From IMG/VR virus record IMGVR_UViG_3300025617_000009, positions 1-64,000 of that record: a stretch of 64,000 nucleotides of DNA; one strand, written 5' to 3'. Below the pieces are notes generated by a model that saw nothing but the letters and a program-made list of their open reading frames with translations, was not told the DNA's origin and ran no database searches. How positions within the stretch are numbered: the first letter of the stretch is position 1; the number at the start of each line of letters is the position of its first letter. This stretch comes from a virus. The translations under genes were made by a program, and so were the position numbers. Of the stretch, positions 1 through 64,000 are shown piece after piece.

Positions 1-1028
1 TTGTCGTATGGCAAGCCACTGTTGCTTACTGCAAATATTATACGGCCGGCGAAGTAGTCTGTGGCTGCTAGTACACCGTAGCGATATACTGCTAGATCTC
101 TGTCGCCTGCGTTTGTTGATGAGGTGTAATCACCTCTGTGTGTGTAGTTGTCAAAGTCGTAGAATGTAGTGTTTGCGAGATCACTGTCAGCGCAGTAGTA
201 GCCTGCTCTGCCCATGTACATCGCTTGTGTGGGTATTTGTGTGTCTGTGCCAGGATCATAGGGATGGTTTACATAACGTACTACACCGTTGGCACTGAAT
301 GCTCCAAATGTTCCCATGGCATACGAGTTACCATCTAAGGTGCTTGCTGTGCCTGGATACATAAAACTTGTGTTGCTTTGACTCCTTACACTTGCCCAAA
401 ATGAAGGACCTTGGCCTTCTTGAGATTTTACCACACTCAAACTACCGGAAAATGTAGCTTGTGTATATGATCCTTGACTGCCGCTGGTGAATCTAATACC
501 AGTGGCACTGGTTGGCCATGATTCTATACCACGAGCTGCTGCACTGATAAGATGTGTGTTTCCGTTGCTTACTGTGAATGCTAGTCCGTAGAAATCAGGC
601 CATGCTCCTAGATTGGCATCGGTGTAGGTCTGTATTTGATTTGGGTTGGCGGGATCACTGATATCAAAACAGTGTATGCGTCCTTGTCTGCCTGAAACTG
701 TGGCTGTGCCTACATACACCAACTCATTGATGTTGTCATAGGCTAGAGGCACTGGCTTGTCTCCTCCTGCATATTCCCAGGTTGGAGAGAATGTGCCTGT
801 GCCTATCTGTGTGGCACTTGCATTGGGCCATGCACTCATATCCCAGATAGTAAAACTTGACGAGCCTGTAGTGAATGCACGATCGTTTTCTTCGTCTATG
901 AGTAGATATGTTCCACTGGGAGCAGTTATACCTGTTTGTATATCTGCTGTGGTTGGATCAAACGAATATCCACTGGGACTTGTAAATCCTGAAAATCCAC
1001 TTTGACTGAAACTGGTTAATCTTGGCAC
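1..1028 (-). CDS. Beta-propeller-like tail fibre/adhesin protein (3' end outside window)
   Basis: The frame stays open from a GTG start at 1028 to the window edge, so at least 342 codons are present and the C-terminus is missing. The start follows a GGAG ribosome site that overlaps the stop of the upstream gene. The protein begins MPRLTSFSQSGF, echoing the MPRLASLSG start of its upstream neighbour, so the two share an N-terminal peptide. The body has repeated strand-like stretches such as ELVYVGTATV and IHCFDISDP, which resemble LVIVD-type or other beta-propeller blades. It is rich in Ser, Thr, Gly and Asn, has no signal peptide and no visible enzyme motif. Being last in a run of tail-fibre genes, it is most likely a virion receptor-binding or accessory fibre protein. 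That function is inferred from context and fold class. Confidence 0.7.
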   Translation of the reverse strand, partial: MPRLTSFSQSGFSGFTSPSGYSFDPTTADIQTGITAPSGTYLLIDEENDRAFTTGSSSFTIWDMSAWPNASATQIGTGTFSPTWEYAGGDKPVPLAYDNINELVYVGTATVSGRQGRIHCFDISDPANPNQIQTYTDANLGAWPDFYGLAFTVSNGNTHLISAAARGIESWPTSATGIRFTSGSQGSYTQATFSGSLSVVKSQEGQGPSFWASVRSQSNTSFMYPGTASTLDGNSYAMGTFGAFSANGVVRYVNHPYDPGTDTQIPTQAMYMGRAGYYCADSDLANTTFYDFDNYTHRGDYTSSTNAGDRDLAVYRYGVLAATDYFAGRIIFAVSNSGLPYD

Positions 1029-1037
1029 GACTGCTCC

Positions 1038-2237
1038 TTACACACTGTTTACTATCCCAGACATATCGAAGGCATGTAATCTTCCACTGTTGGTTCCTAC
1101 AACACAGAGATTGGATTCTAACTTCCAACGAGTTAGTCCTCTTGTTCCAGTGATGCCTGGTATACTGTCTAGTAGATTTTCGTGTTCAGTCCACGTAGTG
1201 TTTGGCCAGGCAGTGTCTATGTCTGTTGTACTCAGTACCTGTCCAGCACTTACTAGGATCACACTTCTTGCTGTCGAACCTGGATGAACTGCTATACTTC
1301 CGTCTGAGCTCAGACTGTTGTTTGAATATATCAATGTGGCTTGAGGCAATCCGCCTATGCCAATAGGAAATACCACTTTGTATACCTGGGTTCCAGCATT
1401 ACTTCCGCCTGTACAAGCAACAATATATGTACGCTCATCTACCACTGTGCCTGTCATATGTCTTGCAACTTCTGCAGAATTACCTGCTGCTGTGAAAGAA
1501 CCGGCATCACCTCGTCCATCGTAATCTCTGTATACATTCACTGTTACATTGTTACCTGACGGAGTTCTTGCGGCAGCCCAAAATCGTGCTGCACCCAACG
1601 GATGATATAGTGCATTGTCGTGAACACATGCATACCCTCTTGTAAAGTCTAGTTGTGAGGTATTAAATGTAAAGAAGTTATTTCCGTTTGGGCTTCCTGT
1701 GGTCACGTTTGTTTGGCCCATGACTCTTCCAGTATACCCATCTTGTACTGTAAGAACATTACCTACATGAGCTGAGTGTATTCTAGCAAATCCAAAGTTG
1801 TTTGAGGATTGATAGCCGCTGAATCTGTTAGGTCTTCCTACACTTGCAGGAGTTTGAACTTGTGCCGAAGTGTATGCATACACATCAAGCTCTCCTTCGT
1901 TGCTGTTACCAAATGGCCTTCCGAGATAGATGTAGTTGTTGTTCATTGTGCATTGATAAAATCCCTGGGTGTCGACGCCTGTGCTTGTAGTAGATACAGT
2001 GTCTACTGCTGTAAATTCATTGCCGGTGCCTGCAAGTAAATTGTTGTAGAGAGACAACGAGTTGCTTCCTTTACGCCACACTGCAACACTGCCGTTCTCT
2101 GCGTAGTTAATATCAAATGCACGATAGTCGTATGTAGATATGCTGCTTATATAACCTAGCAGTGTTGCACCGCTTGAACTGCTGCCGCTTTGCGAGGAAG
2201 AAAAGTTTGCTCCACTTAAACTTGCAAGTCTAGGCAT
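1038..2237 (-). CDS. Putative tail fibre-associated beta-propeller protein
   Basis: This 399-residue protein is dominated by Ser, Thr, Gly and Asn and by short hydrophobic strands. Segments such as NNYIYLGRPFG, NSAEVARHMTG and SNLCVVGTNSGRLHAFDMSG look like blades of a beta-propeller (WD/PQQ type), but I could not define a regular repeat. A Ser/Gly linker occupies about residues 8-25. The ATG follows an AAGG ribosome site and lies 3 bases after the upstream stop, so it is co-transcribed with the fibre genes before it. Its N-terminal MPRL peptide is shared with the next gene downstream. No catalytic motif is visible. A structural or receptor-binding role is inferred from position and composition. 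Confidence 0.7.
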   Translation of the reverse strand: MPRLASLSGANFSSSQSGSSSSGATLLGYISSISTYDYRAFDINYAENGSVAVWRKGSNSLSLYNNLLAGTGNEFTAVDTVSTTSTGVDTQGFYQCTMNNNYIYLGRPFGNSNEGELDVYAYTSAQVQTPASVGRPNRFSGYQSSNNFGFARIHSAHVGNVLTVQDGYTGRVMGQTNVTTGSPNGNNFFTFNTSQLDFTRGYACVHDNALYHPLGAARFWAAARTPSGNNVTVNVYRDYDGRGDAGSFTAAGNSAEVARHMTGTVVDERTYIVACTGGSNAGTQVYKVVFPIGIGGLPQATLIYSNNSLSSDGSIAVHPGSTARSVILVSAGQVLSTTDIDTAWPNTTWTEHENLLDSIPGITGTRGLTRWKLESNLCVVGTNSGRLHAFDMSGIVNSV

Positions 2238-2240
2238 GTA

Positions 2241-4991
2241 TTACAGCCTTGTTATATCAACGATGTGAGCCGCACCGCCTGCATATGTGCTAGGTCCAAC
2301 TTGTAGATATGCTCCTGCAATAAACTTATCGCCCGACATGTCTATATTTCGGCCAAAGTTTGCACTAGTAAGACTCTCGCCGATGTCTGGACAGTCAACT
2401 GTGTGTAACAACGACCCATCTGTAACATCAAACACGTATACCTTACCTACGGCTGTAACACCTTCGTATTCACGATGCGATGCTGCTACAACATATGATT
2501 CATTTATTGCTACATCCCAGCCAAAATAGTCTGCTGTAGTGCCAGCATCTGGATTTGGATTATCTAATGTATGCAATAATGAACCGTCGCTTAGATCAAA
2601 TACGTAGGCTTTACCTGTGCTGTTAAATGCTGCTTCGTCTTCATTTGTTGCTCCAACAACAGCATACGAGTTTGAAATATGAACTGTCCTACCGAAGCTA
2701 TCACCGGTCTCAGTATCATAGTCGTTTGGATTATCAAATGTGTATACTAGATTACCAGTTGACAAATCGTATACATATGCTTTACCCGAGTTAGAAGCAC
2801 CTTGGTCGTTTGACGAATCGCCAATAATAGCATGAGAATCTGATAATCCTACACTTATACCAAAGTCACCGCCAAAACCACTCGGGTCAGATAAAGTATA
2901 TAATAAACTGCCGTCGACGGCATTATAAATGTATGCACCACCTACGAAACTATTATCATTTTGAGCGCCAATAATAATATGAGTATCTGTTATAGCCACG
3001 CTTGTGTCATCACCTGCAAATCGTTCACTATTACCAAGACTTGGATTTTCTATAGTGTACAGTAAACTTCCGCTATTTACATCGTAGACGTATGCAACAC
3101 CTTGATCGTTGTAAGTGCCATCTTCTAAAGCTCCTACAATAGCATACTTACTTGAAATAGCAACAGCAGAACCAAATCTGTCGTTGTCTGTATTACTGTA
3201 TTGATTTGGGTTAACTAGTTCATGGAGTAGTTGTCCGCTAATTGTGCTAACAATATATGCTCGGCCCGATGCACTACCATCTTCTGACGCACCTGGCGAA
3301 CCTATGATAGCTTTGTTGCCTGATATTCCTACGCTCCAGCCAAAGTCATCTGCGTAGTTTCCATCGTTACCTAAATTCCAAATGCTAAGTGGGTTAGGTA
3401 GTACAGGATTGTTAAGAGGATATCTTACAAGTACAGCACCACTGCCGCCATCACCGCCACGTGATGATGATCCGCCTGTACGACCGGCACCACCACCACC
3501 ACCGCCGGTGTAGGACATACCGTCTTCACCTGTAGGTTCACCTGAACCACTTCTTAACTCAGAGCCGCCTGTACCTGCACCAGTTGGGCTATCGCCTCGA
3601 CCGCCACCGCCCGGGTGAGGTTCTAGCAAACTAGTTATACCGTTGCTGCCCCACTTACCGCCGCAGCCGCCTGAAGCAAACCATCCAGAGTCGCCTACAT
3701 CATCACCGAACTTATCACCGAAGTATAAACCTTCACCGCCTCGTCCAGCAATATTACGGTCAGCTGGATCTACGGCAGCCGAGCCAGCGCCGCCGCCACC
3801 GCCACCGCCGTGGTTTTGAGTGGCACCGTCAGTGTTGTTTACACCATCATTGCCGTAACCATACAGCCCACTATCACCTGCTTGCGAAGTTTGATTGCCT
3901 GTTACTACGTGACCAGAAATATCGTTTGCTCCACCGCCGCCTGATCCGCCTTCTCCTGAACGTGCATCTTGGGACCATGACGAACCAAATCCACCGCCTT
4001 TGGCAGTTAGTACATATCCGTTGCCGTCATCAAAAATACTGTCACCGCCTGCTGTAGCATTAGGCATACCTCCGTAACTACCAGGGTTGTAAGAACCAGT
4101 ACCTCCTTGACCTACTGTGATCGTGGTAGTTGCTGATGACAAGGTAAGTTTAGGACGATAGATTAAACCACCAGCTCCGCCGCCTCCTGGAGCAGCGTGA
4201 CTTCCGCCGCCTCCTCCTCCAGCAACCATGAGTACATCAACTTCTAAGTCTCCAGTATTAATAAAGTCTCCGGCAGAGTTAAAATAGTGTACACGATAAT
4301 CTATGTTGTCTGCATCTCGGTAGGTGTAAACTTCATCACCACCTGATGTTGTAACTTTTTTTACAGTTATATCTTGTGTTGTAGACACACCTGTTCTAGT
4401 TGTTGCTGTTACTGTGAATGTGTAATCACCGTCTGAACCTGTCGGTGATCCTTGTATCACACCTGTTTCGGATAATTCTACTCCAGTTGGCAGAGTTCCG
4501 CTGTCAACAGAGTACGTTATTAATCCACCTGTTTCGTAATCTGTGGTTAGTTGAGCTATACCTGTTATTCCGTCAAACACAGTAAGTGTTAAAGGCCCAA
4601 TAACAGGTGTTGGGCCTAGGTTAGTTGTTACAGGAGTAGGGACAGGATCTGCAGCATTGCCTACTTCTATACCCCAGGCTGTTGCAGTTACAAAATCCTC
4701 ATCGGTAAGCAGTGTGAGATATTTTCCACTGGGCACAAGTATTTGTGTTCTTTCCATTACACCCTTAGGTGCAATAGGAACTTCGAGTTCTAAAGGATAT
4801 ATTGTAGCGTCGTTAAGATCGGTGATGTCTGCGTTTAATGTATCAGTAAGTGCTACTGAAATTTTTATCCCGTCGTTTCTTCTATTAACAACATTTAATG
4901 TAACAGTCGTAACATCGTCAGTAGGGCATACATATATGCTCTGACTGATATTTTTGTTTAGTTCAACTGCTGCTAATCTTCCGCTTGCCAT
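2241..4991 (-). CDS. Tail fibre/adhesin: shared N-domain, Ig-like domain, glycine-rich region, seven FG-GAP repeats
   Basis: This 916-residue protein has four readable parts. Residues 1 to about 110 are the domain shared with the two genes upstream (SQSIYVCPTDD, then PKGVMERTQILVPSG, then AWGIEVG). A putative Ig (He_PIG-like) domain follows at about 130-210. A glycine-rich region at about 255-525 resembles polyglycine adhesin domains of T-even receptor-binding proteins. From about 535 to the end, seven repeats each contain an FG-GAP-like motif (FGWSVGISG, FGSAVAISS, FGISVGLSD, FGRTVHISN and others) followed by a GKAYVYDLSTG-type strand, consistent with one seven-bladed propeller. The start has an AAGGA ribosome site. 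Virion attachment through the shared N-domain and host binding by the tip are inferred. Confidence 0.85.
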   Translation of the reverse strand: MASGRLAAVELNKNISQSIYVCPTDDVTTVTLNVVNRRNDGIKISVALTDTLNADITDLNDATIYPLELEVPIAPKGVMERTQILVPSGKYLTLLTDEDFVTATAWGIEVGNAADPVPTPVTTNLGPTPVIGPLTLTVFDGITGIAQLTTDYETGGLITYSVDSGTLPTGVELSETGVIQGSPTGSDGDYTFTVTATTRTGVSTTQDITVKKVTTSGGDEVYTYRDADNIDYRVHYFNSAGDFINTGDLEVDVLMVAGGGGGGSHAAPGGGGAGGLIYRPKLTLSSATTTITVGQGGTGSYNPGSYGGMPNATAGGDSIFDDGNGYVLTAKGGGFGSSWSQDARSGEGGSGGGGANDISGHVVTGNQTSQAGDSGLYGYGNDGVNNTDGATQNHGGGGGGGAGSAAVDPADRNIAGRGGEGLYFGDKFGDDVGDSGWFASGGCGGKWGSNGITSLLEPHPGGGGRGDSPTGAGTGGSELRSGSGEPTGEDGMSYTGGGGGGAGRTGGSSSRGGDGGSGAVLVRYPLNNPVLPNPLSIWNLGNDGNYADDFGWSVGISGNKAIIGSPGASEDGSASGRAYIVSTISGQLLHELVNPNQYSNTDNDRFGSAVAISSKYAIVGALEDGTYNDQGVAYVYDVNSGSLLYTIENPSLGNSERFAGDDTSVAITDTHIIIGAQNDNSFVGGAYIYNAVDGSLLYTLSDPSGFGGDFGISVGLSDSHAIIGDSSNDQGASNSGKAYVYDLSTGNLVYTFDNPNDYDTETGDSFGRTVHISNSYAVVGATNEDEAAFNSTGKAYVFDLSDGSLLHTLDNPNPDAGTTADYFGWDVAINESYVVAASHREYEGVTAVGKVYVFDVTDGSLLHTVDCPDIGESLTSANFGRNIDMSGDKFIAGAYLQVGPSTYAGGAAHIVDITRL

Positions 4992-5000
4992 TATTAATCC

Positions 5001-7487
5001 TTATCTTATATATACGCCGTGTCCGTAGAACGCATCTGATCTATTACCACTCCAGTTACCTGAGTTACGTGCAGATCCATGTCCCCACCAGTGACCGCCC
5101 ATTCTGTGCCAATCATCATTACCGTAACGTCCGCCAATGCCTCCACCAAAAATACTGCTGCTAGAGTTGTCTCGACCGCAGCCTATTTGTGCACCATAGT
5201 GCATAGTACCGGTGTGAAAGCCGCCTACGTAGTTACTTGTGTTGCTACTACTACCGGTATCTGAACGTATCTTGAATCCTACAAACTCATTGTTTGGTTC
5301 GTATACGTTTGTATCGCTTCGTACATGTAATGCACTTACCCAATTGTAAGCATTACCGAATAGCACAACATCAGCTTTGTAAGTGTTAGGTTGATTAATA
5401 ACACTTGCCATATTTTCAAAAGCAGTATTATGTCTCCACCCAATTCTTTTGTTTAACTCGGCAGGATCGTTCGCAATAACCATTACATCGTTAAACGGAG
5501 ATAACGCATATGTAGGAGCGAATGCCTTTGTATCTGTTGCTCCATCTATGTCAAAATCTGTGTAACCTTGATCCATTACTAGCTGTTTAGTAGTAGCTTC
5601 CCATCCAGACCAGTTAGCAACTAAAAAGTCACCACTTGGAAAAGGTGCTGTGTTTTCCACACCAAAAAAGTCATCTTTCCGTAACACCAACATCCAGCCT
5701 CCGCCGTCATATTGGCTGTCCATATAGCAATGTACTTGGAATGCTTCGTTCTCGCCTTCTGGTTTAATCCAATATGCACCGTCTGTGTTTGTGCCTGTGA
5801 TACGTTTAATTTCTTTTGCACTAGGAGCAGCTAGTGCTTCTGTACTTCCATCTTGCCATTTCCTTGTAATCGCAAATGCGGTAGGAGTTGTATTTCCTAG
5901 TTCGTCAGTGGCGGTTAATGTAACTGTAGTAGGCGTAGATGTTGATGAGTATGTTTGAGTGTTTGTAAACACATATCTAGTACTAAAGTCAGCATTGGCA
6001 TTTGTAGGGAAGTCAAACGAGTTTGTAGAGAACACAATACGTGCTGCTCCTCTGCCTCCTTTGCCACCATAGCTGGTATAGCCAGGTTGATCATAACCTC
6101 CGCCACCGCCGCCACCTGGAAATCCGCCATTGCCGCCGTGTCCGTTGTTAGTATTAGTAGCGTGGTTGTCTCTACGTTCACCTGAAACAGCAGTTGCTAC
6201 AATAGTTCCAGAGAATGTTTGAGCAGAGTTATTCCAGAGGTAGGATCCGCCACCGCCACCGCCGGCACTTGAATCATCACTATAGCCGCCTTGGCCACCA
6301 GCAACTCCTGATACACCTTCTGATCCATCACCTGCTGCAGGGAATGTGTTCCAGCCACCAGCACCGCCTGCGCCTGTACCAGTTGCTAGTTCGTAGCCTA
6401 CACCAGAGTTAACTCTAGGTCCTCTCGCACCGTTACCGTCAAATCCACCAGCGCCACCGCCGCCAGCGCCACCGTTATTGTTTCCTCCAGATCCGCCGCC
6501 ATTGCCGCCTCCTCTGGTTAAACCATAACTAGCGTTTGCAGAAAATGTTCCTTGGTTAGCGTAGTTAGTAGTTCCAGCAAACCCGTCACGGTTACCGCCA
6601 ATGTAACCGCCTTGACCTGCACCGCCCGTAAGAACTGCTACATTGTCAATCTTTAATGTACTCGCTTCGCCTGCTGAACCGTATCCGTTTTTTACACCAT
6701 CTCCGCCATCGCCGACAACTACTTGAATAACTTCGCCGCCAGTGAGTGTTACATTGTTTACATAAGCAAGGCCACCACCACCGCCTCCGCCAGCACCGTA
6801 GTCGGTGTTGTCTCCGCCACCACCGCCACCGCCACCTCCGACTACTACGGCACTCATGTTAGTGAATAAACTGTTTCCTGTCGGAACTGTGATAGTGTAT
6901 GTTCCTGGCTGATCTATTAGGAAATCAACCTGAGTAGCATCTCCTGGAATGTTATCTAATGCTTCTTCCAATGTGCCAGTAAGATATTCTCCTGATACTA
7001 GTAATCCTGGTAGAAGAGTTCCGCTAGAAAGTGTAACATTTACAGGTCCTTCATCATCAATATCAAACGGTATTTCGTTTAACACGCCTGTTATAGGCTC
7101 TGCTGTATTACTAACCCAGACAGGTGCTTGTCCTAGATTTTGCGAAGCCGGAGTTACTGTAATAGAGTTACCATTTACCATACCCCATGCTTGTACACTC
7201 AATGGACTGCATGTAGATTTAATAGTTAAGAAATAATTTGAAGGTACAATAATACCAGTTCTTTCAATAACCTGTTTAGGAATAATATCTAAATCCCATT
7301 CTAATATTGCATCTGTTTCTTGAATGTCATCTCTGTTCTCAGTAACAGCAATATAAATCTTACCCGAGTCTACGCCTCTATTACAAACATTAATACTTAC
7401 TGCCGCCGCATCATCAGTGTCGCACACAAATATTGATTGTGTGACATTTCTAAAAACTTCGAATGCTCCTTGTATACCTGTAGCCAT
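5001..7487 (-). CDS. Tail fibre/adhesin: shared N-domain, glycine-rich region, fibrinogen-like C-terminal domain
   Basis: This 828-residue protein starts with the family N-domain (TQSIFVCDTDD, PKQVIERTGIIVPSN, AWGMVNG). A glycine-rich stretch at about 210-490 is full of GGGGGG blocks, followed by a short Ig-like segment. Residues of about 554-828 look like a fibrinogen-related domain: DGAYWIKPEGENEAFQVHC, then DGGGWMLVLRK, and near the end GGHWWGHGSARNSG and a terminal GVYIR, which match the DGxYWI, DGGGWTL and GGWW...KIR landmarks of that family. Fibrinogen-related domains bind acetylated sugars and other glycans, so this is a plausible lectin tip. It has an AGGAA ribosome site and ends 9 bases before the next gene. 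The domain call rests on motif recognition only. Confidence 0.85.
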   Translation of the reverse strand: MATGIQGAFEVFRNVTQSIFVCDTDDAAAVSINVCNRGVDSGKIYIAVTENRDDIQETDAILEWDLDIIPKQVIERTGIIVPSNYFLTIKSTCSPLSVQAWGMVNGNSITVTPASQNLGQAPVWVSNTAEPITGVLNEIPFDIDDEGPVNVTLSSGTLLPGLLVSGEYLTGTLEEALDNIPGDATQVDFLIDQPGTYTITVPTGNSLFTNMSAVVVGGGGGGGGGDNTDYGAGGGGGGGLAYVNNVTLTGGEVIQVVVGDGGDGVKNGYGSAGEASTLKIDNVAVLTGGAGQGGYIGGNRDGFAGTTNYANQGTFSANASYGLTRGGGNGGGSGGNNNGGAGGGGAGGFDGNGARGPRVNSGVGYELATGTGAGGAGGWNTFPAAGDGSEGVSGVAGGQGGYSDDSSAGGGGGGSYLWNNSAQTFSGTIVATAVSGERRDNHATNTNNGHGGNGGFPGGGGGGGYDQPGYTSYGGKGGRGAARIVFSTNSFDFPTNANADFSTRYVFTNTQTYSSTSTPTTVTLTATDELGNTTPTAFAITRKWQDGSTEALAAPSAKEIKRITGTNTDGAYWIKPEGENEAFQVHCYMDSQYDGGGWMLVLRKDDFFGVENTAPFPSGDFLVANWSGWEATTKQLVMDQGYTDFDIDGATDTKAFAPTYALSPFNDVMVIANDPAELNKRIGWRHNTAFENMASVINQPNTYKADVVLFGNAYNWVSALHVRSDTNVYEPNNEFVGFKIRSDTGSSSNTSNYVGGFHTGTMHYGAQIGCGRDNSSSSIFGGGIGGRYGNDDWHRMGGHWWGHGSARNSGNWSGNRSDAFYGHGVYIR

Positions 7488-7495
7488 ATTTTTTC

Positions 7496-9004
7496 CTAGT
7501 TAGTCCCGAATATAAACCATGTCATCCTAGATGAGCTGTTTGGAGCGTCAATGCCCCATACGCCACTATAGTTTGGTTCTGGATAGTTTAAATCGTTATA
7601 GTTTGTTGTTACGTCAGCCGTCCATGCATAGTGTTCTGTGTTTGCGCCGGTTGTTCTACAACCTAGTGCGTTGATCATAGAATATCTATAGTTTTCGTTG
7701 TTACGAATACCAAAGTCTAGTTCGTCGGTTTCTGATAGTTCACCTCTTGCACTAGATCGGTATCTATCTCTTGATGTTGTTGCACTTCCTTTTAAGAATG
7801 TAACTGGTACTTGTAGTCTTCCTGCATCGCCGTTTACACGTAGATCTGGACCGTCGTTTCCTCTAAAGAAACTTCGTAGATTACTTCCTCTAGTACTTAA
7901 CCATTCCGAACTTGTATATGCTACTTCAGTAGAGATAGAGAATAAATCATCTGGATCATCAACTGATTCAGCAAAGCATTGCATGATTAATATATCTTTG
8001 TAGTCCCAGTCATAATACAGTGAATTTTTATAGCTCGTATTATCTACTAAATTTGTAAAGTTACCAAATGTATTAGTATCAGTCCAACTACCTAACCATG
8101 ACCCGGTACCTGCCGTGCTCTGGGGGATTGTAACGTCGCAGCTGATACTTCCTAATAATGCCCAGCCTGTGTTAGAACTTCCTGCATAGTCTGCATTGCC
8201 GCCAATACCTGTAGTTGCGTTAGTAGTGAATAGTTTTGTTTCTACAGTATTGCCAACAGCATCTAAAATATAAATGCTTCCTGATGTTTGATTTGAAGTG
8301 TTAATAGCTGTACTAAGATTAGCGTCAGATGCTAAAGGATTATCTGAAACTGTTCCCGGAGCCCATGAACGAAGTATACTGAATACTCTTGGAGTTGCTA
8401 GTCTAGAATCTTTTGCTTCGACGGTGAATGTATAAGGTACACCACCAGCGTTGTAAGCATCACCTTCTTGAATAAAACCAGATATTGTACCCGATTGTTG
8501 GATAATCATTCCAGTTGGAAGTGTGCCAGCTGTTTGTTCATAGGTTACACTAGCACCGTCTGGATCTGTAGCATCTAGTTGAATAGGCGTCATATCGAAT
8601 CCTTCGTATATTTCTCCTAGATCAGCAGTAGTATTCCATACAGGCGCAGTACCATCGTTTTGTAAAGGTTGTGGATCGCCAGTTTCTTCGCCTAGTTCAT
8701 ATCCCCAAAGAACTACACTAGTAGCTTCTCCGGTAGATCTGACTGTTACATAATGATTTGCAGGAAGCACTAGTCCTGTTCGCTCTAATACACCTTTTGG
8801 TTCTAATCTTACATCATATTCAATGTATTCATCTACGGTAGCAGAGTTTTCTGTAGATGTAATAGCCACCCTAATATAAGTTGGTACTATATCCCTGTTA
8901 CATATACTAACATTGATTACAGTTGCGTCATCGCTGGTACATTTATAAACCGACTGTGTAATACTTGGAAATATCTCCCAAGCACCTAAACGACCTACTG
9001 CCAT
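7496..9004 (-). CDS. Tail fibre protein: shared N-domain, Ig-like domain, unique C-terminal domain
   Basis: First gene of the fibre operon, 502 residues. Residues 1 to about 110 carry the shared domain (TQSVYKCTSDD, PKGVLERTGLVLPAN, LWGYELG). A He_PIG-like Ig domain follows at about 125-215 (TAGTLPTGMIIQQSGTISG). The remaining 290 residues match nothing I recognise; they are aromatic-rich and end in TWFIFGTN. There is no glycine-rich block, unlike the two downstream paralogues. A GGAG ribosome site sits 8 bases before ATG, and a late-promoter motif lies further upstream at 9029-9036, so this gene probably heads a late transcript covering five fibre genes down to position 1 and beyond. Confidence 0.82.
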   Translation of the reverse strand: MAVGRLGAWEIFPSITQSVYKCTSDDATVINVSICNRDIVPTYIRVAITSTENSATVDEYIEYDVRLEPKGVLERTGLVLPANHYVTVRSTGEATSVVLWGYELGEETGDPQPLQNDGTAPVWNTTADLGEIYEGFDMTPIQLDATDPDGASVTYEQTAGTLPTGMIIQQSGTISGFIQEGDAYNAGGVPYTFTVEAKDSRLATPRVFSILRSWAPGTVSDNPLASDANLSTAINTSNQTSGSIYILDAVGNTVETKLFTTNATTGIGGNADYAGSSNTGWALLGSISCDVTIPQSTAGTGSWLGSWTDTNTFGNFTNLVDNTSYKNSLYYDWDYKDILIMQCFAESVDDPDDLFSISTEVAYTSSEWLSTRGSNLRSFFRGNDGPDLRVNGDAGRLQVPVTFLKGSATTSRDRYRSSARGELSETDELDFGIRNNENYRYSMINALGCRTTGANTEHYAWTADVTTNYNDLNYPEPNYSGVWGIDAPNSSSRMTWFIFGTN

Positions 9005-9028
9005 TTAAATCTCCAAAAACGTTTCTTA

Positions 9029-9036
9029 TATTTATG
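9029..9036 (-). promoter_or_regulatory. T4-type late promoter (CATAAATA)
   Basis: Minus-strand CATAAATA matches the T4 late -10 consensus TATAAATA in seven of eight positions. It lies 24 bases before the ATG at 9004, leaving room for a short leader with GGAG. It would drive the five-gene fibre operon. Confidence 0.6.
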
Positions 9037-9058
9037 CTAATATAACCAAAGAGAAATA

Positions 9059-10486
9059 TTAATCAGTATCTAGATTGTTTAAAAACTGCTTGAGTTTGGT
9101 AGAACTTGCTTCTGCTTGTATCTTAGGCGCAGCTTTGCCTTCATCTGGAGTGTCACTAGATTGTATTGGTTTAGAACCTCCACGTTTGAGTGCATCTACA
9201 ATACTGTTGCTTCCGCTACTGCTAGTTGCTGTTGCCGGTGCATCTTCGTCTTCGCCTAGATCAAATATACGCAGTGTGTCTACATCAAAGCCTAGATCAA
9301 TCTTAGCACCTACGCCACTTGAACTACGTGTTTTCATCAACTGGATTTGATAGCGTCCACGTTCACGCATAGCACGACTTGTAAAGATACCAATCAAGTT
9401 ATCTGCTGTATTAATCTTAGATATACCGCCCGAGATGTGCGAATGATCAAATTCAATCTCTTCTACACTTGATCTGTTCAACTGACTTGCTGTAACAAAG
9501 ATACAGTTAAGTTCCATTGCCAAGTTACGTAGTTCTTCTGACACATACTTGTCTTTGACAAACAAGTTCTCTGCAGATATCTTTTGTCCAAGCGGGTGCA
9601 TAAGATCCAAGTAATCAATTAATAATACGTCTACTTTACGTCCTGTTTTAATTTCATATTCTTTTAGATAAGCTCTAACGTCATTAGCATTCTTGCCTGT
9701 AGGCATATATTTGACCTGGAAAGCACCTGACTTTTTACCGATCATGCGTACTTTCATTTCAACATCGTCGATGGTTTTAAAGATGTCTCTGCTAGGTATG
9801 TCTGTGGTCATCGAATCAAGGCGCATACTAACTAGATTTTCACTTAGCTCAAATGTCAAGTATAATACATTCTTACCTTGTAAACACCAGTTCACACCCA
9901 TGTTTGCCATAAACAAACTCTTACCAGAACCTGACCCACCTGCAAAGATATTCAGTTCGCCTCTGTTGAATCCGCCAAATAACTTACGATCTAAAGCAGG
10001 CCACCCTGTGCTCACTTGTCCGTTCTTGTCTTTGATTGCTTCGAGTCGAGCTCTAGGATCAGCAAAATAATCTGTACCTAGATCTTTTTGTAAGCCAATT
10101 TGTACAGCACTCTTAACAAGTTCTTCACAACGTCCATACTCACCTTTCTCTAATAGGTCTGCTGAGTCAAGGATTGCTTTCTCTAGTGCTTTGTGTTTGG
10201 CAAATGTTTCAAAGTCTTGTAGCAACCAGTCATAGTGATTCTCTGCTAGTTGTCCTGGGTCTTTCAAGTCTGTATTTGTAGAAGCATTAACAATTTCAAA
10301 TGTAGGTAATGCGTTATGCTCTTCTACATATGTTTTAATAAACTTAGCTGGTTCTTGTAAACGTCTATCAAATGTGTTAGGATCAAACACACCCTGACAG
10401 CGTACAAAGCTCTCAGCGTCTGTCATAAACATTTCTAGATATACTCGTTGTATGTCGTAACCGTAGTCTGTGTTCTGTCTTGTCAT
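9059..10486 (-). CDS. gp41: Replicative DNA helicase, T4 gp41/DnaB family
   Basis: The 475-residue protein is a RecA-fold hexameric helicase that unwinds DNA 5'-3' at the phage fork and pairs with the gp61 primase encoded just upstream. Walker A is GGSGSGKS at 183-190; Walker B is VDVLLIDYLDL at about 285-295; a DnaB-type H4 segment FVTASQLNRSS follows, and an arginine-rich MRERGRYQIQLMKTR region lies near 380. The N-terminal helical domain covers about 1-150 and the C-terminal tail is Ser/Pro/Ala-rich and probably disordered. Length matches T4 gp41 (475). The start is fixed by a sigma-70 promoter whose -10 lies 6 bases before ATG, inside the 3' end of the carbamoyltransferase gene. No Shine-Dalgarno site is present. 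Confidence 0.96.
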   Translation of the reverse strand: MTRQNTDYGYDIQRVYLEMFMTDAESFVRCQGVFDPNTFDRRLQEPAKFIKTYVEEHNALPTFEIVNASTNTDLKDPGQLAENHYDWLLQDFETFAKHKALEKAILDSADLLEKGEYGRCEELVKSAVQIGLQKDLGTDYFADPRARLEAIKDKNGQVSTGWPALDRKLFGGFNRGELNIFAGGSGSGKSLFMANMGVNWCLQGKNVLYLTFELSENLVSMRLDSMTTDIPSRDIFKTIDDVEMKVRMIGKKSGAFQVKYMPTGKNANDVRAYLKEYEIKTGRKVDVLLIDYLDLMHPLGQKISAENLFVKDKYVSEELRNLAMELNCIFVTASQLNRSSVEEIEFDHSHISGGISKINTADNLIGIFTSRAMRERGRYQIQLMKTRSSSGVGAKIDLGFDVDTLRIFDLGEDEDAPATATSSSGSNSIVDALKRGGSKPIQSSDTPDEGKAAPKIQAEASSTKLKQFLNNLDTD

Positions 10487-10492
10487 CTTATT

Positions 10493-10521
10493 ATTATATT
10501 ACCTATGCCATACTTTGTCAA
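10493..10521 (-). promoter_or_regulatory. Early sigma-70-like promoter of gp41
   Basis: Minus strand TTGACA (10521-10516), 17-base spacer, TATAAT (10498-10493), then AATAAG and ATG. Both hexamers are perfect consensus. The normal start distance puts +1 at or next to the ATG, predicting a leaderless message. Confidence 0.82.
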
Positions 10522-11464
10522 TGTTTGTAAACTGTTTTGATTTTGCCAATACTGCACCTATGCACGATCCAGGATCGCCCGGGTTCTTAGGTACATGTAC
10601 TGTTTCCCAGTAAGGGCGTATTTTATCTACGGCCCGACGGTTAAGAGCGCCGCCTCCTGCTAGGGCTAGATTATCTGCACCTGTGTACCAACTAGCCCAC
10701 ATACTTAATCCTTGTAGTGCGTCTTCAAACAAGTCCTGGGTAGTAGCCGCTAAACACCCTAAGGCCCGTTCACTGCTTATCCCTGGGCGTAACCAGTTGC
10801 ACCCTCTATGTAGATTTATCTTAAACCGCCAACTAGGGTCTGCATAGGTAGGCATCTTTTCTATGACCTCTGACATCATCATACTGCGAAAGTGGTCAGG
10901 GTCGTAACCTTCACCCATGCCCGCTACCATGTATTCATCTCGCTGTGCTACCAGCCCAAGGCGCTGTGTCATAGCAGAGTAAAATAATCCTGGGCTGTGA
11001 GGATATCCTTGGCTAAAGATTTTTTTAAGTTTGCCTTGTTGTCCGTGCCATATTGTAAGTGTTTCAAACTCGCCTATGCTATCTAAACAAATAATTGCAC
11101 AATCGTCATGCGGTTGTGTATAGTAAGCATACGCGGCATGACTATGATGATGTTGTGTATACATTATTTTGGGATTGCGTATACCACGTTCTTGAAAATA
11201 TCTTTCTATATCATTCTCTTTAAACAACCAGCCTTGTCCAGCCCATAACTGTCTAACACTTTTTAAGAACGGGCGTTCGTACCATATGATATAACTAGGA
11301 TAACCCCAGTGTTCTATAGCATAGTCTAGCAGTTCTTTGTTTAGGTGAGGGTCGTTGGGTATGCCTGAAAAATCTTTGGCAAGCCCTGCCCACACTAATG
11401 TGTCGTAACTGAATACAGCCAGACTAGCATCGTGACTGTTACCTACTGCTCCCCAAGTAATCAT
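10499..11464 (-). CDS. Carbamoyltransferase-like protein (NodU/TobZ N-terminal domain only)
   Basis: The 321-residue protein resembles the Kae1-like domain of O-carbamoyltransferases. It opens with WGAVGNSHDASLAVF, has the metal-site-like segment TQHHHSHAAYAYY near 125, CLDSIGEFETLTIW near 150, and a glycine-rich LALAGGGALNR near 270 followed by PGDPGSCIGAVL, as in the family. Full-length NodU proteins are about 560 residues because of a separate C-terminal carbamoyl domain, which is absent here. Family members move a carbamoyl group from carbamoyl phosphate to a sugar or other hydroxyl; the substrate here is unknown. The ATG overlaps the TGA of the 40-residue gene upstream (ATGA), so it belongs to the primase operon. 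A role in modifying a glycan or nucleotide is inference. Confidence 0.85.
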   Translation of the reverse strand: MITWGAVGNSHDASLAVFSYDTLVWAGLAKDFSGIPNDPHLNKELLDYAIEHWGYPSYIIWYERPFLKSVRQLWAGQGWLFKENDIERYFQERGIRNPKIMYTQHHHSHAAYAYYTQPHDDCAIICLDSIGEFETLTIWHGQQGKLKKIFSQGYPHSPGLFYSAMTQRLGLVAQRDEYMVAGMGEGYDPDHFRSMMMSEVIEKMPTYADPSWRFKINLHRGCNWLRPGISSERALGCLAATTQDLFEDALQGLSMWASWYTGADNLALAGGGALNRRAVDKIRPYWETVHVPKNPGDPGSCIGAVLAKSKQFTNIDKVWHR

Positions 11465-11583
11465 TTGTAGATAAAAGGATCCCGTTTTTTAAGTTCGTCT
11501 AGTCGTTTTTTAAGTTCACGATGTTCCTTCCATTTTTTATACGGAAGTAGTATAAGTTCTTTAAGTTTTTTCAAATAAACCAT
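11461..11583 (-). CDS. Small basic conserved protein (40 aa)
   Basis: This short frame lies between the primase and carbamoyltransferase genes. It starts MVYLKKLKELILLPYKKW and ends KKRDPFIYK, with 13 Lys, and looks like a single amphipathic, strongly basic helix. It begins 13 bases inside the end of the primase gene and its TGA overlaps the next ATG (ATGA), the same tight coupling as neighbouring genes. I recall small ORFs with a similar DPFIYK ending beside replication genes in marine T4-like phages, which supports it being real. Function unknown; nucleic-acid or protein binding is possible given the charge. Confidence 0.72.
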   Translation of the reverse strand: MVYLKKLKELILLPYKKWKEHRELKKRLDELKKRDPFIYK

Positions 11584-12554
11584 TTCTTTGCTCTCAGTCT
11601 AATTTTAAGTGGAGACTCTTCTGCTGAAGTTACAATACTATGTAAAGTATATAGTCTACCGTACTTATCTACAGCATCTCCTATATCATTAATGTCTTGA
11701 CGCCATTCGGGCATGCTCACTGACCATCCTAGTTCAATAGCTCGCTCTACAAGTTTGCTTCCTGCTTTATCTCTATCAGGAACTACAATAATCTGTTTTC
11801 CTAGTCTATTCAACAACATTGCTTGTTGATCTGATATTTCACTGCCGCCTAGGGCACAACCTTCAATGTGTATAGCATCTACCTGTCCTTCGCAGACAAT
11901 AGCAAATATCTTATTGTAGCCTTGATTATCTAAACCATATACAAAGCCAGGTTGTACTTCTGTGAGATACTTGGGCTTCTTGTCAGGTACTACACTTCGT
12001 CCTGTCCAACCTACTATGTTGCCTTCGTAGTAGAAAGGAATGATAAGTCTATCACGGTAACCTAGACTAGGCGACCAGTAATAGTCAGTGTCATCTACAT
12101 TCAAATGACGACTAGCCATGTACTCTAACACAGCCATTGAGTACTTGTCAAAGTCTGTAATGTCTGTAATCCTAACAGCATCCTCAGGCAGAGGCACAGG
12201 GCGGAATGAAGGTAGTTGGGCTATGCGTGTTTGTGCCTCTACTCCTTCGTTCTCCCTCATCACTTCCAACGCCACCTTATTGACTATGTCGTCAGGCGCT
12301 CCCATCCATTGTAGGAGTTTCCGTAACTTGTGAGAGAGATTACGCCCTGGTTGCCAACTTGCTTTAAAGCCACAGTTAAAGCAGTGGAAACTAACGCCGC
12401 CGTCTGGGTTTGATATGAGTCCGCCACGCTGTCTAGTATCTGCACTTGTACCATTATGGTGACAGCAAGGAGCATTAAAACTAATCCATCCACTAGGAGT
12501 AGTCTTACGCTTGGGCGGTAGATATGTCAGAACTGTGTCAGATACAATACTCAT
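11571..12554 (-). CDS. gp61: DNA primase, T4 gp61 family
   Basis: The 327-residue enzyme makes RNA primers for lagging-strand synthesis with gp41. The N-terminal zinc ribbon is visible as CCHH at 30-33 and CFNC at 58-61. The TOPRIM core has the acidic motif AIVCEGQVDAI (Glu222) and the VVPDRDKAG motif (Asp260, Asp262). Length is close to T4 gp61 (342). The start ATG follows a consensus sigma-70 promoter with its -10 six bases upstream and no Shine-Dalgarno site. It heads a unit with the 40-residue protein and the carbamoyltransferase, and gp41 follows from its own promoter. Confidence 0.95.
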   Translation of the reverse strand: MSIVSDTVLTYLPPKRKTTPSGWISFNAPCCHHNGTSADTRQRGGLISNPDGGVSFHCFNCGFKASWQPGRNLSHKLRKLLQWMGAPDDIVNKVALEVMRENEGVEAQTRIAQLPSFRPVPLPEDAVRITDITDFDKYSMAVLEYMASRHLNVDDTDYYWSPSLGYRDRLIIPFYYEGNIVGWTGRSVVPDKKPKYLTEVQPGFVYGLDNQGYNKIFAIVCEGQVDAIHIEGCALGGSEISDQQAMLLNRLGKQIIVVPDRDKAGSKLVERAIELGWSVSMPEWRQDINDIGDAVDKYGRLYTLHSIVTSAEESPLKIRLRAKKWFI

Positions 12555-12560
12555 AATAGT

Positions 12561-12589
12561 ATTATACTGTAACTTTTTTATAAAGTCAA
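12561..12589 (-). promoter_or_regulatory. Early sigma-70-like promoter of gp61
   Basis: Minus strand TTGACT (12589-12584), 17-base spacer, perfect TATAAT (12566-12561), then ACTATT and ATG at 12554. Same leaderless geometry as the gp41 promoter. Confidence 0.82.
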
Positions 12590-13366
12590 TTAGTTTCTTA
12601 CAAGAACTTTGGTTATTTTATTTTCAGGATCTGCATTAACACTTACACGTAGATAACTAAACACACCATTGAAGTTAAACATCTTATGTGTTTCTGTAGT
12701 TGTTACTACTTCTGTTTCCACATCAAACCATTTAGTAATACCTGTATCGATTTGATTCTCTAGTGTTCCCTGAATAGTGACTTCGCCGTCGAAGCCGTTA
12801 GTGTACACTAGTGCAGTATGTAGTGCTTCGTTACCGTTTAGTGCAGGTTGTGCTTCTACACTTTCTGATACCCACGTACCTTCAACTTCTTCTGAGAACT
12901 GCGTAATACTGTGTGCAGGTTTAGGCGCAGGCAAACTTTGTCCATCTAAATATATTGTGCCACGATTTTCAAAGTAACTATCGCTGTATGTTAATGTGTT
13001 TCCCGAGCTAGAGTTTAAATGTATGCTATAACTTAGATATTGTTGTTTGAGATTAAGCATGTCATTTTCTGTGATGGTTATTTTACATTTACCACGTGTT
13101 TCTGTAGTTCCTAAATCCAACACATCGCAGTCATGTTGAATAACAAGATTTTGATTCTCATCAAAAATCATAATCACAGGCGTATAGCCTTGAATGTCTA
13201 CAGGCTTTTGATCTGCATTTAAAACTCTATATTCTAATACATTATCGATGCCTTTAAAAATCTTTATCTGTCTTGTATACACTGATCTATACTCCGTGAT
13301 GAATCCTGCTTCATTAGCAATAATGTTGGTTTTATTTTTGACTAAATATCTAGGTGTTAATTGCAT
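12590..13366 (-). CDS. Putative virion structural protein (beta-rich)
   Basis: The 258-residue protein starts MQLTPRYLVKNKTNI. I chose ATG at 13366 over an in-frame TTG at 13393 because a late-promoter motif lies exactly 5 bases before the ATG and the extra residues would include that promoter. The sequence is beta-rich (TRQIKIFKGIDNVLEYRVL; FDGEVTIQGTLENQI) and the C-terminal half looks like a small jelly-roll or sandwich domain. No enzyme motif or signal peptide is seen. Its late promoter, amid early replication genes, argues for a virion part such as a baseplate or fibre accessory. I recall similar proteins in marine T4-like phages but cannot assign a T4 equivalent. Confidence 0.7.
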   Translation of the reverse strand: MQLTPRYLVKNKTNIIANEAGFITEYRSVYTRQIKIFKGIDNVLEYRVLNADQKPVDIQGYTPVIMIFDENQNLVIQHDCDVLDLGTTETRGKCKITITENDMLNLKQQYLSYSIHLNSSSGNTLTYSDSYFENRGTIYLDGQSLPAPKPAHSITQFSEEVEGTWVSESVEAQPALNGNEALHTALVYTNGFDGEVTIQGTLENQIDTGITKWFDVETEVVTTTETHKMFNFNGVFSYLRVSVNADPENKITKVLVRN

Positions 13367-13371
13367 AACAC

Positions 13372-13379
13372 TATTTATC
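13372..13379 (-). promoter_or_regulatory. T4-type late promoter (GATAAATA), 5 bases before ATG
   Basis: Minus-strand GATAAATA, then GTGTT, then ATG at 13366. The normal late start distance places +1 at about the ATG, with no Shine-Dalgarno site. The motif lies in the 17-base gap before the divergent plus-strand gene. Confidence 0.7.
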
Positions 13380-13383
13380 GGAC

Positions 13384-13755
13384 ATGTTAACAAAAGATAT
13401 TAAAGAAAATTTTCCATTTATTAGCGTAGTAACATATGGCGGCAACGAATATGTTGGAATCATCACGAATCAAGATCAATACGTAACTTGTATGTACAAC
13501 TATGCCTTTTTAAAAACTCAAGAAGAAAAGAAACTTTTATTAGATCTTGGAGAAATATGGTGGTGGGAAAGTAATCGTCTGATACCCATTAATATCTTTC
13601 TAAGGCAAGAATTAGAACCATTAGCATATTCTGTGTTAACTATGAATTCTAAAGATGTTGTTGTTAGTATAGGTCCTACAGTCAATTTAAATAACATGAC
13701 GTTAAAAAGAGTAAAAAGAAAATCTGTACAATTAATTAAAAAACCTAAAAATTAA
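13384..13755 (+). CDS. Conserved marine T4-like phage protein of unknown function
   Basis: The 123-residue protein is the only plus-strand gene in the left half. It reads FPFISVVTYGGNEYVGIIT, then LDLGEIWWWESNRLIPINIFL and IGPTVNLNNMTLKRVKRKS. The N-terminal strands resemble an Sm/SH3-like small barrel, followed by a WWWESNRLIP motif and a basic tail. I recall near-identical motifs in cyanophage hypothetical proteins. It starts 17 bases from a divergent late gene and its 3' end overlaps the convergent glycosyltransferase gene by 11 bases. The fold suggests a post-transcriptional or RNA-binding regulator, but that is speculation. No convincing promoter was found upstream. Confidence 0.75.
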   Translation: MLTKDIKENFPFISVVTYGGNEYVGIITNQDQYVTCMYNYAFLKTQEEKKLLLDLGEIWWWESNRLIPINIFLRQELEPLAYSVLTMNSKDVVVSIGPTVNLNNMTLKRVKRKSVQLIKKPKN

Positions 13756-14470
13756 ATCTTCCACTTCTTTTATTAATATTATTTTTTGTAAACTTCTTAT
13801 CGCCGGCAGCATGTGTTAATATGCCTTTGACATGCTTGCTTTGGAAATACCCTCTACCTTTAACGTCCTTGTTTAAATCATTACACATCATATGTGTGCA
13901 ACATTCGGGCCATATATGTCCGTCCCAAGTTTTAGGTTTGTTCCATACTTCTCCGCTATCGTAGATACTTAACATGTTATCTACCAGTTGCTGTCTTTGT
14001 TCAGATGTGCCTGCTATAACAAATAATCCTGTTTCCCAATGAGTCATTCTATTTTGTATTTCTACGTGAACTGCTAGATCATATCCTGCAAGTAATAATT
14101 TGTCAATGTCTTTTTGTATAGGCTTGTGTGTTTGTGTGTCGGCATCTAGCCATATTACAGGTTCGTCCGTTTTTAATATTAGATCACAGATAGCATATAC
14201 CTTATGACTCCATCGCAAACCTTTTAGATATTTGTTTTTAGTTTTTTTATTTTGTTCAAGATTTATTAAAGACTCAGTTTTATTTTTAAACAACAAAAAA
14301 TTTTCTTGTTTGTCTAAATCAATGTTAATTATGCGGGCGTGATCTACTGGACAATCTTGATGATACACATATAGAGTACTGTCTTCAGGCCAGCACCGCG
14401 TCCAAGATTCTATAAACTTGTTAGCATAAACGTTCCAATGATCTTTGTGAAAACTGGTTATACATATCAT
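13745..14470 (-). CDS. Putative GT-A glycosyltransferase
   Basis: The 241-residue protein begins MICITSFHKDHWNVYANKF and has the metal-binding DXD-type motif VIWLDADTQTHK near 106-117, preceded by LRWSHKVYAICD. This arrangement (KW/RWSHKVY, then a WxDAD motif, then a GLF/GFY segment) is shared with the protein encoded at 22408-23223, so they are paralogues. It should transfer a sugar from a nucleotide donor; donor and acceptor are unknown. It overlaps the preceding gene by four bases (ATGA) and is the last gene of the 16161-13745 unit, about 6 kb from the main sugar cassette. No signal peptide or membrane segment, so cytosolic. Confidence 0.8.
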   Translation of the reverse strand: MICITSFHKDHWNVYANKFIESWTRCWPEDSTLYVYHQDCPVDHARIINIDLDKQENFLLFKNKTESLINLEQNKKTKNKYLKGLRWSHKVYAICDLILKTDEPVIWLDADTQTHKPIQKDIDKLLLAGYDLAVHVEIQNRMTHWETGLFVIAGTSEQRQQLVDNMLSIYDSGEVWNKPKTWDGHIWPECCTHMMCNDLNKDVKGRGYFQSKHVKGILTHAAGDKKFTKNNINKRSGRFNF

Positions 14471-15033
14471 TGTAGCTCCTCACATAGTAAGTTCATATGC
14501 ACTACACAAGCCATTGCGTAAGACACAGCATGAGCTTTCTTGAAGTAGTATTCACCGTCCTCTGGTTTAATCCACACTTCCTTTCGTATAGTCGTCCACG
14601 GTTCGTTCATGAGGTGTCTTTTTGCCGGACGGATTATAGCGAGGACTGCTGCCAGATCCTCTACGCTTCGTGGCTTCAAACTGCGCAAGACGTCTCCGTG
14701 CCCCGAGAGATGAAATACGTTGTTTACGAAGTCGTCGTGTTCTAGAAGTTCCCATAATGGCTCCTTGTTCATCAACGCTAAGAGATGTTCTTCATCTCTT
14801 ATATCTTTATATATGCTAACATTGAGAAAGTCTAATTTAAAGTATCCGCGCTCTTCTGCACTTTTATAATCTATTGTACTTAAATTATCAACAGGGTTAT
14901 GTGGAATTTCTGTAACGTACACACCAGTGTTGTGTTTCTTTTCTGTGTCAAGTTTTGCAACACGATGATTTATTTTAGATAAAATTAAATCCCTGTCAGG
15001 GAAATCTATATCAATATCTGGAAGATCTATCAC
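14467..15033 (-). CDS. Miniature DNA polymerase III alpha-like (C-family palm) protein
   Basis: The 188-residue protein resembles short pieces of bacterial DnaE joined together. LPDIDIDFPDRDLIL at 4-18 matches the PDFDVDF palm motif with two catalytic aspartates (Asp6, Asp8). YFKLDFLNVS near 64-73 matches the strand carrying the third aspartate (Asp68). HLSGHGDVLRSLKPRSVEDLA and then IRPAKRHLM match the DnaE finger segment LKP...FEDL...YRPGP, and FKKAHAVSYAMACV matches the FNKSHAAAYA motif. PHP, beta-binding and most finger parts are missing; full DnaE is about 1100 residues. T4-like phages normally replicate with a family-B enzyme, so the role is unclear: primer-level synthesis, repair or a non-catalytic part. 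It overlaps genes on both sides by four bases. Confidence 0.8.
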   Translation of the reverse strand: MIDLPDIDIDFPDRDLILSKINHRVAKLDTEKKHNTGVYVTEIPHNPVDNLSTIDYKSAEERGYFKLDFLNVSIYKDIRDEEHLLALMNKEPLWELLEHDDFVNNVFHLSGHGDVLRSLKPRSVEDLAAVLAIIRPAKRHLMNEPWTTIRKEVWIKPEDGEYYFKKAHAVSYAMACVVHMNLLCEELQ

Positions 15034-15725
15034 AGATTGGATTCCTTGGAAATATCTTTTACCAGTTGTACATCACTTGGACTTCGTTTAAAACGCAGTG
15101 CCCAATGTTCCGGGTTAATAACATGATAAACCATTTCTAGTTGTTCGTCATTAAATTTACTTAGCATTTCTTTTCCGCTTTTACAATTTAAAATAAGCCA
15201 CGGAGATATTTTGCCATCCTTGATATGCCATACTGCTCTGTTGAGACTTACATGCTGGAAATAATGATTCCACGGTGCAGGTTCGTTTTCTTCTGCCCAC
15301 TCCATCATTGTCTTTACACTTCTTTCTAATGCTGTTGTTACATCTTCTTTGAGAATAAATTCTAGTACATATTTTTCATATAAACTATCTTTTGCCCAGT
15401 GATCTAGTTTAACGCCACTAGTAACAACATAGTCTATGTATTTTTCTGGATACAACGGTTGCACATTATTAAGAAAACTACCAAACTTAACAAAAGCGTT
15501 GTAATACTGACTGTCAACAAAGTCAGCATAACTTTTTTCTTTCTTTGCTCCTGCGCTGAGAATATAGAATCTCTGGAAGGCGTATAAGCCGTATCTTACT
15601 CGCTTTTCATCTTTTTGTAGCCATCGTCTCTTTTTTTCACACATATGTGCCGCAAGAGTTTTTTCTCTTACATAACTTGTGCCGCAATATTCGCACTTGT
15701 ATTTTTTATCAGAGTTTGACGTCAA
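15030..15725 (-). CDS. N-terminal zinc-finger protein, conserved in marine T4-like phages
   Basis: A zinc-binding motif opens the protein: CEYC, then TLAAHMCEKKRRW, a CxxC...HxC arrangement reminiscent of C2H2 fingers. The rest (AFQRFYILS, FGSFLNNVQPLYPEKYIDYV) is helical and matches what I recall of a conserved cyanophage family. No ATG lies near the finger; I picked TTG at 15725, giving a finger at residues 11-29 and a 17-base overlap with the upstream gene. A TTG at 15779 would add 18 residues. Its stop overlaps the mini-DnaE start (ATGA), and that coupling suggests that the two work together at DNA. Function unproven. Confidence 0.75.
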   Translation of the reverse strand: MTSNSDKKYKCEYCGTSYVREKTLAAHMCEKKRRWLQKDEKRVRYGLYAFQRFYILSAGAKKEKSYADFVDSQYYNAFVKFGSFLNNVQPLYPEKYIDYVVTSGVKLDHWAKDSLYEKYVLEFILKEDVTTALERSVKTMMEWAEENEPAPWNHYFQHVSLNRAVWHIKDGKISPWLILNCKSGKEMLSKFNDEQLEMVYHVINPEHWALRFKRSPSDVQLVKDISKESNL

Positions 15726-16161
15726 TGTTATGTTCTTCAGCCAGTTGCTTGAGTTCTTTTTTTGTATATAGTCCAGCAAGTAGCTCTACCTCTTTCTGTT
15801 TCATGTTAGGATGGATTTGTTCTAGTAGTTTTACTGCTTTGTTATTGTCAGCAGTTGCTTTCTTTTTGAAGCCTTGCCAAGGATGATATTCTATCTTACC
15901 TGTAGCACCACTCATACAAAGCAGTTGCCATTGTAATTGAGGATGCTTGCTTACTTCCATGTAGTTTTTATTAAAGTATTCATTGGTTTTAAACACAGCA
16001 AGTTCTTGTGCTTCTCTGTTGCCGCTGACATTACTAACATATCTATTCAGCAACCAAAAACTTACTTGTTTCTTTTCTTCGTCGCTTAGTTCCTTCCAAA
16101 CAGATTTTGCACCCATGTCTATTGCCGCTAGTATGTCTTTGATTGGAAGTTTATTTGCCAT
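15709..16161 (-). CDS. Conserved phage protein, possible divergent clamp-loader small subunit (gp62-like)
   Basis: The 150-residue protein is all-helical (IKDILAAIDMGAKSVW; VSFWLLNRYVSNVSG; KHPQLQWQLLCMSGATGK; TKKELKQLAEEHNIDV). The order of a helical N-part, a W-rich middle and a C-terminal KELKQLAEEH helix is like the small clamp-loader subunit gp62 in size and position near replication genes, but I see no diagnostic motif and gp44 is not in the window. It is translated from ATG at 16161, overlaps the gene before it by 11 bases and the zinc-finger gene after it. Treat the gp62 suggestion as weak. Confidence 0.7.
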   Translation of the reverse strand: MANKLPIKDILAAIDMGAKSVWKELSDEEKKQVSFWLLNRYVSNVSGNREAQELAVFKTNEYFNKNYMEVSKHPQLQWQLLCMSGATGKIEYHPWQGFKKKATADNNKAVKLLEQIHPNMKQKEVELLAGLYTKKELKQLAEEHNIDVKL

Positions 16162-16537
16162 CTATGTATTTCCACACTGAATCTGTTTCTAATCTGTAAC
16201 TACCTGCAAACTTATATCTATCCCATCTATCAGGTTCTATTAAACTTAGTATATACTCATTGCCGGTATAATACAAGTGATACGTTTGTCCAACAATAGG
16301 AACAAAGTTAAATCGTGCTTGATAAACTAGTTGAGTATCTTCTGCTAATTTTGCTAATCTAAAATACTCTTGTTTGATTTCTTCTAGTTTGCTTTCTAAA
16401 TGATGTTTAGCTTCGATTCCTCGTCCTGTTTTGAATCCGCCTACATCAGGTAATACAATAGCAGGAGCACTTACATTACTTCCGTAAGGTAAAATATTTG
16501 CGTCTTCTGCAAAGTTGTCAGGACGTTTATTTGCCAT
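16151..16537 (-). CDS. DUF2452 family protein
   Basis: The 128-residue protein matches the DUF2452 pattern: LPYGSNVSAPAI, then a helix HHLESKLEEIKQEYFRLAKL, then FVPIVGQTYHLYYTGNEYIL, SLIEPDRW and a closing GSYRLETDSVWKYI. The family is common in T4-like phages and bacteria and has no established function. It has its own sigma-70-like promoter with the -10 seven bases before ATG and no Shine-Dalgarno site, so it likely heads the early unit running through the zinc-finger and mini-DnaE genes. Its 5' end overlaps the preceding 85-residue gene by 11 bases. Confidence 0.82.
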   Translation of the reverse strand: MANKRPDNFAEDANILPYGSNVSAPAIVLPDVGGFKTGRGIEAKHHLESKLEEIKQEYFRLAKLAEDTQLVYQARFNFVPIVGQTYHLYYTGNEYILSLIEPDRWDRYKFAGSYRLETDSVWKYIDGK

Positions 16538-16784
16538 CTTTTATAATATAGTATAGTTCGACAGTTTTGTCAAGTTGCTTTTTAAGAGTAGGATGTTGCT
16601 CTGCTAGATCACATAACTTTTCCCATTCTCCCCAATGTAGTAGTTTGCCTTGGGCTCTTGCTACACCTCTAGGATCCCCGCCTATTATCCAGCGGGGTAT
16701 CTCTGGTTTGTCTCGATAACGAGCGTAGACAACACCGTCATGACGCTCATATATCAACGGCTCGCCTGGAAGCAGTTTAGCCAT
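16527..16784 (-). CDS. Small conserved phage protein of unknown function
   Basis: The 85-residue protein starts MAKLLPGEPLIYERHDGVV. I prefer ATG at 16784 over an upstream start at 16799 because the downstream one gives the natural N-terminus and an 8-base overlap with the transporter gene. It has a compact YARYRDKPEIPRWIIGGDP region and helices after it; IGGDPRGVARAQG is striking but matches no nucleotide-binding motif I know. It is translationally coupled to genes on both sides. Function unknown. Confidence 0.7.
   Translation of the reverse strand: MAKLLPGEPLIYERHDGVVYARYRDKPEIPRWIIGGDPRGVARAQGKLLHWGEWEKLCDLAEQHPTLKKQLDKTVELYYIIKDGK
16545..16573 (-). promoter_or_regulatory. Sigma-70-like early promoter of the DUF2452 gene
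   Basis: Minus strand TTGACA (16573-16568), 17-base spacer, TATATT (16550-16545), 7 bases, ATG at 16537. It lies inside the 3' end of the preceding gene. Confidence 0.68.
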
Positions 16785-17583
16785 TATTAATAGCAGCAAT
16801 AATGTCTGCTTTCTTCATGCTAGCATTAACTTTAATGCCTTTTGATTTAGCATGAGCTAACAAATCATTTTTTGACATGCTATCTAAGTCTGCAGATTTG
16901 GTTGCTTGCTTAGTTGCTTTAGTCGATGTCTTAACAGGAGCTCGTGCCTCTTTAATGGACACAGGTGCTTCTGACGCTGATATAGCATCTTCGCCTAGGC
17001 GTCCTGCAATAGTACGTAACAAAATACCATACATAGGCAGGAAGATAACAAGACCTACAATAATTTTTAATACAGTCTGTGATCCTGCAATCTCAAACCA
17101 ATGCTCCGCCATATACGGATCTGCTGAGTTATTAAATGCAACAGCAAAGAACGTGTAACTATCAATGATGTTTGCTACAATAGTTGACAGTGCAGGCGCC
17201 GCCCACCATGCTTTGTAGTTTTCACGAATCCATTGGAACACATACACGTCAAGGAATGTACCTACTGCGTATGCTGTTGCACTTGCAAAGCCAATACGTA
17301 GTGCTACACTTTCAGGTGCACCTTCTGCTAATACTACAGCAATACTGCCAATAATAGCAAACGGATATGCGGCGGCAATAGTTGCTCGTGCAATACCTTT
17401 ACCTAGTAAGCGAACTGTTAAGTCAGTTGCAATAATAACAAGCGGGAATGTAAACGCCGCCCAAGTTAGTTTAACGCCAAAAAACTCAACTGGAATGTTG
17501 ACTAATGCGTTCGATACTGTGATAACAACTACATGAAGTAGTGCTAGTTTTAGCATCATTACTTTATCTATGTCTTTAAACAT
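16777..17583 (-). CDS. yhhQ: Queuosine-precursor transporter (VUT/YhhQ family) with C-terminal HeH/SAP-like domain
   Basis: The 268-residue protein has about six membrane helices in residues 10-200 (LALLHVVVITVSNALV; FTFPLVIIATDLTVRLLGKG; TAYAVGTFLDVYVFQW; VLKIIVGLVIFLPMYGILL). The FTFPLVIIATDLTVR and FLDVYVFQWIRE segments are typical of YhhQ, the uptake protein for preQ0/preQ1 in bacteria. After a Lys/Thr linker, residues of about 232-268 (MSKNDLLAHAKSKGIKV, then KKADIIAAI) resemble a HeH/SAP/Rho-N fold, a nucleic-acid-binding type not normally fused to this transporter. An AAGGAG site precedes the ATG. Importing 7-deazaguanine precursors could feed DNA or tRNA modification, but no other pathway gene is in the window. 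Confidence 0.88.
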   Translation of the reverse strand: MFKDIDKVMMLKLALLHVVVITVSNALVNIPVEFFGVKLTWAAFTFPLVIIATDLTVRLLGKGIARATIAAAYPFAIIGSIAVVLAEGAPESVALRIGFASATAYAVGTFLDVYVFQWIRENYKAWWAAPALSTIVANIIDSYTFFAVAFNNSADPYMAEHWFEIAGSQTVLKIIVGLVIFLPMYGILLRTIAGRLGEDAISASEAPVSIKEARAPVKTSTKATKQATKSADLDSMSKNDLLAHAKSKGIKVNASMKKADIIAAINNG

Positions 17584-17594
17584 ATTTTCTCCTT

Positions 17595-18101
17595 TTACAT
17601 AAGTTGTGAATAATCAATTAATTCGCTCTGTCTAGAAATTTCCTTAACAAACATAGCACACATAGGTTTCTTTCCTGTAGTTATTGGAATGCATAATAAC
17701 TGTCCATTTCTTACTTTAGGAAAGTACCATTTTACATCGCTGTAAAAATTAGTTATTTTAATCTCGCCAAACTCGTGTTTAAAACTGGATAAAGGATTAA
17801 ACAAAAATGCATCAAACCCTCTATCATTTAAACTTGTCAACGGAAGAACTTCTAAATCATTTCCACTTTCACTATCCCCTACTGCAATGTGCCAGTCTAG
17901 AGGCATGGTTACTTCTTGTCCGGCAATTTCTAACACCATTGCAGGAGAACTAAATGACTCTAAAAAGATCAAAGGAGGAAAAAAGAAATCTGGATCTTTT
18001 GGATCTGAATTATCTAAAACAGCAAACCTTACATCATCTTCTAGTTGTTCTGGTAAATTGTTTAAGAAAAAACATTCATTGTCTAGTGTTAATATTCTCA
18101 T
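17595..18101 (-). CDS. Conserved uvsW-adjacent protein of unknown function
   Basis: The 168-residue protein reads MRILTLDNECFFLNNLPEQL, later DNSDPKDPDFFFPPLIFLESF, MPLDWHIAVGDS, LPLTSLNDRGFDAFLFNPLSSF and VKWYFPKVRNGQLLCIPI. I recognise these segments as a protein that follows uvsW in many marine T4-like phages, with no known role. It starts one base after the uvsW stop and is surely co-translated. The compact mixed alpha/beta sequence has no catalytic signature or signal peptide. Location suggests a part in recombination or late replication control, by association only. Confidence 0.82.
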   Translation of the reverse strand: MRILTLDNECFFLNNLPEQLEDDVRFAVLDNSDPKDPDFFFPPLIFLESFSSPAMVLEIAGQEVTMPLDWHIAVGDSESGNDLEVLPLTSLNDRGFDAFLFNPLSSFKHEFGEIKITNFYSDVKWYFPKVRNGQLLCIPITTGKKPMCAMFVKEISRQSELIDYSQLM

Positions 18102-18102
18102 T

Positions 18103-19566
18103 TTAATTCCAATCTATTTTTTCTATTGTAAAAGGATATTGTGCATCCTTGTAAAACTTCTTACGTTGTGTAAGATGTCGCTTTGCAAATTTACAGCTAC
18201 TTGTAATATCCCATATCTGTACAAAGTCTTTGTCTTTTGCCTTTCTTACGCCTCTGCCTATACTTTGAATTACCCTAACAAAACTTTTCCCAGGCTCAAT
18301 AAGCACGAGATTAAAAATACGAGGAATATTAATGCCAACGGCGGCAACACCATATGTTGCAATAACCACATGATTGTCTGCTTGATTAATTTCATCATAT
18401 GCTTCTTTTCTGTCTTTAAGTTTAACATCACCTTTGACAAACACTGAACCTTCAATGCGTTCTTGTAACATTTCACCTGCACTAATCCTGTCTACAAGAA
18501 TAAGTGTGTTACCTTCTTGTCTTACATTGTTGAGCAGTTTTGCAATATAGTCAATCCTGTCTGTGTTTGTTACTAGGTATTTTAATTCTGATTGATAATC
18601 TCTATGTGCTACAGTATCTATAAGCTGACAAATGTTTACATGGCAGTTGGATAATACACCTTTATCTTGTAGTTCTTTTGCTGTGATCTGTCCAATAACA
18701 GGACCAAGACTTGCGTGGATACTTTCAAACTCAAACGATTCTTTAGGCACTGTGCCTGTTAGTCCCCAACGGATAGGTGCATTGCGTAGGTTGCGTGTAA
18801 GCAAGTTCTTGAGAACTTCTGCTTTAGCTTGGTGTACTTCGTCGACAATAATAGTGCTTACACCGTCTAAGAACTCTGCGAGGCTTAGTACTGCACTGCC
18901 GTCTTTGAACTTCTTGTCTAGAATGTTCAAGCTCTGCCATGTACAGATAGTGTGAGTCTTACCTAACTCTTTCCTGTCTCCGAAGTACACCCCTACATCC
19001 AAGCCGCAGTTGCGATAGTCTTCTTCTGTTTGTGTAACAAGTGATTTGTTAGGCACAATAACTAGACTACGTCCATACGGCTCACTAATATGTGACAAGG
19101 TTGCTGTGGTAATTGTTTTGCCTGCACCTGTTGCAATCTCTTGCAGGCTCTGTGGGTTTTGTAGAAAGTTGTTTATTGCTTCAACTTGATAGTCACGTAG
19201 GATAATGTCTTCGCCTTCCGCTGGATGTCCTTTAGGCCATTTAACACCTTGATCCTTCCAATAGTTTTCTGTGATCGTTTCAAAATTTAAATCTACAGGA
19301 TGCCGTCTATCTTCAATGTCTACAATTTCAACATTATTTTTTTGTAGTACTTCTACAATTTTGTCTAAATGATTAACATAGCCTGTGCCACCTATTCCAA
19401 AGAATGCAACTTTACCATCCCAACGCCCAAGTTTATACTGAGGCATATATCGTGCATAAGGTACTTCAAACTTCAGCGCAGAACTGAGCTTTCTCCTTAT
19501 GTCTACATCGAGTCCTTCGAGTTTGATGTTTACTTCATCTTCAATGATAAGTTTACAAGTTGCCAT
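18103..19566 (-). CDS. uvsW: UvsW-type recombination DNA helicase
   Basis: The 487-residue superfamily-2 helicase matches T4 UvsW (503) in length and order. After a UvsW-type N-terminal domain (about 1-110, LKFEVPYARYMPQYKLGRWDG) come the Q-like RDYQVEAI, Walker A EIATGAGKTITT at 143-154, the DEVH box in IIVDEVHQAK near 237, RWGLTGTVP, and C-terminal motifs VIATYGVAAVGINIPRI and VRVIQSIGRGVRKAKD. UvsW unwinds branched DNA and R-loops and shifts T4 from origin-based to recombination-based replication. The ATG overlaps the TAA of the 410-residue gene, and the early promoter at 20805-20832 should serve both. Confidence 0.96.
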   Translation of the reverse strand: MATCKLIIEDEVNIKLEGLDVDIRRKLSSALKFEVPYARYMPQYKLGRWDGKVAFFGIGGTGYVNHLDKIVEVLQKNNVEIVDIEDRRHPVDLNFETITENYWKDQGVKWPKGHPAEGEDIILRDYQVEAINNFLQNPQSLQEIATGAGKTITTATLSHISEPYGRSLVIVPNKSLVTQTEEDYRNCGLDVGVYFGDRKELGKTHTICTWQSLNILDKKFKDGSAVLSLAEFLDGVSTIIVDEVHQAKAEVLKNLLTRNLRNAPIRWGLTGTVPKESFEFESIHASLGPVIGQITAKELQDKGVLSNCHVNICQLIDTVAHRDYQSELKYLVTNTDRIDYIAKLLNNVRQEGNTLILVDRISAGEMLQERIEGSVFVKGDVKLKDRKEAYDEINQADNHVVIATYGVAAVGINIPRIFNLVLIEPGKSFVRVIQSIGRGVRKAKDKDFVQIWDITSSCKFAKRHLTQRKKFYKDAQYPFTIEKIDWN

Positions 19567-20798
19567 TATATAATATCGTACTGCTTATATCCAAAAATAG
19601 TAAAAGAACTCATACTTTCTACATCGTACACTATCAAATCACATTGCATCATATACTTAGAAAGTTCTTGAGGAATTCTTTCATCTGAAAAAGTTAACCA
19701 TGCTTCAGGAAGTATTTTACTTTCAAGTGTTGGCTTACTAATCTTACTATTAGTATACACGACTTTTGTAGTTTTTGCAAGAGTATTATTTAATTTGTTA
19801 TTTTTAATATATTCATTAAAATTAATATTATTTTCATCGGTATTGTCTAGCCTAAACATTACGCTTATTGATTCAGCGTCTACGTAATCTTTTAATATTT
19901 CATGTGTTTGCATTAACTGTTCATATTCTTTTTGATCAGTTAAATGTATAAAAAGAGGATAACGATCTAACTCATTAAAACTATGTAAAACAGGTTTTAA
20001 GTTTGTATGATTAGTTTTATTCCAAACTCCTGGAAATTTTCTATGAGTCAATTGTTGGGTAAACTCACTGCAAGTTTCAAAACTTGCATCTAAATCTGTT
20101 TGATCAAAATAAGATAATCCATACAGTGCCTTGCGATCATAAAACTTGTATAATGTTTCTTTACAAGGTATGCCTAGTTTATCTATAATATATGTACTAG
20201 CATTTTCTCTAAGATGTTTGATTTCATAGTCGTAAACACCGGGTACATAATCTTGAGCATTAAGGTCAATGTCTTTTACAAAGTCTAACAGTTCTTGCAC
20301 TTCGTCTTGAACAGTGAATCCAGGAAAGTTATAACCTTTGTAAAAGTTATATAAGTTGCGTGGAGTTACACTAATAAAATGTTCGTGTGAGCCTTTTCTA
20401 TGCAAATATTGTAGGTGAGGAACTTTTTCTTTGATAGATTGCACAGCAATGATTTGTTTTTTACTAAATGGAAAACGTATTCTAATAGCATCATTGTTGA
20501 ACTCTTCTACATACTCAAGAGTGATTTCTTTTCGTCTATCAATCTCTCTAAATGGGAATCTAACTTTTTGAGTGCTGGCGTCTAAGTCAATGCCTTGCGC
20601 ATCAAAAAACTCTGCATACTCATTGCATTTTTCTACAAGAGCATTATACTGACGCTCAGTAAGAGCCATGCCTTTGTTTAGTTGGCTGTTAATGCTGTTT
20701 AAAAATGTTACATCTTTTTTGTCTAATCTAAAACTAGGACTATAGATGTTTTCAGATACTAATAGATTAAGACAGTCTTCAATATAAAATACATTCAT
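19566..20798 (-). CDS. Conserved protein upstream of uvsW, unknown function
   Basis: The 410-residue protein shows no domain I can name. It is Lys/Asn/Asp-rich with a FRLDKK opening region, a repeated FPF motif (KVRFPFREIDRRKEI; IRIRFPFSKKQI) and an aromatic-rich centre (TPRNLYNFYKGYNFPGF). It ends with DLIVYDVESMSSFTIFGYKQY. The gene overlaps uvsW by one base and lies under a perfect sigma-70 promoter whose -10 is six bases before ATG with no Shine-Dalgarno site. The recombination-gene context suggests a helper of DNA transactions, by association only. It might be a degenerate helicase or nuclease partner, but no Walker or nuclease motif is visible. Confidence 0.75.
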   Translation of the reverse strand: MNVFYIEDCLNLLVSENIYSPSFRLDKKDVTFLNSINSQLNKGMALTERQYNALVEKCNEYAEFFDAQGIDLDASTQKVRFPFREIDRRKEITLEYVEEFNNDAIRIRFPFSKKQIIAVQSIKEKVPHLQYLHRKGSHEHFISVTPRNLYNFYKGYNFPGFTVQDEVQELLDFVKDIDLNAQDYVPGVYDYEIKHLRENASTYIIDKLGIPCKETLYKFYDRKALYGLSYFDQTDLDASFETCSEFTQQLTHRKFPGVWNKTNHTNLKPVLHSFNELDRYPLFIHLTDQKEYEQLMQTHEILKDYVDAESISVMFRLDNTDENNINFNEYIKNNKLNNTLAKTTKVVYTNSKISKPTLESKILPEAWLTFSDERIPQELSKYMMQCDLIVYDVESMSSFTIFGYKQYDII

Positions 20799-20804
20799 GT
20801 TATT

Positions 20805-20832
20805 ATTATAACATGTTGATTTTACTTGTCAA
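20805..20832 (-). promoter_or_regulatory. Early sigma-70-like promoter of the uvsW unit
   Basis: Minus strand TTGACA (20832-20827), 16-base spacer, TATAAT (20810-20805), AATAAC, ATG at 20798. Both hexamers are consensus. It overlaps the last bases of the KpsC-like gene, so the uvsW unit starts just as the sugar cassette ends. A CATGTTATAATAATAACATG inverted repeat (20796-20815) covers the -10 and start codon. Confidence 0.82.
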
Positions 20833-21660
20833 GTTCTTTATAGGTAAGCCTTGTGCTATCTCATCCACGGTCCATTCTGTGTGAGCATAGTCGTTGAGCC
20901 ATTGTTGTCTATCTGGAGTGGGAGGATTATCTAGGTTGGTTAAACTTTTGATAGAGACGTCCCACGCAAGACTTGATGGCGATGTATAACTAGGCACGCC
21001 TTCTATCACTGAATGAATGCCTGGATTACTAGTCCAACTTACTGTACAGTACGTGTTACCAAACTTCATATCAAAGTCGTCGTAGGTGCCTGGTATGTGT
21101 CTAGGAGGTTGTCTTGTAACGTCTTTGAACTGACGTTCTATTCCTCGCACAGGACACCTTGGATGAGGACGAAATACAATAAGACGATCTGTATAATGAC
21201 GAATATTCTCTATGGTTTCTGCAACCCAACGTTCCATACTGGGTAATAAGTTCCATTGATAACTTTTATCGTGTTGCCCGCAGAGTAGAATGTTCTCTCC
21301 ATCCGTGCGCCAAGGCTTTAGTGACAAGCCAAGTAGATTAGCACGAACACTGTCATGCCCACCGTTACTAAAAAAAGCATCTCCGTTAATCCCATTAAGC
21401 CCTACTTTCCAAGTTGTTCCCCGCTTTATACCGCCTACTTCTAAGACCACCACCGGTTTGGATTTTTCCAGTGCTCTCTCCCATATTGCACGATTTCCAG
21501 ACATACGACCATGGAAAAGAACGCTCCATATAACATCAACGTCCCCGTCAGTAGTATTGAAGCCAACATCATAACCGAGAGACTGACAACCGCGATGAAA
21601 AGCGTCAAACACTGGTTTAGAATTGAGTGCGCCATATTGTGTCCATAAATTAAACTTCAT
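20806..21660 (-). CDS. KpsC/KpsS-like capsule-glycan glycosyltransferase paralogue
   Basis: The 284-residue protein belongs with two others in this cassette. They share KPWRTDGENILLCGQ, a WVAETIENIRHYTDRLIVFRP segment ending in an RPHPR motif, TVSWTSNPGIHSVIEGVPS, and a C-terminal HTEWTVDEIAQGL. That pattern resembles the GT-B C-domain of capsule biosynthesis proteins KpsC/KpsS, which add Kdo to lipid anchors; here the RPHPR loop and the NPGI...IEGVP loop probably bind the donor. It is shorter than KpsS (about 390). It overlaps the gene before it by 11 bases and is the final gene of the cassette. Substrate unknown; cytosolic. Confidence 0.72.
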   Translation of the reverse strand: MKFNLWTQYGALNSKPVFDAFHRGCQSLGYDVGFNTTDGDVDVIWSVLFHGRMSGNRAIWERALEKSKPVVVLEVGGIKRGTTWKVGLNGINGDAFFSNGGHDSVRANLLGLSLKPWRTDGENILLCGQHDKSYQWNLLPSMERWVAETIENIRHYTDRLIVFRPHPRCPVRGIERQFKDVTRQPPRHIPGTYDDFDMKFGNTYCTVSWTSNPGIHSVIEGVPSYTSPSSLAWDVSIKSLTNLDNPPTPDRQQWLNDYAHTEWTVDEIAQGLPIKNLTSKINML

Positions 21661-22411
21661 CTTCTATATCTTTATTTAAATCATATAGCTCTTCTAAATC
21701 TTTAGGATTTATTCTGTCTTTTAACCCAGCTTTTAAATGTGTAAGATAAGGTGCTAGTACACTCTTGCCTATAGGCGTTTTATATTTGTATGCTTCTGGA
21801 CTTAGTTCACACATTTTTGCACCTTGTTGTTCTAATCTTTTTACAGTAAGACCATAAACTTCTCCGTCGTAGAATCTACGTAATAAAGTAACATCGTCGT
21901 GTGTATATATGTACTTGTATGTTTCATAAAAGTCTTTAAACATTGGATGCTTGCAGTTTAACATTGTAAATCCTGTTTCACAACTAAAATAAGTTTTATC
22001 GTCTTGAGTATGTTGCACACCAAAATGAGCACTTAATGTATCGTCCGGACACATCCATGCAAATAGCTGTTCAGGAATAGTAGCAGTAAGTATTAAATCT
22101 GCATCTAACCAAATTAGTCTATCAACGTCTGATTCTAAACATTCTTCCATTGCAGCAATCAAAGAAAACCCTTTTTTACTAAATGTTACAACTTTAGAGT
22201 TACTTTTCCATCTTTCGACGAACTCTAAATAATCGTCTCCAAGATTCCATCCTTTAGACACTACTCCTTTTACTTTAGAACTAAAATGATCTTCGTTATA
22301 CAAGTCAATATTATAAAATTTTCCTTGTGTTTTTTTAAAACTTTTTAACATAGCCTTGCCGCAATGATTATAGTATTTCCAGCTCATGCTGGTTACAAAC
22401 TTAATGTTCAT
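21650..22411 (-). CDS. Putative GT-A glycosyltransferase
   Basis: The 253-residue protein starts MNIKFVTSMSWKYYNHCGK. The ATG at 22411 overlaps the upstream TGA (ATGA), which fixes the start over a TTG four codons earlier. A DXD motif is seen in RLIWLDADLILTATIP near 94-109, followed by HFGVQHTQDDKTYFSCETGF, a layout shared with the genes at 22408 and 13745. The C-terminus is helical and acidic. It should use a nucleotide sugar in a metal-dependent way. Overlap with the next gene is 11 bases. Acceptor unknown; surface glycan assembly is inferred from its neighbours. Confidence 0.78.
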   Translation of the reverse strand: MNIKFVTSMSWKYYNHCGKAMLKSFKKTQGKFYNIDLYNEDHFSSKVKGVVSKGWNLGDDYLEFVERWKSNSKVVTFSKKGFSLIAAMEECLESDVDRLIWLDADLILTATIPEQLFAWMCPDDTLSAHFGVQHTQDDKTYFSCETGFTMLNCKHPMFKDFYETYKYIYTHDDVTLLRRFYDGEVYGLTVKRLEQQGAKMCELSPEAYKYKTPIGKSVLAPYLTHLKAGLKDRINPKDLEELYDLNKDIEDEV

Positions 22412-23223
22412 AGATTTTTCCAATATGATTCTGTTCTAGGCTTTATCAAATCTTGCCGTTTACTTTTACCCAAGTCTTTTCTTCCGCCTTTAAGGTGATC
22501 TAGATAAGCACCCCACACACTGTTAATCAAGGGATGTCCTTCTCCTTTGATTAATCCCCTGCCCCAGTCTATACACTTTAAAGGCAAGCTCTTTCTTACT
22601 TCTTCAAATACATAACTGTCATGCCATTCTTCCATTTTAAATATTCCGTTTTCGGCATCGTCATATACTCGTTGAAACTCTTGTAAAAACTTTTGTCCTA
22701 GTAATGATTTTAAGTTAACACTATAAAATCCACATTCAGGCCATTTGCGTTCTCTGCCAATATATCCTAGATCCATGTCGTTAGGAATAAGGTTATTGAG
22801 TTTTTCTATGGTTATATGACTATGGCAAAACATATCAGCGTCCATCCAAATAAGAACATCGGCATCTGTATTTTTAGCAGCGTGAAAAATAGAATATACT
22901 TTGTGGCTAAATCTAACAGCGTCCCATTTAAAGTCTTTCCAACTATCCCTGCGTTTTGCAAGATGAGGTACAGAGCTTACATCGCCATTTGCTTTAGGTA
23001 CACTCTTCCACTGTGTTTTAAATGCAACCAAGTCTGGCACACTAGTATGGCTATCAAAAAGTTCTATTCTATTATGATCTCTGATTATAGGATTACAGTC
23101 TTCTGCATATACATATAGTTTAACTTGTTTAGGCCAAGCATCTAAAAAACTATCAATCATACGTTGACCGTATTGTTTTAATCCTTTTTGATTAAATGTT
23201 GTTACAACTATAAATTTTCTCAT
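22408..23223 (-). CDS. Putative GT-A glycosyltransferase
   Basis: The 271-residue protein starts MRKFIVVTTFNQKGLKQYGQ. I chose ATG at 23223, which overlaps the upstream TGA (ATGA), rather than an upstream start. KWDAVRFSHKVYSIFHAAKN is followed by ADVLIWMDADMFCHSH, a DXD motif, and DLGYIGRERKWPECGFYSVN, the same order as in the gene at 13745-14470 (RWSHKVYAICD, WLDADT, HWETGLFVI). That region near the sugar-binding cleft is conserved between them while flanks diverge. Family members transfer a hexose or similar sugar. Part of a fully overlapping ten-gene unit. Confidence 0.8.
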   Translation of the reverse strand: MRKFIVVTTFNQKGLKQYGQRMIDSFLDAWPKQVKLYVYAEDCNPIIRDHNRIELFDSHTSVPDLVAFKTQWKSVPKANGDVSSVPHLAKRRDSWKDFKWDAVRFSHKVYSIFHAAKNTDADVLIWMDADMFCHSHITIEKLNNLIPNDMDLGYIGRERKWPECGFYSVNLKSLLGQKFLQEFQRVYDDAENGIFKMEEWHDSYVFEEVRKSLPLKCIDWGRGLIKGEGHPLINSVWGAYLDHLKGGRKDLGKSKRQDLIKPRTESYWKNL

Positions 23224-24131
23224 AAGTATTCTTTTATTATATTCCAAGCTATGCCTTGTTTTAAATCATCATAGTTAAAGTGACACATTGCAATTTTTTC
23301 CAACCATGCTTGTCTATCAAACACTCTAGGACTCTCTATTAGTGTAAGATCTTTGTTAGCAACATCAAATGCTTGACTTATCCTAGGGTTAGGATCTGTT
23401 ACGAACACTGGTATTCCTTCAATGGCGCTAGCTACACCCGGACTAGAGTTATATGTTATACATGCCCATGCTCCGGATAAATCATGCTGAATCGTTTTTG
23501 CATTACTTATTCTTACTTGAGGATGATTTATTTTTAAGTACTGCTGTGCTCTGCGATCACCAGGGTGGGCTCTAACAACTATAGGACGATCAGATAGTTT
23601 AGTTAGAGTTTTAATAGTAGTATTACACCATTCCATAACATCTAATCCACCCATGCTCCAGCCACCATTACGCTGAAGACAAATCAATATATGCTGTCCT
23701 TGTGTACGCCAAGGTTTTACTTGTATGTTTAAATTTTTTTGTATCTTTGTCCAACGACTAGGATCGACATTGTCTGTAAAATATGTCCCTGTTGTAGGGA
23801 ATACATCATTTAAACTAAAACGAAGGTAATGTTGTTTGTTTGTAGGTTCTACATATAAAAACAAGTTACTGTCTATAGCAAGTGTGTGTTTGCCTATTTC
23901 TCTTTGTTTATCGATAACTTCTTTTCTAAAACGAAGATGAGGAGACTTTTGACTTTGTTGATGCACCCATCCTTGTATTACTGCCAAGTCACTAGGTTCC
24001 CAACGTGCTTGTTCTATTTCTTTGCTTTGTCCTTGAGACACACCTACATGAAAGTTATGAAGTACATCACGTTTTTCTGGTTTAGTATTTTTTGCAGGAA
24101 TACCTGCGTAATATACTCTAACTGTCTTCAT
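23220..24131 (-). CDS. KpsC/KpsS-like capsule-glycan glycosyltransferase paralogue
   Basis: The 303-residue protein shares landmarks with the genes before and after it: VKPWRTQGQHILICLQ, a TLTKLSDRPIVVRAHPGDRR loop, SGAWACITYNSSPGVASAIE, GIPVFVTDP and CHFNYDDLKQGIAW. The RAHPG and SSPGVASAIEGIP motifs resemble the donor-binding half of GT-B capsule transferases (KpsC/KpsS). The N-terminal third is variable among the paralogues, as expected if each sees a different acceptor. It overlaps its neighbours by 4 and 14 bases. No signal peptide. Confidence 0.72.
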   Translation of the reverse strand: MKTVRVYYAGIPAKNTKPEKRDVLHNFHVGVSQGQSKEIEQARWEPSDLAVIQGWVHQQSQKSPHLRFRKEVIDKQREIGKHTLAIDSNLFLYVEPTNKQHYLRFSLNDVFPTTGTYFTDNVDPSRWTKIQKNLNIQVKPWRTQGQHILICLQRNGGWSMGGLDVMEWCNTTIKTLTKLSDRPIVVRAHPGDRRAQQYLKINHPQVRISNAKTIQHDLSGAWACITYNSSPGVASAIEGIPVFVTDPNPRISQAFDVANKDLTLIESPRVFDRQAWLEKIAMCHFNYDDLKQGIAWNIIKEYL

Positions 24132-24891
24132 TTAATATCCTATGTGCTAATCCACTTTTCATTTCATCTACGTGAAACTGTCCATAAGCTAAATGGTGTG
24201 CCCATTTATGTATTTTATCCATATCTTGTACAGTTGGTTGTTCAATTAGACTTAGATTCTTATCACAAACAGGATCAGCCGCTGTAGGTGCTAGTGTAAA
24301 CGCTGGAACGCCATATAGCACACTTTCTACAGCCGCAATACTTTGATATGTTACAAGTGCATGACAATCTTTTAAATCGTCAAATATTGTATTTGTAATA
24401 CGTTGTTGTCTAGATACTTTGTCTCTAATGATAATAGGACGTTCAGTATACTTTTTTATCTCCGCAACAGTTTCTCTAACCCAAGCATTTCTATCTATAC
24501 CATAAAATTTACAAGGTTTTTCGCTTGGCGTAACTAATAATATGTGATTGCCAGTCTTTCTAGATTCTATCGTATACTCTAGTTTACTCCAACGATCGTC
24601 GGGTCTGTCTATTATCTTGTTATGTTGCACATCGTTCTTTACAATACGATGCCACAACTTCCAGCCATGCGGATTAGCAGAAGATTTATAGTTACCTACA
24701 TAACCGCTGTCCATGTAATAAAATGTGTGATTATTATCTAAGCACCATTGTATAAGTTTGCGTTTACCCATGCTACGAATCATTATGGGCTTATTACCAA
24801 AGTCGTAGTCGTAACTTTCTATAGGCAAGCCTGCACCGTGTGCAAACATGTTCACATATTCGTCTGTGAGATTTTTACTCAGGCATATCAT
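24118..24891 (-). CDS. KpsC/KpsS-like capsule-glycan glycosyltransferase paralogue
   Basis: The 257-residue protein starts MICLSKNLTDEYVN at ATG 24891; the longer frame to 24957 would begin with TTG and overlap the upstream gene by 83 bases, so I prefer the shorter form (17-base overlap). It keeps the shared elements TGNHILLVTPSEK, WVRETVAEIKKYTERPIIIR, CHALVTYQSIAAVESVLYG, VPAFTLAP and QFHVDEMKSGLAH, but the RPHP loop of its sisters is IIIRDK, so the His is gone. This may be a diverged donor site or an inactive partner. Family assignment as in the two paralogues. Confidence 0.7.
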   Translation of the reverse strand: MICLSKNLTDEYVNMFAHGAGLPIESYDYDFGNKPIMIRSMGKRKLIQWCLDNNHTFYYMDSGYVGNYKSSANPHGWKLWHRIVKNDVQHNKIIDRPDDRWSKLEYTIESRKTGNHILLVTPSEKPCKFYGIDRNAWVRETVAEIKKYTERPIIIRDKVSRQQRITNTIFDDLKDCHALVTYQSIAAVESVLYGVPAFTLAPTAADPVCDKNLSLIEQPTVQDMDKIHKWAHHLAYGQFHVDEMKSGLAHRILNEDS

Positions 24892-25558
24892 GCTGTTGGC
24901 AATACTCTGTATAGATGCGTTCTCTATGCCATTCGTCGCCCATGGGTGTTGTAGCAAACTCGTGAAAACTAGGAGTACCTAATGTGTAGTGTAGTAGTTT
25001 AGCATCTGGATTAGCGCCGTATTCATCTGGCAACCAGTTCCATTCAGGAGAAAGTTCTCCTATGCGTTCATCCTCAATGTGCTGAAATCTATGTAGTTGA
25101 GCACCTGTGGCATTTTGTACATATTCTGGTGTAAGTCTTTTATTAGGGAAACTAGCACAGTTCCAAAGAATAACAGAACTCCAGTTTTTTCTAGGGTAGT
25201 TTTCGTTTTTACTTCCAAGATACTTTTCAGTCATCTTAGTTTGGTAATCGTGTTTTACAACCATTACATCTTTATCAGTTTCTTTTAAGTTCCACAACTT
25301 ATAGATGTCGTCACGAACAATCATATCGCCATCCATGAAGATTGCCCAACCTGTATAGTTCATTAAATGCGGAACAAGAAAACGACTGTAAATAAAATGG
25401 TTTGATCCGTCTGTGTGTTTTTCTTCGTAGTCTTGTAGTAAGTTTAATGCTAGAGGAATAATCTGTACAGGGCCGCTTGCATGTCTAATAATAGAGTTTG
25501 CACATACGTGAAAGGCTATTGCTTCTCTAGGATCATATCCTATAAAAATTGGAATCAT
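24875..25558 (-). CDS. GT8-like glycosyltransferase
   Basis: The 227-residue protein begins MIPIFIGYDPREAIAFHVCA, as in family-8-type transferases, and carries YTGWAIFMDGDMIVRDDIYKL (DXD near 76-78), with YSRFLVPHLM before it. Near the C-terminus, LLHYTLGTPSFHEF contains a HYT motif of the kind that completes the metal site. It should be a retaining glycosyltransferase; GT8 members typically use UDP-sugars. The start overlaps the stop of the nucleotidyltransferase gene (ATGA). Close relatives occur in marine phages and bacterial polysaccharide clusters. Substrate not deducible. Confidence 0.8.
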   Translation of the reverse strand: MIPIFIGYDPREAIAFHVCANSIIRHASGPVQIIPLALNLLQDYEEKHTDGSNHFIYSRFLVPHLMNYTGWAIFMDGDMIVRDDIYKLWNLKETDKDVMVVKHDYQTKMTEKYLGSKNENYPRKNWSSVILWNCASFPNKRLTPEYVQNATGAQLHRFQHIEDERIGELSPEWNWLPDEYGANPDAKLLHYTLGTPSFHEFATTPMGDEWHRERIYTEYCQQHDMPE

Positions 25559-26325
25559 CGTCTTTCAATATCCTCTTCTACACATACAGTACCCCATTGA
25601 ATTTCAAGAACATGTGCATTTTCTGTTCCTGGATTACTTGCCTGATGCCATACTTCTTTGCCTATTTTATAAGTAAAACTGTCTGATGTTAGATGCACAC
25701 TTTCTTTAATTCTATTATATTCAGTATCCATCTTAACACTGCCTTCGAGTACAGTCCAATCTTCCGAACGTTTAAAATGTCGTTGATCGCTTAGACTTTT
25801 TCCAGGATAGATTACAAGTTCTTTAACTTTATAACCTTTACTAGGTTTATCGTCTAATACTCTCCAATAACCCCAGTCACGTTCTGTCTTTTGTGTTTTC
25901 CACTCGTCTAATATCCACGAGCTAGAATTCTTTTTATTTTCACCACCTATGCCAAACTCGAAACTTAGATTATCTGCTATGACTTTCATTTCAGGAATAT
26001 TTTTGCTAGTTCTGTCGCCACCGTTAGCAAACACAACTTCGTCTTCTTCATAGTTCCAGCACGAATCTTGTACAAACTTAGTACAAGTGTCATCAGCATC
26101 ATAGTCGTCATCAAATGCTACAACAGCGTCTACCATAGATAGTGCTCTAATAACTTCTGCTCTTTCTTCTAAAGGCATAAACGGTCTGCCTTTCTTGCGT
26201 GTAAGCCAAGCATCGCTGTTAATGCCAACTACAAGTCGATCACCTAATGTTTTAGCTTCTTTGAAATATTCTATATGACCTGAATGAAGTGGATCAAATC
26301 CACCTGTAACTAATACTACTCTCAT
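25555..26325 (-). CDS. Nucleotidyltransferase (HldE C-domain/TagD-like) fused to a cupin domain
   Basis: Residues 1 to about 135 are a cytidylyltransferase-like domain with GGFDPLHSGHIEYFKEA (HxGH at 14-17), GDRLVVGINSDAWLTRKKGR and PLEERAEVIRALSMVDAVV, the closest resemblance being the ADP-heptose synthase half of HldE. Residues of about 150-256 form a cupin: WGYWRVLDDKPSKGYKVKEL, then PGKSLSDQRHFKRSEDWTVL and VWHQASNPG, like the C-terminal half of type II mannose-6-phosphate isomerases. The first domain would activate a sugar phosphate with ATP or CTP; the cupin may isomerise the sugar. With hldD and gmhB homologues at 53.5-55.3 kb it fits an ADP-heptose-type route. A late-promoter motif lies 5 bases before ATG. 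Confidence 0.85.
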   Translation of the reverse strand: MRVVLVTGGFDPLHSGHIEYFKEAKTLGDRLVVGINSDAWLTRKKGRPFMPLEERAEVIRALSMVDAVVAFDDDYDADDTCTKFVQDSCWNYEEDEVVFANGGDRTSKNIPEMKVIADNLSFEFGIGGENKKNSSSWILDEWKTQKTERDWGYWRVLDDKPSKGYKVKELVIYPGKSLSDQRHFKRSEDWTVLEGSVKMDTEYNRIKESVHLTSDSFTYKIGKEVWHQASNPGTENAHVLEIQWGTVCVEEDIERR

Positions 26326-26330
26326 GTAGA

Positions 26331-26338
26331 TATTTATA
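26331..26338 (-). promoter_or_regulatory. T4-type late promoter (TATAAATA), 5 bases before ATG
   Basis: Minus-strand TATAAATA is the exact T4 late consensus, then TCTAC, then ATG at 26325. It would start a late transcript through the lower half of the sugar cassette with no leader. Confidence 0.65.
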
Positions 26339-26343
26339 TGCTA

Positions 26344-27105
26344 CTATAATAGATTTAAAACTTTTTGATAAAAGTTATTATTATAGTCTCTACATTCTTC
26401 TAAAAACCCATTTATAATAGGACTACTAGCCGAAGTTTTCCATTGAGAAATGTGAGGTATCAGAGTAGGTTGATATTTCATATGATCGAACTTTACACTC
26501 CACGACAAAACTCTAACATCTTTTTCAAGTAGTTGTCCCCAAAACGCACCGTGATAACTATCAGTGATAATAGTTTTTGCACTACCTAAAAAATCTATTA
26601 CAGCATCAAAATCCATATTGCTGTTTGACATATGTATATCGCCTTTGGAATATTCATATTTAGACTTAAATGCATGAGTATAATAAACTACATCGTGTTT
26701 AACTTCATATTGTTTGTCAAATGCTGTATGCATGCAACTTACACACGGAAGATATGAATCATAATGTCCTGGTATCCAATCACGAATACCTACAAGGTTA
26801 CATTTCTTAATATAATCTGGATAATATTTTATCCCTTTAGCAACAGCTTTTCGACCAAAGTTATGTCCTATCCCCCAAAGTACTGCATTTTTTGGTTTTT
26901 TGTCAAGCAGTAATTCTATGTGCTGACTAAATTTTTTATGTATTAATCCACCACCGCCTACTACTAAAGTTTGATCAGTAATAGGAAATCCGTTATAAAG
27001 TAACTCGCCTGATTCATATTCAGGAAAATCAAAATAACGCCCAGGATTGCAAAAATAATCTCCAACGTTATTTTTTACTTTTCGATGTACCTCGTAAGTT
27101 TTCAT
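26344..27105 (-). CDS. Polysaccharide pyruvyltransferase-like protein
   Basis: The 253-residue protein matches the PS_pyruv_trans (CsaB/WcaK-like) family: NNVGDYFCNPGRYF near the start, TLVVGGGGLIHKKF at 47-60, AVLWGIGHNFGRKA, IRDWIPGHY, and TIITDSYHGAFWGQLL near 178-193, the family's conserved T/SD-x-H-x-A site. Such enzymes add pyruvate ketals to sugars from phosphoenolpyruvate, giving acidic glycans; some relatives are glycosyltransferase-like. At 253 residues it is shorter than CsaB (about 360). It overlaps the GT gene upstream by 38 bases, and a TATAAATA at 27108-27115 sits only 2 bases before its ATG, probably too close to act as its promoter. Confidence 0.82.
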   Translation of the reverse strand: MKTYEVHRKVKNNVGDYFCNPGRYFDFPEYESGELLYNGFPITDQTLVVGGGGLIHKKFSQHIELLLDKKPKNAVLWGIGHNFGRKAVAKGIKYYPDYIKKCNLVGIRDWIPGHYDSYLPCVSCMHTAFDKQYEVKHDVVYYTHAFKSKYEYSKGDIHMSNSNMDFDAVIDFLGSAKTIITDSYHGAFWGQLLEKDVRVLSWSVKFDHMKYQPTLIPHISQWKTSASSPIINGFLEECRDYNNNFYQKVLNLL

Positions 27106-27685
27106 TATATTTATAAATCTCTTTTTTTAGTGGCCCAGTAAAATGTAATACATGTGCCTTCTCTTTTAACCTAGGAGATGCACAATTCCACTCAAAACTT
27201 ATCTGTTGAAAAATGTTTCTTCCTTGCTGAATCCATTCATCTTGTAACCAAATTATATGTCCATTTTCGCCTTCGGTAGTTACAAAATATCCTTTACCCC
27301 TAGGTATCCTATATTTTAATTTTTCTTTTAGTTGTTTAATAAAATCTCTACTATGGTCATTATTTTTAAAATATATAAATCCACTATTTAATCTCCCTGA
27401 CTTTCCGTTTACATAGAATATACTTTTCTTTTTATTAAGAAAGTTTATAGGCGGACAACGATCTTTAATATAACAGTCGCCGTCAATTAAGCACACATCT
27501 TCATCTGTTGTATTAAGAAGATTTTCTAATTCATCTATTTTTGCCCGCTTCCAATTGCGAGATTCTTGAGAGCCTTTTATTAAATTATAAGTGTAATCAT
27601 TCTTTCGGCACCATATAATTTGACTAGAAATACATGGTTTATATTTTTCTATATAGTCATCTGATGCGGTACACAATAATATCAT
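27068..27685 (-). CDS. Putative glycosyltransferase (GT-A-like)
   Basis: The 205-residue protein begins MILLCTASDDYIEKYKPCIS and has an acidic metal-site motif in DEDVCLIDGDCYIKDRCPP near 60-78, followed by RLNSGFIYFKNNDHSRDF, where the N/SGF segment is typical of small GT-A enzymes. A late HFTGP near 185 could supply the C-terminal His ligand. It has the same general design as the other GT-A genes here but low direct similarity. It starts on the stop codon of the DUF579-like gene (TAATG type) and its 3' end overlaps the pyruvyltransferase gene. Donor unknown. Confidence 0.7.
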   Translation of the reverse strand: MILLCTASDDYIEKYKPCISSQIIWCRKNDYTYNLIKGSQESRNWKRAKIDELENLLNTTDEDVCLIDGDCYIKDRCPPINFLNKKKSIFYVNGKSGRLNSGFIYFKNNDHSRDFIKQLKEKLKYRIPRGKGYFVTTEGENGHIIWLQDEWIQQGRNIFQQISFEWNCASPRLKEKAHVLHFTGPLKKEIYKYNENLRGTSKSKK

Positions 27686-28242
27686 TAGTGCGTTACATGT
27701 CTTAATTTTGTTATATCTTTAATCACAGTTGAAAACATTGCTTTACTGTAAATATCTTCAACAGTTCTGTCGCAGTCGTGAATAAAAACATCTGTATTTT
27801 TTGATGCAAGTGATGATGCAGTATAAATGCTTTGCATTCTTCCTGGCTTTTTGTCCGTTGTACCTACAGGCGAATCAACAAAAATACAGTCCCATTTTGT
27901 ATTTTTTACAACGTCCGGTAAGTCCATTTTTAAATTTTTATAAACACCTTTGTTATATTCTTCTAGAAGAGTTACGTACTGAACTCTTCTAGTAGTATAT
28001 GTTACTTTAATAACATCATTATCTTCTGGCCTAATCCATTTAGCATTATTTTCTAAAAATAAAGTTTTTCCGTTGCGATTAACATAGCGCCACATAGGCG
28101 TGTCATGACCAGTTCCAAATACTAGAAAGTTTTTATCTCCTAAAAAATTTGCAATATATCGATATTCTTCAGCTGTCATTTGTCCATGATTAGACTTTTC
28201 CATCTTTTCAGCGAGCATAGTTTCAAATTGTTCGTCTAACAT
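27685..28242 (-). CDS. DUF579/glucuronoxylan 4-O-methyltransferase-like protein
   Basis: The 185-residue protein reads like the catalytic core of plant GXM/IRX15 (DUF579, Polysacc_synt_4): FLVFGTGHDTPMWRYVNRNG at 39-58, KTLFLENNAKWI, WDCIFVDSPVGTTD near 117-130, then KPGRMQSIYTASSLA and VFIHDCDRTVED near 152-163. In plants, GXM adds a methyl group from S-adenosylmethionine to O4 of glucuronic acid side chains; GTGHD and the VDSP/HDCDR motifs belong to the SAM and sugar sites. Here it sits among glycosyl, pyruvyl and SAM-dependent enzymes, so methylation of an acidic sugar in a surface glycan is a reasonable inference. It overlaps both neighbours. Confidence 0.85.
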   Translation of the reverse strand: MLDEQFETMLAEKMEKSNHGQMTAEEYRYIANFLGDKNFLVFGTGHDTPMWRYVNRNGKTLFLENNAKWIRPEDNDVIKVTYTTRRVQYVTLLEEYNKGVYKNLKMDLPDVVKNTKWDCIFVDSPVGTTDKKPGRMQSIYTASSLASKNTDVFIHDCDRTVEDIYSKAMFSTVIKDITKLRHVTH

Positions 28243-28829
28243 AGTTGCTGCACCTTTTCAAGAATTTCGTCATTCTTTTCTTTAGTTTTAGTAATAATAT
28301 AAGAAGGAAAAGGTTCTTGGGTTACAACAGTTAAGAAGTAATTATTCTCTTCAACAAAATCATTAACACTTTCAACTACACCCCAGTCTGGACGTTTTCG
28401 CCACGCTGGTCTATAATCATGTCCTAGTATCATTCCGTCATCTTTTACTAAAGATTTTACTGCTTGAAGATCTTTCATACATCCGTCATATGTATGATCT
28501 CCGTCAACGTATACCCAATCAAATAAGTTAGGTTCACAGTACTTAGGTAAGTTATACGTCATATCACGAATAAACTGAACATTATAATTTTTAAACTGTT
28601 CTTTTATTTCTTCGTATCTTTGATCCCAAGTTTCTTGATCAGTATAATATGTTCCTTGAACATTTGTAGCAATAGGTCCCCAAAGATCTACACAAAAATG
28701 TAGTTGTGGTTTTACTATTTCTAAAATAATTCGACTAAAATTTCCTTTACCTACACCGAGTTCTGCACACGTACTGTCTGCTGGCATAAGTTCTAATAGT
28801 TGTTCTCTTTTTATATCAAAGCGTGGCAT
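28236..28829 (-). CDS. Class I SAM-dependent methyltransferase (Methyltransf_24-like)
   Basis: The 197-residue protein has motif I in TCAELGVGKGNFSRIIL near 19-35, an acidic LHFCVDLWGP near 43, and FDWVYVDGDHTYDGCMKDL near 104-122, followed by DGMILGHDY. VDGDHTYxG...D is characteristic of Methyltransf_24, which often acts on sugars in polysaccharide, antibiotic or cephalosporin-type pathways. It is first in the sugar cassette, overlaps uvsY by 14 bases on its 5' side and the DUF579-like gene by 7 on its 3' side, so it links the recombination and sugar units. Substrate unknown. Confidence 0.85.
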   Translation of the reverse strand: MPRFDIKREQLLELMPADSTCAELGVGKGNFSRIILEIVKPQLHFCVDLWGPIATNVQGTYYTDQETWDQRYEEIKEQFKNYNVQFIRDMTYNLPKYCEPNLFDWVYVDGDHTYDGCMKDLQAVKSLVKDDGMILGHDYRPAWRKRPDWGVVESVNDFVEENNYFLTVVTQEPFPSYIITKTKEKNDEILEKVQQLC

Positions 28830-29271
28830 CTTCCATTCCTGCTACTCTGAGCTTTACAACATTAGTTATCTGCCATTGCTTTTGATCAAGTGCCTTTAAG
28901 ACTCCTAACCATTTGTTACGCATTAGCGCAAATTCATTGATAATCTTTTCATAGTCTACGACATCTGCCTCACCGTCAACGTATTTTTCAACGTCGCGGC
29001 TTGACAGAGCTCGTTGGTAATTTTCAAGATATTTTTTGAAAAACGAACTGCGCAATCTACGCAGTTCGATGTTTAGGTATTCTAGGATTGCTTCAATCTC
29101 TTGGAGCTGGTTAAATCGGTGTTCAACAATACCAGGCATACTTGCCGCGGCACGTTCAACATTGCCAGTTAGTTTAACTTCTGTCCGAGCTTCTTGTAGC
29201 TCGTGTTCAAAGAAAGCAACTGCATTAGGAATTTTAGAAATATCACGTGATACTTCGCTGTACCAACCCAT
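28816..29271 (-). CDS. uvsY: UvsY recombination mediator
   Basis: The 151-residue protein starts MGWYSEVSRDISKIPNAVAF; ATG at 29271 overlaps the preceding stop (TAATG), preferable to a TTG two codons earlier. It is all-helical and basic in the middle (LEYLNIELRRLRSSFFKKYL) with the C-terminal order of T4 UvsY (137 residues): YEKIINEFALMRNKWLGVLK, then KQWQITNVVKLRVAGME, compared with IKSRGFAIKHIQDMRAFEAG in T4. UvsY loads UvsX on gp32-coated ssDNA. Its position two genes after uvsX, and three after gp32, supports the call. Confidence 0.88.
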   Translation of the reverse strand: MGWYSEVSRDISKIPNAVAFFEHELQEARTEVKLTGNVERAAASMPGIVEHRFNQLQEIEAILEYLNIELRRLRSSFFKKYLENYQRALSSRDVEKYVDGEADVVDYEKIINEFALMRNKWLGVLKALDQKQWQITNVVKLRVAGMEDATL

Positions 29272-29486
29272 TACCAATCCTCATCATTATCTTCGTCTAA
29301 ATCGAGATAGTAGTTAATTGCATTATCTAAATACTGATCATTTCCCAGTGCATCTTTTAGTGTTTCATCTGATACTCCGTAATCTGCAAGTAGGTCAATA
29401 AACTTTTCAGCAGCAATTTCTAGATTTTTCTTGTCGGCATATTCTTTAAAAACTAGCCACAAATCAACGATGATGTTTTCATCCAT
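29271..29486 (-). CDS. Small acidic protein between uvsX and uvsY
   Basis: The 71-residue protein (VDLWLVFKEYADKKNLEIA; FIDLLADYGVSDETLKDALG; DNAINYYLDLDEDNDEDW) is helical with a strongly acidic C-terminus. I recall the same small protein beside uvsX in cyanophages. Start and stop overlap uvsX and uvsY by one base each, so the three are made together. The acidic tail might mimic DNA or contact a recombination protein. Function unknown. Confidence 0.82.
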   Translation of the reverse strand: MDENIIVDLWLVFKEYADKKNLEIAAEKFIDLLADYGVSDETLKDALGNDQYLDNAINYYLDLDEDNDEDW

Positions 29487-30556
29487 TATTCATTAATCTC
29501 CAAAGGTTCTTCAACATCGGTATTTACCTCTTGAGTCTCCTCTGGTAGATTTACAAAGTCATCCATAACTTTCTGCATAATATCTCCTGTAAAGTTTTTA
29601 CGATACTCGAGAATCTCTTCACCGCTACTCATAACATACTTGAGTCGGTTACCGCTTTTCTCAATAACGCCTTTCTTTTCAAACAAATCCAGCAATCCTG
29701 AAAATGGATCCATTCCTGTTTCATACGGAATACGTACTTCAACATCCTCAAACGGTTTTGCATAGCGAGTCTTCATCACTTTACACTTGGCACGAATACC
29801 ATGTACTTGTGATGTTTTAACACCGTTCTCGTCTTCCTTGAGTTTAAGTTTTTTCATTGCCACAACAATACTGCTAGCATAGATAAACCCTGCACCGCCT
29901 GAAATCTTATCGTCTGGATCAAACATATCTTGGCTTGCGTATGTATGGTTAGTTACTACCATACCTACATTGTATGCTCCAAACATGTTTACACAGTTAG
30001 TTACAAGTGCTTTAAGTGCTTTAGCCTTGCGACCCATATCACCTTTCATGTCACCTGCTTCAAACTGATTAACTTCAGTAGGTGTCATTAACATGCCTAA
30101 ACTGTCAACTACAAACAGAACTTTAGGACGTTCTTCTTCAGCCATGTCTCTATAGTCTTTCATGAATGTTGATACAGTTTTACCTACATCGTCAATCATT
30201 GCCATGTTAAGTTTTAACATTTTATCTTCGCCGGTGTCTACTTGAAGTGCTTGTAGCCATGCTTCGTCAAGTGCGTTCTCTGTATCAATCAATACAACAA
30301 AGATACCTTGCTCTTGTGCTGCTTTGATAATATTACCAGATACTACATAAGATTTACCTGCACCACTTTCGCCTGCAAATACACTTACTTTGCCTAGTGG
30401 AATACCTTTACTAAAGTCACCACTAATAAGATAGTTGAGTGCGTAGTTACCTGTACTAATCCAGTCAGTAGGATCGTTAAATCCTGCACTCATACCTGTA
30501 ATGGATTTTGTTAGTTGTGTCCTAAACTTGGTAGGATCAAATGCTTTTGATGCCAT
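29486..30556 (-). CDS. uvsX: UvsX RecA-like recombinase
   Basis: The 356-residue strand-exchange protein has Walker A GESGAGKS at 62-69, a Walker B stretch KVLFVVDSLGMLMTP near 143-157, a LVTNCVNMFGAYNVGMVVTNHTY-type L1/L2 region near 185-207, and a DPDDKISGGAGF segment near 212. An acidic tail (NTDVEEPLEINE) matches those of T4 UvsX (391). It drives recombination-dependent replication and repair with UvsY, gp32 and UvsW. AGGAG precedes the ATG, and a terminator-like hairpin separates it from gp32 upstream, so its expression is set apart from gp32. Confidence 0.96.
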   Translation of the reverse strand: MASKAFDPTKFRTQLTKSITGMSAGFNDPTDWISTGNYALNYLISGDFSKGIPLGKVSVFAGESGAGKSYVVSGNIIKAAQEQGIFVVLIDTENALDEAWLQALQVDTGEDKMLKLNMAMIDDVGKTVSTFMKDYRDMAEEERPKVLFVVDSLGMLMTPTEVNQFEAGDMKGDMGRKAKALKALVTNCVNMFGAYNVGMVVTNHTYASQDMFDPDDKISGGAGFIYASSIVVAMKKLKLKEDENGVKTSQVHGIRAKCKVMKTRYAKPFEDVEVRIPYETGMDPFSGLLDLFEKKGVIEKSGNRLKYVMSSGEEILEYRKNFTGDIMQKVMDDFVNLPEETQEVNTDVEEPLEINE

Positions 30557-30585
30557 GTGAATCTCCTAATCTAAAAAGCAAAGAA

Positions 30586-30619
30586 CCCCCGAGCAGTCCT
30601 TTTCAGCAACTGACGGGGG
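30586..30619 (-). terminator. Intrinsic terminator/attenuator between gp32 and uvsX
   Basis: Minus strand CCCCCG...CGGGGG forms a strong stem continued by CAGT/ACTG inside, with a loop of about 11 bases, followed by TTCTTTGCTTTTT. It ends the gp32 message or attenuates read-through into uvsX. Confidence 0.78.
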
Positions 30620-30626
30620 CGTGTTA

Positions 30627-31637
30627 TTATTGTCCTTGACGTGAACGGATCATTGCAAGAATGTCTTGCGCATTACCGCCATCTGCAGGAGCTGCTTCAG
30701 CTGTTGCTGTAGCAGGAGCAGGATCAGGAGTAAATGGTACATCCTCTGTTACAGGAGGCACTGGTGCTGGCTGTGGCGTAGGTGCACTCTGACTAGTAGC
30801 AGTTGCTTGCGGACTAGCCGCCATGTTAGGGTCACCTGTACGAGCCGCCATACCTGCTGGACGGAAGTACTGACTAAAGCGGTCTGGATCATATGCTTCA
30901 CCATCTACTGATGCTTCAAACATTTCCTGCATAACTTTAATTTCTACTTCTGTAGGTTTCTTAGGCAAGAAATCGCCTAGATTAAACAACCCATGTGTAT
31001 TGATTGCCTGCATCTCTGCATCATTTAAAGGACGCTCACGACGAGCCCATTGTGATGTAGAGTAGTCTGCATAACCGCCTTTGCTTGTTTTGTTAAGACG
31101 GAAGTCAACACCTGCTGTGTAATCTGTTGGCAATTCTTCCATATCAGGATCCATAAGAGCCTGCTTGATGATCTGGAAAATTTGAGGACCAATAATAAAA
31201 CGTCGAATTGGATTCTCTGGCGTTGTGTCTTCTGATAAAGGATTATCTGCAACAAAGCCTTGGAAGATATATGAACGCTTCTTCCAATATTTACGACCCA
31301 TGTCTTCTAAACTTGGATCTTTAAACCAACCACGTACTTCGTTGAGAATGTTACATGACTCACCGTACATTTCCATACATGGAATCTGCACTTGTACTGG
31401 CTTGCTTGAAGTGTCGCCTTTAACTCCACTAAACGGAAGTTTAATCATAAGACGTTCTGTCCAGAAGAATGTGTTGTCTGCATTACCATCGGGAAGGAAT
31501 CGAAGTGTTGATGTTTCACCTTCGTTCATGTTCCAAAATGGATAGATTGCGTTATCGCCACCGCCTGACTGACGGTTGCCAGAAGCGCCTGCTTCTTGTT
31601 CTTTGAGCTTCGCTCGGATTTCTGCTAATGATGCCAT
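30627..31637 (-). CDS. gp32: Single-stranded DNA-binding protein, T4 gp32 family
   Basis: The 336-residue protein shows the gp32 layout: a basic N-terminal helix (LAEIRAKLKEQE), then the OB-fold core with FPxxxMNEGETSTLRFLPDG-type text, FWTERLMIKLPF, IPCMEMYGESCNIL (Cys pair of the zinc region), RKYWKKRSYIFQGF and NPIRRFIIGPQIFQII. A Pro/Ala/Gln/Thr-rich linker covers about 265-320, and the end is QDILAMIRSRQGQ. It coats ssDNA and organises helicase, primase and recombinase; T4 gp32 is 301 residues. A sigma-70 promoter and an inverted repeat lie in its 60-base leader, with AGGAGG before ATG. It sits between two terminators as a single-gene unit. Confidence 0.95.
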   Translation of the reverse strand: MASLAEIRAKLKEQEAGASGNRQSGGGDNAIYPFWNMNEGETSTLRFLPDGNADNTFFWTERLMIKLPFSGVKGDTSSKPVQVQIPCMEMYGESCNILNEVRGWFKDPSLEDMGRKYWKKRSYIFQGFVADNPLSEDTTPENPIRRFIIGPQIFQIIKQALMDPDMEELPTDYTAGVDFRLNKTSKGGYADYSTSQWARRERPLNDAEMQAINTHGLFNLGDFLPKKPTEVEIKVMQEMFEASVDGEAYDPDRFSQYFRPAGMAARTGDPNMAASPQATATSQSAPTPQPAPVPPVTEDVPFTPDPAPATATAEAAPADGGNAQDILAMIRSRQGQ

Positions 31638-31679
31638 AGTTATGCCTCCTAATGTATTGCCTATGTGCTTAGTGCCTAA

Positions 31680-31692
31680 TTGTGTAGCACAA
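31680..31692 (-). promoter_or_regulatory. Inverted repeat in gp32 leader (possible translational operator)
   Basis: TTGTG-CTA-CACAA on the minus strand is a perfect 5-bp stem with a 3-base loop, just downstream of the gp32 -10 box and within the predicted 5' UTR. T4 gp32 represses its own mRNA by binding a structured leader, so an operator role is plausible. Confidence 0.5.
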
Positions 31693-31697
31693 TGTAT

Positions 31698-31726
31698 ATA
31701 CTACACTCAACTATTTAGCATGTCAA
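31698..31726 (-). promoter_or_regulatory. Sigma-70-like promoter of gp32
   Basis: Minus strand TTGACA (31726-31721), 17-base spacer, TAGTAT (31703-31698). The leader to ATG is about 55 bases and includes AGGAGG, unlike the leaderless promoters elsewhere. Confidence 0.75.
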
Positions 31727-31747
31727 CCATGAAATGCTAAATTTTTC

Positions 31748-31779
31748 AAAAAGTTAGCGGATTATTATAAACCCGCTAA
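31748..31779 (-). terminator. Intrinsic terminator after the 735-residue gene
   Basis: Minus strand TTAGCGG, 12-base loop, CCGCTAA, then CTTTTT. The TAA stop of the upstream gene lies at the stem-loop boundary. It separates the late packaging unit from the early gp32 gene. Confidence 0.75.
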
Positions 31780-33972
31780 ACCTTTAATTCTATTTAATTC
31801 TTCTTGTTCACCAAAGTCTTCGTTGATTTCTGCATACATTGTCTGTAGAGTTTGCTCTGCGTCTTCTTCGTCAGCAATGTTGTAGTCGTCTCCGTTTGCA
31901 AGATAGATGTCGCCTGTTTTAACATTAACCTGTGCAACTTCTTTACCATTGCTTGCTAATATTGTTACTGTTCCGTCAGCGTTTTTTTCAATATCAGCAC
32001 CTGGGAAGTATTCTGGATCTTGTTTTAAGTATTTTAAAAATTCAACTGCTTCAGACTCTTTTTCAGTAATTTCAGAATCTCTATAGCCTTGTATTTCTGC
32101 TACTTTGTTATTGATTTCTTCAATAAACTGTTTAGCATGTTCAATGTACTCTTCACCGTATTCTTTTTCTACCATAGTAAGTACTGCTGTTTCGCCTTTA
32201 GGAAACTGAGCATCTTCGGTACTGAAATATTGTAATACAAATTCAGTAACTGGTATTTTTTTCTTTTCTTCGTCACGAGCTTTTTCTTCGCTTTCTTCTT
32301 GTCCTGCTTCTTTTTCATGATGTTGTGAAAGTTCAATCCAAAGTGCTCTAGGCTTTAATCCAGCTTCGTCTCTTTCCGCATCGTAATCAGCTTTTACTTC
32401 GTCTGGTATGCTAATTTGCTTGCCTCTGCCTGCATCTAATACAGCTTGTGCAAGTTGTTCTTGATATTTTTCGCTGATACCCATGATGCTCATATAAGTT
32501 TTTAAATTCATGTGTCCTGATATGCCTGGCTTGCCTGGACTAAACTCGTCGTCATATACAGTAATCAAAGGATTTTCATCTGTAGTATTTCTGTCGCCTT
32601 CTGGTGCGTCATCTCTGCCTTCTGCAAACTGCCCCATTAAATCATCGATGCTAGACTCAATTGCTTCATCGTAGCCGCCAAAGTCTTCGTCACCGCCATA
32701 CAAGTCTTGATACTCATCGTATGAACTTGGTTGCCCGTCATCGTCGCCGCCTTGATCCTCATAATCGTCACCGTACTGGGCTTTGATTGTTTTTATTGTA
32801 TTGATTACAAGATCGTCCATGTCATTCATACTAGACTTTTCATTTTGATAGATAGTATCAATATCCATTTGAACTTTTTCACCGTACTCGCCTTTTAAGG
32901 CAGCTTCGATCATATCGTACGCTTCGTCGTCGTCAGTGTCAGCAACTTTCTGTTTGAACTCTTCTGGATCCATTCCTTCACCTAAAAAGTCTTCTGGACC
33001 AATTTCTTCAGCAAGTGTGTTCTCACTTACTAGTTTGTAAATGTAAGGGAATACATCTGCAAGCTCTTCGTTGAACTGACGAATGGTTAACTGATCAATC
33101 CAGTTCTCACGAACTTCATCTGGAACATCTTCCATTACAGTTGTTTCAAAGTTTTCAAATGACTCTTTGTAGAAGTTTGGTCTTTGTAGTCCTTCTACTG
33201 TCTTTTTAATAACACTGACACGATCAATAACAGCATCTAGGTAACCGGATAACCCTTCTGCCATTACGCCTGAACGACTCATGTATGTTTTAAACTTTTT
33301 AAGACTCGATAGTTCTTCTGACAATCCTGTGATATGCTTACCGAAATCATCGTATGGCTTACCGCCTTCTGCTACGTGACGAGCCATTGCTCTTGCACCG
33401 TTAAGATGACGATAAGGGTATTTAAACTTCTCGCCTTCTGTACTTTCAATGTATATCGAACTAATGCCTTGTGTTCTTGACATAGGTACTTCTGGATTTA
33501 CATTTGCTTTGTGCTTGATTACAATACGAGCAGAATCTACATCTTGATAACTTGTTCTGCTAGTTCCGTATAACTTTGATTCGGTCATTTGAGTGTCCCC
33601 GGTATTTGCTAAAAAATTATAATCTCTTTTATTTAGATTAGATTTATTAATATCTCTGATATCAAAATTCAACATACGCTTCTTGGCAAACTGTCTAAGT
33701 TCACGTAAGAAACTGTACCATGTATTTTGTGTTCCTTGATCTTCATTGCTAACGAAATCGTTTGAGTAAGTAACAGTAACGCCATCGTCTTCTGATAGTG
33801 CTACACTAACTTTACCCAATGATCTTCCTTCTGATGTAAAAGTAAAATCAAAAAATCTAGCATCAGTAGGTTCAGTCACTACTTCACCAGATTCGTTTCC
33901 GATTGTTAAGTTGTTAAATCTGCCTCTTATTTTTGAAAACAGATCTTCTGCTATTTTGTCAAGGTTGTTCAT
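31765..33972 (-). CDS. Large acidic virion-associated protein of unknown function
   Basis: The 735-residue protein starts MNNLDKIAEDLFSKIRGRF at ATG 33972, which is preceded at 5 bases by a late-promoter motif that also overlaps the terminase 3' end. It is rich in Asp/Glu, with an extreme low-complexity stretch near 400-430 (YEDQGGDDDGQPSSYDEYQD) and a Glu/Lys-rich coiled part near 560-590. No catalytic motif is visible. The N-terminal 120 residues look globular and beta-containing. It follows terminase gp17 in marine T4-like genomes I recall as a structural protein. A head-internal or scaffold-like role would suit the acidity but is inference. Confidence 0.75.
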   Translation of the reverse strand: MNNLDKIAEDLFSKIRGRFNNLTIGNESGEVVTEPTDARFFDFTFTSEGRSLGKVSVALSEDDGVTVTYSNDFVSNEDQGTQNTWYSFLRELRQFAKKRMLNFDIRDINKSNLNKRDYNFLANTGDTQMTESKLYGTSRTSYQDVDSARIVIKHKANVNPEVPMSRTQGISSIYIESTEGEKFKYPYRHLNGARAMARHVAEGGKPYDDFGKHITGLSEELSSLKKFKTYMSRSGVMAEGLSGYLDAVIDRVSVIKKTVEGLQRPNFYKESFENFETTVMEDVPDEVRENWIDQLTIRQFNEELADVFPYIYKLVSENTLAEEIGPEDFLGEGMDPEEFKQKVADTDDDEAYDMIEAALKGEYGEKVQMDIDTIYQNEKSSMNDMDDLVINTIKTIKAQYGDDYEDQGGDDDGQPSSYDEYQDLYGGDEDFGGYDEAIESSIDDLMGQFAEGRDDAPEGDRNTTDENPLITVYDDEFSPGKPGISGHMNLKTYMSIMGISEKYQEQLAQAVLDAGRGKQISIPDEVKADYDAERDEAGLKPRALWIELSQHHEKEAGQEESEEKARDEEKKKIPVTEFVLQYFSTEDAQFPKGETAVLTMVEKEYGEEYIEHAKQFIEEINNKVAEIQGYRDSEITEKESEAVEFLKYLKQDPEYFPGADIEKNADGTVTILASNGKEVAQVNVKTGDIYLANGDDYNIADEEDAEQTLQTMYAEINEDFGEQEELNRIKGLAGL

Positions 33973-33977
33973 AGTTG

Positions 33978-33985
33978 TATTTATC
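33978..33985 (-). promoter_or_regulatory. T4-type late promoter (GATAAATA), 5 bases before ATG
   Basis: Minus-strand GATAAATA, CAACT, ATG at 33972. It overlaps the TAA of the terminase gene. Predicted +1 is at the ATG. Confidence 0.7.
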
Positions 33986-35564
33986 AATAGTTGTTGCTTA
34001 TGAAGATAGGCATTGGCGGTTCATAATCTTCTTCGTGCTCTGCTTGAACAAAAGTATTATACACTCTAGGATCCCAATCTTTGAGTACTGCCATCATTCT
34101 TAATGCAAGCAATGTTGCGCTTATTAAATCATCATTGTGTCCTAGTTTTGCTTGAAAACTAGAGCCTGTTGCTACAAAATTTTTAAGTTCTGATATAAAT
34201 GGTTTGGAATGTATAACCATTTTATCATTTTCGATCATGGTTTTTAGTCGACTACATGCTGTAATTTTTGTAGAGTGTGTTGTGTTAAATCCTTTACGGA
34301 ACTTACGGACATGTCCTTTCCTAATTGGTTCTGATACAAACATTCCTGGAATATTTTCTTCACCAAAGTCATTAATAACAATAAGTGCTGCTTCTCCTAT
34401 GCCGTTGTTTTCCACACTCCAATAAATATTATTTGAAACACCAATTTCTGCTTCAATATATTTGCAGATATCTGCAAGTATTCTTATTTGTCCCGGTATA
34501 GCAGTTTGATTGTGTTGCCATTCTGCTACTTGTTCATAACTAGGTAGTTCAAATACTTGTATAGCAGCATAATCTCCGCCTGTACCCATACTAGGATCAA
34601 GTGCTACTGCGTATGTATATTGACTTGAAGGTTTCTTGTACCAGCGTGTTTGACCCATGTTAAGTATAGGTTTGCCGCCTTCGAGAATGGCAAGTTTAAT
34701 ACTGTTAACCAAAGTTTCGTCAAATACTAGAAATTCGCAGCCGTATTCACGACGAAACTTTTCTTCGCCGATGCGTCCAATTTCTTCTTCTTTCCATTTT
34801 TCATCACGATCAGGATGTTCGTCCCATTGTGCAACAAAACTATGAAAACCATTTATTCCTACTTCAGTTTCGTTGCCATGAGCATCAAACTTTTGTTCTG
34901 CTTGTTTCCAAATAGTAGCAAATGTATCTTCGTCACTGTTAGGTGTGCTGGTAATAATAGCTCTACCACCTGTTGCTAGTGTAGGTGAAATTGATGTCCA
35001 AAACTCTTCCGCAATGTTAGGTTGCACAAATGCAAACTCGTCACAGTATAGTAGCGAGATAGACATACCACGTCCTGTATTGCCTGTTGTTGTTTGTGCA
35101 ACGATACGTGATCCGTTTTCGAATTCAATTGATTGTTTGTTGTAACTTGTAACACCTGCTCTAATATGATCTGGACAAGTTTCATAAACATATCGAATAC
35201 GTGACATAATCTCTTGCGCACCTGTGTACTTGTGTGCAGCAACTAGAATGGTTTGGTCTGGATTAAACATTGCATACCAGGCAAGATAGATACTAGCACA
35301 CGTAGTTTTACCAGTTTGTCTAGGCATCATGTTAATATTAAATCGATAGTTATGATAGCTATACATTAGACGTAACTGATATTCATACGGATCGAACAAC
35401 AACTTGCCTCTTACCGGATGTTGAATGTATGCAAACTTACGAGCAAAATAAAGGTATCCGTTATCAGGATCCATACACTGAGCTAAGTCATTGATTTGCT
35501 CTTCTGTGTATGTTTCTCGTTGATTTGCTTTTTTGGTTAGTACACCGTCTAAACTTTTCGCCAT
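33984..35564 (-). CDS. gp17: Terminase large subunit, T4 gp17 family
   Basis: The 526-residue packaging motor has an N-terminal ATPase with Walker A-like RQTGKT at 82-87, Walker B SLLYCDE at 170-176 and the coupling motif ITSTPNSDED near 204. The C-terminal RNase H-type nuclease has AVALDPSMGTGGDYAAIQVF (Asp323, Asp331) and a later acidic SENNGIGE-type region and LGHNDDLISATLLA near 490. T4 gp17 is 610 residues, so this is compact. It cuts concatemers and pumps DNA into proheads with gp16. A late-like GTTAAATA lies 5 bases before ATG and a terminator just upstream isolates it from the 60-residue gene. Confidence 0.96.
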   Translation of the reverse strand: MAKSLDGVLTKKANQRETYTEEQINDLAQCMDPDNGYLYFARKFAYIQHPVRGKLLFDPYEYQLRLMYSYHNYRFNINMMPRQTGKTTCASIYLAWYAMFNPDQTILVAAHKYTGAQEIMSRIRYVYETCPDHIRAGVTSYNKQSIEFENGSRIVAQTTTGNTGRGMSISLLYCDEFAFVQPNIAEEFWTSISPTLATGGRAIITSTPNSDEDTFATIWKQAEQKFDAHGNETEVGINGFHSFVAQWDEHPDRDEKWKEEEIGRIGEEKFRREYGCEFLVFDETLVNSIKLAILEGGKPILNMGQTRWYKKPSSQYTYAVALDPSMGTGGDYAAIQVFELPSYEQVAEWQHNQTAIPGQIRILADICKYIEAEIGVSNNIYWSVENNGIGEAALIVINDFGEENIPGMFVSEPIRKGHVRKFRKGFNTTHSTKITACSRLKTMIENDKMVIHSKPFISELKNFVATGSSFQAKLGHNDDLISATLLALRMMAVLKDWDPRVYNTFVQAEHEEDYEPPMPIFISNNY

Positions 35565-35569
35565 GTATA

Positions 35570-35577
35570 TATTTAAC
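35570..35577 (-). promoter_or_regulatory. Late-promoter-like GTTAAATA, 5 bases before gp17 ATG
   Basis: Minus-strand GTTAAATA, TATAC, ATG. One mismatch more than the best late motifs here, but the same spacing, no Shine-Dalgarno site, and directly after a terminator. Confidence 0.55.
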
Positions 35578-35580
35578 CAT

Positions 35581-35605
35581 AAAAAAAGCCCCTTGCGGAG
35601 CTTTT
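35581..35605 (-). terminator. Intrinsic terminator upstream of gp17
   Basis: Minus strand AAAAGCTCC-GCAA-GGGGCTTTTTTT: a 9-bp stem with one G-T pair, GCAA tetraloop and seven T. It ends the unit that includes gp16 and the 60-residue basic protein. Confidence 0.85.
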
Positions 35606-35608
35606 GAT

Positions 35609-35791
35609 TTATCCTGCGTCAATACAGTTGTTAACTCGTTTGCCGCCTTTCATTTTAGTTGGCTTTGTAGGATGTATTTTCTTACCATCCCAACAAGCTG
35701 GTCCGCCTGCTGGTGATTTTTTACCTTTTTTCTTGTTGCTACTTTTCTTGCCTTTTCTTTCAGCAATATCTATAACTTCAAAAATTTTCAT
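35609..35791 (-). CDS. Small basic Cys/Lys-rich protein (60 aa)
   Basis: The protein opens MKIFEVIDIAERKGKKSSNK and ends GGKRVNNCIDAG, with PACWDGKKIHPTKPTKMKGG between. The CW-x-G-K-K...TKxKGGKRVNNC pattern is one I recall at the ends of, or as tiny stand-alone, proteins in marine T4-like phages. Thirty percent of residues are Lys or Arg. It overlaps the acidic 489-residue protein by four bases (ATGA) and precedes a terminator, so it is the last gene of its unit. The pairing of a very basic and a very acidic protein suggests binding to DNA or to that partner; this is inference. Confidence 0.75.
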   Translation of the reverse strand: MKIFEVIDIAERKGKKSSNKKKGKKSPAGGPACWDGKKIHPTKPTKMKGGKRVNNCIDAG

Positions 35792-37257
35792 TTTTTCTTG
35801 CTGCCTTTTTCAGCAGTAGCCTTTGCAATAGCAGCTCTGCGGTTCTTTAGATACTTGTCTGATTTAGTATTCTCTTCACCGTCATTATCGACATCATCAT
35901 CTTCTTGGCCGACAGGATCCATTTTTTCAGCAAGTGCCTTGAGTAGTTGACTCTTGATGCTTTCTACAGCCATTGCATTGTCGCCATCTTGTGCGGCTGC
36001 ATATGCCTTTTTCTCGCGATTCAATCCGCCTGATAAATCTTTGTACATGTATTTGGCGTCTTTGTATTCTTCGTCGCCTTCACTGCCTTGTGGTGAGTTA
36101 GCCCATTCAGACATGCCTCTAAAATTATTAAGTATATCGCTGACCATATCGGATCTGTAGTCTTTGGACATATTCATCATATTCAAAACACTTTCTAAAT
36201 CTAGACTTTTTAATGCAGCGCCGATGTTTTTGTAGATTTCATCGTCTGATGCATCCTCTGATACACCCATCTTTTTTAATTCTTGAGCAACTGAAGTTGC
36301 TGTGTCTTCACCAGCTTCTTGGACGTCTAACCCAGCATTTTTTCTTATAGAATTTATTTCTACATTTTCGCTAGACTTTTTTTCTACAGGATTATTTTTT
36401 GCGAAGTCTTTAAGTGCCTCGACTGCATCACCAAATGTACAGTCGTCATCAACTCCGCATCTTGGCACAACTGTTTCGTCACCATATACTAAATCTGCAT
36501 CATCAAAGTAAACTTCTTCACTATCAACACCTGCCGCTGCTGCAAGTGCATTAGAAACATCTGGTTGATATGCATATTTCATTATACTTGGCATTGATTG
36601 TTTACGATCATACTTGACTGGTTCTCTTCGCGGTGATTTTCGTGGTTCTGATCCAAATTCAAAACTTTCTGCCTGTCCGCGAAGTTCTGCTCTTGCTTTC
36701 TTTAGCATTTCAAAATCATCCCCAGCACGAAGACTATCATCGCCTGAGCCAAATGCCATTTGATATAATTCTTTGTCTGAGGCGTTTTTGACTTTTTCCT
36801 GCATTTCTGGGCTGAGCTTCATATCGCTAACAACACCTTCTTCCATACTTTCTTCCTTAGGATCAGCAATGATACTACGTAACTTGCTCATATCAGAATT
36901 GATATCTAGATCAGGTTGATGATCACCGTCCATATCAACGTCTAAGATGCCGTCGCCTTTGTCTAGTTGCTTCGCACCTGAAAGTCCTGCAGATTGCATA
37001 AGAGATAATAAGTCGTCAACGTGATCTTTACCGCTTGCATTTAGACTTACATTCATTGTAACAGGCTGTCCTTGTGGTTCCTGTGGTGGCATAGCCGCTG
37101 GAGGCATTTGACTTGGAATAGCTGGTACAGGTGCTTCTGACACTGCATTGAAAGATTCTAAGATTGCTTTCATACCGCCGGTGTCTTGTGTGCTTGTTGA
37201 TTCACCTTTTTCTGCTGAATCAAAATTCTTTAAAATGTCTAACATGTTGTCGCTCAT
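35788..37257 (-). CDS. Acidic virion-associated protein with Ca-binding-like loops
   Basis: The 489-residue protein is low in hydrophobics and rich in Asp, Glu, Ser, Met and Lys. It includes a Pro/Met-rich stretch near 45-70 (PSQMPPAAMPPQEPQG), a dockerin or EF-hand-like loop DVDMDGDHQPDLDIN near 105-119, and a C-terminal EDDDVDNDGEENTKSDKYL followed by KNRRAAIAKATAEKGSKKK. I recall such DxDxDG...DKYLKNRR endings in marine phage structural proteins. No enzyme motif is seen. It lies between a 189-residue protein and the basic 60-residue protein, in a head/packaging context. A prohead core, internal or scaffold role is guessed from composition. Confidence 0.72.
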   Translation of the reverse strand: MSDNMLDILKNFDSAEKGESTSTQDTGGMKAILESFNAVSEAPVPAIPSQMPPAAMPPQEPQGQPVTMNVSLNASGKDHVDDLLSLMQSAGLSGAKQLDKGDGILDVDMDGDHQPDLDINSDMSKLRSIIADPKEESMEEGVVSDMKLSPEMQEKVKNASDKELYQMAFGSGDDSLRAGDDFEMLKKARAELRGQAESFEFGSEPRKSPRREPVKYDRKQSMPSIMKYAYQPDVSNALAAAAGVDSEEVYFDDADLVYGDETVVPRCGVDDDCTFGDAVEALKDFAKNNPVEKKSSENVEINSIRKNAGLDVQEAGEDTATSVAQELKKMGVSEDASDDEIYKNIGAALKSLDLESVLNMMNMSKDYRSDMVSDILNNFRGMSEWANSPQGSEGDEEYKDAKYMYKDLSGGLNREKKAYAAAQDGDNAMAVESIKSQLLKALAEKMDPVGQEDDDVDNDGEENTKSDKYLKNRRAAIAKATAEKGSKKK

Positions 37258-37259
37258 AA

Positions 37260-37829
37260 TTAACTTCCTAGTGGGCTTTTTGAATTTTCTGTGTCGTCAA
37301 TGTCAGCACTTTCGCCTTTTGGAGCACCTTCCATTGGGTCGTTTTCTTTTTCTTTACGAACTTGTTCTAGTTCTTTGAGCAAGTCCATTACACGATTACT
37401 GCCTACAGTGTCTTGTGCAGAGTTTTCAGCTGCACCTTTTTCCATTTCTTCTGTAGTTAGTAATGCTTCATATGGTTCGTTTGATTTTGCTTCTTGATAT
37501 TCTTCTTGTGCTTCACCAACTCCGCGAACAATAAGATGGCTTACAGGAATATCACAACAATACGGAATGTACTGTTCTAATACTTGTCTAGTAGTTGGAT
37601 AGTTTAAACTTACTTCAAAGTACGTAACTTCCATGTTTTGCAGTTGTGGGAAATCCAAAGGACGCTCTTGAATAGGAGTTTTCTTACCACTACTCATGTT
37701 TGCAACACTAAACTTTTGTAATGCTGTTTCTATTTTATCTACGCAACCTTCTGGTAGCTCACCAGCAACTCCAATCTTGAAGTCATAGGTCTTTTTTGAT
37801 TCTGTTAAATATTCTACTAAACTTTTCAT
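37260..37829 (-). CDS. Conserved head-region protein of unknown function
   Basis: The 189-residue protein starts MKSLVEYLTESKKTYDFKIG, with an alpha/beta N-terminal half (AGELPEGCVDKIETALQKF; LQNMEVTYFEVSLNYPTTR; YIPYCCDIPVSHLIVRGVGE) resembling a ferredoxin-like fold, then a disordered acidic tail. The YxPxCCDIPxSHL text is familiar from marine T4-like phages but I know no function. The C-terminus ends in SKSPLGS. It stops two bases before the 489-residue gene and is driven by a late-promoter motif 5 bases before ATG. No T4 equivalent is clear. Confidence 0.75.
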   Translation of the reverse strand: MKSLVEYLTESKKTYDFKIGVAGELPEGCVDKIETALQKFSVANMSSGKKTPIQERPLDFPQLQNMEVTYFEVSLNYPTTRQVLEQYIPYCCDIPVSHLIVRGVGEAQEEYQEAKSNEPYEALLTTEEMEKGAAENSAQDTVGSNRVMDLLKELEQVRKEKENDPMEGAPKGESADIDDTENSKSPLGS

Positions 37830-37833
37830 AATA

Positions 37834-38325
37834 TTATTTATCCTTGTCTAACCCTTTTAGACGTTCTAGAAGACTGTTTCTATCAGTTACTACGTAACCT
37901 TCTCCATTGATTAAACCAGCATCTTCAATGGACGAATCCTTGTCCATCTTTTCTTTTTTAAGTTGTAGTTCAACCATCTTGAGTTTTTTATCTAACTTAG
38001 CAACTTTACTGTCTAGGTTAGTTTTTAAGAAAGTACTAGCAACTTCAAACACTCTGCCTGAGTATCTGCTTTCTACATTCATGCCAAGATCCATTAAATC
38101 TTCGTAGGCTTGCATGGCTTTGTCTGCAACGATGTCCAGTTCTTCATCCGCCATGTCGCCTAGCCCTTTTACTTTAGGCAAGGCTGAAGCAATCTTGTCA
38201 AACTCTGCAATCTCTCTTACAACTTCTTTGTTTTTTTGACTGGGAGTTTTAGGCTTTTCTTTTGCTTGTTCAACAAACTCTTGGTTCTCAGGTAAGTTTA
38301 ATAAATCTTCTAGTTTCTTAGTCAT
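37834..38325 (-). CDS. gp16: Terminase small subunit, T4 gp16-like
   Basis: The 163-residue protein starts MTKKLEDLLNLPENQEFVEQ; ATG at 38338-38340 would add five residues and is the alternative. It is almost wholly helical, with central YEDLMDLGMNVESRYSGRVF and FLKTNLDSKVAKLDKKLKMVELQLKK, the coiled-coil pair typical of gp16 oligomer rings, and a flexible C-tail. T4 gp16 is 164 residues. It recognises DNA and stimulates gp17, encoded three genes later in the same direction. A late-promoter motif at 38354-38361 lies upstream, giving a short leader before either ATG. Confidence 0.82.
   Translation of the reverse strand: MTKKLEDLLNLPENQEFVEQAKEKPKTPSQKNKEVVREIAEFDKIASALPKVKGLGDMADEELDIVADKAMQAYEDLMDLGMNVESRYSGRVFEVASTFLKTNLDSKVAKLDKKLKMVELQLKKEKMDKDSSIEDAGLINGEGYVVTDRNSLLERLKGLDKDK
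37835..37842 (-). promoter_or_regulatory. T4-type late promoter (GATAAATA), 5 bases before ATG
   Basis: Minus-strand GATAAATA, ATATT, ATG at 37829, no Shine-Dalgarno site. The motif overlaps the end of the gp16 gene. Confidence 0.7.
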
Positions 38326-38353
38326 AGTTTTTTCCAGCATTATATGCTACTAT

Positions 38354-38361
38354 TATTTATC
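38354..38361 (-). promoter_or_regulatory. T4-type late promoter (GATAAATA) of gp16
   Basis: Minus-strand GATAAATA lies 13 bases before the ATG at 38340 and 28 before the ATG at 38325. It overlaps the gp4 stop codon region. It should start a transcript with a real leader, unlike its leaderless relatives. Confidence 0.6.
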
Positions 38362-38794
38362 TACGTCTTCCTTGATGGAAAATATCCTTTTCGCTAATGA
38401 CTCTAAAGCGTATTCCTTTTTGTTTACACCATGAGTTAGCAGCTTCCCACTTGGCTTGATTCATTACCCAATGTGCTTGATTATGTTTTGATGTGCCTAG
38501 TTTTTCTTTCAGTGTTTGATTTTCTGGTTTGACTTCTATCAGTTCTACTAGTTTTTTACCATTTTTATCTGCATACGCAATAAAGAAGTCTGGTACATAT
38601 ATTGTTTGCTTGCCGCTTAAAGGATTACGATACGGAATCTTTATTGCTTCACTTGCCCATTTTTCTACACTAGGATGCTCGTCGCAGAACCGCATAAATG
38701 CAAACTCCCAACTTGAACGATAGGTAGGAGTTTTGTTACCCATGTACTTTTCTGGGTTTTTAAGATTAAATTTTCCTTGAGCAAATCTAGACAT
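38357..38794 (-). CDS. gp4: Head completion protein, T4 gp4 family
   Basis: The 145-residue protein matches T4 gp4 (150): FAQGKFNLKNPEKYMGNKTP, YRSSWEFAFMRFCDEHPSV, WASEAIKIPY. It also shows a PD-(D/E)XK nuclease-like core: VPDFFIAY (Pro68-Asp69) and LVELIEVKP (Glu87, Lys89), with a WE motif (Trp29-Glu30) before it. gp4 is added to filled heads before tail joining. It ends at the gp16 promoter and starts six bases after the subtilase stop. No ribosome site is evident and the upstream sequence is AT-rich. Confidence 0.9.
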   Translation of the reverse strand: MSRFAQGKFNLKNPEKYMGNKTPTYRSSWEFAFMRFCDEHPSVEKWASEAIKIPYRNPLSGKQTIYVPDFFIAYADKNGKKLVELIEVKPENQTLKEKLGTSKHNQAHWVMNQAKWEAANSWCKQKGIRFRVISEKDIFHQGRRR

Positions 38795-38799
38795 ATCAT

Positions 38800-41700
38800 T
38801 TAATTAAATTTAAAACTTACAGGATAAAACTCGCTAGACCCTGTATTTGACAGCGTTCCTCCATTACTAGGATCTAACCATACTATTTTTTCAACTATAG
38901 ATGATCCAGCATACCAAATCCATAATCCAGTAGGCTCGCTAGGATTGAGTGTAATAGTGCCAGAACTTAGATTAGCATATTCGCCGTCACTATCACCCGA
39001 ATACTGTCTACCTATTTTTGTATCTTTAGTCACAGTAAGTTCTACAGTATCGCCTACAAAATAAGTTTTTGTTTTGATAGTATTGTTAAGAAAAATTCTA
39101 TCAGGTCCTTCAGTATAAAATGTGCCAGTAGATATTGAATAGGTTTGATTAGGTGTGTCATCATAGAACGGTGCCCAATTATCTCCTGTAAAACTTGGAA
39201 TAGCATTACCTGCACTATCGGTTGCACTAGTAATATTCACAGTCATAAAATTACCTTTAAGGACTGGTCCCGCTTTAAGTGTAAAAACCCAAGTAGGAGT
39301 TGTTCGCATTGAGTTATCAATAGTTGGTGTATCAGTTACGGTTAATGTGCCTGTGGGATTATCAAAATAATCACTGGCATTACCTTGATCGACAGTGATT
39401 TCATAATCAAAAGTAGTACCCGCAGGAATGTTATATAGTATTGCATATATGCCTAGTTTGGCTCCTGGTGGGTAATAATAGTCGGTCGTTGATCCGCTTA
39501 CTAAAGAGTATACTCTTCCACTTGAACTAGTATCCCAGTACAGTTGTACTCTAGACCAATCAGGCGTTCTAGTTGTTCCGTCATCTATTACGTTAATTGT
39601 TAATGAATCCTGGTTGGCTCCGTCGTCGACAGAAATAGTCAACGTTTGTGTAGATTCTATTGCTTCGTTTTGAAGAACAAAAAAACTTGCTGTGCCTGTA
39701 TTGTTGTTTATTATAAAATATTGACGTCCTGGAATTCCGTCACCGCTGCCGTCACTCAATTCGTAGTACCAATTTCCGCTAGTTGATGTTATGTTAAATG
39801 GAACTATAGTTCCATCTGGAACATTTGTTGTAGTAAGTGTAACAACAAACGTGCCGTCTCCTTCTGTTACTGTGCTCGGACCTGATAACGTGTATGTTCT
39901 TGTAGGCACAGGAATACCACTAGGTAATAATGTAATTTTAGCTGCATTAGGATTTAAAGTTAAATAGTTTTCCATGCTTGTGTATTGTTCGTAGTTGAAT
40001 GTAGAACTAGACGTCCCAGGTACTAATAAGATTGATCTTGATTGAGTTGCATTTATGTTTTTAGTAGGGATTGTAATTTTAGTAACAGTATACATAGGCA
40101 CAGCATCACTTGGCACATTACGAACAAGTTCTCCTGTGCTATAATATAGTCTTTGTAAAGTACCGGTTTCCCAGTTTAAAGAATCATATCTGTCATCTGT
40201 ATCAGGAGTGTTATCCCATTCCCAAGGATAGAATGACCAATAATCGTCGGTGTTTTCAGAATCATGAAATACATATAACTCTAAATCTTCACCTTCTGTG
40301 ATAGTTGTTTTAGGATATTTTACAAAAAAGTTTATAGCTCTATCTGAATCGCCATTGCTCATTGTAAGTTTTTTTGTAGATATAAAAGGTGCTTTTAGAA
40401 GTTTATTCGGACCGCCGAATATTGTTGATGACGATGTATAATCATCTGTCTGTCCAGTACCTTTCATATGATTGTCCCAAGCAAGTTGTACAATATAATC
40501 TTTAAACTGGTAATGATTCCATTTACGCCTTGCTTCTGCAAGTTGGGCAATTACTCCAGTAACTTGCGGACATGCCATCGACGTGCCAGAAATTGCAATA
40601 GCTTTATAGTTAGAATCTAAGACATAGTTGCCTCTATAATCATTATTGTATTGATCCCATATTGTACAACCTTCAGGTATAGCTCCCATAATCCAACTTC
40701 CAGGTGCATATAAATCTACTCCTGGACCTGCATTACTAAAACTCGATCTTATATTGTTTGTTGGAGGGTTCCAGCCACTAGTACTTCCGTTACCAAAATC
40801 CATGGCTCCTACAGTTATTACGTCTCCGTGACCTGGAGTTGTTCCTCTGTGATAATATCTAGTACCATATACACTTGAAGTCCAGTAGTTGTCGTAGTCA
40901 TCGCCTCCTGGAATATCTACCTTGTGTTTGTCATTACCTGCTGCGGCAACAACTATTATTCCTGCATCAATACAGTCTTGTATATCAGCATCAACAGAAG
41001 CAAAGTGTACAGGAAAAATATAATCTCCGTCAACATTTTGTTGTGATTCTACCATGCCGTATTGCGATTGCATGGTAGTTGCTGTCCAAGGAGTTCCTCG
41101 ATAATTGCCGCCTGTGATATTTGTATACGGAGCAAAATACCCCCAGCTGTTACTCATTATTGTAGGATTGTCGTTGCTTTTATTCAAATGCCATAATCTC
41201 ATTAAATTAATAGCAAGACTTGTTCCAAATGCATCTGTATCAAAAATTTTAATGGCATAGATGTTAGCAGAAGGAGCCCATCCAAATCTTGCTCCTGCGG
41301 CAGTACTTGAACAATGTGTGCCATGACCGTACTGGTCTGTATAGTGCTGAGGTCCTTGTGTATATGAGCCAGATAAACCCGCTTCTGCAGGCCAATCAAC
41401 TTGTTGAAGTCTACTTACACCTGTAATGGGATCTTTCCATTCAGGATGATCTGCAAGGATACCGCTATCACAGATTACAATGTCTACATTTTTTCCAGAA
41501 GCAGTTATACCATCAACCCATCCGTCTGGACGCAATGTAAAACTTCGAGTACCGTGTGTACTCATCCATTTACCCCAGTCAGTTTTGTCTGCGTCGTAAA
41601 ATCCCTGAATGGATGTTCTATTTCCTGTTCGTCCAATATTATGAAGTAGTTCGCCGCCGTTTTCTATTTTAGAACCTACTCGTACATCTATAACACGACT

Positions 41701-41868
41701 ATCTGTTTTTAAATCTTCAACTTGTTCTGCAGTCATTAATAGATCAAAATTACGCAAACTTTCTGGCTTTTCATTATGCACAGTAAAGCCAGCATCGTGC
41801 ATTTCTTGCATGAAGTTTGCTTTGTCTATGCCTTTATGAAGAGTAACTACACAGCGTTGTTCAGACAT
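38800..41868 (-). CDS. Subtilisin-like serine protease (S8) with C-terminal beta domains
   Basis: The 1022-residue protein carries a complete subtilase: Asp134 in VDIVICDSGILADHPEW, His182 in YGHGTHCSSTAAG, Asn312 in VVAAAGND and Ser430 in ISGTSMACPQVTGV. Residues of about 1-70 (CVVTLHKGIDKANFMQEMHD...VIDVRV) look like an I9-type propeptide/chaperone. There is no signal peptide. The C-terminal 550 residues are beta-rich, including a Calx-beta-like domain near 650-760 (SGPSTVTEGDGTFVVTLTTT). It lies between the fibre gene and gp4 and has an AAGGAA ribosome site, so it is likely a virion protein that processes fibres or digests host surface protein. The role is inferred. Confidence 0.92.
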   Translation of the reverse strand: MSEQRCVVTLHKGIDKANFMQEMHDAGFTVHNEKPESLRNFDLLMTAEQVEDLKTDSRVIDVRVGSKIENGGELLHNIGRTGNRTSIQGFYDADKTDWGKWMSTHGTRSFTLRPDGWVDGITASGKNVDIVICDSGILADHPEWKDPITGVSRLQQVDWPAEAGLSGSYTQGPQHYTDQYGHGTHCSSTAAGARFGWAPSANIYAIKIFDTDAFGTSLAINLMRLWHLNKSNDNPTIMSNSWGYFAPYTNITGGNYRGTPWTATTMQSQYGMVESQQNVDGDYIFPVHFASVDADIQDCIDAGIIVVAAAGNDKHKVDIPGGDDYDNYWTSSVYGTRYYHRGTTPGHGDVITVGAMDFGNGSTSGWNPPTNNIRSSFSNAGPGVDLYAPGSWIMGAIPEGCTIWDQYNNDYRGNYVLDSNYKAIAISGTSMACPQVTGVIAQLAEARRKWNHYQFKDYIVQLAWDNHMKGTGQTDDYTSSSTIFGGPNKLLKAPFISTKKLTMSNGDSDRAINFFVKYPKTTITEGEDLELYVFHDSENTDDYWSFYPWEWDNTPDTDDRYDSLNWETGTLQRLYYSTGELVRNVPSDAVPMYTVTKITIPTKNINATQSRSILLVPGTSSSTFNYEQYTSMENYLTLNPNAAKITLLPSGIPVPTRTYTLSGPSTVTEGDGTFVVTLTTTNVPDGTIVPFNITSTSGNWYYELSDGSGDGIPGRQYFIINNNTGTASFFVLQNEAIESTQTLTISVDDGANQDSLTINVIDDGTTRTPDWSRVQLYWDTSSSGRVYSLVSGSTTDYYYPPGAKLGIYAILYNIPAGTTFDYEITVDQGNASDYFDNPTGTLTVTDTPTIDNSMRTTPTWVFTLKAGPVLKGNFMTVNITSATDSAGNAIPSFTGDNWAPFYDDTPNQTYSISTGTFYTEGPDRIFLNNTIKTKTYFVGDTVELTVTKDTKIGRQYSGDSDGEYANLSSGTITLNPSEPTGLWIWYAGSSIVEKIVWLDPSNGGTLSNTGSSEFYPVSFKFN

Positions 41869-41877
41869 CTAAGTTCC

Positions 41878-43149
41878 TTAGTAAAGTGCGTTCCACGACA
41901 CACCGTCATAAAATACAGGATAAGGAGTGGATCCTCCTTTAGAAGCAGGGTCCCAGTTAGTTGCATCTGCTACAGCAAAACTTCCACTAACTGCTGTCGG
42001 AGCACTTGTTTGTGCAGTAAGTTCTAAGACATTCGTTGCAGAAATACTTCCATCTACTGCTAATACACCTGCGCTGTTTCCTGTATTAAAAACAAAATCT
42101 GCTCCACTGTCAAATGTAGGATTTCCTACACCTGTAAAAACAAAATCAGTTGCTGTAACTGTGTTAAAGATAACATCGTCTGTGGTGTTTAATGTTTGAT
42201 CTCCTCCGCCGGGTAATCCTGTAACAGTGGCTCCTGAAAAATCAACTCCTGCTTGAAATTCTACATTAGAGGTAAATGTTGTACCTTGTTGAGCAATTTG
42301 TAATCCTACTACATTTACATCTGTAAAATCTACAGTTGCAGTTGAATCAAATCGTAAACTATTTTCAATAGTAACATCACTTTGGAATATTGTATTATTT
42401 GCAATGTTAATAGTGCTCGAATCGTCTGTGCTAATAACACTGCTTGCAAAACTAAAGTTTCCAACGCTATCTGGTATATCTCCTAGAGTAATATATCCTG
42501 CATCATTTGTCAATTCGCTTACAGCAGATACTAGTCTATTATTACTATCTGTTAAGTCATCAATATCTTGAGGGATAACATTGTTATTATCAGTTAGCGT
42601 ACTAATATCAACAGGTATTGCAGGCTTGTTAGTTAAATCGTTATAGCTACCGCTAAACAGTAATGAGTTAATATCTGCCAGTTCAGACACATCTTGCGGG
42701 ATGGTAGGCTTGTTTGTTAAACTAGTATACGAACCATCAAAGGTAAACACTGGTGGTACATCGATTAAATCGTTGAAAGATCCTGTGTAGGCAACAGCTG
42801 ACAATGGATTTACATAACCCTGCGTTGTAGGACTTCCATAGGTTACATCTGTTAGTAACTTGCGCCAAGCGCCACTATGTGCATAGTACAAAGCTCCTGT
42901 GCTTGCAACGTGTATGGTCATACCAGTATAGGTATTTGGATTGTAGTTTGCTAGACTTGCTTCGTCTGCAACAGTGTTAGAATAAGAAATAAGATTATTG
43001 CCAAAATCTATATCTTCACCGCCAATGTCTGGATCACTGGCAAGAGTTGCTTCTACAGCATCTACTCTTGTGTCTAGTTCTGTAAAGTTTCCGTCTAACT
43101 CTGCGTGAGTAAGAGCTGTACCTTTTGTTGTTCTTAATGTTATTGCCAT
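41878..43149 (-). CDS. Tail fibre-like structural protein
   Basis: The 423-residue protein has an N-terminal AELDGNFTELDTRVDAVEAT helix typical of phage fibres, then repeated YTGSFNDLIDVP, YTSLTNKPTIPQ and YNDLTNKPAIPVD units (a common fibre repeat of the YxDLxNKPxIP type), and a beta-rich distal part. It ends PVFYDGVSWNALY, a DG-x-W motif also found in the sheath and neck proteins. It lacks enzyme motifs and a signal peptide. It has an AGGAA site and a 9-base gap to both neighbours. A fibre or short-tail-fibre role is inferred from these repeats and position. Confidence 0.85.
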   Translation of the reverse strand: MAITLRTTKGTALTHAELDGNFTELDTRVDAVEATLASDPDIGGEDIDFGNNLISYSNTVADEASLANYNPNTYTGMTIHVASTGALYYAHSGAWRKLLTDVTYGSPTTQGYVNPLSAVAYTGSFNDLIDVPPVFTFDGSYTSLTNKPTIPQDVSELADINSLLFSGSYNDLTNKPAIPVDISTLTDNNNVIPQDIDDLTDSNNRLVSAVSELTNDAGYITLGDIPDSVGNFSFASSVISTDDSSTINIANNTIFQSDVTIENSLRFDSTATVDFTDVNVVGLQIAQQGTTFTSNVEFQAGVDFSGATVTGLPGGGDQTLNTTDDVIFNTVTATDFVFTGVGNPTFDSGADFVFNTGNSAGVLAVDGSISATNVLELTAQTSAPTAVSGSFAVADATNWDPASKGGSTPYPVFYDGVSWNALY

Positions 43150-43157
43150 TTTAGTTC

Positions 43158-43598
43158 CTACACTACATATCCTGGTTCAACAAATCCAGGTTCCATAAAC
43201 GTTGTTGTATCGCCTACCTCAACAGGTACAGGAACAGTATCACCGATATTTCTAGATTCGAGTCTATTTCCTGTTTGCACTTTGTAACCGATACTACTAA
43301 TATTTTCTCTGTTATAATTTAATATTTCTGCAACCACTGCATCTAGTTGTATTTTATTAAAGTTTTTAATACCATCTAATAGTTCAAATGTTTTTATATT
43401 GTCTATCTTTGCTTGTTGTAATAATACTCCTGCAACTGATGTTGCACTTGATTTACCAAAGCCGCGCTTTTCAAAAAAACCTACAACAGCATCAATTTCG
43501 TTAGCAGGAAATGCAATTTTTTTAGTAAAATATCTATTATAAAATTCTTTTACTTTATCGGCACTGTCTTTAGAAACCGTTTTAGGTAAACTGCTCAT
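43158..43598 (-). CDS. Conserved marine T4-like phage structural-region protein
   Basis: The 146-residue protein reads SLPKTVSKDSADKVKEFYNR, FPANEIDAVVGFFEKRGFGK, SATSVAGVLLQQAKIDNIKT and ILNYNRENISSIGYKV, ending GFVEPGYVV. It is helical with a C-terminal Pro/Val tail. I recall the same protein beside tail genes in cyanophages and SAR11 phages; no T4 counterpart is obvious. Start and the stop of the tail-tube initiator-like gene overlap by one base (TAATG), implying co-production. It is probably a tail or baseplate accessory, but only by location. Confidence 0.78.
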   Translation of the reverse strand: MSSLPKTVSKDSADKVKEFYNRYFTKKIAFPANEIDAVVGFFEKRGFGKSSATSVAGVLLQQAKIDNIKTFELLDGIKNFNKIQLDAVVAEILNYNRENISSIGYKVQTGNRLESRNIGDTVPVPVEVGDTTTFMEPGFVEPGYVV

Positions 43599-44788
43599 TA
43601 TAATCCGCCTCTTATTCTTCCTGCTGCATCTACGTTAGTTAAATCTGCATTACTAACTTTACTATTTGCTTTACCTGTTTCAACAGCGCCTTGTATTCTC
43701 TGTGCATAGTTGCTTGCCGAAGCATTTACTGCTCCGCCAAACGCTTCTAATTTTTGGAAAAAGCCGCCGCTGCCTGTGTTCTTAGGAAAACTATAGCCCG
43801 AGCTATTTCCTGACTGATCTTTGGCTGCCTGCTGTATTGCACCTTTAAATACATTCAAACCTTCTTCTCTAAGTCCTTCTGCAGAAAGACCTTTTGCATT
43901 ACCAAATGTATTAGCAGCATTTAAAATAGTTCCTAGACCTACATTGCCTGTAGCAATATCATTTGCAATATTGCTAATCCCAGATAATATGCCACCTTGA
44001 CCTAACAAACTTTGTGTTCCGCCGCCTTGTATAGTTAATGGGCTCGGTGTTGGATCGTAGTGTTCTTTTGCAAATCCAGGAGGGGAATCTTCTCCTGTTG
44101 CTCCGCTATCGTAAAATACCGCTTCGTATGCAACTTGCATGGTGTTTTCTGATACTCCTGATGCATCAGTTTGATCCATAGTGTCATGTCCAAAACTTGT
44201 TACAATAGGATTAACTAATGTGTATGATACATATGAATGGCGAGCCATTTGATATATTGTAATTCTATCAAAAAATGGTGTTTTACTTCCTGCATCTAGA
44301 CCGTATCTATACTTGTGAGATGTATCGCCTTTATATGTATTTCTAGAATCGTATGCACCAGGTTTAGAACCTTGATTGCCGTCATTATAATAGTATCTAT
44401 AGTAATACTGCATTAACGTGCTAGTAATACCAAAATTATCGTCGTGGAAGTTAATATTGATCGGTTCGTATTCTAATGTAGTTTGTAGATTCTTTTTTCT
44501 GTTATACATGTTTTTAGTAACAGTATTAACAGAATAGCTAGGCAAATCAACACCTTTGACTAGTAGATTAATTTCGTTGCGATGACGCTGAACTAAATTT
44601 GGAACTAGATCCTGTGCTTCACTGCTCAAACTTAAAACAACATGATAAAGATATTTTGTTTTAGGAGCAAGTCTAAAAGCATCATCTACGTATAATCTAG
44701 CGGCATGTTTATAATCTCCAAAAGTTCCTTTCGGATTGGATGCCCCACTTACTAAATTATCTAAAAACCCGTTGAGTATATTTGCCAT
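43598..44788 (-). CDS. Baseplate tail-tube protein (gp54/gp48-like)
   Basis: The 396-residue protein has a tail-tube-like core: LYHVVLSLS, a NLLVKGVDLPSYSVNTVTKN segment and TTLEYEPININFHDDNFGIT, then MQYYYRYYYND, FFDRITIYQMARHSYVSYTL, NPIVTSFGHDTMDQ and MQVAYEAVFYD. This order (DLP...NVNF...W/Y-rich...YEAVFYD) is that of gp19/gp54 proteins, which start the tail tube on the baseplate. The C-terminal third is Gly/Ala/Gln-rich and probably flexible. T4 gp54 is 320 residues. A TATAAATA late promoter lies 5 bases before the ATG. gp48 is the alternative identity. Confidence 0.72.
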   Translation of the reverse strand: MANILNGFLDNLVSGASNPKGTFGDYKHAARLYVDDAFRLAPKTKYLYHVVLSLSSEAQDLVPNLVQRHRNEINLLVKGVDLPSYSVNTVTKNMYNRKKNLQTTLEYEPININFHDDNFGITSTLMQYYYRYYYNDGNQGSKPGAYDSRNTYKGDTSHKYRYGLDAGSKTPFFDRITIYQMARHSYVSYTLVNPIVTSFGHDTMDQTDASGVSENTMQVAYEAVFYDSGATGEDSPPGFAKEHYDPTPSPLTIQGGGTQSLLGQGGILSGISNIANDIATGNVGLGTILNAANTFGNAKGLSAEGLREEGLNVFKGAIQQAAKDQSGNSSGYSFPKNTGSGGFFQKLEAFGGAVNASASNYAQRIQGAVETGKANSKVSNADLTNVDAAGRIRGGL

Positions 44789-44793
44789 AATAG

Positions 44794-44801
44794 TATTTAT
44801 A
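44794..44801 (-). promoter_or_regulatory. T4-type late promoter (TATAAATA), 5 bases before ATG
   Basis: Minus-strand TATAAATA is an exact consensus, then CTATT and ATG at 44788. It follows the terminator of the tail-tube gene, so it starts a fresh late unit. Confidence 0.78.
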
Positions 44802-44820
44802 CCATTTTATAATGTGCGTA

Positions 44821-44850
44821 TAAAACAAAAGGAGCTATTATAGCTCCTTT
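44821..44850 (-). terminator. Intrinsic terminator after gp19
   Basis: Minus strand AAAGGAGCTA-TAA-TAGCTCCTTT, a perfect 10-bp stem, followed by TGTTTTA. It ends the tail-tube message. Confidence 0.85.
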
Positions 44851-44876
44851 CGCTCGGCATTTCAACTTAAAAAGTA

Positions 44877-45503
44877 TTAAGCACCGCCACCTGTAATTAG
44901 GCTTCCTACAGTTCTACCTACAGCAGTACCAATACCTTCACCTTGTGGTGATTGTATTGCATTATCATAGCGGATTGCTAGGGTAATTTGTACTGGATCG
45001 TTTGTAGCATATGCTAGCGTGTTGTAGTTAGCATTTTGTACAAAGCAACCGTATAGTTCGAATGTTTCTAGTACGTTTGGTGTATTAGCACCGTTGCCGC
45101 CGTCTAAAATTTCAATACGTGTTGTAAACTTATAATCAATGCCTGAAGCTGCACTTGACTGTTCAAAGAAGTCAAACTGCTTTTGTAGTTGTTCGCCGAC
45201 TAACTTCTGTACATTATTGTTTACATCTTCACGTAAATTTAATGTAATTGGATCCCATGCATGCTTACCAGCTAGGTAAACACGTGAGTTGTAAACAGGA
45301 ACTTCAATTTCTTCAAAGTTAACTGTCGGACGAGTTACGTCAATAACTTGTTTAGTTAATTCTGTAGTAGGTGTTGAAACACCAAAGTTCTCTAATGTCA
45401 CTCTAAAGCGGTATTGTAGCTTAGGCATTAACAAGCCTTGACTTGCTGCACTATTATCGCTTGCTAGTGGCACTGTAATTTTTGATAGTGTTGAAATTGC
45501 CAT
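44877..45503 (-). CDS. gp19: Tail tube protein, T4 gp19 family
   Basis: The 208-residue protein has the tube fold pattern: YRFRVTLENFG, a TKQVIDVTRPTVNFEEIEVP strand, YLAGKHAWDPITLNLREDVN and LETFELYGCFVQNANYN, TNDPVQITLAIRYDNAIQ. It stacks as hexamers inside the sheath. It is longer than T4 gp19 (163), the extra lying in the middle and the Gly-rich end. AGGAG precedes ATG. The gene is a single unit bounded by terminators on both sides, matching the need for many copies. A CTAAATA upstream of the ribosome site may be a weak late promoter. Confidence 0.93.
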   Translation of the reverse strand: MAISTLSKITVPLASDNSAASQGLLMPKLQYRFRVTLENFGVSTPTTELTKQVIDVTRPTVNFEEIEVPVYNSRVYLAGKHAWDPITLNLREDVNNNVQKLVGEQLQKQFDFFEQSSAASGIDYKFTTRIEILDGGNGANTPNVLETFELYGCFVQNANYNTLAYATNDPVQITLAIRYDNAIQSPQGEGIGTAVGRTVGSLITGGGA

Positions 45504-45532
45504 CTTAATCTCCTATATAACTATTTAGCCAA

Positions 45533-45554
45533 AATAGGTCCCCTTGCGGGGACC
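45533..45554 (-). terminator. Intrinsic terminator after gp18
   Basis: Minus strand GGTCCCC-GCAA-GGGGACC then TATTTT: perfect 7-bp GC-rich stem with a GCAA tetraloop. It lies between the sheath and tube genes. Confidence 0.88.
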
Positions 45555-45560
45555 CACTTT

Positions 45561-48500
45561 TTATAGGCCTGCGATCTCGCCTGTATTCTTCAATCTTAAT
45601 GGAATGTAGATGAATTCAACTGCCTTAACAGGTTCAATAGCAATGTCTAAGTATAGTTCATTTCTATCAATTCTGTTTGGAGTGTTGTTAGATTCATCAC
45701 AAACAACTAAGAAGTCATACAGTGCTCTTTGTCCTACTAATTCTAGTAATAGACTTTCAGTTGCGCCTTTGATCTCGTCTCGTGTGATCTTATCGTTTGG
45801 TTCAAAGATGTAAGGTTTGGCAAGTTTGTTTAGTTGACTACGTAAGTAGATAACTAAACGTGCAACGTTAATTCTATCAAGCGCACTTGCATTTCTTGCA
45901 CGAGTCTTCTGACCGTAGTTAACAAGTCCTGCACCATTTAAGAATGTAATCGGGTTAACGTTGTTAGCGTATAATGTATCACGCTGTCCTTCGTTAAGTG
46001 CAACACTTACAAACTCGCCTTCGGCATTAATATAACCTGATGAAGTTGCGTTTGTAATACCACCACGTCTTGTACCTGCTGGTGCAAACCATGGATAGCT
46101 AACTTGATCGCTAAGTGCAATAGTTCTTAGAATCATATGCGAAGCTGGAACAACAACATTGTTACCAAAGTTATCACTTGTAAAGCCTGCTGGGTAGAAG
46201 ATACCTAAGTATTCGTCGAAACTTACAAGTCCGTCGTCGTTGTCTTCTACTGCTAGTCTTACGTTGTTTGCCCAATCGTTTAGTGATGTAGCATCAGGTG
46301 TTAAACGGAATGGTGAATCACCTACGATAAACGCACTTAGTCCACGATCATAGTTTAATGATACCATTTCACCGATAAGCTCTGGATATCCTGGAGTTGC
46401 CATTAGGTTAAACGGTCTTGCTTCGTCGTCTCTAATATCATCATTAGAGTTAAGCATTGCTTGTAGAGCCTGTACAACAACTTTACGTTGTGCAACTCTG
46501 CCAAATGCACCTGAACCATCAGCGTTGTTAGCTGACTCTGTTACCCAGCGATGAGGATAATAGTTTTCCATGTTCTCGCCGCCGCTTAAGCCTGGATCAT
46601 AACGATTGTTGTCTGCAACTACATCAACATAGTTACGTACAAAACGCTTAACGTTAAATCCGCTTCTACGAGTATTAAACAACAACATTCCTTTCGGATA
46701 TAGTGCTGGATCTGGAGCATCAAAATCTAAGAAGTTACTAGAAAGTAAATCTACAATTGAACTTGCTTCGTCTGTAGCATTAACTCCAGCATCTGTCCAA
46801 CGTGCATCAGCAAATAAAACACCATTATCTGTTGTTTGATCTGAACTGTCTAATAAATTCCACTTTAGACTGTCGCCGTTGTATCTGTAAATCAACGGAT
46901 AATTATCAATGTCAGCAGTGCTAACCCAAAGGTCACCATTTACTAATGCAGTTCCGTCTGACTGTTCAGTTGGTTCAGTCGCTGATACAATAGGTCCTTG
47001 AGGATCTGTTTGTAGTACAGGACTCGAATCATAAAACGGCGCAGCCGGTCCAAATGCAGGATCGCTACCGTCATACTGATAACCAACCCAAGTAGTACCG
47101 TTGTGAATCATAATGTCGCACTCGTCAACAACTGAACTGTACCATAAAGCACCGTCTGCTGTTAATGAAGTAGGAGCATCTGTTGAGTTTTCTGCAACTA
47201 GTGGCTTCCAGTTAGAGATAACATAATCATAGAATGTATCTCCAGTTGGCGCATCGTAGAAATTAGCAGTAGCAGTAGTAATTCCGATAGCTGCTAATAC
47301 AGCGTCTGGATCGTTAATTTTAATCTCGCCGCCTTCTACATGACTAATAGTAAGTTTATTTTGTGCGTCTACTGATGCTAAAACTTTAGTTAATGCACTG
47401 GAGTTAATTGCTTCTGCAATAGTTTCAGCATCAGTTGAATCTCCAGCAAGTGTCATTGGAATAAAGACTAAGGTGCTGTAACTATCGCTACCTGCTGTTG
47501 TTTCAACGATGTTAAATGCTGCAGGTCCAGCTGCAGGAACCGACGATCCGCCAACTACTGCCGACGTTACAGAAGCATATCCTGTCGAGTTTCTACGATA
47601 AATTTTAAAATCTGCAACAGGGTTAGCTGCCGATTCAACGTCTGCTTTGACGTATAAATCTCCAACTGCTAAATTTGTGCCGCCGCCTGTGCGATCCAGC
47701 CCGTATAATGCAAGTTCTGGGCTTGTGTATACAGGTGCAGTAATTTCGTCCCAAAGCAGAGTAGCATCGTTCCATTCTCTTACACGGAATCTAGCGCCGC
47801 CGTTTGGTTCTGTGGTTTTAACCCAAAGAGAACCTGTTGGTCTAGCATCTTCATAACTCTTGTAAGTAGGTACGTCTGTATGCGGACTAACCTGTAATAC
47901 AGGAGCTGCATAAGTTTTTGCTTCTAGTCCTAGTTTAGCTAAGATAGGTGTATTAACAAGATTAATGTCTGGGCCTGATGAACGAAGTTCTAATGCTCCG
48001 CCAGTTTCTCTTGCACTAATTCCTGTAATATTAGCTTGATTAATATTGTTTACTAGGCTTGATATAGTAGCGCCTGTTGTAGTAATATTATTTCCGCCAA
48101 TGTTAATAGATTCGCCAGGAGTAATATTATGACCAGATGTAACTGTTCCTAGAGCAGTAGTTAAACTTGCCTTCCACTCTTCTGTACCAACTTCTACCCA
48201 AGTACCTGCAGCAACTTGTCCGTCACCTTGGTCGTTGCCTGCGTTTCCGCCTGACTTGTAATAAGTTCTAATTAAATTAGTAGTTGTAACAATCGCATAA
48301 TCGCCAGTTTGACCAATAGAAGGCTTAGGATCCGATGTTGCTGATCCACCGATTAAATCACTAGCACTATCGATGATAGTTGCTGTAACAGTTGTAAAAC
48401 TCTGTCCGCCTGCTGTAGAGCTAGATGCTCCGTTCCATTCTAACATACCGTATGATGTTGAATCGATGTCAAACCAATATGTGCCGTCTGCAGGATTACC

Positions 48501-48881
48501 TGCCGGTGCATCTGCTTGTGGTGTTAGTTCGTTTAGATCAATGTCCGCACGTACTACATAAGCACGATTGCTTACTCCTAGTAATGAATATGCTGCTTGT
48601 AAACCATACTCATTCAGTTCTCCTCCATTTACTGGATTGTTGTTGTTATCAACTTGGAAAACTGGGTCGCCGAATGTGTCGGCTAAATCTCTTTGACTTG
48701 TTAGTAGATAAACTCTACCAGCGTTTTCTTTTAATGTGCCCTGCGCAATGCCTGTACCTGATGAGTTGGTCTTATCTTGACCAGACGCAACAAATATCAT
48801 TGGCACTGTGCCTGGTTCAGCCGGAGTGTAAAAACTCTCGTCGATTACTGAAACCTGTACACCTGGTGATGTTAATGCCAT
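45561..48881 (-). CDS. gp18: Tail sheath protein, T4 gp18 family (enlarged)
   Basis: The 1106-residue contractile sheath protein opens MALTSPGVQVSVIDESFYTP, the usual SPGVxVxExD opening, and ends with the conserved core: ARNASALDRINVARLVIYLR, TRDEIKGATESLLLELVGQR and AVEFIYIPLRLKNTGEI. T4 gp18 is 659; the extra of about 450 residues lies mainly in residues 130-680, where several modules occur, each with a short W-rich signature (WFDIDSTSYGMLEWNGAS, DIMIHNGTTWVGY, LIYRYNGDSLKW, FRVREWNDATLLWDEI). These likely face outwards. AGGAG precedes ATG; a late-like ACTAAATA and a 14-bp palindrome are in the leader. Confidence 0.95.
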   Translation of the reverse strand: MALTSPGVQVSVIDESFYTPAEPGTVPMIFVASGQDKTNSSGTGIAQGTLKENAGRVYLLTSQRDLADTFGDPVFQVDNNNNPVNGGELNEYGLQAAYSLLGVSNRAYVVRADIDLNELTPQADAPAGNPADGTYWFDIDSTSYGMLEWNGASSSTAGGQSFTTVTATIIDSASDLIGGSATSDPKPSIGQTGDYAIVTTTNLIRTYYKSGGNAGNDQGDGQVAAGTWVEVGTEEWKASLTTALGTVTSGHNITPGESINIGGNNITTTGATISSLVNNINQANITGISARETGGALELRSSGPDINLVNTPILAKLGLEAKTYAAPVLQVSPHTDVPTYKSYEDARPTGSLWVKTTEPNGGARFRVREWNDATLLWDEITAPVYTSPELALYGLDRTGGGTNLAVGDLYVKADVESAANPVADFKIYRRNSTGYASVTSAVVGGSSVPAAGPAAFNIVETTAGSDSYSTLVFIPMTLAGDSTDAETIAEAINSSALTKVLASVDAQNKLTISHVEGGEIKINDPDAVLAAIGITTATANFYDAPTGDTFYDYVISNWKPLVAENSTDAPTSLTADGALWYSSVVDECDIMIHNGTTWVGYQYDGSDPAFGPAAPFYDSSPVLQTDPQGPIVSATEPTEQSDGTALVNGDLWVSTADIDNYPLIYRYNGDSLKWNLLDSSDQTTDNGVLFADARWTDAGVNATDEASSIVDLLSSNFLDFDAPDPALYPKGMLLFNTRRSGFNVKRFVRNYVDVVADNNRYDPGLSGGENMENYYPHRWVTESANNADGSGAFGRVAQRKVVVQALQAMLNSNDDIRDDEARPFNLMATPGYPELIGEMVSLNYDRGLSAFIVGDSPFRLTPDATSLNDWANNVRLAVEDNDDGLVSFDEYLGIFYPAGFTSDNFGNNVVVPASHMILRTIALSDQVSYPWFAPAGTRRGGITNATSSGYINAEGEFVSVALNEGQRDTLYANNVNPITFLNGAGLVNYGQKTRARNASALDRINVARLVIYLRSQLNKLAKPYIFEPNDKITRDEIKGATESLLLELVGQRALYDFLVVCDESNNTPNRIDRNELYLDIAIEPVKAVEFIYIPLRLKNTGEIAGL

Positions 48882-48898
48882 CTTGTTTCTCCTATAAA

Positions 48899-48912
48899 AT
48901 CGTTTAAACGAT
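48899..48912. promoter_or_regulatory. 14-bp perfect palindrome in gp18 leader
   Basis: ATCGTTTAAACGAT reads the same on both strands and lies 18 bases before the gp18 ATG, inside the predicted leader. It could be a protein operator or a short RNA hairpin close to the AGGAG site. No partner site was found. Confidence 0.5.
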
Positions 48913-48924
48913 ATGTTACTAGTG

Positions 48925-48932
48925 TATTTAGT
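48925..48932 (-). promoter_or_regulatory. Late-promoter-like ACTAAATA upstream of gp18
   Basis: Minus-strand ACTAAATA differs from TATAAATA at three positions but shares the AAATA core and the same position class as the gp19 CTAAATA. It would give a 35- to 40-base leader with AGGAG. Confidence 0.45.
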
Positions 48933-48987
48933 AGAACTATATTAAAAACCTGTGTTATAACCCTAAAAAAAGAGACCGAAAAGGTGA

Positions 48988-48995
48988 GGTAAATA
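48988..48995 (+). promoter_or_regulatory. Late-promoter-like GGTAAATA before the HNH gene
   Basis: Plus-strand GGTAAATA, then CACT, then ATG at 49000. The spacing is 4 rather than 5 bases. A GGTGAGG purine run upstream could instead be a ribosome site, so this is uncertain. Confidence 0.4.
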
Positions 48996-48999
48996 CACT

Positions 49000-49335
49000 A
49001 TGAGACCTTTATGCAAATGTGGACAACGTCCTGCAGCTATAAACTACAAAAAAAACGGACGTACATATTATCGTAAGTTATGTGAAACGTGCTTGCGCAA
49101 CGGTGTAGGACACGGTATTCCAAAATGGCGGCAAGCAGGTTACAAGAAAAAAGACTCTTGTGAAAAATGCGGATTTAAAAGCAAGCACAGCGAACAGTTT
49201 AATGTGTTTCACATAGACGGTGACTTAAATAATTGCCGGCCTTCAAATCTTAAAACAGTGTGTGCTAATTGTCAACGTATACTTCAAAAAGAAGGTGTAA
49301 AATGGAAGCAAGGAGATTTACTTCCAGATTTTTAG
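49000..49335 (+). CDS. HNH-like zinc-binding protein
   Basis: The 111-residue basic protein has two zinc-type Cys pairs (CKCGQ and CETC) at the N-terminus, then CEKCGFKSKHSEQFNVFHID, NNCRPSNLKTVCANCQRI. CxxC...HxDGDLxNxxPSNLxxxCxxC is the treble-clef/HNH pattern, with the catalytic-type His in FHID and Asn in PSNL. Similar small proteins sit next to tail genes in marine T4-like phages, either as homing-type nucleases or as packaging cofactors. It is first in the plus-strand island, divergent from gp18. Nuclease activity is a family inference. Confidence 0.8.
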   Translation: MRPLCKCGQRPAAINYKKNGRTYYRKLCETCLRNGVGHGIPKWRQAGYKKKDSCEKCGFKSKHSEQFNVFHIDGDLNNCRPSNLKTVCANCQRILQKEGVKWKQGDLLPDF

Positions 49336-49336
49336 G

Positions 49337-49364
49337 TTGACAAACTTGTTATAGATGTTATAAT
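49337..49364 (+). promoter_or_regulatory. Early sigma-70-like promoter of the DUF3310-like gene
   Basis: TTGACA (49337-49342), 16-base spacer, TATAAT (49359-49364); both hexamers are consensus. The ATG at 49388 follows an AAGGA site, so this early message has a normal leader. Confidence 0.82.
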
Positions 49365-49387
49365 ACTTGTTTAATTAAGGAAAATCT

Positions 49388-49660
49388 ATGGCCATTGATT
49401 ACAAGTATAACGAACGCAAACTCATTGAAGAATTTCAAAAATATGTAGATGCTACATATGGTGAACACTATTCTATGAATAAACTACAAAGCACAGAGTT
49501 TATCATGGATGCTGGACATGGAGATGGATTTTGTTTAGGAAATGTAATCAAGTATGCTCAACGTTACGGCAAGAAAGACGGCTATAATCGCAAAGATTTA
49601 TTGAAAGTATTACACTACGGACTAATGGCGTTGCATCACCATGACCAACAAGGGCGTTAA
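49388..49660 (+). CDS. DUF3310-like protein
   Basis: The 90-residue protein contains DGFCLGNVIKYAQRYGKKDG followed by YNRKDLLKVLHYGLMALHHH, which matches the GNVIKYxxRxxxKxGxxDLxKAxxYL signature of the DUF3310 (SaV-like) family, found in many phages and thought to relate to nucleotide metabolism. It has a perfect early promoter and an AAGGA ribosome site. Its TAA shares three bases with the stop of gp13 on the other strand (TTAA), so the two genes converge with no gap. Function not established. Confidence 0.82.
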   Translation: MAIDYKYNERKLIEEFQKYVDATYGEHYSMNKLQSTEFIMDAGHGDGFCLGNVIKYAQRYGKKDGYNRKDLLKVLHYGLMALHHHDQQGR

Positions 49661-50415
49661 CCGATTAAGAAGCCATAGCCTGTGCCGCCCGATACTGCCA
49701 TAGAAACTTCATTTTCTAGTTTTTCCATTTCAGATTGAGCTTCAGCTTTTAATGAATCACCGTTAAGAGTTGATCCTCCTTGCGGTCCTGCAATAGTAGC
49801 AAACTTTGAACGTGCTTCGCCTAACATATACTTACATGCTGCAAGTGTATAATCTTTGATCCATTGTATTGCTAGATAATCACTTAGTAGTTCACTGTCT
49901 GGACGATAGTTATAAGCGTATAGTAATAAAGTTTCTTCTGCTCGTGGACGTTGTAACAGTGTAAGTTTTTTACTTGTACTATTCCATTTGAACTCGATAA
50001 AACTACCAAACATTCTACCTACTAGTTCTTGATATTGACTGAACATGTCGTAGGTTGCGATGCCTCCTATATTAGTAGAACTTAACAAATATGTATTTGT
50101 ATAAGCAAGGTTAAACGGTTCAAAGATACTTCCGCCGTCACCTCCTCCTGTTCTAGAGCCTATACTTCTGCGGAACAATTTACGAACTTCTATAACTTCA
50201 TTAGGTAGCGTGTATTCGTTCTGGTCCTCTACAGTTTCCATGAACAAATATGATTCTTCAACAGAGTTATCTGAACGTTGTCTAAAACGTGTTAGTGCTT
50301 TAGTTAATGCTGTTTCGTAGTGAACAGGATCAAGTTCTACATCAACCATGCCTCCGCCTAACATTGCGTAAACATAGTCAAATATTTCTTGCTTTTGTGT
50401 TGCTAAATCTGCCAT
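49657..50415 (-). CDS. gp13: Neck protein, T4 gp13 family
   Basis: The 252-residue protein begins ADLATQKQEIFDYVYAMLGG and has the gp13 landmarks MVDVELDPVHYETALTKALT, YLFMETVEDQNEYTLPNEVI, EVRKLFRR and, near the end, WIKDYTLAACKYMLGEARSK followed by GGSTLNGDSLKAEAQSEMEK. gp13 and gp14 form the collar-like gate between head and tail after DNA filling. T4 gp13 is 309 residues. The gene faces away from gp14, with a shared late-promoter site between them; a GGAG-type ribosome site sits before ATG. Confidence 0.92.
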   Translation of the reverse strand: MADLATQKQEIFDYVYAMLGGGMVDVELDPVHYETALTKALTRFRQRSDNSVEESYLFMETVEDQNEYTLPNEVIEVRKLFRRSIGSRTGGGDGGSIFEPFNLAYTNTYLLSSTNIGGIATYDMFSQYQELVGRMFGSFIEFKWNSTSKKLTLLQRPRAEETLLLYAYNYRPDSELLSDYLAIQWIKDYTLAACKYMLGEARSKFATIAGPQGGSTLNGDSLKAEAQSEMEKLENEVSMAVSGGTGYGFLIG

Positions 50416-50432
50416 AGGTAATCTCCGTATAG

Positions 50433-50447
50433 TATTTATGCTAAATA
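50433..50447. promoter_or_regulatory. Overlapping divergent late promoters between gp13 and gp14
   Basis: TATTTATGCTAAATA is an imperfect inverted repeat. Minus-strand CATAAATA (50440-50433) points to gp13 with a 17-base gap to ATG. Plus-strand GCTAAATA (50440-50447) points to gp14 with a 5-base gap to ATG. The two motifs share base 50440. Confidence 0.65.
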
Positions 50448-50452
50448 TGTGT

Positions 50453-51616
50453 ATGCCGAGATTATCACTTTACAAGCCCGAGAGAGGCAAAGATTACGGA
50501 TTTATAGACAAGCAAGTCTATGAAATGTTTACCATTGGTGGTACTGACGTATTTGTACACAAGTATCTTGGAACTGAGAACCCTAGCGACGAAGATGCGA
50601 CTGTAGACAAACCTCAATATGATGTTGTAAAAGAAACTAATATTCAGGATCTGTTATTTTTAGAAAATAGGGATAGAAAGTATGATCCAGATGTCTACAG
50701 TCTTAGAGGCATCTATAATGTACAAGATATTGATTTTGATTTATCAGCGTTTGGTTTATTTTTAAGTAATGATACATTGTTCTTAACAGTTCATATCAAC
50801 TCTAGTGTTAAGACTATTGGCAGAAAGATTATTGCAGGAGACGTTATTGAGCTTCCGCATCTACGTGACGAATACGCTCTTAATGATTTAAGTGTAGCAC
50901 TAAAACGTTTTTACGTTGTAGAAGATGTTAATCGTGCAGCGGAAGGTTTTTCACAGACTTGGTATCCTCACTTATATAGGTTAAAACTCAAGCAGATTGT
51001 AGACAGTCAAGAATACAAAGAAATACTTGACTTACCTGCAAACGAAGATAATCCTGCAGAAGGTTCATTAAGGGATCTGCTTTCTACATATGAAAAAGAA
51101 ATGCAGATTAACCAAGCAGTTGTTGCTCAGGCAGAAGAAGACGCAGGACTTAGTGGATACGATACAAGTCACTTGTACACACTTGCTACTAATGATGACG
51201 GCAGTGTTGACCTTGTAACTATTGACCAAGACGATATCGATGTAAGTGCAGAAAGTATTATTTCTGATGAAATATACGGTAGACCAGATAGGCAAGGCTA
51301 CGACGGTTATCTAGTAGATGCAGAGATTGCTCCTAACGGTGCTCCTTACGGCGCTGGCATTAGTTTCCCTCCAGAAAATCAACCTGGAGATTATTTTTTA
51401 CGCACAGACTTTTCGCCCAAACGCTTGTTTAGATTTGACGGCACACGTTGGGTCAAAGTACAAGATGGTGTTAGAATGACAATGACTAATGGCCCGGATA
51501 GGCAAACACAAAAAGGTACGTTTATTAATAACACCAATGTTGATAGTATAGGTGGCGAAGACGTACAAGAAAGACAGAGTCTAAGTAAGGCACTTAGACC
51601 TAAGGCGGATAACTAA
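50453..51616 (+). CDS. gp14: Neck protein, T4 gp14 family, with C-terminal extension
   Basis: The 387-residue protein starts MPRLSLYKPERGKDYGFIDK; I chose ATG 50453, five bases after CTAAATA, over ATG 50438, which lies within the promoter. The gp14 core includes YEMFTIGGTDVFVHKYLG, FGLFLSNDTLFLTVHINSSV, AGDVIELPHLRDEY and FYVVEDVNRAAEGFSQTW. Residues of about 265-387 are an extension absent from T4 gp14 (256): PENQPGDYFLRTDFSPKRLF then RFDGTRWVKVQDGVRMTMTN, a module seen in marine phages. It overlaps the gp15 start by one base (TAATG). Confidence 0.92.
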   Translation: MPRLSLYKPERGKDYGFIDKQVYEMFTIGGTDVFVHKYLGTENPSDEDATVDKPQYDVVKETNIQDLLFLENRDRKYDPDVYSLRGIYNVQDIDFDLSAFGLFLSNDTLFLTVHINSSVKTIGRKIIAGDVIELPHLRDEYALNDLSVALKRFYVVEDVNRAAEGFSQTWYPHLYRLKLKQIVDSQEYKEILDLPANEDNPAEGSLRDLLSTYEKEMQINQAVVAQAEEDAGLSGYDTSHLYTLATNDDGSVDLVTIDQDDIDVSAESIISDEIYGRPDRQGYDGYLVDAEIAPNGAPYGAGISFPPENQPGDYFLRTDFSPKRLFRFDGTRWVKVQDGVRMTMTNGPDRQTQKGTFINNTNVDSIGGEDVQERQSLSKALRPKADN

Positions 51617-53052
51617 TGCAGTTTTTTTACGACGGTCAAATAAGAAGATATATCACTCAAATGGTAAGATTAATGAGCAACTTTTCTTATCAAGACGGTA
51701 GAGGAAATCTTACTCTAGTACCTGTACTATATGGAGATATGACTCGTCAAGTTGCTAATATTATTCGTGATAACTCTGAAAACAAGATTCCTAGTGCACC
51801 GAGAATGGCAGTTTATGTAACTGGTTTAGAAATGGATCGCAGTCGTACAGCAGATTCTAGTTATGTAAACAAAATAAACATTCGTGAAAAAGCATATGAT
51901 ACAGACGGCAACGAATATCTAAACATACAAGGTAAAAACTACACAGTAGAGCGTCTTATGCCTACGCCTTATACACTGTCAATGAATGTTGATATATGGA
52001 GTACAAATACAGAACAAAAACTTCAAATCTTAGAACAAATACTAACACTGTTTAATCCTAGTTTTGAAATACAAACTACAGATAACTATGTTGACTGGAC
52101 TAGTCTAAGTGTTGTAAATCTTGAAGGCACAACATTTTCTAGTAGAAGTATTCCAGTAGGTGTTGACAGCGACATAGATGTTGCTACTCTACAGTTTAGT
52201 ACACCTATATATATTTCACCGCCTGTTAAAGTTAAGCGTCTTGGAGTTATCACCGATATTATTACCAGTATTTTTAACGAAGAAGAAGGAACCATTGATT
52301 TAGGATTAACTTCACCACAGGTAAATGCATATGACGACAGTCCAGAACCTGGACGTACTAATGTAACCGAAGACGATGTACAAACTGACATGAACAATAG
52401 CGGTGTTACATTTAGCACAAACTATGCAGATCTTGGAGTGTACGTCGACGGTAATATTCTAAGACTTATTAGTAAGAACCAAATAGGAACAACAAACTGG
52501 CGCAATGTGTTAGATAATGTTTCGGGACAATATCAAGCAGATATTAGTCGTATATACCTTAGTAACTTAGATACAGGAAGTGTATACACAGGTACTATTA
52601 CTTTAAATGAGTTAGATGAAACACAACTTATTGTTAACTGGGATTCTGATAGTTTTCCTAATGATACAGTAATAGAAGGTCCTGCAAGAAACAGTGCTAG
52701 TTGGACTAGCATAGATTACATCATAGATCCTCAAAAGAAAAATCCTACAGATTTAAAAGCTGCAGGTGTAAGAATATTATTACTTAATAATATAGGCGAT
52801 GCGGCTAACACAGATGGGCCAGATGCTTGGAAGAACAACGACGGCACTGATTTTATAGGCGGCGAAAACGATATCATTGAATGGACTGGCACACAGTGGG
52901 TTACAGTATTTGATGCAAACGAAACCGCAGAAGCAACATACACTACTAACCTTAACACAGGTATACAGTACAAGTGGACAGGCGAATATTGGTTGTTAAG
53001 TATTGATGGAGAGTATCCAAAAAGTTCTTGGAGAATGGATCTCAACGGCTAA
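51616..53052 (+). CDS. gp15: Tail sheath terminator/stabiliser, T4 gp15 family, extended
   Basis: The 478-residue protein opens MQFFYDGQIRRYITQMVRLM, matching T4 gp15 FGYFYNSSFRRYATLMGDLF. NLTLVPVLYGDMTRQVANII, SAPRMAVYVTGLEMDRSRTA and TPYTLSMNVDIWSTNTEQKL continue that family, which caps the tail tube and sheath. T4 gp15 is 272; the extra of about 200 residues is beta-rich and ends in two aromatic motifs (DIIEWTGTQWVTV; YKWTGEYWLLS) like those in gp14 and gp18. It is co-translated with gp14 and precedes the Nudix gene by seven bases. Confidence 0.92.
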   Translation: MQFFYDGQIRRYITQMVRLMSNFSYQDGRGNLTLVPVLYGDMTRQVANIIRDNSENKIPSAPRMAVYVTGLEMDRSRTADSSYVNKINIREKAYDTDGNEYLNIQGKNYTVERLMPTPYTLSMNVDIWSTNTEQKLQILEQILTLFNPSFEIQTTDNYVDWTSLSVVNLEGTTFSSRSIPVGVDSDIDVATLQFSTPIYISPPVKVKRLGVITDIITSIFNEEEGTIDLGLTSPQVNAYDDSPEPGRTNVTEDDVQTDMNNSGVTFSTNYADLGVYVDGNILRLISKNQIGTTNWRNVLDNVSGQYQADISRIYLSNLDTGSVYTGTITLNELDETQLIVNWDSDSFPNDTVIEGPARNSASWTSIDYIIDPQKKNPTDLKAAGVRILLLNNIGDAANTDGPDAWKNNDGTDFIGGENDIIEWTGTQWVTVFDANETAEATYTTNLNTGIQYKWTGEYWLLSIDGEYPKSSWRMDLNG

Positions 53053-53059
53053 CTACTGT

Positions 53060-53497
53060 ATGACAGATAAAATCGTATGCAGCGGTGCTCTATTTTACAG
53101 CTTATCTACAAAACGTTTCTTATTTTTACATCGTACTCAAGGTAAAAACAATAATCTTTGGGGATTAGTTGGCGGAACCAACGAAGGTGAAGAAACTCCG
53201 TGGGAAGGTCTTAAACGAGAAATATCAGAAGAAATAGGCAATAATCACGAAGTTACAAAAGTTATACCTTTAGAAACTTTTGTAAGCAGTGACAGCAGAT
53301 TTTTATTTCATACATACCTTTGTCTTGTAAAGGAGGAGTTTATTCCCACACTTAACATAGAACATGACGGCTATTCCTGGGTGAGTTTTGGCAAATGGCC
53401 AAAGCCTCTACATCAAGGATTGCGTAATACTCTGAACAACAAAAACAATATTTCTAAACTAGAAACAGTATTCCGAGTAATCGATTTAACACAATAG
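53060..53497 (+). CDS. Nudix hydrolase
   Basis: The 145-residue protein starts MTDKIVCSGALFYSL; ATG at 53060 was preferred because an upstream ATG lies inside gp15. The Nudix box GGTNEGEETPWEGLKREISEEIG is at about residues 38-60 (G-x5-E-x7-REIxEExG), and WGLVGG precedes it. Such enzymes hydrolyse nucleoside diphosphates linked to another moiety. With hldD, a cupin and gmhB next, a nucleotide-sugar substrate is plausible; mRNA decapping or clean-up of oxidised dNTPs are alternatives. C-terminal residues (YSWVSFGKWPKPLHQGLRNT) are typical of ADP-sugar-type Nudix proteins. Confidence 0.9.
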   Translation: MTDKIVCSGALFYSLSTKRFLFLHRTQGKNNNLWGLVGGTNEGEETPWEGLKREISEEIGNNHEVTKVIPLETFVSSDSRFLFHTYLCLVKEEFIPTLNIEHDGYSWVSFGKWPKPLHQGLRNTLNNKNNISKLETVFRVIDLTQ

Positions 53498-53509
53498 AAA
53501 GGACAACCA

Positions 53510-54334
53510 ATGCGTATCTTAGTAACAGGACACAAAGGGTTTATCGGACAAAATATCTCAAAATATTTAATACAACAAGGACACGAAATAGAAGGATGGG
53601 AATGGATTCCTAACACTGTACCAGATCCTAGTTCGTATGATTGGGTTGTACATTTAGGAGCAATCACAGATACTACTTGCAAAGATGTAGAACAAATTAT
53701 GGAACAAAATCTAGAGTTTAGTCTTAGATTATTACAAGTATGTGATATGACAGGGACAAACTTTCAATATGCTAGTAGTGCCAGCGTTTACGGAGATTTA
53801 AAAACTTTCAACGAAGAAGGACCGTTTTATCCTATGAATCCATATGCTTGGAGCAAATATCTTTTTGATAGATTTGTAGATCAACACATAGACGGATTTA
53901 CAATCAAAGTACAAGGATTTAGATTTTTTAATGTTTATGGAAATCATGAAGAGCACAAAGGAAATATGGCCAGTGTGTTTCACAAGTTTATAAAACAAGC
54001 ACGTACTACTCAAAATATTCAAGTATTTGAAAACAGTGAAAATTATTCTAGAGATTTTATTTGTGTAGACGATGTATGTGATATTATGTCTAAGTTTATG
54101 GACAAAGACGTAATGGGTGTTTTTAATCTAGGAACAGGTTCTGCAACAAGCTTTGCAGAGGTTGCAAAATATATTGCAAGAGTGTATAATAGTAGTATAC
54201 AAGAAATACCTATGCCAGATAACTTAAAGGCACAATATCAAAAGTTTACACAAAGTAATAATAACCTTTTATTATCTGAGCTAGGTGATTATAAGTTTAC
54301 ATCAATATACGAGTGGATAGATAAAAATGGATAA
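53510..54334 (+). CDS. hldD: ADP-L-glycero-D-manno-heptose 6-epimerase-like (HldD)
   Basis: The 274-residue SDR enzyme has TGHKGFIGQN at 6-15 (NAD(P) binding), YASSASVYGDLK with catalytic Ser near 90-101, and NPYAWSKYLFD with the YxxxK pair. HldD-specific text is clear: RFFNVYGNHEEHKGNMASVF (E. coli VYGPREGHKGSMASV), FENSENYSRDFICVDDV, GVFNLGTGSATSF and IPMPDNLKAQYQKFTQSN. It interconverts the two ADP-heptose epimers for LPS core. E. coli HldD is 310 residues. It starts 12 bases after the Nudix gene with AAAGGAC before ATG and overlaps the cupin by 8. Confidence 0.9.
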   Translation: MRILVTGHKGFIGQNISKYLIQQGHEIEGWEWIPNTVPDPSSYDWVVHLGAITDTTCKDVEQIMEQNLEFSLRLLQVCDMTGTNFQYASSASVYGDLKTFNEEGPFYPMNPYAWSKYLFDRFVDQHIDGFTIKVQGFRFFNVYGNHEEHKGNMASVFHKFIKQARTTQNIQVFENSENYSRDFICVDDVCDIMSKFMDKDVMGVFNLGTGSATSFAEVAKYIARVYNSSIQEIPMPDNLKAQYQKFTQSNNNLLLSELGDYKFTSIYEWIDKNG

Positions 54335-54716
54335 CCCGACTAGACTTTCTGGAGCAGTAAAAAAAGGCTGGGGATATGAGCTAATATTTGCAACCAACGA
54401 TTTGTACTGCGGTAAAATCATAGTTTTTGAAAAAGCTGGTGCAAAAACTAGTATGAACTTTCACAAAGAAAAAGACAAAACTTGGTTTATTAACTCAGGT
54501 AGTTTTTTATTACGAACTATTGAAACTAAATCTGCTACACTAATCACTAAAGAATTAAAGGAAGGCGATGCTTGGCACACTCCGCCATTAATTCCTCACC
54601 AATTAGAAGCATTAGAAGATAATTCTAGTTTAACAGAAGTAAGCACACCTGATTCAGTTGAAGATATGCATAGAATTAGTCAAGGCGATACACAACTCGA
54701 GGCTAAAAATGGTTGA
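54327..54716 (+). CDS. Cupin-domain protein (mannose-6-phosphate isomerase-like)
   Basis: The 129-residue protein reads KKGWGYELIFATNDLYCGKI, then SMNFHKEKDKTWFINSGSFL and DAWHTPPLIPHQLEALEDNS. G(W)GYE...H-x-E/D-K...G...PxxxH is the cupin pattern of type II phosphomannose isomerase C-domains; two of the metal-site His are visible in NFHKEKD and IPHQLEA. It likely isomerises or shapes a sugar phosphate in the heptose route. It overlaps hldD by 8 bases and gmhB by 8. The nucleotidyltransferase at 25555-26325 carries a second, fused cupin of the same type. Confidence 0.82.
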   Translation: MDNPTRLSGAVKKGWGYELIFATNDLYCGKIIVFEKAGAKTSMNFHKEKDKTWFINSGSFLLRTIETKSATLITKELKEGDAWHTPPLIPHQLEALEDNSSLTEVSTPDSVEDMHRISQGDTQLEAKNG

Positions 54717-55326
54717 TATTGTTTGGAGTGGCAAAGACGATCTACGTTATAAAGATCCGAGCTGGATCGCTCCTAACGTAGTTGTAGGTTTAGATCGTGA
54801 CGGCGTACTTAATGAAAATGTCGAAGGATATTGTACTAAGCCTGAACAGTTCGTACCAATAGAAGGCAGTCTAGAAGCGGTTGCTAAACTTCGCAAACTG
54901 GGACATAAGACTGCTATTATTACTAATCAAGGATGTATAGAAAAAGGTATTTGCACTCAAGAAGATGTAGAGCGTGTAAACACCTATATGTTTGAACTAC
55001 TAGGCAAAGCAGGATGTCCTGTTGTTGATGCATTATATTTTTCTGCTAGTAGCCGCAAGGACGATGAGTGGGCTAAACCTAATGTTGGTATGTTTAAACG
55101 TTGTGAGCGAGAACACCCTCACATCAAGTTTAATAAAGGGTACTATGTAGGTGATAAACTTACAGATTTGAAAGCCGCTGTAAAAATAGGTGCTACGCCT
55201 ATTTTAGTTCGTACAGGACACGGCTTAGAAACAGAACAAGAACTGAATAAGTTTACATACAGAAAACTTAAAAAGGCAACAAAGATCTTTGACGATCTAC
55301 AATCATTTGTTGCCACTTTAAGTTAG
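54709..55326 (+). CDS. gmhB: GmhB-like HAD phosphatase, zinc-loop Cys absent
   Basis: The 205-residue protein starts MVDIVWSGKDDLRYKDPSW. HAD motif I is GLDRDGVLNEN (Asp29, Asp31); motif II is AIITNQGCIEKG near 69-80; YYVGDKLTDLKAA is the later acidic motif and AKPNVGMFKRC supplies the conserved Lys region. GmhB removes the 7-phosphate of heptose-1,7-bisphosphate. Typical GmhB has a Cys-His-Cys-Cys zinc loop before the KPxxGM motif; here that stretch is YFSASSRKDDEWAKP, with no Cys or His. The ATG overlaps the cupin stop; its TAG shares bases with the stop of the converging 2503-residue gene. Confidence 0.87.
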   Translation: MVDIVWSGKDDLRYKDPSWIAPNVVVGLDRDGVLNENVEGYCTKPEQFVPIEGSLEAVAKLRKLGHKTAIITNQGCIEKGICTQEDVERVNTYMFELLGKAGCPVVDALYFSASSRKDDEWAKPNVGMFKRCEREHPHIKFNKGYYVGDKLTDLKAAVKIGATPILVRTGHGLETEQELNKFTYRKLKKATKIFDDLQSFVATLS

Positions 55327-58300
55327 GCTTGCGCTTCGCCCCAACGTAGAATAATATTTGACGTTGTATCTGCACCTGATGTTTTATATACGTTAATAGC
55401 CAGTACATCAGGACCATTAGGGAATGTACCTCGCCCTCCTAAAGTAGTATTTGTCAATTCTTTTAACGTATCTAAGTTTAGATTAGCACGTTCGCCCGGT
55501 GTTGCAATAAACGAGAATACTGTTTCACCTGGTTGTGCATAAGGCGGTTCTACAAACTCTACAGTAATAGTACCCGTGCCAGCTACCAATGTTCCATTGT
55601 ACGAGTTATTGAATATTATTCTATAGTATATTGTGCCTGCAAACTCTTCTTCTGAAATACTCTGTATCTTTGTGTTAGCAGGGAAGTTACCAGCGGTTGT
55701 AGCAACAACATCTGTACCTACACTGGCGCCTGAGGCTGTTAATGATGCAGCAGTAGCAAGCATAAAGTTACGTCCTACAAGATCACCACCTCGAGAAAAT
55801 GTTATTGTCTCGCTGTCTTGGATTCTTCCACTGAACCGCTGATTTAGTCGAACAATATAGTTATTCTGCCAAGAGTTTTCTATTCGTCTTACCGTTGTGC
55901 CTGCAGGGAAAGTTGCGCCACCAGCTGCAGATACCAGACTATCACCTGCTTCTAATCCGATATTATTTACACTATCTCTAGTCATATATATGTAATCAGC
56001 ATTATTGGCATTCATAAAGAACGATGTAGTTGCTGTTCCTGTAATAGCAGACTGTGCTGTAATATTTGCTTGTACTGCACTTTGACCAGTTGACCATTGA
56101 ACAGAACCGCCTGCGGCAATCTGTGCAAAGCTAGGCTGACCACCTTGTGCTTCTGAGCTTAGTCCCGACCATACAATATTTGCTGGGTTATCTGGATAGT
56201 TTTGAGGATTAAGTACGCCTTCAACAACAATGCCACCTGTGATTGGTGCATTTGAGTTTGCAGGGTCGACACCGTCTGAACTGATTTCAATACCTTGAAT
56301 CAATAACTGGGCACGATTTAACAGTTCGCGTTCGCCTAAGTCACCTGTAATAGCGTTTGATACACTAGGTGCTAGACGCAACAAGAATGCTGTTTGTTTG
56401 ATTGTACTGACTGGAATACTCTGTTCTGTGTAAGAGAAAATATATCCACGATCTTCGTCAAAGTTACCATCTGTAATAAACGATGAACCCCAATGACTAA
56501 TAAGTGGTGTAATAGTGTTGCTTACTAGTACAACGCCAGTTCTATTAGAATGCGATGCTGCTGATCCTGCTGTATACGATCTTTGTGCTCCAGCATTAAA
56601 GTTTGTAAGGTTAGCACTTCTAGTACAACCAGTTAATCTATTATTATCAATATCCACACCAGTAAATGATATTAGCTCGTTGTCTATATACACTGTTCCT
56701 CCACTTGGTGGGAAGAAACTAGCATCTTGCAACGGTATAAAGTCTTGCGAAGGCGTCATGTCTGCACTTAATCGATCATTTGCACCTTCGTTGGTTACTT
56801 CATAACGTACAGGCAAGTTACCTGAACGCATGTATGCTTCAGTGTTTACGTTAGAGTTACGTATTCTGTGTGCGTATACAAAGTTACCGTCTGCACCGCG
56901 GACCATAAAATCAATAAAACCAGCACCATACCATGAATATTGAATACCAATCATCTGCATCTTAGCAGGATCAATGTTGTATTTACTAGCACCTGTGCCA
57001 TCTAATCTATCAAGGTTAAAGTCTTGTTGTCTAATCTTTTTATCTGTAATCAAACATGCTTTAGCACCTGAAATATTTACAACGCCTCGGAAATCTGGAG
57101 TGACTGTCATCTCTGTTTGTGAGGTTACACCTGAAATAACGTGTGTCATACCTTTAATAACAATTCTGTCGCCTGCTTTTACTTGGTCGCGGAATCGTGT
57201 GCCTGTACCTGTTACTAAACTACTGTCACTATCAATAGCAATAGTACCTGCTAGTTGTTTAGTAGATGTTCTTTGTACTACACTTAGATATGTTCCATCA
57301 TATTCCCAAAAGATTCCGTTCTGATCGTCAAAAATACCTGAACGTACAGTAGCACCATTCCACGCTACTGTAGATATTTGAGCGCCAAATCCGATAACTG
57401 GGTCTGTACTTCCCAATCTGTATTGTGCTGTAACTCTAAATGTTCTTTCGTTGACGATATCAGTAACAGTATAATCGTGATTGTATCCTGGAGTTTCTAC
57501 ACCAATAATGCGTATCTGACCACCTACTTGTAAGCCGTGATCGTTTTCATCAGTAGTAACTGTAATAGTTGATCCTATTTCTACGTTATCTGCTGAGATA
57601 CTTAAAATATCATAACTTGGTGCAAACAATGCACCGGTGGTATACATAATACCTTTACCTGATTGATAACGAATATATTTTTTACTTTGACGTATTGCTT
57701 GCGCACCATGTTGCGGACCGCCTGTGCCTAGTTGTACGCCGCCGTCATACGGTCTGTGAATAAAGAAGCTGTCAGGTTTAGGATAAATGTTGCCTGCAAT
57801 AACATCATTATCGTCAATGGCTCCTGGCGCTCTTGCTTGATATGTTAAAGTCAACGCATCTGGCACACTTGTAGCAATGTATGGACCGTTTGCAAGATTA
57901 TGATTGTTTACACCGTCGTCGGAGTTGATTACAACGTTAAATCCACTACCAGGTATTAATCCATGAGCAGTTTCAAACGTTACTAGAATAGTTGCAAGTG
58001 CGCTAAAACTAATAGTATCACCGTTGGTTATTCCGCCTACAGTAGATTCACTGAGTGTAACACTGCTAATAAAATCTAATGCAGCGCCTGCTACTGCTGT
58101 TCCTGAATCTGTAAATGTAACAATACTACCCGCTGAATCAACGTCAGTTACTGTAATTAGAATATCGTTAACACCGTCAACTCCACCCAAATCGTTACCA
58201 CTAATTATTAATCTATTACCAGTTTCATAACTTACACCTGTACTAACTAATGTTACAGATGTATATGATCCCGAATCTCGTGTTACGTTAAATGTTGCGC

Positions 58301-61300
58301 CGCTACCGTTAATAGTAATATTAGAGCCAGATACAGCAGTATATGTTCCGACGTCGCCGGCGGCAGTGCCTGTAAACGTAGAACTAGCAATGCTTCCGTT
58401 TGTTCCTATTGCTGTTACAGTTACTTCAATATCGTTAGTAGGACTAGCTCCTCCTACAGATGTACCTGGAATAATAACAGTCTGTCCAACGCCATAATTA
58501 ATACCTACATCTGCTTCAGTAACACTATAAACACCGTTAACAATATCAACATCCCATGTTGCGCCCGAACCTACGATATTATCTGCTGTTAATCCTAAAC
58601 CATTTACTACATCTCTATTAGCTGCTGTACCTGCAATAGAAAATGTTAGTATTTCTCCGTTTACATCTACAGTATTAACAGTAATTGTTAGATTATTAGT
58701 TCCATCATCGCCGCCAAGTTCACTACCTAATATAGTAATAGTATTAGTAGGAGCATAATCTACACCAGCAGCAAACAATGTTACAGAATATACATCAGCA
58801 TTTTTATCTATGTTAAACGATGCGCCTGTTCCAATACCATTAGTAGTACTTTGAGTTACAGCACTATAACTTTCAACAACATCTGGCGCAGTTCCTGTAA
58901 ATGTATATGATGTAATATATCCGCTACCATCTACACCAGTAACTGTTATAACTATATCGTTAGTTGTTACAGCACCGTTTGGTATTGTAACACCCGATAT
59001 CAATAGTTTATCGTTTTCTACATAGCCTGACATAGTTGGTAATGCCGTCCCCGAACCAGATATTGTAGAAATAGTACCCAACAATGTTGTTTCTGATCCA
59101 GCAGTTATTGCTGTTATATCTACGGTGAGGTCATTAGTTGGAGAAGATCCTCCTATTTGATCACCGGTGATCAAAATAGTCTGATCAGATGCATAGTTAG
59201 TGCCTGCATTATTAACTGTTACAACATATGAAGATGCTGATACTTCTACGTCAAATGTTGCGCCTGATCCTACAATGTTTGACGTTGATAAACTTTCCCT
59301 AGTTTCTTCGTCAACAGCAGTGCCTGAAACATTTACTGTTAATATTTCTCCGCCTACGTCAACAGATGAAATTGTGATAGTTACATCATTGGCAGGAGTA
59401 GCTCCACCTAATAAATCACCTGTAACTACTTTAGAATCACCATTGGTATAACCACTACCTGCGTTTGTAATATTTACTAGGTAGTTTTGATTATCTGTTG
59501 TAATATCAAATTGTGCATTAGTGCCAGTGCCTGTATCAAAGTCTAATCCGCCATATAATCTACTAGTACTAGGTGCACCTGATGAATCATATGTAAATGT
59601 TGTTATTGCGCCGGTACCATCTACTCCTGTAACTTTAATATAGAGATCGTTAGCAGGAGTAGTTCCTCCTAGATTACTACCAGTTATTTGAATTATATCA
59701 TTTACTGCATATCCTGAAGTTGCCGCTCCAGAAAGTTGTACGTCACTAAATCCCGTACTAGACCATGTTACATCAAATAATACACCAGATCCGTTTCCTT
59801 GCTGTGTAGTTCCTGTGACATTTGTATACGTAGGATTGGAAGTGTCTAAACTATAAACATTGTCTTCCCAAGTAACATCAAAACTTGCACCTGCGCCATT
59901 ACCATGCTGATAGTTGCCTTCTATACTGGTGTACGAAGCATTACCGTCAAATGCTGCGCCAGCAATAGTAGCAGTAAGGATTCCTCCTGAAGAATCTACA
60001 GTCGATATTGTAATAGTTGCATCGTTGGTTGACGATAATCCGCCTAAGTCTGCTCCGTCTACAAGTATTTCTTCGCCAGCATCATAATTTGTACCTGCTT
60101 GAGTTATTGCATCTATTGTATAAGATCCACCGGCTCTGCTAATGGTAAACTCTGCGCCAGAACCAATGACTAAATCAGCAGATGCATTTACTCCGATGTA
60201 ATCTACAACATTTCCTATAATAGTCGAACTAAGTTCATCTGATAAATTTACAGTATTTCCTACTACGTTTAATACAGTAACGCCAACGCCGTCTCCGCGG
60301 TCTACTGCTAGTCCTGGCAGAATTCCTGTTACACTGTCTACATTAACAGAAGTCGATCCTGCCGGAGCATCGTTAGTAACATTCGGAGATACAACTGTTC
60401 CTCCAGCACCTACAATACCAGTTACCTGTGTACCTTGATTTATACCATTACCACTTAACGGAGAACCTATTTCTGGCACGTCATCTTCAAATGGTATAAA
60501 ATCACTTCCAATAGGAACATTTAATGCTGCTGTCATTACACCACTGCTGCCTTGACTATCAATAGTAAACTCTGGGCTACCAATAGTAGCTCCTGTATAG
60601 AAACCTGCTTTTCTAAGAACGGTAAAGTTTGTAGCCATTTCTTCACCAGAGGTTGTTCCTACTTTTGCTTTTGCTAGGTATGTGAACTCGTTCGTAGCCG
60701 GTGTACTTGTAACAATAAATGTTCCTTCTGCTCTTGCAGCACCTACAACACCTAAATCTAATGCTTTGACTACAACAGGATCGCCTTCTTCTAATGTATG
60801 AGCACCAGCAGTTGTTACTGTAATAACACTAGAACCTACGCCCTGAGATCCAATACTCGCATCCGTAGTAGCACTTGTAATATTAAGTTCTGTACCTACT
60901 ACTTCATAAGTTGAAGGATATCCACGTAGTGTGCCAATAGCACTCCACTTAGTAGGCTGTAAACCGTATTCAAAGTCAGCATCAAGCATCGACAACGGAG
61001 GTGCAACACGCATACGTTCAATGGCGTCAGTTCCAAAGTCAAATGGTCTTGTTCTTAGTTCTTTTTCGTCTATGAATATTTGAATATCGTCTGCAGCATC
61101 TTGTCCTGTTGTATCAGCAAATAGATTTACAATAGTAACAGCGTCTGTTTTATCTAAGAACTTAGGAAAATCGTCATCTTCTTCTGTGTGGTACTCTAAG
61201 AAACCTCCTAGTTCTGCTTTAGCAAAGTTGTAAATAATCTCACCACGATCAGTGTTTGTCATTAACAAGAAATCAGCGTTATTATAATTACCTATAACTT

Positions 61301-62834
61301 TAATATAACTTACACCAGTATCTTCTCGCACAGGTACAACACTTAATCCGTTTTCGATAATATTAGTTGTATCATCTAACAGTACTTCTAGTTTTGTTAC
61401 TGCTGCAGGTTCTGACGTTTTAGTTAAATCTATAACTTGTGTATTAACATTTTGTCTAGCATATAAAAATTCTGTATTTGTTAACACAAAATCTAAAATT
61501 AGTTTCTTTAAAAAAGTATGTCCTTCAACTTCTGCTAATCTGTTACCGTCTACTTGCGAAACATCACCGTCCCAGAACAAACTGATAGCATCTATAGTGT
61601 TTGTGTTTCCACCATAACGAATATCATACAAATATGCATCAATAGCATAACCGACATCTCTCTGACACTTGCTGGCATTAAATGTATAGCCTGCAAAAAT
61701 ACTATACACACTGCCGCCGTCAGCACTTACAAACGTGTGTTCACTAGTGTTTGAACTAATACCTACATCTACTGTAATAGTATTTGTACTAGTTGCTACG
61801 ATTTCTACAGGTTTGTTATAAGCATAATCAGCATCAGGTTTTCTTATTGCACCGTCAATAGCGCCTACAAATGTGTGTACGCTAGTGTCACTGCTTATAC
61901 CTACATTTACTGTAATAGTCGTTGCTGTAGTTGCTGTGATACTTACTAGAGTGTTAAACACATAATCTTTCCCGCCAGGTGCATTAGATCCTGTTGATCT
62001 TGGATATGTGTGATTAGTAGTGTTACCATCTAAAGCACAAGTAAATGTTAAACTATTTTCTACGATTCTTATATCGTCGCCTTGACTAAAATCATGGGCG
62101 CCTATAGTTAAGGTCATTACCCCAGTTGTCGGTGTGTAAACAGCATTTGTTGGAGTGTATTTTTTACCTGCTGAACTACCTGTAGCACGAGGATATGTGT
62201 GATTAGTAGCATCGTTGTCTAGCGCACAAGTAAATGTTAAACTGTCTTCTTGAATACGAATAAAATCGCCTAACTCGTAATCGTGCGCACCAATCGTTAG
62301 CTGCATTAATCCTGTAGCAGGATCATATGAAGCATCTGTAGGAGTATAAGGAACTAGGATACTGTTTGCTTTTCCACGAACAAATGTGTGAACACTTGTG
62401 TCACTGCTTATGCCTACGTTAACTGTAATAGTTGTCGATGTAGTACTGTCAACTCGAATAGGATTATTACTATAAGGATCTGTTCCTGTTTGGTTAGGAA
62501 CACCTATTGAACGAGGATATGAATGTTCTGTTGCATTGTTGTCATAGCCGCATGTAAATACTAAACTATTGCCGCTAATTCTAATGTAATCACCGACGTT
62601 AAGTGAGTGTGTCCCTATAGTGATTTCCATTACACCTGTTGTCGGTGTATAAACAGCATTTGTCGGAGTATATGTTGTACCAACATGGGCAATTTGATCA
62701 GTCAACCATTCTGTTACTTCTTTCTGCAAAAATGTTTTATTTTGCTGTAGTAAGTAATATGCATTAGGTGCTAAGTTATCTGTGTAACTAATGCCTGGAT
62801 GAAATACATAATCATAAATTCTTTTCTTTGCCAT
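55323..62834 (-). CDS. Giant repeat-rich virion protein (2503 aa)
   Basis: The protein begins AKKRIYDYVFHPGISYTDNL, an opening I associate with large marine phage structural proteins. Residues 55-370 hold three copies of a YTPTNAVYTPTTGVMTLTIG unit each ending in a FTCALDxxxTNHTYPR strand, interspersed with three ITVNVGISSDTSVHTFV units. The middle holds eight copies of a 70-100-residue unit centred on the LGGxxPTND motif (residues of about 890-1590). The C-terminal 900 residues are non-repetitive, beta-rich and end RWGEAQA. No enzyme motif is seen. It is probably a long fibre or tail-associated scaffold. It follows the 356-residue fibre-like gene by two bases. Confidence 0.88.
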   Translation of the reverse strand: MAKKRIYDYVFHPGISYTDNLAPNAYYLLQQNKTFLQKEVTEWLTDQIAHVGTTYTPTNAVYTPTTGVMEITIGTHSLNVGDYIRISGNSLVFTCGYDNNATEHSYPRSIGVPNQTGTDPYSNNPIRVDSTTSTTITVNVGISSDTSVHTFVRGKANSILVPYTPTDASYDPATGLMQLTIGAHDYELGDFIRIQEDSLTFTCALDNDATNHTYPRATGSSAGKKYTPTNAVYTPTTGVMTLTIGAHDFSQGDDIRIVENSLTFTCALDGNTTNHTYPRSTGSNAPGGKDYVFNTLVSITATTATTITVNVGISSDTSVHTFVGAIDGAIRKPDADYAYNKPVEIVATSTNTITVDVGISSNTSEHTFVSADGGSVYSIFAGYTFNASKCQRDVGYAIDAYLYDIRYGGNTNTIDAISLFWDGDVSQVDGNRLAEVEGHTFLKKLILDFVLTNTEFLYARQNVNTQVIDLTKTSEPAAVTKLEVLLDDTTNIIENGLSVVPVREDTGVSYIKVIGNYNNADFLLMTNTDRGEIIYNFAKAELGGFLEYHTEEDDDFPKFLDKTDAVTIVNLFADTTGQDAADDIQIFIDEKELRTRPFDFGTDAIERMRVAPPLSMLDADFEYGLQPTKWSAIGTLRGYPSTYEVVGTELNITSATTDASIGSQGVGSSVITVTTAGAHTLEEGDPVVVKALDLGVVGAARAEGTFIVTSTPATNEFTYLAKAKVGTTSGEEMATNFTVLRKAGFYTGATIGSPEFTIDSQGSSGVMTAALNVPIGSDFIPFEDDVPEIGSPLSGNGINQGTQVTGIVGAGGTVVSPNVTNDAPAGSTSVNVDSVTGILPGLAVDRGDGVGVTVLNVVGNTVNLSDELSSTIIGNVVDYIGVNASADLVIGSGAEFTISRAGGSYTIDAITQAGTNYDAGEEILVDGADLGGLSSTNDATITISTVDSSGGILTATIAGAAFDGNASYTSIEGNYQHGNGAGASFDVTWEDNVYSLDTSNPTYTNVTGTTQQGNGSGVLFDVTWSSTGFSDVQLSGAATSGYAVNDIIQITGSNLGGTTPANDLYIKVTGVDGTGAITTFTYDSSGAPSTSRLYGGLDFDTGTGTNAQFDITTDNQNYLVNITNAGSGYTNGDSKVVTGDLLGGATPANDVTITISSVDVGGEILTVNVSGTAVDEETRESLSTSNIVGSGATFDVEVSASSYVVTVNNAGTNYASDQTILITGDQIGGSSPTNDLTVDITAITAGSETTLLGTISTISGSGTALPTMSGYVENDKLLISGVTIPNGAVTTNDIVITVTGVDGSGYITSYTFTGTAPDVVESYSAVTQSTTNGIGTGASFNIDKNADVYSVTLFAAGVDYAPTNTITILGSELGGDDGTNNLTITVNTVDVNGEILTFSIAGTAANRDVVNGLGLTADNIVGSGATWDVDIVNGVYSVTEADVGINYGVGQTVIIPGTSVGGASPTNDIEVTVTAIGTNGSIASSTFTGTAAGDVGTYTAVSGSNITINGSGATFNVTRDSGSYTSVTLVSTGVSYETGNRLIISGNDLGGVDGVNDILITVTDVDSAGSIVTFTDSGTAVAGAALDFISSVTLSESTVGGITNGDTISFSALATILVTFETAHGLIPGSGFNVVINSDDGVNNHNLANGPYIATSVPDALTLTYQARAPGAIDDNDVIAGNIYPKPDSFFIHRPYDGGVQLGTGGPQHGAQAIRQSKKYIRYQSGKGIMYTTGALFAPSYDILSISADNVEIGSTITVTTDENDHGLQVGGQIRIIGVETPGYNHDYTVTDIVNERTFRVTAQYRLGSTDPVIGFGAQISTVAWNGATVRSGIFDDQNGIFWEYDGTYLSVVQRTSTKQLAGTIAIDSDSSLVTGTGTRFRDQVKAGDRIVIKGMTHVISGVTSQTEMTVTPDFRGVVNISGAKACLITDKKIRQQDFNLDRLDGTGASKYNIDPAKMQMIGIQYSWYGAGFIDFMVRGADGNFVYAHRIRNSNVNTEAYMRSGNLPVRYEVTNEGANDRLSADMTPSQDFIPLQDASFFPPSGGTVYIDNELISFTGVDIDNNRLTGCTRSANLTNFNAGAQRSYTAGSAASHSNRTGVVLVSNTITPLISHWGSSFITDGNFDEDRGYIFSYTEQSIPVSTIKQTAFLLRLAPSVSNAITGDLGERELLNRAQLLIQGIEISSDGVDPANSNAPITGGIVVEGVLNPQNYPDNPANIVWSGLSSEAQGGQPSFAQIAAGGSVQWSTGQSAVQANITAQSAITGTATTSFFMNANNADYIYMTRDSVNNIGLEAGDSLVSAAGGATFPAGTTVRRIENSWQNNYIVRLNQRFSGRIQDSETITFSRGGDLVGRNFMLATAASLTASGASVGTDVVATTAGNFPANTKIQSISEEEFAGTIYYRIIFNNSYNGTLVAGTGTITVEFVEPPYAQPGETVFSFIATPGERANLNLDTLKELTNTTLGGRGTFPNGPDVLAINVYKTSGADTTSNIILRWGEAQA
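58075..60167 (-). repeat. Eight-copy protein repeat (LGGxxPTND units)
   Basis: Within the giant gene, units share a GSGAxFDV start, a central Y-x3-D-x-I-x-I-x-G-x2-L-G-G motif and a VDxxGxIxxxxxxGTA close. Centres include ADLGGLSSTND, SNLGGTTPAND, DQIGGSSPTND, SELGGDDGTNN and NDLGGVDGVND. DNA identity between copies is modest, so they are old. Confidence 0.8.
61725..62672 (-). repeat. Alternating two-type protein repeat (3 + 3 copies)
   Basis: Three YTPTNAVYTPTTGV-type units alternate with three TITVNVGISSDTSVHTFV-type units (residues 55-370 of the giant protein). DNA-level identity between neighbours is high in places, suggesting recent duplication or recombination. Confidence 0.8.
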
Positions 62835-62836
62835 TA

Positions 62837-63907
62837 TTATAATCCAAATGCTATCGAGAACGCAATATCTTGCGTGTCTACATAATCTTTATTTGTTATA
62901 TCGTTGTTGTCTACAGGTTCACTAGACACTGTTGCACTGGTAAAACTAGCAGTGCTAGGTGTAGTTAATCCTATTGTAGTGTTATTTATTGAACTATTAG
63001 TAATGTCCATATTTTCTGCACTACTATTTCTAATATCTAATATAAGGCCTTGAGCATCAATAGTACCAATCTGAGAACTACCTATTTGTATAGATATTTC
63101 ATTATCAGCATTAAATGCTAGATCAGTTGTCGATACAATACTAAATGTTTCTACTTCGTCTGCTGAAACAGAGTCTGCTCTTAAATAATCACCTACAGTT
63201 AAAGAGCCTGCTAGACTCATAGAGCCCTGTGATGTAATCGAGCCTTGTGCTGTTATCGAGCCTTGTGTTTCAATAGCACCTTGCGAAGTAATACTTCCAC
63301 CGATGTTTACGTCTTTTGCAATGCCTGCGCCGCCAGCAAGAACAAATCCGCCCGTAGTTGTACTTGAACTTTCTGTAGTACTAGATAAACTTAGATTGTT
63401 TAACAGTGATGTTCCTGTAACAGTTAACTGTTCAAAAATACCCACTCCGACTACAGTAGGAAGAGTTACTGTAATAATACCCGAAGATGTAAATGTTCCG
63501 TTAGCATAAAACAATCTATCAGGAGCATCTACTGGTACTTTAAATGTTAATGTACCTTGACGCTTTCCTTGAGCACTAGCTCCGTCAAATACATCACCGC
63601 CTATGTCTACAAACTGTAGTCCATTACTATATAACACACCAGGACGTTCGTAGATATTAAAATCTGCATTGCTGTCTAGTGTAAGCGTAAACTGATATGT
63701 TTCACCTTTAATTATTGTTATTCCAGGATTTCCAGTCTCATCATTGATAATAAATGTTGTACCTGAGTTAGTTACAACAAAGTTACTGGTGTCTGCTTGA
63801 CTTGCAAGCGAAATAGATTTAGCAGCAATATTACCTTCGTCATCCACAGTAAAGCCTGGACTTTTAAATCCATGCTCTGCGCTTAACGGTTTATAGTTTA
63901 CTGCCAT
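62837..63907 (-). CDS. Fibre-like structural protein with cupredoxin-like N-domain
   Basis: The 356-residue protein opens AVNYKPLSAEHGFKSPGFTV. Residues of about 45-150 look like a cupredoxin-type beta domain (TFIINDETGNPGITIIKGET, YQFTLTLDSNADF, GTLTFKVPVDAPDRLFYANG), but the C..H...M copper ligand motif found at the end of the preceding gene is replaced by LFYANGTFTSSG, so no metal site. Later, SITSQGAIETQGSITAQGSI is a short beta-helix-like repeat, and TPSTASFTSATVSSEP then TNKDYVDTQDIAF match common fibre C-termini. AGGAG precedes ATG; a late-promoter motif lies upstream. Role inferred. Confidence 0.8.
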   Translation of the reverse strand: MAVNYKPLSAEHGFKSPGFTVDDEGNIAAKSISLASQADTSNFVVTNSGTTFIINDETGNPGITIIKGETYQFTLTLDSNADFNIYERPGVLYSNGLQFVDIGGDVFDGASAQGKRQGTLTFKVPVDAPDRLFYANGTFTSSGIITVTLPTVVGVGIFEQLTVTGTSLLNNLSLSSTTESSSTTTGGFVLAGGAGIAKDVNIGGSITSQGAIETQGSITAQGSITSQGSMSLAGSLTVGDYLRADSVSADEVETFSIVSTTDLAFNADNEISIQIGSSQIGTIDAQGLILDIRNSSAENMDITNSSINNTTIGLTTPSTASFTSATVSSEPVDNNDITNKDYVDTQDIAFSIAFGL

Positions 63908-63924
63908 TAATAACTCCTATATTG

Positions 63925-63932
63925 TATTTATG
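63925..63932 (-). promoter_or_regulatory. T4-type late promoter (CATAAATA)
   Basis: Minus-strand CATAAATA overlaps the TAA of the preceding gene and lies 17 bases before ATG 63907, with AGGAG between. Same geometry as gp13. Confidence 0.6.
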
Positions 63933-64000
63933 ACACTATGATTTGTCCGGTCATTGCACTGTGAAACTGACAGATATAATAGTAAGTACCAGGTGTACTA
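63928..64000 (-). CDS. 3' end of a cupredoxin-like protein (start outside window)
   Basis: The open frame enters from the right edge and stops at TAA 63928-63930. The last 23 residues include TPGTYYYICQFHSAMTGQII and VS, ending. YYYICxxHSAMxG matches the C-terminal copper-ligand loop of cupredoxins (Cys, His, Met) and the YYxCxxHxxMGG closing strand common in marine phage structural proteins. Nothing more can be said of the protein. It is the upstream neighbour, in transcription order, of the 356-residue fibre-like gene. Confidence 0.65.
   Translation of the reverse strand, partial: STPGTYYYICQFHSAMTGQIIVS

Follow-up and report, generated by a model that had tools for sequence, protein, structure and literature searches.

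Racks of receptor-binding proteins that share an anchor are already known, and the three genes described here are a variant of that kind. In the branched tailspike complexes of the Ackermannviridae (TSP1-4 of CBA120 and S117), shared N-terminal domains are combined with variable C-terminal heads, and the tailspike sets change by exchange and duplication (PMC11414711). Here, we analyzed a window of 64,000 nt from a marine virus of bacteria, in which three neighboring genes on the minus strand encode proteins with a common N-terminus. It is likely, in our assessment, that they constitute a late operon of virion adhesins carried on one jelly-roll anchor, which arose by duplication and exchange.

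Layout and putative binding heads of the three fusion genes

The features to which the analysis refers are as follows.

9029-9036, minus: late-promoter-like motif CATAAATA, upstream of gene 1
7496-9004, minus: gene 1, intact open reading frame, 502 aa
8687-9004, minus: anchor jelly-roll of gene 1 (residues 1-106); pairwise matches, AlphaFold pLDDT 85-93, eight strands
8369-8656, minus: Ig-like domain (He_PIG) of gene 1 (residues 117-212); Pfam E 3.6e-8, profile match to gene 3
7499-8359, minus: intelectin-like tip of gene 1 (residues 216-502); Intelectin-1 profile E 1.3e-9, phrog_29838 E 2e-43
5001-7487, minus: gene 2, intact open reading frame, 828 aa
7167-7487, minus: anchor of gene 2 (residues 1-107); pairwise matches
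6948-7136, minus: first half of the Ig-like domain of gene 2 (residues 118-180); hhalign against the gene 1 Ig-like domain, E 1.6e-5
6027-6926, minus: glycine-rich domain of gene 2 (residues 188-487); Pfam Gly_rich_2 E 9e-7, phrog_4474
5844-5939, minus: apparent second half of the Ig-like domain of gene 2 (residues 517-548); hhalign against the C-terminal half of the gene 1 Ig-like domain, E 5e-5
5004-5822, minus: fibrinogen-like GGGW tip of gene 2 (residues 556-828); NCBIfam GGGWT_bact, Pfam Fibrinogen_C
2241-4991, minus: gene 3, intact open reading frame, 916 aa
4656-4991, minus: anchor of gene 3 (residues 1-112); pairwise matches
4356-4634, minus: Ig-like domain (He_PIG) of gene 3 (residues 120-212); Pfam E 3.7e-10
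3414-4262, minus: glycine-rich domain of gene 3 (residues 244-526); Pfam Gly_rich_2 E 2e-12
2244-3383, minus: FG-GAP propeller tip of gene 3 (residues 537-916); Pfam FG-GAP_2 E 1e-37
1038-2237, minus: gene after gene 3, 399 aa, with MPRLASL leader; no match to any family
3-1028, minus: next gene, truncated where the record ends, with MPRLTSF leader; no match to any family

Genes 1, 2, and 3 are separated by gaps of 8-9 bp. The first 112 aa of their products match one another in pairwise tblastn (E 1e-19 to 1e-25; 34-43% pairwise identity of the N-terminal domain), and the motifs QS[IV][YF]xCx[ST]DD, PKxV[LIM]ERT, and WG are present in all three, in agreement with an earlier note that had proposed a common N-terminal domain and quoted these motifs. 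That note put the shared part at about 110 residues; the sharing holds, but its real extent is ~165-215 aa, with an Ig-like domain (He_PIG) coming after the anchor, and the full proteins align, far above chance, to residue ~165-200 (E 1e-23 to 1e-27). Common descent of the three anchors is established at the level of sequence. In gene 2, the Ig-like domain looks split by the glycine-rich insert; when joined, its two halves match the Ig-like domain of gene 1 with E 8e-8 (hhalign). The C-terminal domains of the three proteins are unrelated to one another, and the locus is a tandem set of one N-terminal anchor with differing C-terminal domains, an arrangement expected of a virion receptor-binding protein rack.

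The tip of gene 1, previously regarded as unknown, is intelectin-like at the profile level. Its profile (A6), which comprises four sequences only and succeeds where single sequences give no match, finds Intelectin-1 in the PDB co-linearly over ~190 residues, and the intelectin-type motifs NNE (435-437) and NTEH (455-458) fall within the match. Intelectins (X-type lectins) have been described as chordate lectins (PMC12800186, PMC8213764) with calcium-dependent binding of exocyclic 1,2-diols (PMC8185196), whereas the domain here is the tip of a phage protein, in which the N-terminal GGGW half of intelectins is not evident. For gene 2, the fibrinogen-like domain that had been noticed is borne out by GGGWT_bact (NF040941; E 1.4e-11, 44.2 bits against a cut-off of 30), a YCDxxxxGGGW motif domain, and by Fibrinogen_C (E 1e-4); its PDB profile match (E 4e-6) covers the first ~55 residues and leaves the remainder of the fibrinogen domain unmatched. 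The profiles of these two tips each match intelectins separately but in different parts, and no relation between the tips was detectable by profile comparison. Seven FG-GAP_2 (PF14312) stretches in gene 3 agree with the seven-blade propeller read there before. AlphaFold models of genes 1 and 2 were usable for the anchor and weakly so for the Ig-like domain; none was obtained for any tip.

All three tips occur behind other N-termini in other phages. The lectin-like family membership is a matter of sequence, and the heads are putative binders of host receptors. No paper combining intelectin with phage tails came up in a full-text literature search, and a search for FG-GAP or fibrinogen-like phage fibers found nothing. 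The gene at 1038-2237 is an operon partner of genes 1-3. It and the gene at 3-1028 had been called propeller-like, which was not confirmed: in those of Pfam, PHROG, NCBIfam, and the PDB that were searched for each, neither gene gave a family match.

The anchor domain, its relatives, and the genomic setting

The anchor is confidently modeled by AlphaFold as an eight-stranded jelly-roll of ~106 aa, and it belongs to a family of homologous jelly-rolls of ~105 aa with N36, E62, E74-R75, and G101. A fourth copy, free-standing and 106 aa long, lies beyond the window at 74465-74770 of the 115,084-base record, where it directly follows a large tail fiber gene in the genome's tail-fiber cluster, a position that the three fused anchors do not occupy. 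Free-standing anchors are found in ~45 other phage loci, including that of Prochlorococcus phage P-SSM2; they lie within the tail-fiber cluster wherever the surroundings were read, and in P-SSM2, S-CAM1, and S-CAM3 right behind a "tail fiber protein." These three phages also encode two-domain anchor homologues that are themselves labeled "tail fiber protein." An anchor profile matches the free-standing cyanophage forms with E 1e-36 or better. In the degenerate-pattern search, single anchor proteins were used as queries, a profile of the eight first-found anchors being too diverse.

Single fused anchor copies are present in L111, L117, L133, and G016, which rules out that the fusion is confined to this lineage; in some relatives, such copies lie near the DnaB helicase gene. 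By sequence, the anchor has no relative in the PDB. Among its viral fold matches are tail-fiber-like proteins from S-CAM1 and P-SSM2 as well as "virion" proteins from MaMV-DC and S-SCSM1. No entry for gp10, gp9, or gp12 is prominent among the solved-structure fold matches, which at Z ~8 are generic jelly-rolls and leave room for such a relation.

The motif CATAAATA upstream of gene 1 lies inside a stretch that is identical in a sister phage. The relaxed motif NATAAATA is concentrated ahead of genes, with 15 of its 25 hits falling 12-60 nt upstream (Fisher p 6e-21). Head-tail adaptor, tube, and tail-fiber genes are among those it precedes, as is gene 1, and this motif has been described as the cyanophage late promoter (PMC2984593). 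By itself, TATAAATA shows no enrichment within the 64,000-nt window. Genes 1-3 adjoin replication genes (DnaB, primase), with the tail-fiber cluster ~65 kb away. The core genes of this phage resemble those of PA5oct-type jumbo phages.

Proposed role and origin of the set

Taking together the free-standing homologue in the tail cluster, the relatives annotated "tail fiber protein," the late motif, and the jelly-roll fold, the N-terminal domain is probably a virion socket. We infer the presence of the three products in the virion, and likewise their attachment site and ligands. The operon would be expressed late and would encode virion adhesins. Their anchor would be the fused version of a small protein that occurs free-standing beside the tail fibers in many marine T4-like phages. 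Behind the anchor come an Ig-like spacer, sometimes a glycine-rich stalk, and then a differing head: an intelectin-like lectin in gene 1, a fibrinogen-like (GGGW) lectin in gene 2, and an FG-GAP propeller in gene 3. The anchor would attach the protein to the tail apparatus or oligomerize it there, and the heads probably bind different host surface glycans or proteins. Points that weigh against this explanation are the replication-gene neighborhood, the distance to the tail-fiber cluster, and an intelectin match that needs a four-sequence profile.

Decoration proteins typically contain jelly-roll and Ig-like domains, and among the top-ranked solved folds for the anchor are a phage cement protein (KHP40) and the turret of an archaeal virus. 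It could be speculated that the fused proteins decorate the capsid (head) or form whisker-type fibers and are not tail adhesins, with the small jelly-roll on the shell, the Ig-like domain as spacer, and the lectin head holding the virion to surfaces or mucus. We consider this unlikely, since those fold matches are generic jelly-rolls at Z ~8, the homologues are annotated as tail fiber, and the free-standing form lies in the tail-fiber cluster at every locus whose neighborhood was read.

With regard to origin, one fused gene would have been duplicated and the parts behind the anchor and Ig-like region exchanged. The sister phage, ~80% identical, has the three fusion genes adjacent and in the same order. 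It lacks the gene 3 propeller, and its protein ends ~10 residues past the glycine-rich domain; because of this absence, the heads appear to have been swapped like tool bits, and the presence of the propeller in one of two close phages marks a module boundary. Between the two phages, the middle of the gene 2 head is 47-57% identical against 85-90% for the anchor, this head being the fastest to diverge. Together, the fused clade, the tips behind other N-termini, and the missing propeller lend good support to the duplication of the N-terminal domain and subsequent tip exchange that had been suggested earlier. Alternatively, the domain could have been gained repeatedly and the three genes collected separately from other phages, with no duplication within this lineage, as the modest identity of the N-terminal domains and their long branches might indicate. 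This is decidedly improbable: in a tree that left out other fused copies, the six fused anchors from the two sister phages group as a single clade (100/98), though support for them as an exclusive group drops to 68/61 when another phage's fused copies are added, and both the common Ig-like region and the conserved gene order argue against separate acquisition.

It is very improbable that the products are not virion parts but lectins, soluble or cell-associated, whose release late in infection might, for example, prevent superinfection by blocking receptors or serve to bind cell debris; the adjoining replication genes, the oligomeric nature of animal intelectin-1 and its binding of microbial glycans (PMC8185196), and a free-standing anchor copy, which shows that no tip is needed for the domain to exist, would fit this, but homology to tail fiber proteins and tail-cluster synteny speak against it.

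The free-standing and three fused anchors might even compete for a common oligomeric site; each virion would then mix bare, lectin-bearing, and propeller-bearing subunits. We put this forward as a speculation with a low chance of being correct. Were it true, one phage clone would display several receptor specificities at once, and the gain or loss of a head gene behind an unchanging plug could alter them.

Comparison with known systems

The closest relatives of the anchor are in Kyanoviridae T4-GC 297 (PSSM2_302 of P-SSM2)/phrog_11338, "tail fiber protein," which has the same anchor at 32-50% identity (tblastn) and the same tail-fiber gene order around the free-standing copy. There, the anchor is free-standing or doubled ahead of a repetitive stalk, whereas in this phage it is additionally fused to three heads in a separate operon. 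Because it is naturally fused to lectin-like heads, this widespread, unnamed small protein of marine T4-like phages gains a testable role as an adhesin anchor. Similarly, the intelectin-like domain, known from animal innate immunity, joins the candidate phage receptor-binding heads.

Salmonella phage S16-type gp38 adhesins carry a glycine-rich segment near the tip of the tail-fiber system. By description, the segments in genes 2 and 3 are alike, although here they are Pfam Gly_rich_2 and internal. The cyanophage leader families (phrog_29838, phrog_1325, phrog_24138, and others) place a leader of ~80 aa before differing C-termini in >12 families, one member bearing the same intelectin-like tip as gene 1; this leader (QRPxxPxxGxIRYNT type) is unrelated to the anchor of genes 1-3. 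As in Ackermannviridae TSP1-4, several putative receptor-binding proteins here combine common N-terminal domains with variable heads. The Ackermannviridae anchors are gp10-like XD domains and their heads polysaccharide-recognizing tailspikes, whereas genes 1-3 have a small single jelly-roll as anchor and heads that are lectin- or propeller-like.

Locus layout and the shared N-terminal region

The phage is contractile-tailed, with genes for tail sheath, tube, head-tail adaptor and terminase in the window, which covers the first 64,000 of the record's 115,084 bases. PA5oct-type jumbo phages have the most similar terminase (54% identity) and DnaB helicase (52%), and the record is therefore probably a piece of a larger genome. 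The genes considered here, of which genes 1 to 3 are separated by gaps of 8-9 bp, are as follows.

9059-10486: DnaB gene, directly followed on the minus strand by genes 1 to 3
7496-9004, minus strand: gene 1, 502 codons
5001-7487, minus strand: gene 2, 828 codons
2241-4991, minus strand: gene 3, 916 codons
1038-2237, minus strand: gene with an MPRL[AT]S leader
3-1028, minus strand: gene with an MPRL[AT]S leader, cut at the record end

The claim that three genes have a common N-terminal part is borne out: the products align mutually over residues 1 to 165-200 with E 1e-23 to 1e-27, and residues 1-112 by themselves give E 1e-19 to 1e-25. AlphaFold predicts residues 5-110, the anchor, confidently as an eight-strand sandwich. 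The closest predicted viral structures belong partly to tail-fiber-like proteins (S-CAM1 and P-SSM2) and partly to small proteins 100-118 aa long, including a MaMV-DC protein annotated as virion structural protein and an S-SCSM1 protein annotated as virion protein; virion proteins of S-SCSM1 were established via mass spectrometry (PMC9602691). Directly behind the anchor, genes 1 and 3 carry an Ig-like He_PIG domain (Pfam). In gene 2, profile comparison recognises this domain's first half, with an apparent second half about 330 residues further on, past a glycine-rich domain. As the joined halves match gene 1 better (E 8e-8, with profiles just two sequences deep) than either half alone, the glycine-rich domain looks to have been inserted into the Ig-like domain.

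Several observations concern the surroundings. Downstream of DnaB, relatives (L100-L179) are highly variable, with fibre-like, oxygenase-like and other genes, and the region is likely an insertion hot spot. A short Nol-like carbamoyltransferase-type gene (10499-11464, 321 aa) lies next to DnaB, and a long one (L005:3765-5555, 596 aa) lies within the tail-fibre cluster elsewhere in the record; cyanophages have a single such gene, in a neighbourhood matching that of the long form. A heptose kinase/adenylyltransferase-like gene amid uncharacterised genes (25555-26325) suggests sugar-modifying functions. A short MPRL[AT][ST] start, possibly a second docking leader, is shared by otherwise dissimilar proteins of several phages (window 1038-2237 and 3-1028; L014 15595-18006, in the sister phage; L110 10881; L111 14320). 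The gene after the sister's MPRL gene (L014:16774-18006) is positionally homologous to window 3-1028, with only the MPRLTSF start clearly common, and shows weak similarity to beta-propellers and to a cupredoxin (E 0.007) at its C-terminus.

Heads and their proposed exchange

Two of the tips are as the earlier note described them: gene 3 has seven FG-GAP repeats at its end, the proposed propeller, and gene 2 a fibrinogen-like GGGW domain above the curated cut-off, whose profile matches intelectins, fibrinogens and tenascins across its first 55 residues. The gene 1 tip, previously without a name, can now be described as intelectin-like. A profile of this head and three relatives matches human intelectin-1 at E 1.3e-9 and a lamprey serum lectin at E 3e-7, the next unrelated match being at E 0.05. 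The alignment is co-linear over about 190 residues and keeps NNE and NTEH (NNENYRYSMINALGCRTTGANTEH against a 22-residue counterpart). Single sequences of the gene 1 head family did not find intelectin, and the homology is therefore remote. Intelectin-1 binds exocyclic diols of microbial glycans via calcium (PMC8185196), and from family knowledge heads 1 and 2 may act as lectins.

The proposed exchange of tips is supported by their occurrence elsewhere. In metaG-MbCM1 and P-RSM1 the gene 1 tip is preceded by an unrelated cyanophage leader, one common to more than a dozen PHROG families, and the gene 2 tip follows a different N-terminus in DSL-LC01 and in another phage locus (L099). A gene 3-like propeller is a separate protein, annotated virion structural, in S-TIM5 and lies within a giant virion protein in S-MbCM6. 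In the sister phage, gene 3 ends about 10 residues beyond the glycine-rich domain and the next gene follows 12 bp on, a gap without space for any propeller remnant; the difference between these two lineages may reflect either gain or loss. Between the sisters, anchors are 78-92% identical, whereas identity drops to 47-57% in the middle part of the gene 2 head; for the gene 1 head, no divergence clearly exceeding that of its anchor is seen.

Distribution and descent of the anchor

A fourth anchor copy in the same genome is free-standing (106 aa) and directly follows a 1699-aa tail fibre gene. The order of tail fibre, ~106-aa anchor, ~90-110-aa protein, several further genes and carbamoyltransferase recurs in P-SSM2, S-CAM1 and S-CAM3. 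The domain is free-standing in all of about 45 further phage loci, a search biased towards this form because its seeds were free-standing sequences. Whole-record searches give one free-standing copy per record, and cyanophages additionally carry a doubled form annotated tail fiber protein. A search starting at the DnaB gene instead revealed single fused copies in other lineages:

L117: 246 aa, anchor and Ig-like domain
L133: 475 aa, anchor, Calx-beta-like and LamG-like domains (read by eye, without family match)
G016: 436 aa, anchor and two similar repeats
L111: weaker match

Records of 357 kb and 262 kb hold exactly two copies each, one fused and one free-standing; a tandem of three fused copies is confined to this phage, a near-identical record and the 80% identical sister. 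As a separate observation, in the tail-fibre cluster the free-standing anchor is followed by cysteine- and glycine-rich tandem paralogues, two in this record (L005:8121-10076) and three in the relative of 262 kb (L190:3260-5793).

Trees of the domain bear on the suggested origin by duplication. In a first tree of 45 domains, without the L117 and L133 copies, a single group (100/98) holds all six fused domains from this phage and its sister. Adding both leaves free-standing and fused forms separate (96/86), but support for the six as an exclusive group falls to 68/61. The simplest reading of these sequences would be one old fused lineage, grown to three copies here.

Probable late expression and comparison with known racks

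The motif NATAAATA has been described as the cyanomyovirus late promoter (PMC2984593). The 115 kb contain 25 copies, of which 15 lie 12-60 nt upstream of a gene (Fisher p 6e-21); the genes concerned include head-tail adaptor, tail tube and tail-fibre genes. Across the whole record (the window, L005, L006 and L007) it is strongly concentrated in front of genes, many of which are virion genes, and its distribution could serve directly to map late transcription units. One copy precedes gene 1, within 39 bases that are unchanged in the sister, where the preceding bases differ. The gaps before genes 2 and 3 are too short to hold promoters of their own, and the three genes therefore probably form a single late transcript. 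From this context, their products would be made late and would sit in the virion by way of the anchor.

Racks of receptor-binding proteins with common N-terminal domains are known, best in Ackermannviridae (PMC11414711), and the present proteins resemble them in this respect, as they resemble the cyanophage leader families with varying tips. They differ from known racks in the intelectin-like head and in an anchor that the same genome also encodes as a free-standing protein.

What the first reader, a model, noticed from the sequence alone, without database searches (positions are those of the whole stretch)
14467..15033. A 188-residue miniature C-family polymerase-like protein with all three palm aspartates
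PDIDIDF (Asp6, Asp8) and KLDFL (Asp68) match the catalytic carboxylates of bacterial DnaE, and LKP..VEDL..IRP and KKAHAVSYA match finger motifs, but the protein is about one sixth of normal size. It is tightly coupled to a zinc-finger gene. T4-like phages use a family-B polymerase, so a conserved mini-C-family protein may be a new repair, priming or terminal-transferase enzyme, or a structural decoy of host Pol III.
Basis: partly seen in the sequence, partly recalled or inferred. Interest (0 to 1): 0.72.

Follow-up and report, generated by a model that had tools for sequence, protein, structure and literature searches.

The report
Half of a split mini phage polymerase
The gene encodes the metal- and base-pair-binding half of a stripped-down bacterial-type DNA polymerase that large T4-like phages carry as two small proteins from far-apart genes, alongside their normal polymerase; the split enzyme was described from sequence in 2021, but I found no report of it being tested at the bench.

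Summary
Window 14467-15033(-) is a 188-aa C-family (DnaE-like) palm/fingers protein. Aspartates 6, 8 and 68 are present in all 28 homologues found without motif selection. AlphaFold2 gives pLDDT 93, and the first 16 Foldseek/PDB hits are all Pol III alpha or PolC. It is not a stand-alone polymerase: it starts at PDIDIDF and lacks the upstream GRGS helix of the C-family palm. That helix lies on a second small protein (piece A, about 170-180 aa) encoded 15-324 kb away, which ends just before the point where this protein begins. Both pieces occur in 9/9 sampled named jumbo phages and 16 of 20 large records; the four exceptions may be fragments. Eighteen of those 20, and all nine named phages, also carry a family-B polymerase. 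Piece A is not in this 115-kb record, but is in its two longest close relatives. Iyer et al. 2021 (PMC7824862) already described this split minimal Pol III alpha, so the window protein is a new member of a known kind. Its gene sits in a conserved UvsW-zinc finger-primase-helicase cluster. Most likely the halves form a minimal nucleotidyltransferase that assists the family-B replisome in repair, gap filling or primer extension; that function is inferred, not shown.

The parts
14467..15033 (-). Piece B: C-terminal unit of the split minimal Pol III alpha (188 aa, GTG start)
15001..15021 (-). PDIDIDF, catalytic Asp6 and Asp8 (aligned with M. tuberculosis DnaE1 PDIDIDF, chain 7pu7_A positions 420-426)
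14824..14838 (-). KLDFL, Lys66 and third catalytic Asp68 (aligned with KMDFL of M. tuberculosis DnaE1)
14626..14634 (-). IRP: Arg135 and Pro136 align with DnaE1 Arg667 and Pro668, which line the nascent base-pair pocket
14527..14544 (-). FKKAHA: His168 aligns with DnaE1 His787 of the nascent base-pair pocket
15030..15779 (-). Zinc-finger protein (PHROG 11058; C2H2 or CCHC finger near the N terminus), overlaps the start of piece B by 4 nt; found upstream of piece B in 94/94 viral contigs with room and 9/10 named phages
15709..16161 (-). PHROG 11758 homologue, unknown function, cluster member in 81/94 relatives
17595..18101 (-). PHROG 11279 homologue, unknown function, cluster member in 94/94 relatives
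18103..19566 (-). UvsW-type DNA helicase, cluster member in 93/94 relatives
13384..13755 (+). PHROG 11637 homologue on the opposite strand, conserved downstream of piece B in 94/94 relatives
12590..13393 (-). Virion structural protein homologue (PHROG 14467), cluster member in 78/94 relatives
11571..12554 (-). DNA primase, cluster member in 94/94 relatives
9059..10486 (-). DnaB-like replicative helicase, cluster member in 93/94 relatives

Best explanation
The ORF is piece B, the C-terminal unit of the split, minimal DNA polymerase III alpha of T4-like jumbo phages. Piece B carries the three metal-binding aspartates and the fingers residues that line the nascent base-pair pocket. A second protein, piece A, encoded far away near the phage clamp-loader gene, carries the GRGS helix that should bind the triphosphate. 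A ends and B begins at the same linker of the palm, so the two most likely fold together into one composite Pol-beta-type active site of about 360 residues. No part of that core matched the PHP, thumb, beta-binding, OB or tau-binding regions. DNA affinity and positioning must then come from partners; the zinc-finger protein encoded immediately upstream is the best candidate. The assembled enzyme probably works beside the phage family-B polymerase on short synthesis such as repair, gap filling or primer extension at recombination forks. Shown: homology, motif conservation, predicted fold of each chain, break point, frequent co-occurrence, synteny, purifying selection. Inferred: physical assembly, catalysis, DNA partner, biological role. 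Also inferred: that this particular phage encodes piece A.
For: B matches Pol III alpha by sequence and fold. All nine complete or near-complete jumbo-phage genomes tested hold a second small ORF matching PHROG 405 positions about 340-437, which is missing from B. A matches Pfam DNA_pol3_alpha positions about 16-95 up to its own last residues and aligns to E. coli DnaE 321-393, ending at FL; B begins at the next motif, PDxDxDF. The break point is uniform: A ends 35-41 residues after the start of GxGRGS, and B has a median of 2 residues before DxD. No fused form was seen among the loci examined. Modelled A chain: pLDDT 91, first 17 PDB fold hits all Pol III alpha or PolC. A and B co-occur in 16/20 large records and family-B polymerase in 18/20; the two A-only records also lack the zinc-finger neighbour, so they may be fragments. 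A sits near the clamp-loader gene in 50/51 loci; B sits in the UvsW-primase-helicase cluster in at least 93/94. dN/dS about 0.06. The two longest records with window-like B (73% identity) carry A. Iyer et al. 2021 reached the same two-protein model.
Against: Piece A was not found in the 115-kb record that holds the window; the record is linear and probably a fragment, but this leaves the pair unproven in this phage. No A-B complex was modelled; only single chains were. Two large records have B without A (280 and 199 kb) and two have A without B (359 and 191 kb). Without thumb and beta-binding domain, DNA binding is unexplained. I found no biochemical or genetic test in the papers searched. Sequence scores of B against solved polymerases are modest (best E=0.0024 single-sequence; 0.0012 with a profile).
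Confidence: 0.75

Rival explanations
1. A and B form a nucleotidyltransferase-fold complex that does something other than templated DNA synthesis: terminal transfer, nucleotide sensing, or allosteric control of the family-B polymerase or primase.
For: Thumb and most of the fingers are missing, so templated synthesis is not guaranteed; B is embedded in the helicase-primase cluster and A sits near the clamp loader, which would suit a replisome regulator.
Against: The residues kept include those that line the template and incoming-base pocket of DnaE1 (R135/P136/H168 = R667/P668/H787), not just the metal site; that argues for a base-pairing polymerase.
Confidence: 0.15
2. Piece B alone is a miniature polymerase, primase or terminal transferase.
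For: All three carboxylates and the fingers pocket residues are present; confident single-chain fold.
Against: B starts a median of 2 residues before DxD, so the GRGS helix of the palm is absent; that helix is encoded by piece A in nearly all large genomes examined.
Confidence: 0.04
3. Decoy or inhibitor that mimics the palm of host Pol III to block or divert the host replisome.
For: It resembles the host enzyme and is phage-encoded.
Against: Catalytic Asp residues in B and the GRGS motif in A are kept across very divergent phages, which a decoy does not need; the loci are replication clusters shared by phages of Escherichia, Pseudomonas, Klebsiella, Xanthomonas, Vibrio and rhizobia.
Confidence: 0.03
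4. A and B are non-catalytic relics kept as structural scaffolds in the phage replisome.
For: Extreme reduction of the polymerase; a family-B polymerase is present in 18/20 large records.
Against: Active-site residues of both chains are among the most conserved positions, with dN/dS about 0.06.
Confidence: 0.05

Closest known systems
[quoted passage not shown] 2021, Viruses 13:63, PMC7824862); PHROG 11778 (this ORF) plus PHROG 11127 (piece A)
   Same: Same protein family, same division into a GRGS/NTP-binding unit and a metal/template-binding unit, genes far apart, family-B polymerase also present.
   Different: The window member comes from an uncultivated virus and is 34-77% identical to the 53 relatives aligned with it; piece A has not been seen in its 115-kb record. 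The zinc-finger coupling, exact break point and neighbourhood counts are added here.
Bacterial C-family replicative polymerases (DnaE1 of M. tuberculosis, E. coli and Thermus; PolC)
   Same: Palm with DxD and KxD, the RPxx helix and the KxHA fingers motif in the same order; fold hits.
   Different: One chain of about 1,100-1,200 residues against two chains totalling about 360; DxD-to-D spacing 60 against 164 residues, R-to-H spacing 33 against 120; no PHP, HhH, OB or tau-binding part matched.
Two-gene full-size phage DnaE of Tenacibaculum phage Larrie (PHROG 13169 plus PHROG 12219)
   Same: Polymerase interrupted at the same linker between FERFLN and PDIDxDF.
   Different: Genes are adjacent; PHP, complete fingers, HhH and a weak OB match are retained; a 50-odd-residue tail and an 18-residue leader flank the break.
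African swine fever virus Pol X (minimal PolX of nucleotidyltransferase fold plus fingers only, as summarised in PMC11646218)
   Same: A viral polymerase cut down to the Pol-beta-type catalytic fold plus fingers; a precedent for how it could work.
   Different: X family, single chain, base-excision repair; analogy only, not a relative by any test here.

Membership tests
C-family DNA polymerase (Pol III alpha) | Three palm carboxylates (DxD ... KxD) | tested here: met
   28/28 homologues found without motif selection; window D6, D8, D68
C-family DNA polymerase (Pol III alpha) | Pol-beta-type palm fold related to DnaE/PolC | tested here: met
   AF2 pLDDT 93.4; first 16 PDB hits are Pol III alpha or PolC, best E=2.5e-4, prob 1.00
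C-family DNA polymerase (Pol III alpha) | GRGS helix upstream of DxD in the same chain | tested here: not met
   Window ORF has five residues before Asp6; GRGS is on the separate piece A in relatives
C-family DNA polymerase (Pol III alpha) | Complete fingers, thumb, PHP, beta-clamp-binding domain | tested here: not met
   Pfam finger match covers 31-80 of 166; no other part matched, nor elsewhere in nine genomes searched with PHROG 405 beyond regions about 340-437 and 558-809 and one weak 27-residue hit
C-family DNA polymerase (Pol III alpha) | Templated 5'-3' DNA synthesis | not testable with these tools
   needs purified A and B
Split minimal Pol III alpha of jumbo phages (Iyer et al. 2021) | C-terminal unit homologous to the known family | tested here: met
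   PHROG 11778 E=1.3e-62 over 6-186; best named hits 56% identical
Split minimal Pol III alpha of jumbo phages (Iyer et al. 2021) | N-terminal unit encoded at a distant locus of the same genome | tested here: inconclusive
   Absent from the 115-kb record, which may be incomplete; present in the 357-kb and 237-kb records of relatives with 73%-identical B and in 9/9 named phages
Split minimal Pol III alpha of jumbo phages (Iyer et al. 2021) | Phage genome also encodes a family-B polymerase | tested here: inconclusive
   None in the 115-kb record; present in those same two relatives, 18/20 large records and 9/9 named phages
Split-intein-mediated trans-spliced polymerase | Intein halves at the junction | tested here: not met
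   A ends at EFLR/EFLK almost always and B starts at M-PDIDIDF; no room for intein sequence at either end

The most novel reading that the evidence does not exclude
A third subunit completes the enzyme: the zinc-finger protein encoded immediately upstream in nearly all relatives replaces the missing thumb and DNA-binding domains, giving a three-protein C-family polymerase dedicated to recombination- or primase-linked synthesis beside a family-B replicase.
Probability: 0.2. Interest if true: 0.75.

Novelty: new member of a known kind. Interest (0 to 1): 0.42.

Why it matters
If the two small proteins reconstitute activity, they would be far smaller than any C-family polymerase with a solved structure seen here, and would show which parts of Pol III are dispensable for catalysis. 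Iyer et al. proposed them as models of the ancestral enzyme. Why phages with a family-B polymerase keep a second, bacterial-type catalytic core under strong selection is an open question that simple biochemistry on two proteins of about 200 residues or fewer could answer. The work here supplies diverse A/B pairs, the exact break point, and a candidate third subunit.

Tried and rejected
Stand-alone mini-polymerase: rejected because the GRGS helix is missing from this chain. Fused single-chain form: regex over all loci fetched by then found none. Split intein: rejected, no intein sequence at either end. Piece A in the window or its 115-kb record: not found by tblastn or profile. Other missing Pol III parts as further small genes: PHROG 405 over nine genomes gave only the A and B regions plus one weak 27-residue hit. 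Epsilon (DnaQ) gene near the cluster in the window: reported for CBB and XacN1, not seen among the window ORFs scanned. The motif invariance of the 169-sequence set was discounted because of motif-based selection and replaced by the 28-sequence set. A phage proteomics paper had no relevant data.

Full report
OBSERVATION. The ORF at 14467-15033(-) is real: 188 aa, GTG start, sharing 4 nt with the end of the zinc-finger ORF 15030-15779. PHROGs assigns it to family 11778 'DNA polymerase' (E=1.3e-62) and, more weakly, to the full-length Pol III alpha family 405 (E=2.9e-10). Pfam gives only the Pol III finger domain, just under its cut-off. A single-sequence search of the PDB finds Pol III alpha chains with three collinear pieces in M. 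tuberculosis DnaE1 (7pu7_A): 418-429 (PDIDIDF), 574-670 (KMDFL to RPGP) and 779-794 (FNKSHA).

CONSERVATION. tblastn against phage genomes found 170 records, with at least 80% query cover in 90. The relatives are jumbo phages of Pseudomonas, Sinorhizobium, Agrobacterium, Klebsiella, Escherichia, Salmonella, Erwinia, Cronobacter, Vibrio, Xanthomonas and Salicola (75 of the records are Streptomyces phages, not examined). Asp6, Asp8 and Asp68 are kept in all ten divergent relatives aligned and in all 28 homologues collected by tblastn or profile rather than by motif. In a larger set of 169 the same residues are invariant, but that set was chosen with a motif pattern, so it adds little. Against an 83%-identical relative, pN is 0.12 and pS 0.71.

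FOLD. AlphaFold2 with a 54-sequence alignment from the window and viral contigs gave pLDDT 93.4, pTM 0.80. In Foldseek against the PDB the first 16 hits are all bacterial Pol III alpha or PolC, best E=2.5e-4, probability 1.00, TM-score normalised to the query 0.35-0.52; unrelated folds start at E=1. The low TM values fit a protein that keeps pieces of palm and fingers at changed spacing. By the alignments, the distance from DxD to the third Asp is 60 residues here against 164 in DnaE1, and from the RP motif to the KxH motif 33 against 120. Residues R135, P136 and H168 align with DnaE1 Arg667, Pro668 and His787, which line the pocket of the nascent base pair in the nargenicin complex (PMC8922275).

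THE OTHER HALF. C-family palms have a GRGS motif upstream of DxD; the window protein starts just before PDIDIDF, so that helix cannot be in it. Searching nine complete or near-complete jumbo-phage genomes with PHROG 405 found, in every one, a second short ORF matching positions about 340-437, which end where the window protein begins. These ORFs (piece A) end in ...G-x-GRGSS...EFLK/EFLR and stop. Pfam DNA_pol3_alpha matches them up to their last residues (positions 16-95 of 260); as a profile they align with E. coli DnaE 321-393. The modelled A chain has pLDDT 91.4, and its first 17 PDB hits are Pol III alpha or PolC, with weaker E-values (best 0.014) than B. In 79 A and 159 B sequences from viral contigs and the window, A ends 35-41 residues after the start of GxGRGS and B has a median of two residues before DxD. 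No fused form was seen in the loci fetched.

PAIRING. All nine named phages have A, B and a family-B polymerase. Of 20 large records, 18 have B, 18 have A, 16 have both, and 18 have family B. The four with only one piece are linear records that may be partial; the two A-only records also lack the zinc-finger neighbour of B, and sensitive profile searches did not recover the missing piece. In 24 genomes with both, the genes are 14.7-324 kb apart by record coordinates. The window's own 115-kb record has B but neither A nor family B. Of the records with closely window-like B that I searched, the two longest (357 and 237 kb, B 73% identical) have A and family B; shorter ones mostly do not have A, as expected of fragments.

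NEIGHBOURHOOD. In 94 viral contigs with enough flank, the order UvsW helicase - PHROG 11279 - PHROG 11758 - zinc finger - piece B - antisense PHROG 11637 - structural protein - primase - DnaB helicase is almost invariant (zinc finger 94/94, primase 94/94, UvsW 93/94, helicase 93/94), and it is recognisable in the named jumbo phages (zinc finger 9/10, primase 9/10). These contigs were gathered by similarity to B, many to the window's B, so they are not an independent sample. Piece A is followed by a GroES-like gene in 51/51 and a clamp-loader gene in 50/51 contigs. Both halves thus sit among replication and recombination genes.

LITERATURE. Iyer et al. [quoted passage not shown] they suggest it cooperates in synthesis of one strand or in repair. 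The CBB genome paper had noted one truncated 172-aa alpha-like protein and a DnaQ-like epsilon (PMC5259590). I reached the two-gene picture from the genome search before finding that paper, so it is an independent confirmation, not a discovery. No experimental test of the pair turned up in the searches run; the library holds only open-licence PMC papers.

MECHANISM. Shown: homology, predicted fold of each chain, kept active-site residues, uniform break point, co-occurrence, synteny, purifying selection. Inferred: that A and B assemble into a composite site with the triphosphate on A and the metals and base-pair pocket on B; that partners supply DNA binding; that the role is short synthesis beside the family-B polymerase. 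The zinc-finger protein is the natural candidate partner because of its 4-nt overlap and conserved position, but nothing here shows that it binds DNA or the polymerase. A viral precedent for a polymerase reduced to the nucleotidyltransferase fold plus fingers is African swine fever virus Pol X (PMC11646218), an analogy only.

SAME BREAK ELSEWHERE. Tenacibaculum phage Larrie has a full-size DnaE (PHP through HhH, weak OB match) in two adjacent genes cut at the same linker (Pfam DNA_pol3_alpha position 98 | 100). This shows that the palm is found divided at this point in a second phage setting; whether by common descent or convergence was not tested.

VERDICT. What remains interesting is that the function is untested and readily testable.

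Noticed in passing
L203:2146-5726: Tenacibaculum phage Larrie encodes full-size DnaE in two adjacent genes broken at the same palm linker as the mini enzyme; the N part has a tail of about 50 residues and the C part a leader of about 18 that could be linker or degenerate intein sequence.
   Followed up: partly
13384-13755 (+): A small gene (PHROG 11637) on the strand opposite to the replication cluster is kept downstream of piece B in 94/94 relatives; function unknown.
   Followed up: partly
16777-17583: A vitamin-uptake-transporter-like protein (Vut_1) with a C-terminal Rho_N-like stretch lies inside the replication cluster of this phage; similar genes were seen in only 12/94 relatives.
   Followed up: no
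13745-14470: An ORF of 241 aa without PHROG hit separates piece B from the conserved antisense gene in the window but was not found at that place in most relatives.
   Followed up: no
22408-28829: Several ORFs match glycan-modifying families (glycosyltransferases 2 and 8, pyruvyl transferase, GXM-like and other methyltransferases, heptose adenylyltransferase-like).
   Followed up: no
NC_042013.1 212336-213688: In Agrobacterium phage Atu_ph07 the family-B polymerase matches fall in two separate open frames (418 and 578 aa), so that polymerase may be split too.
   Followed up: no
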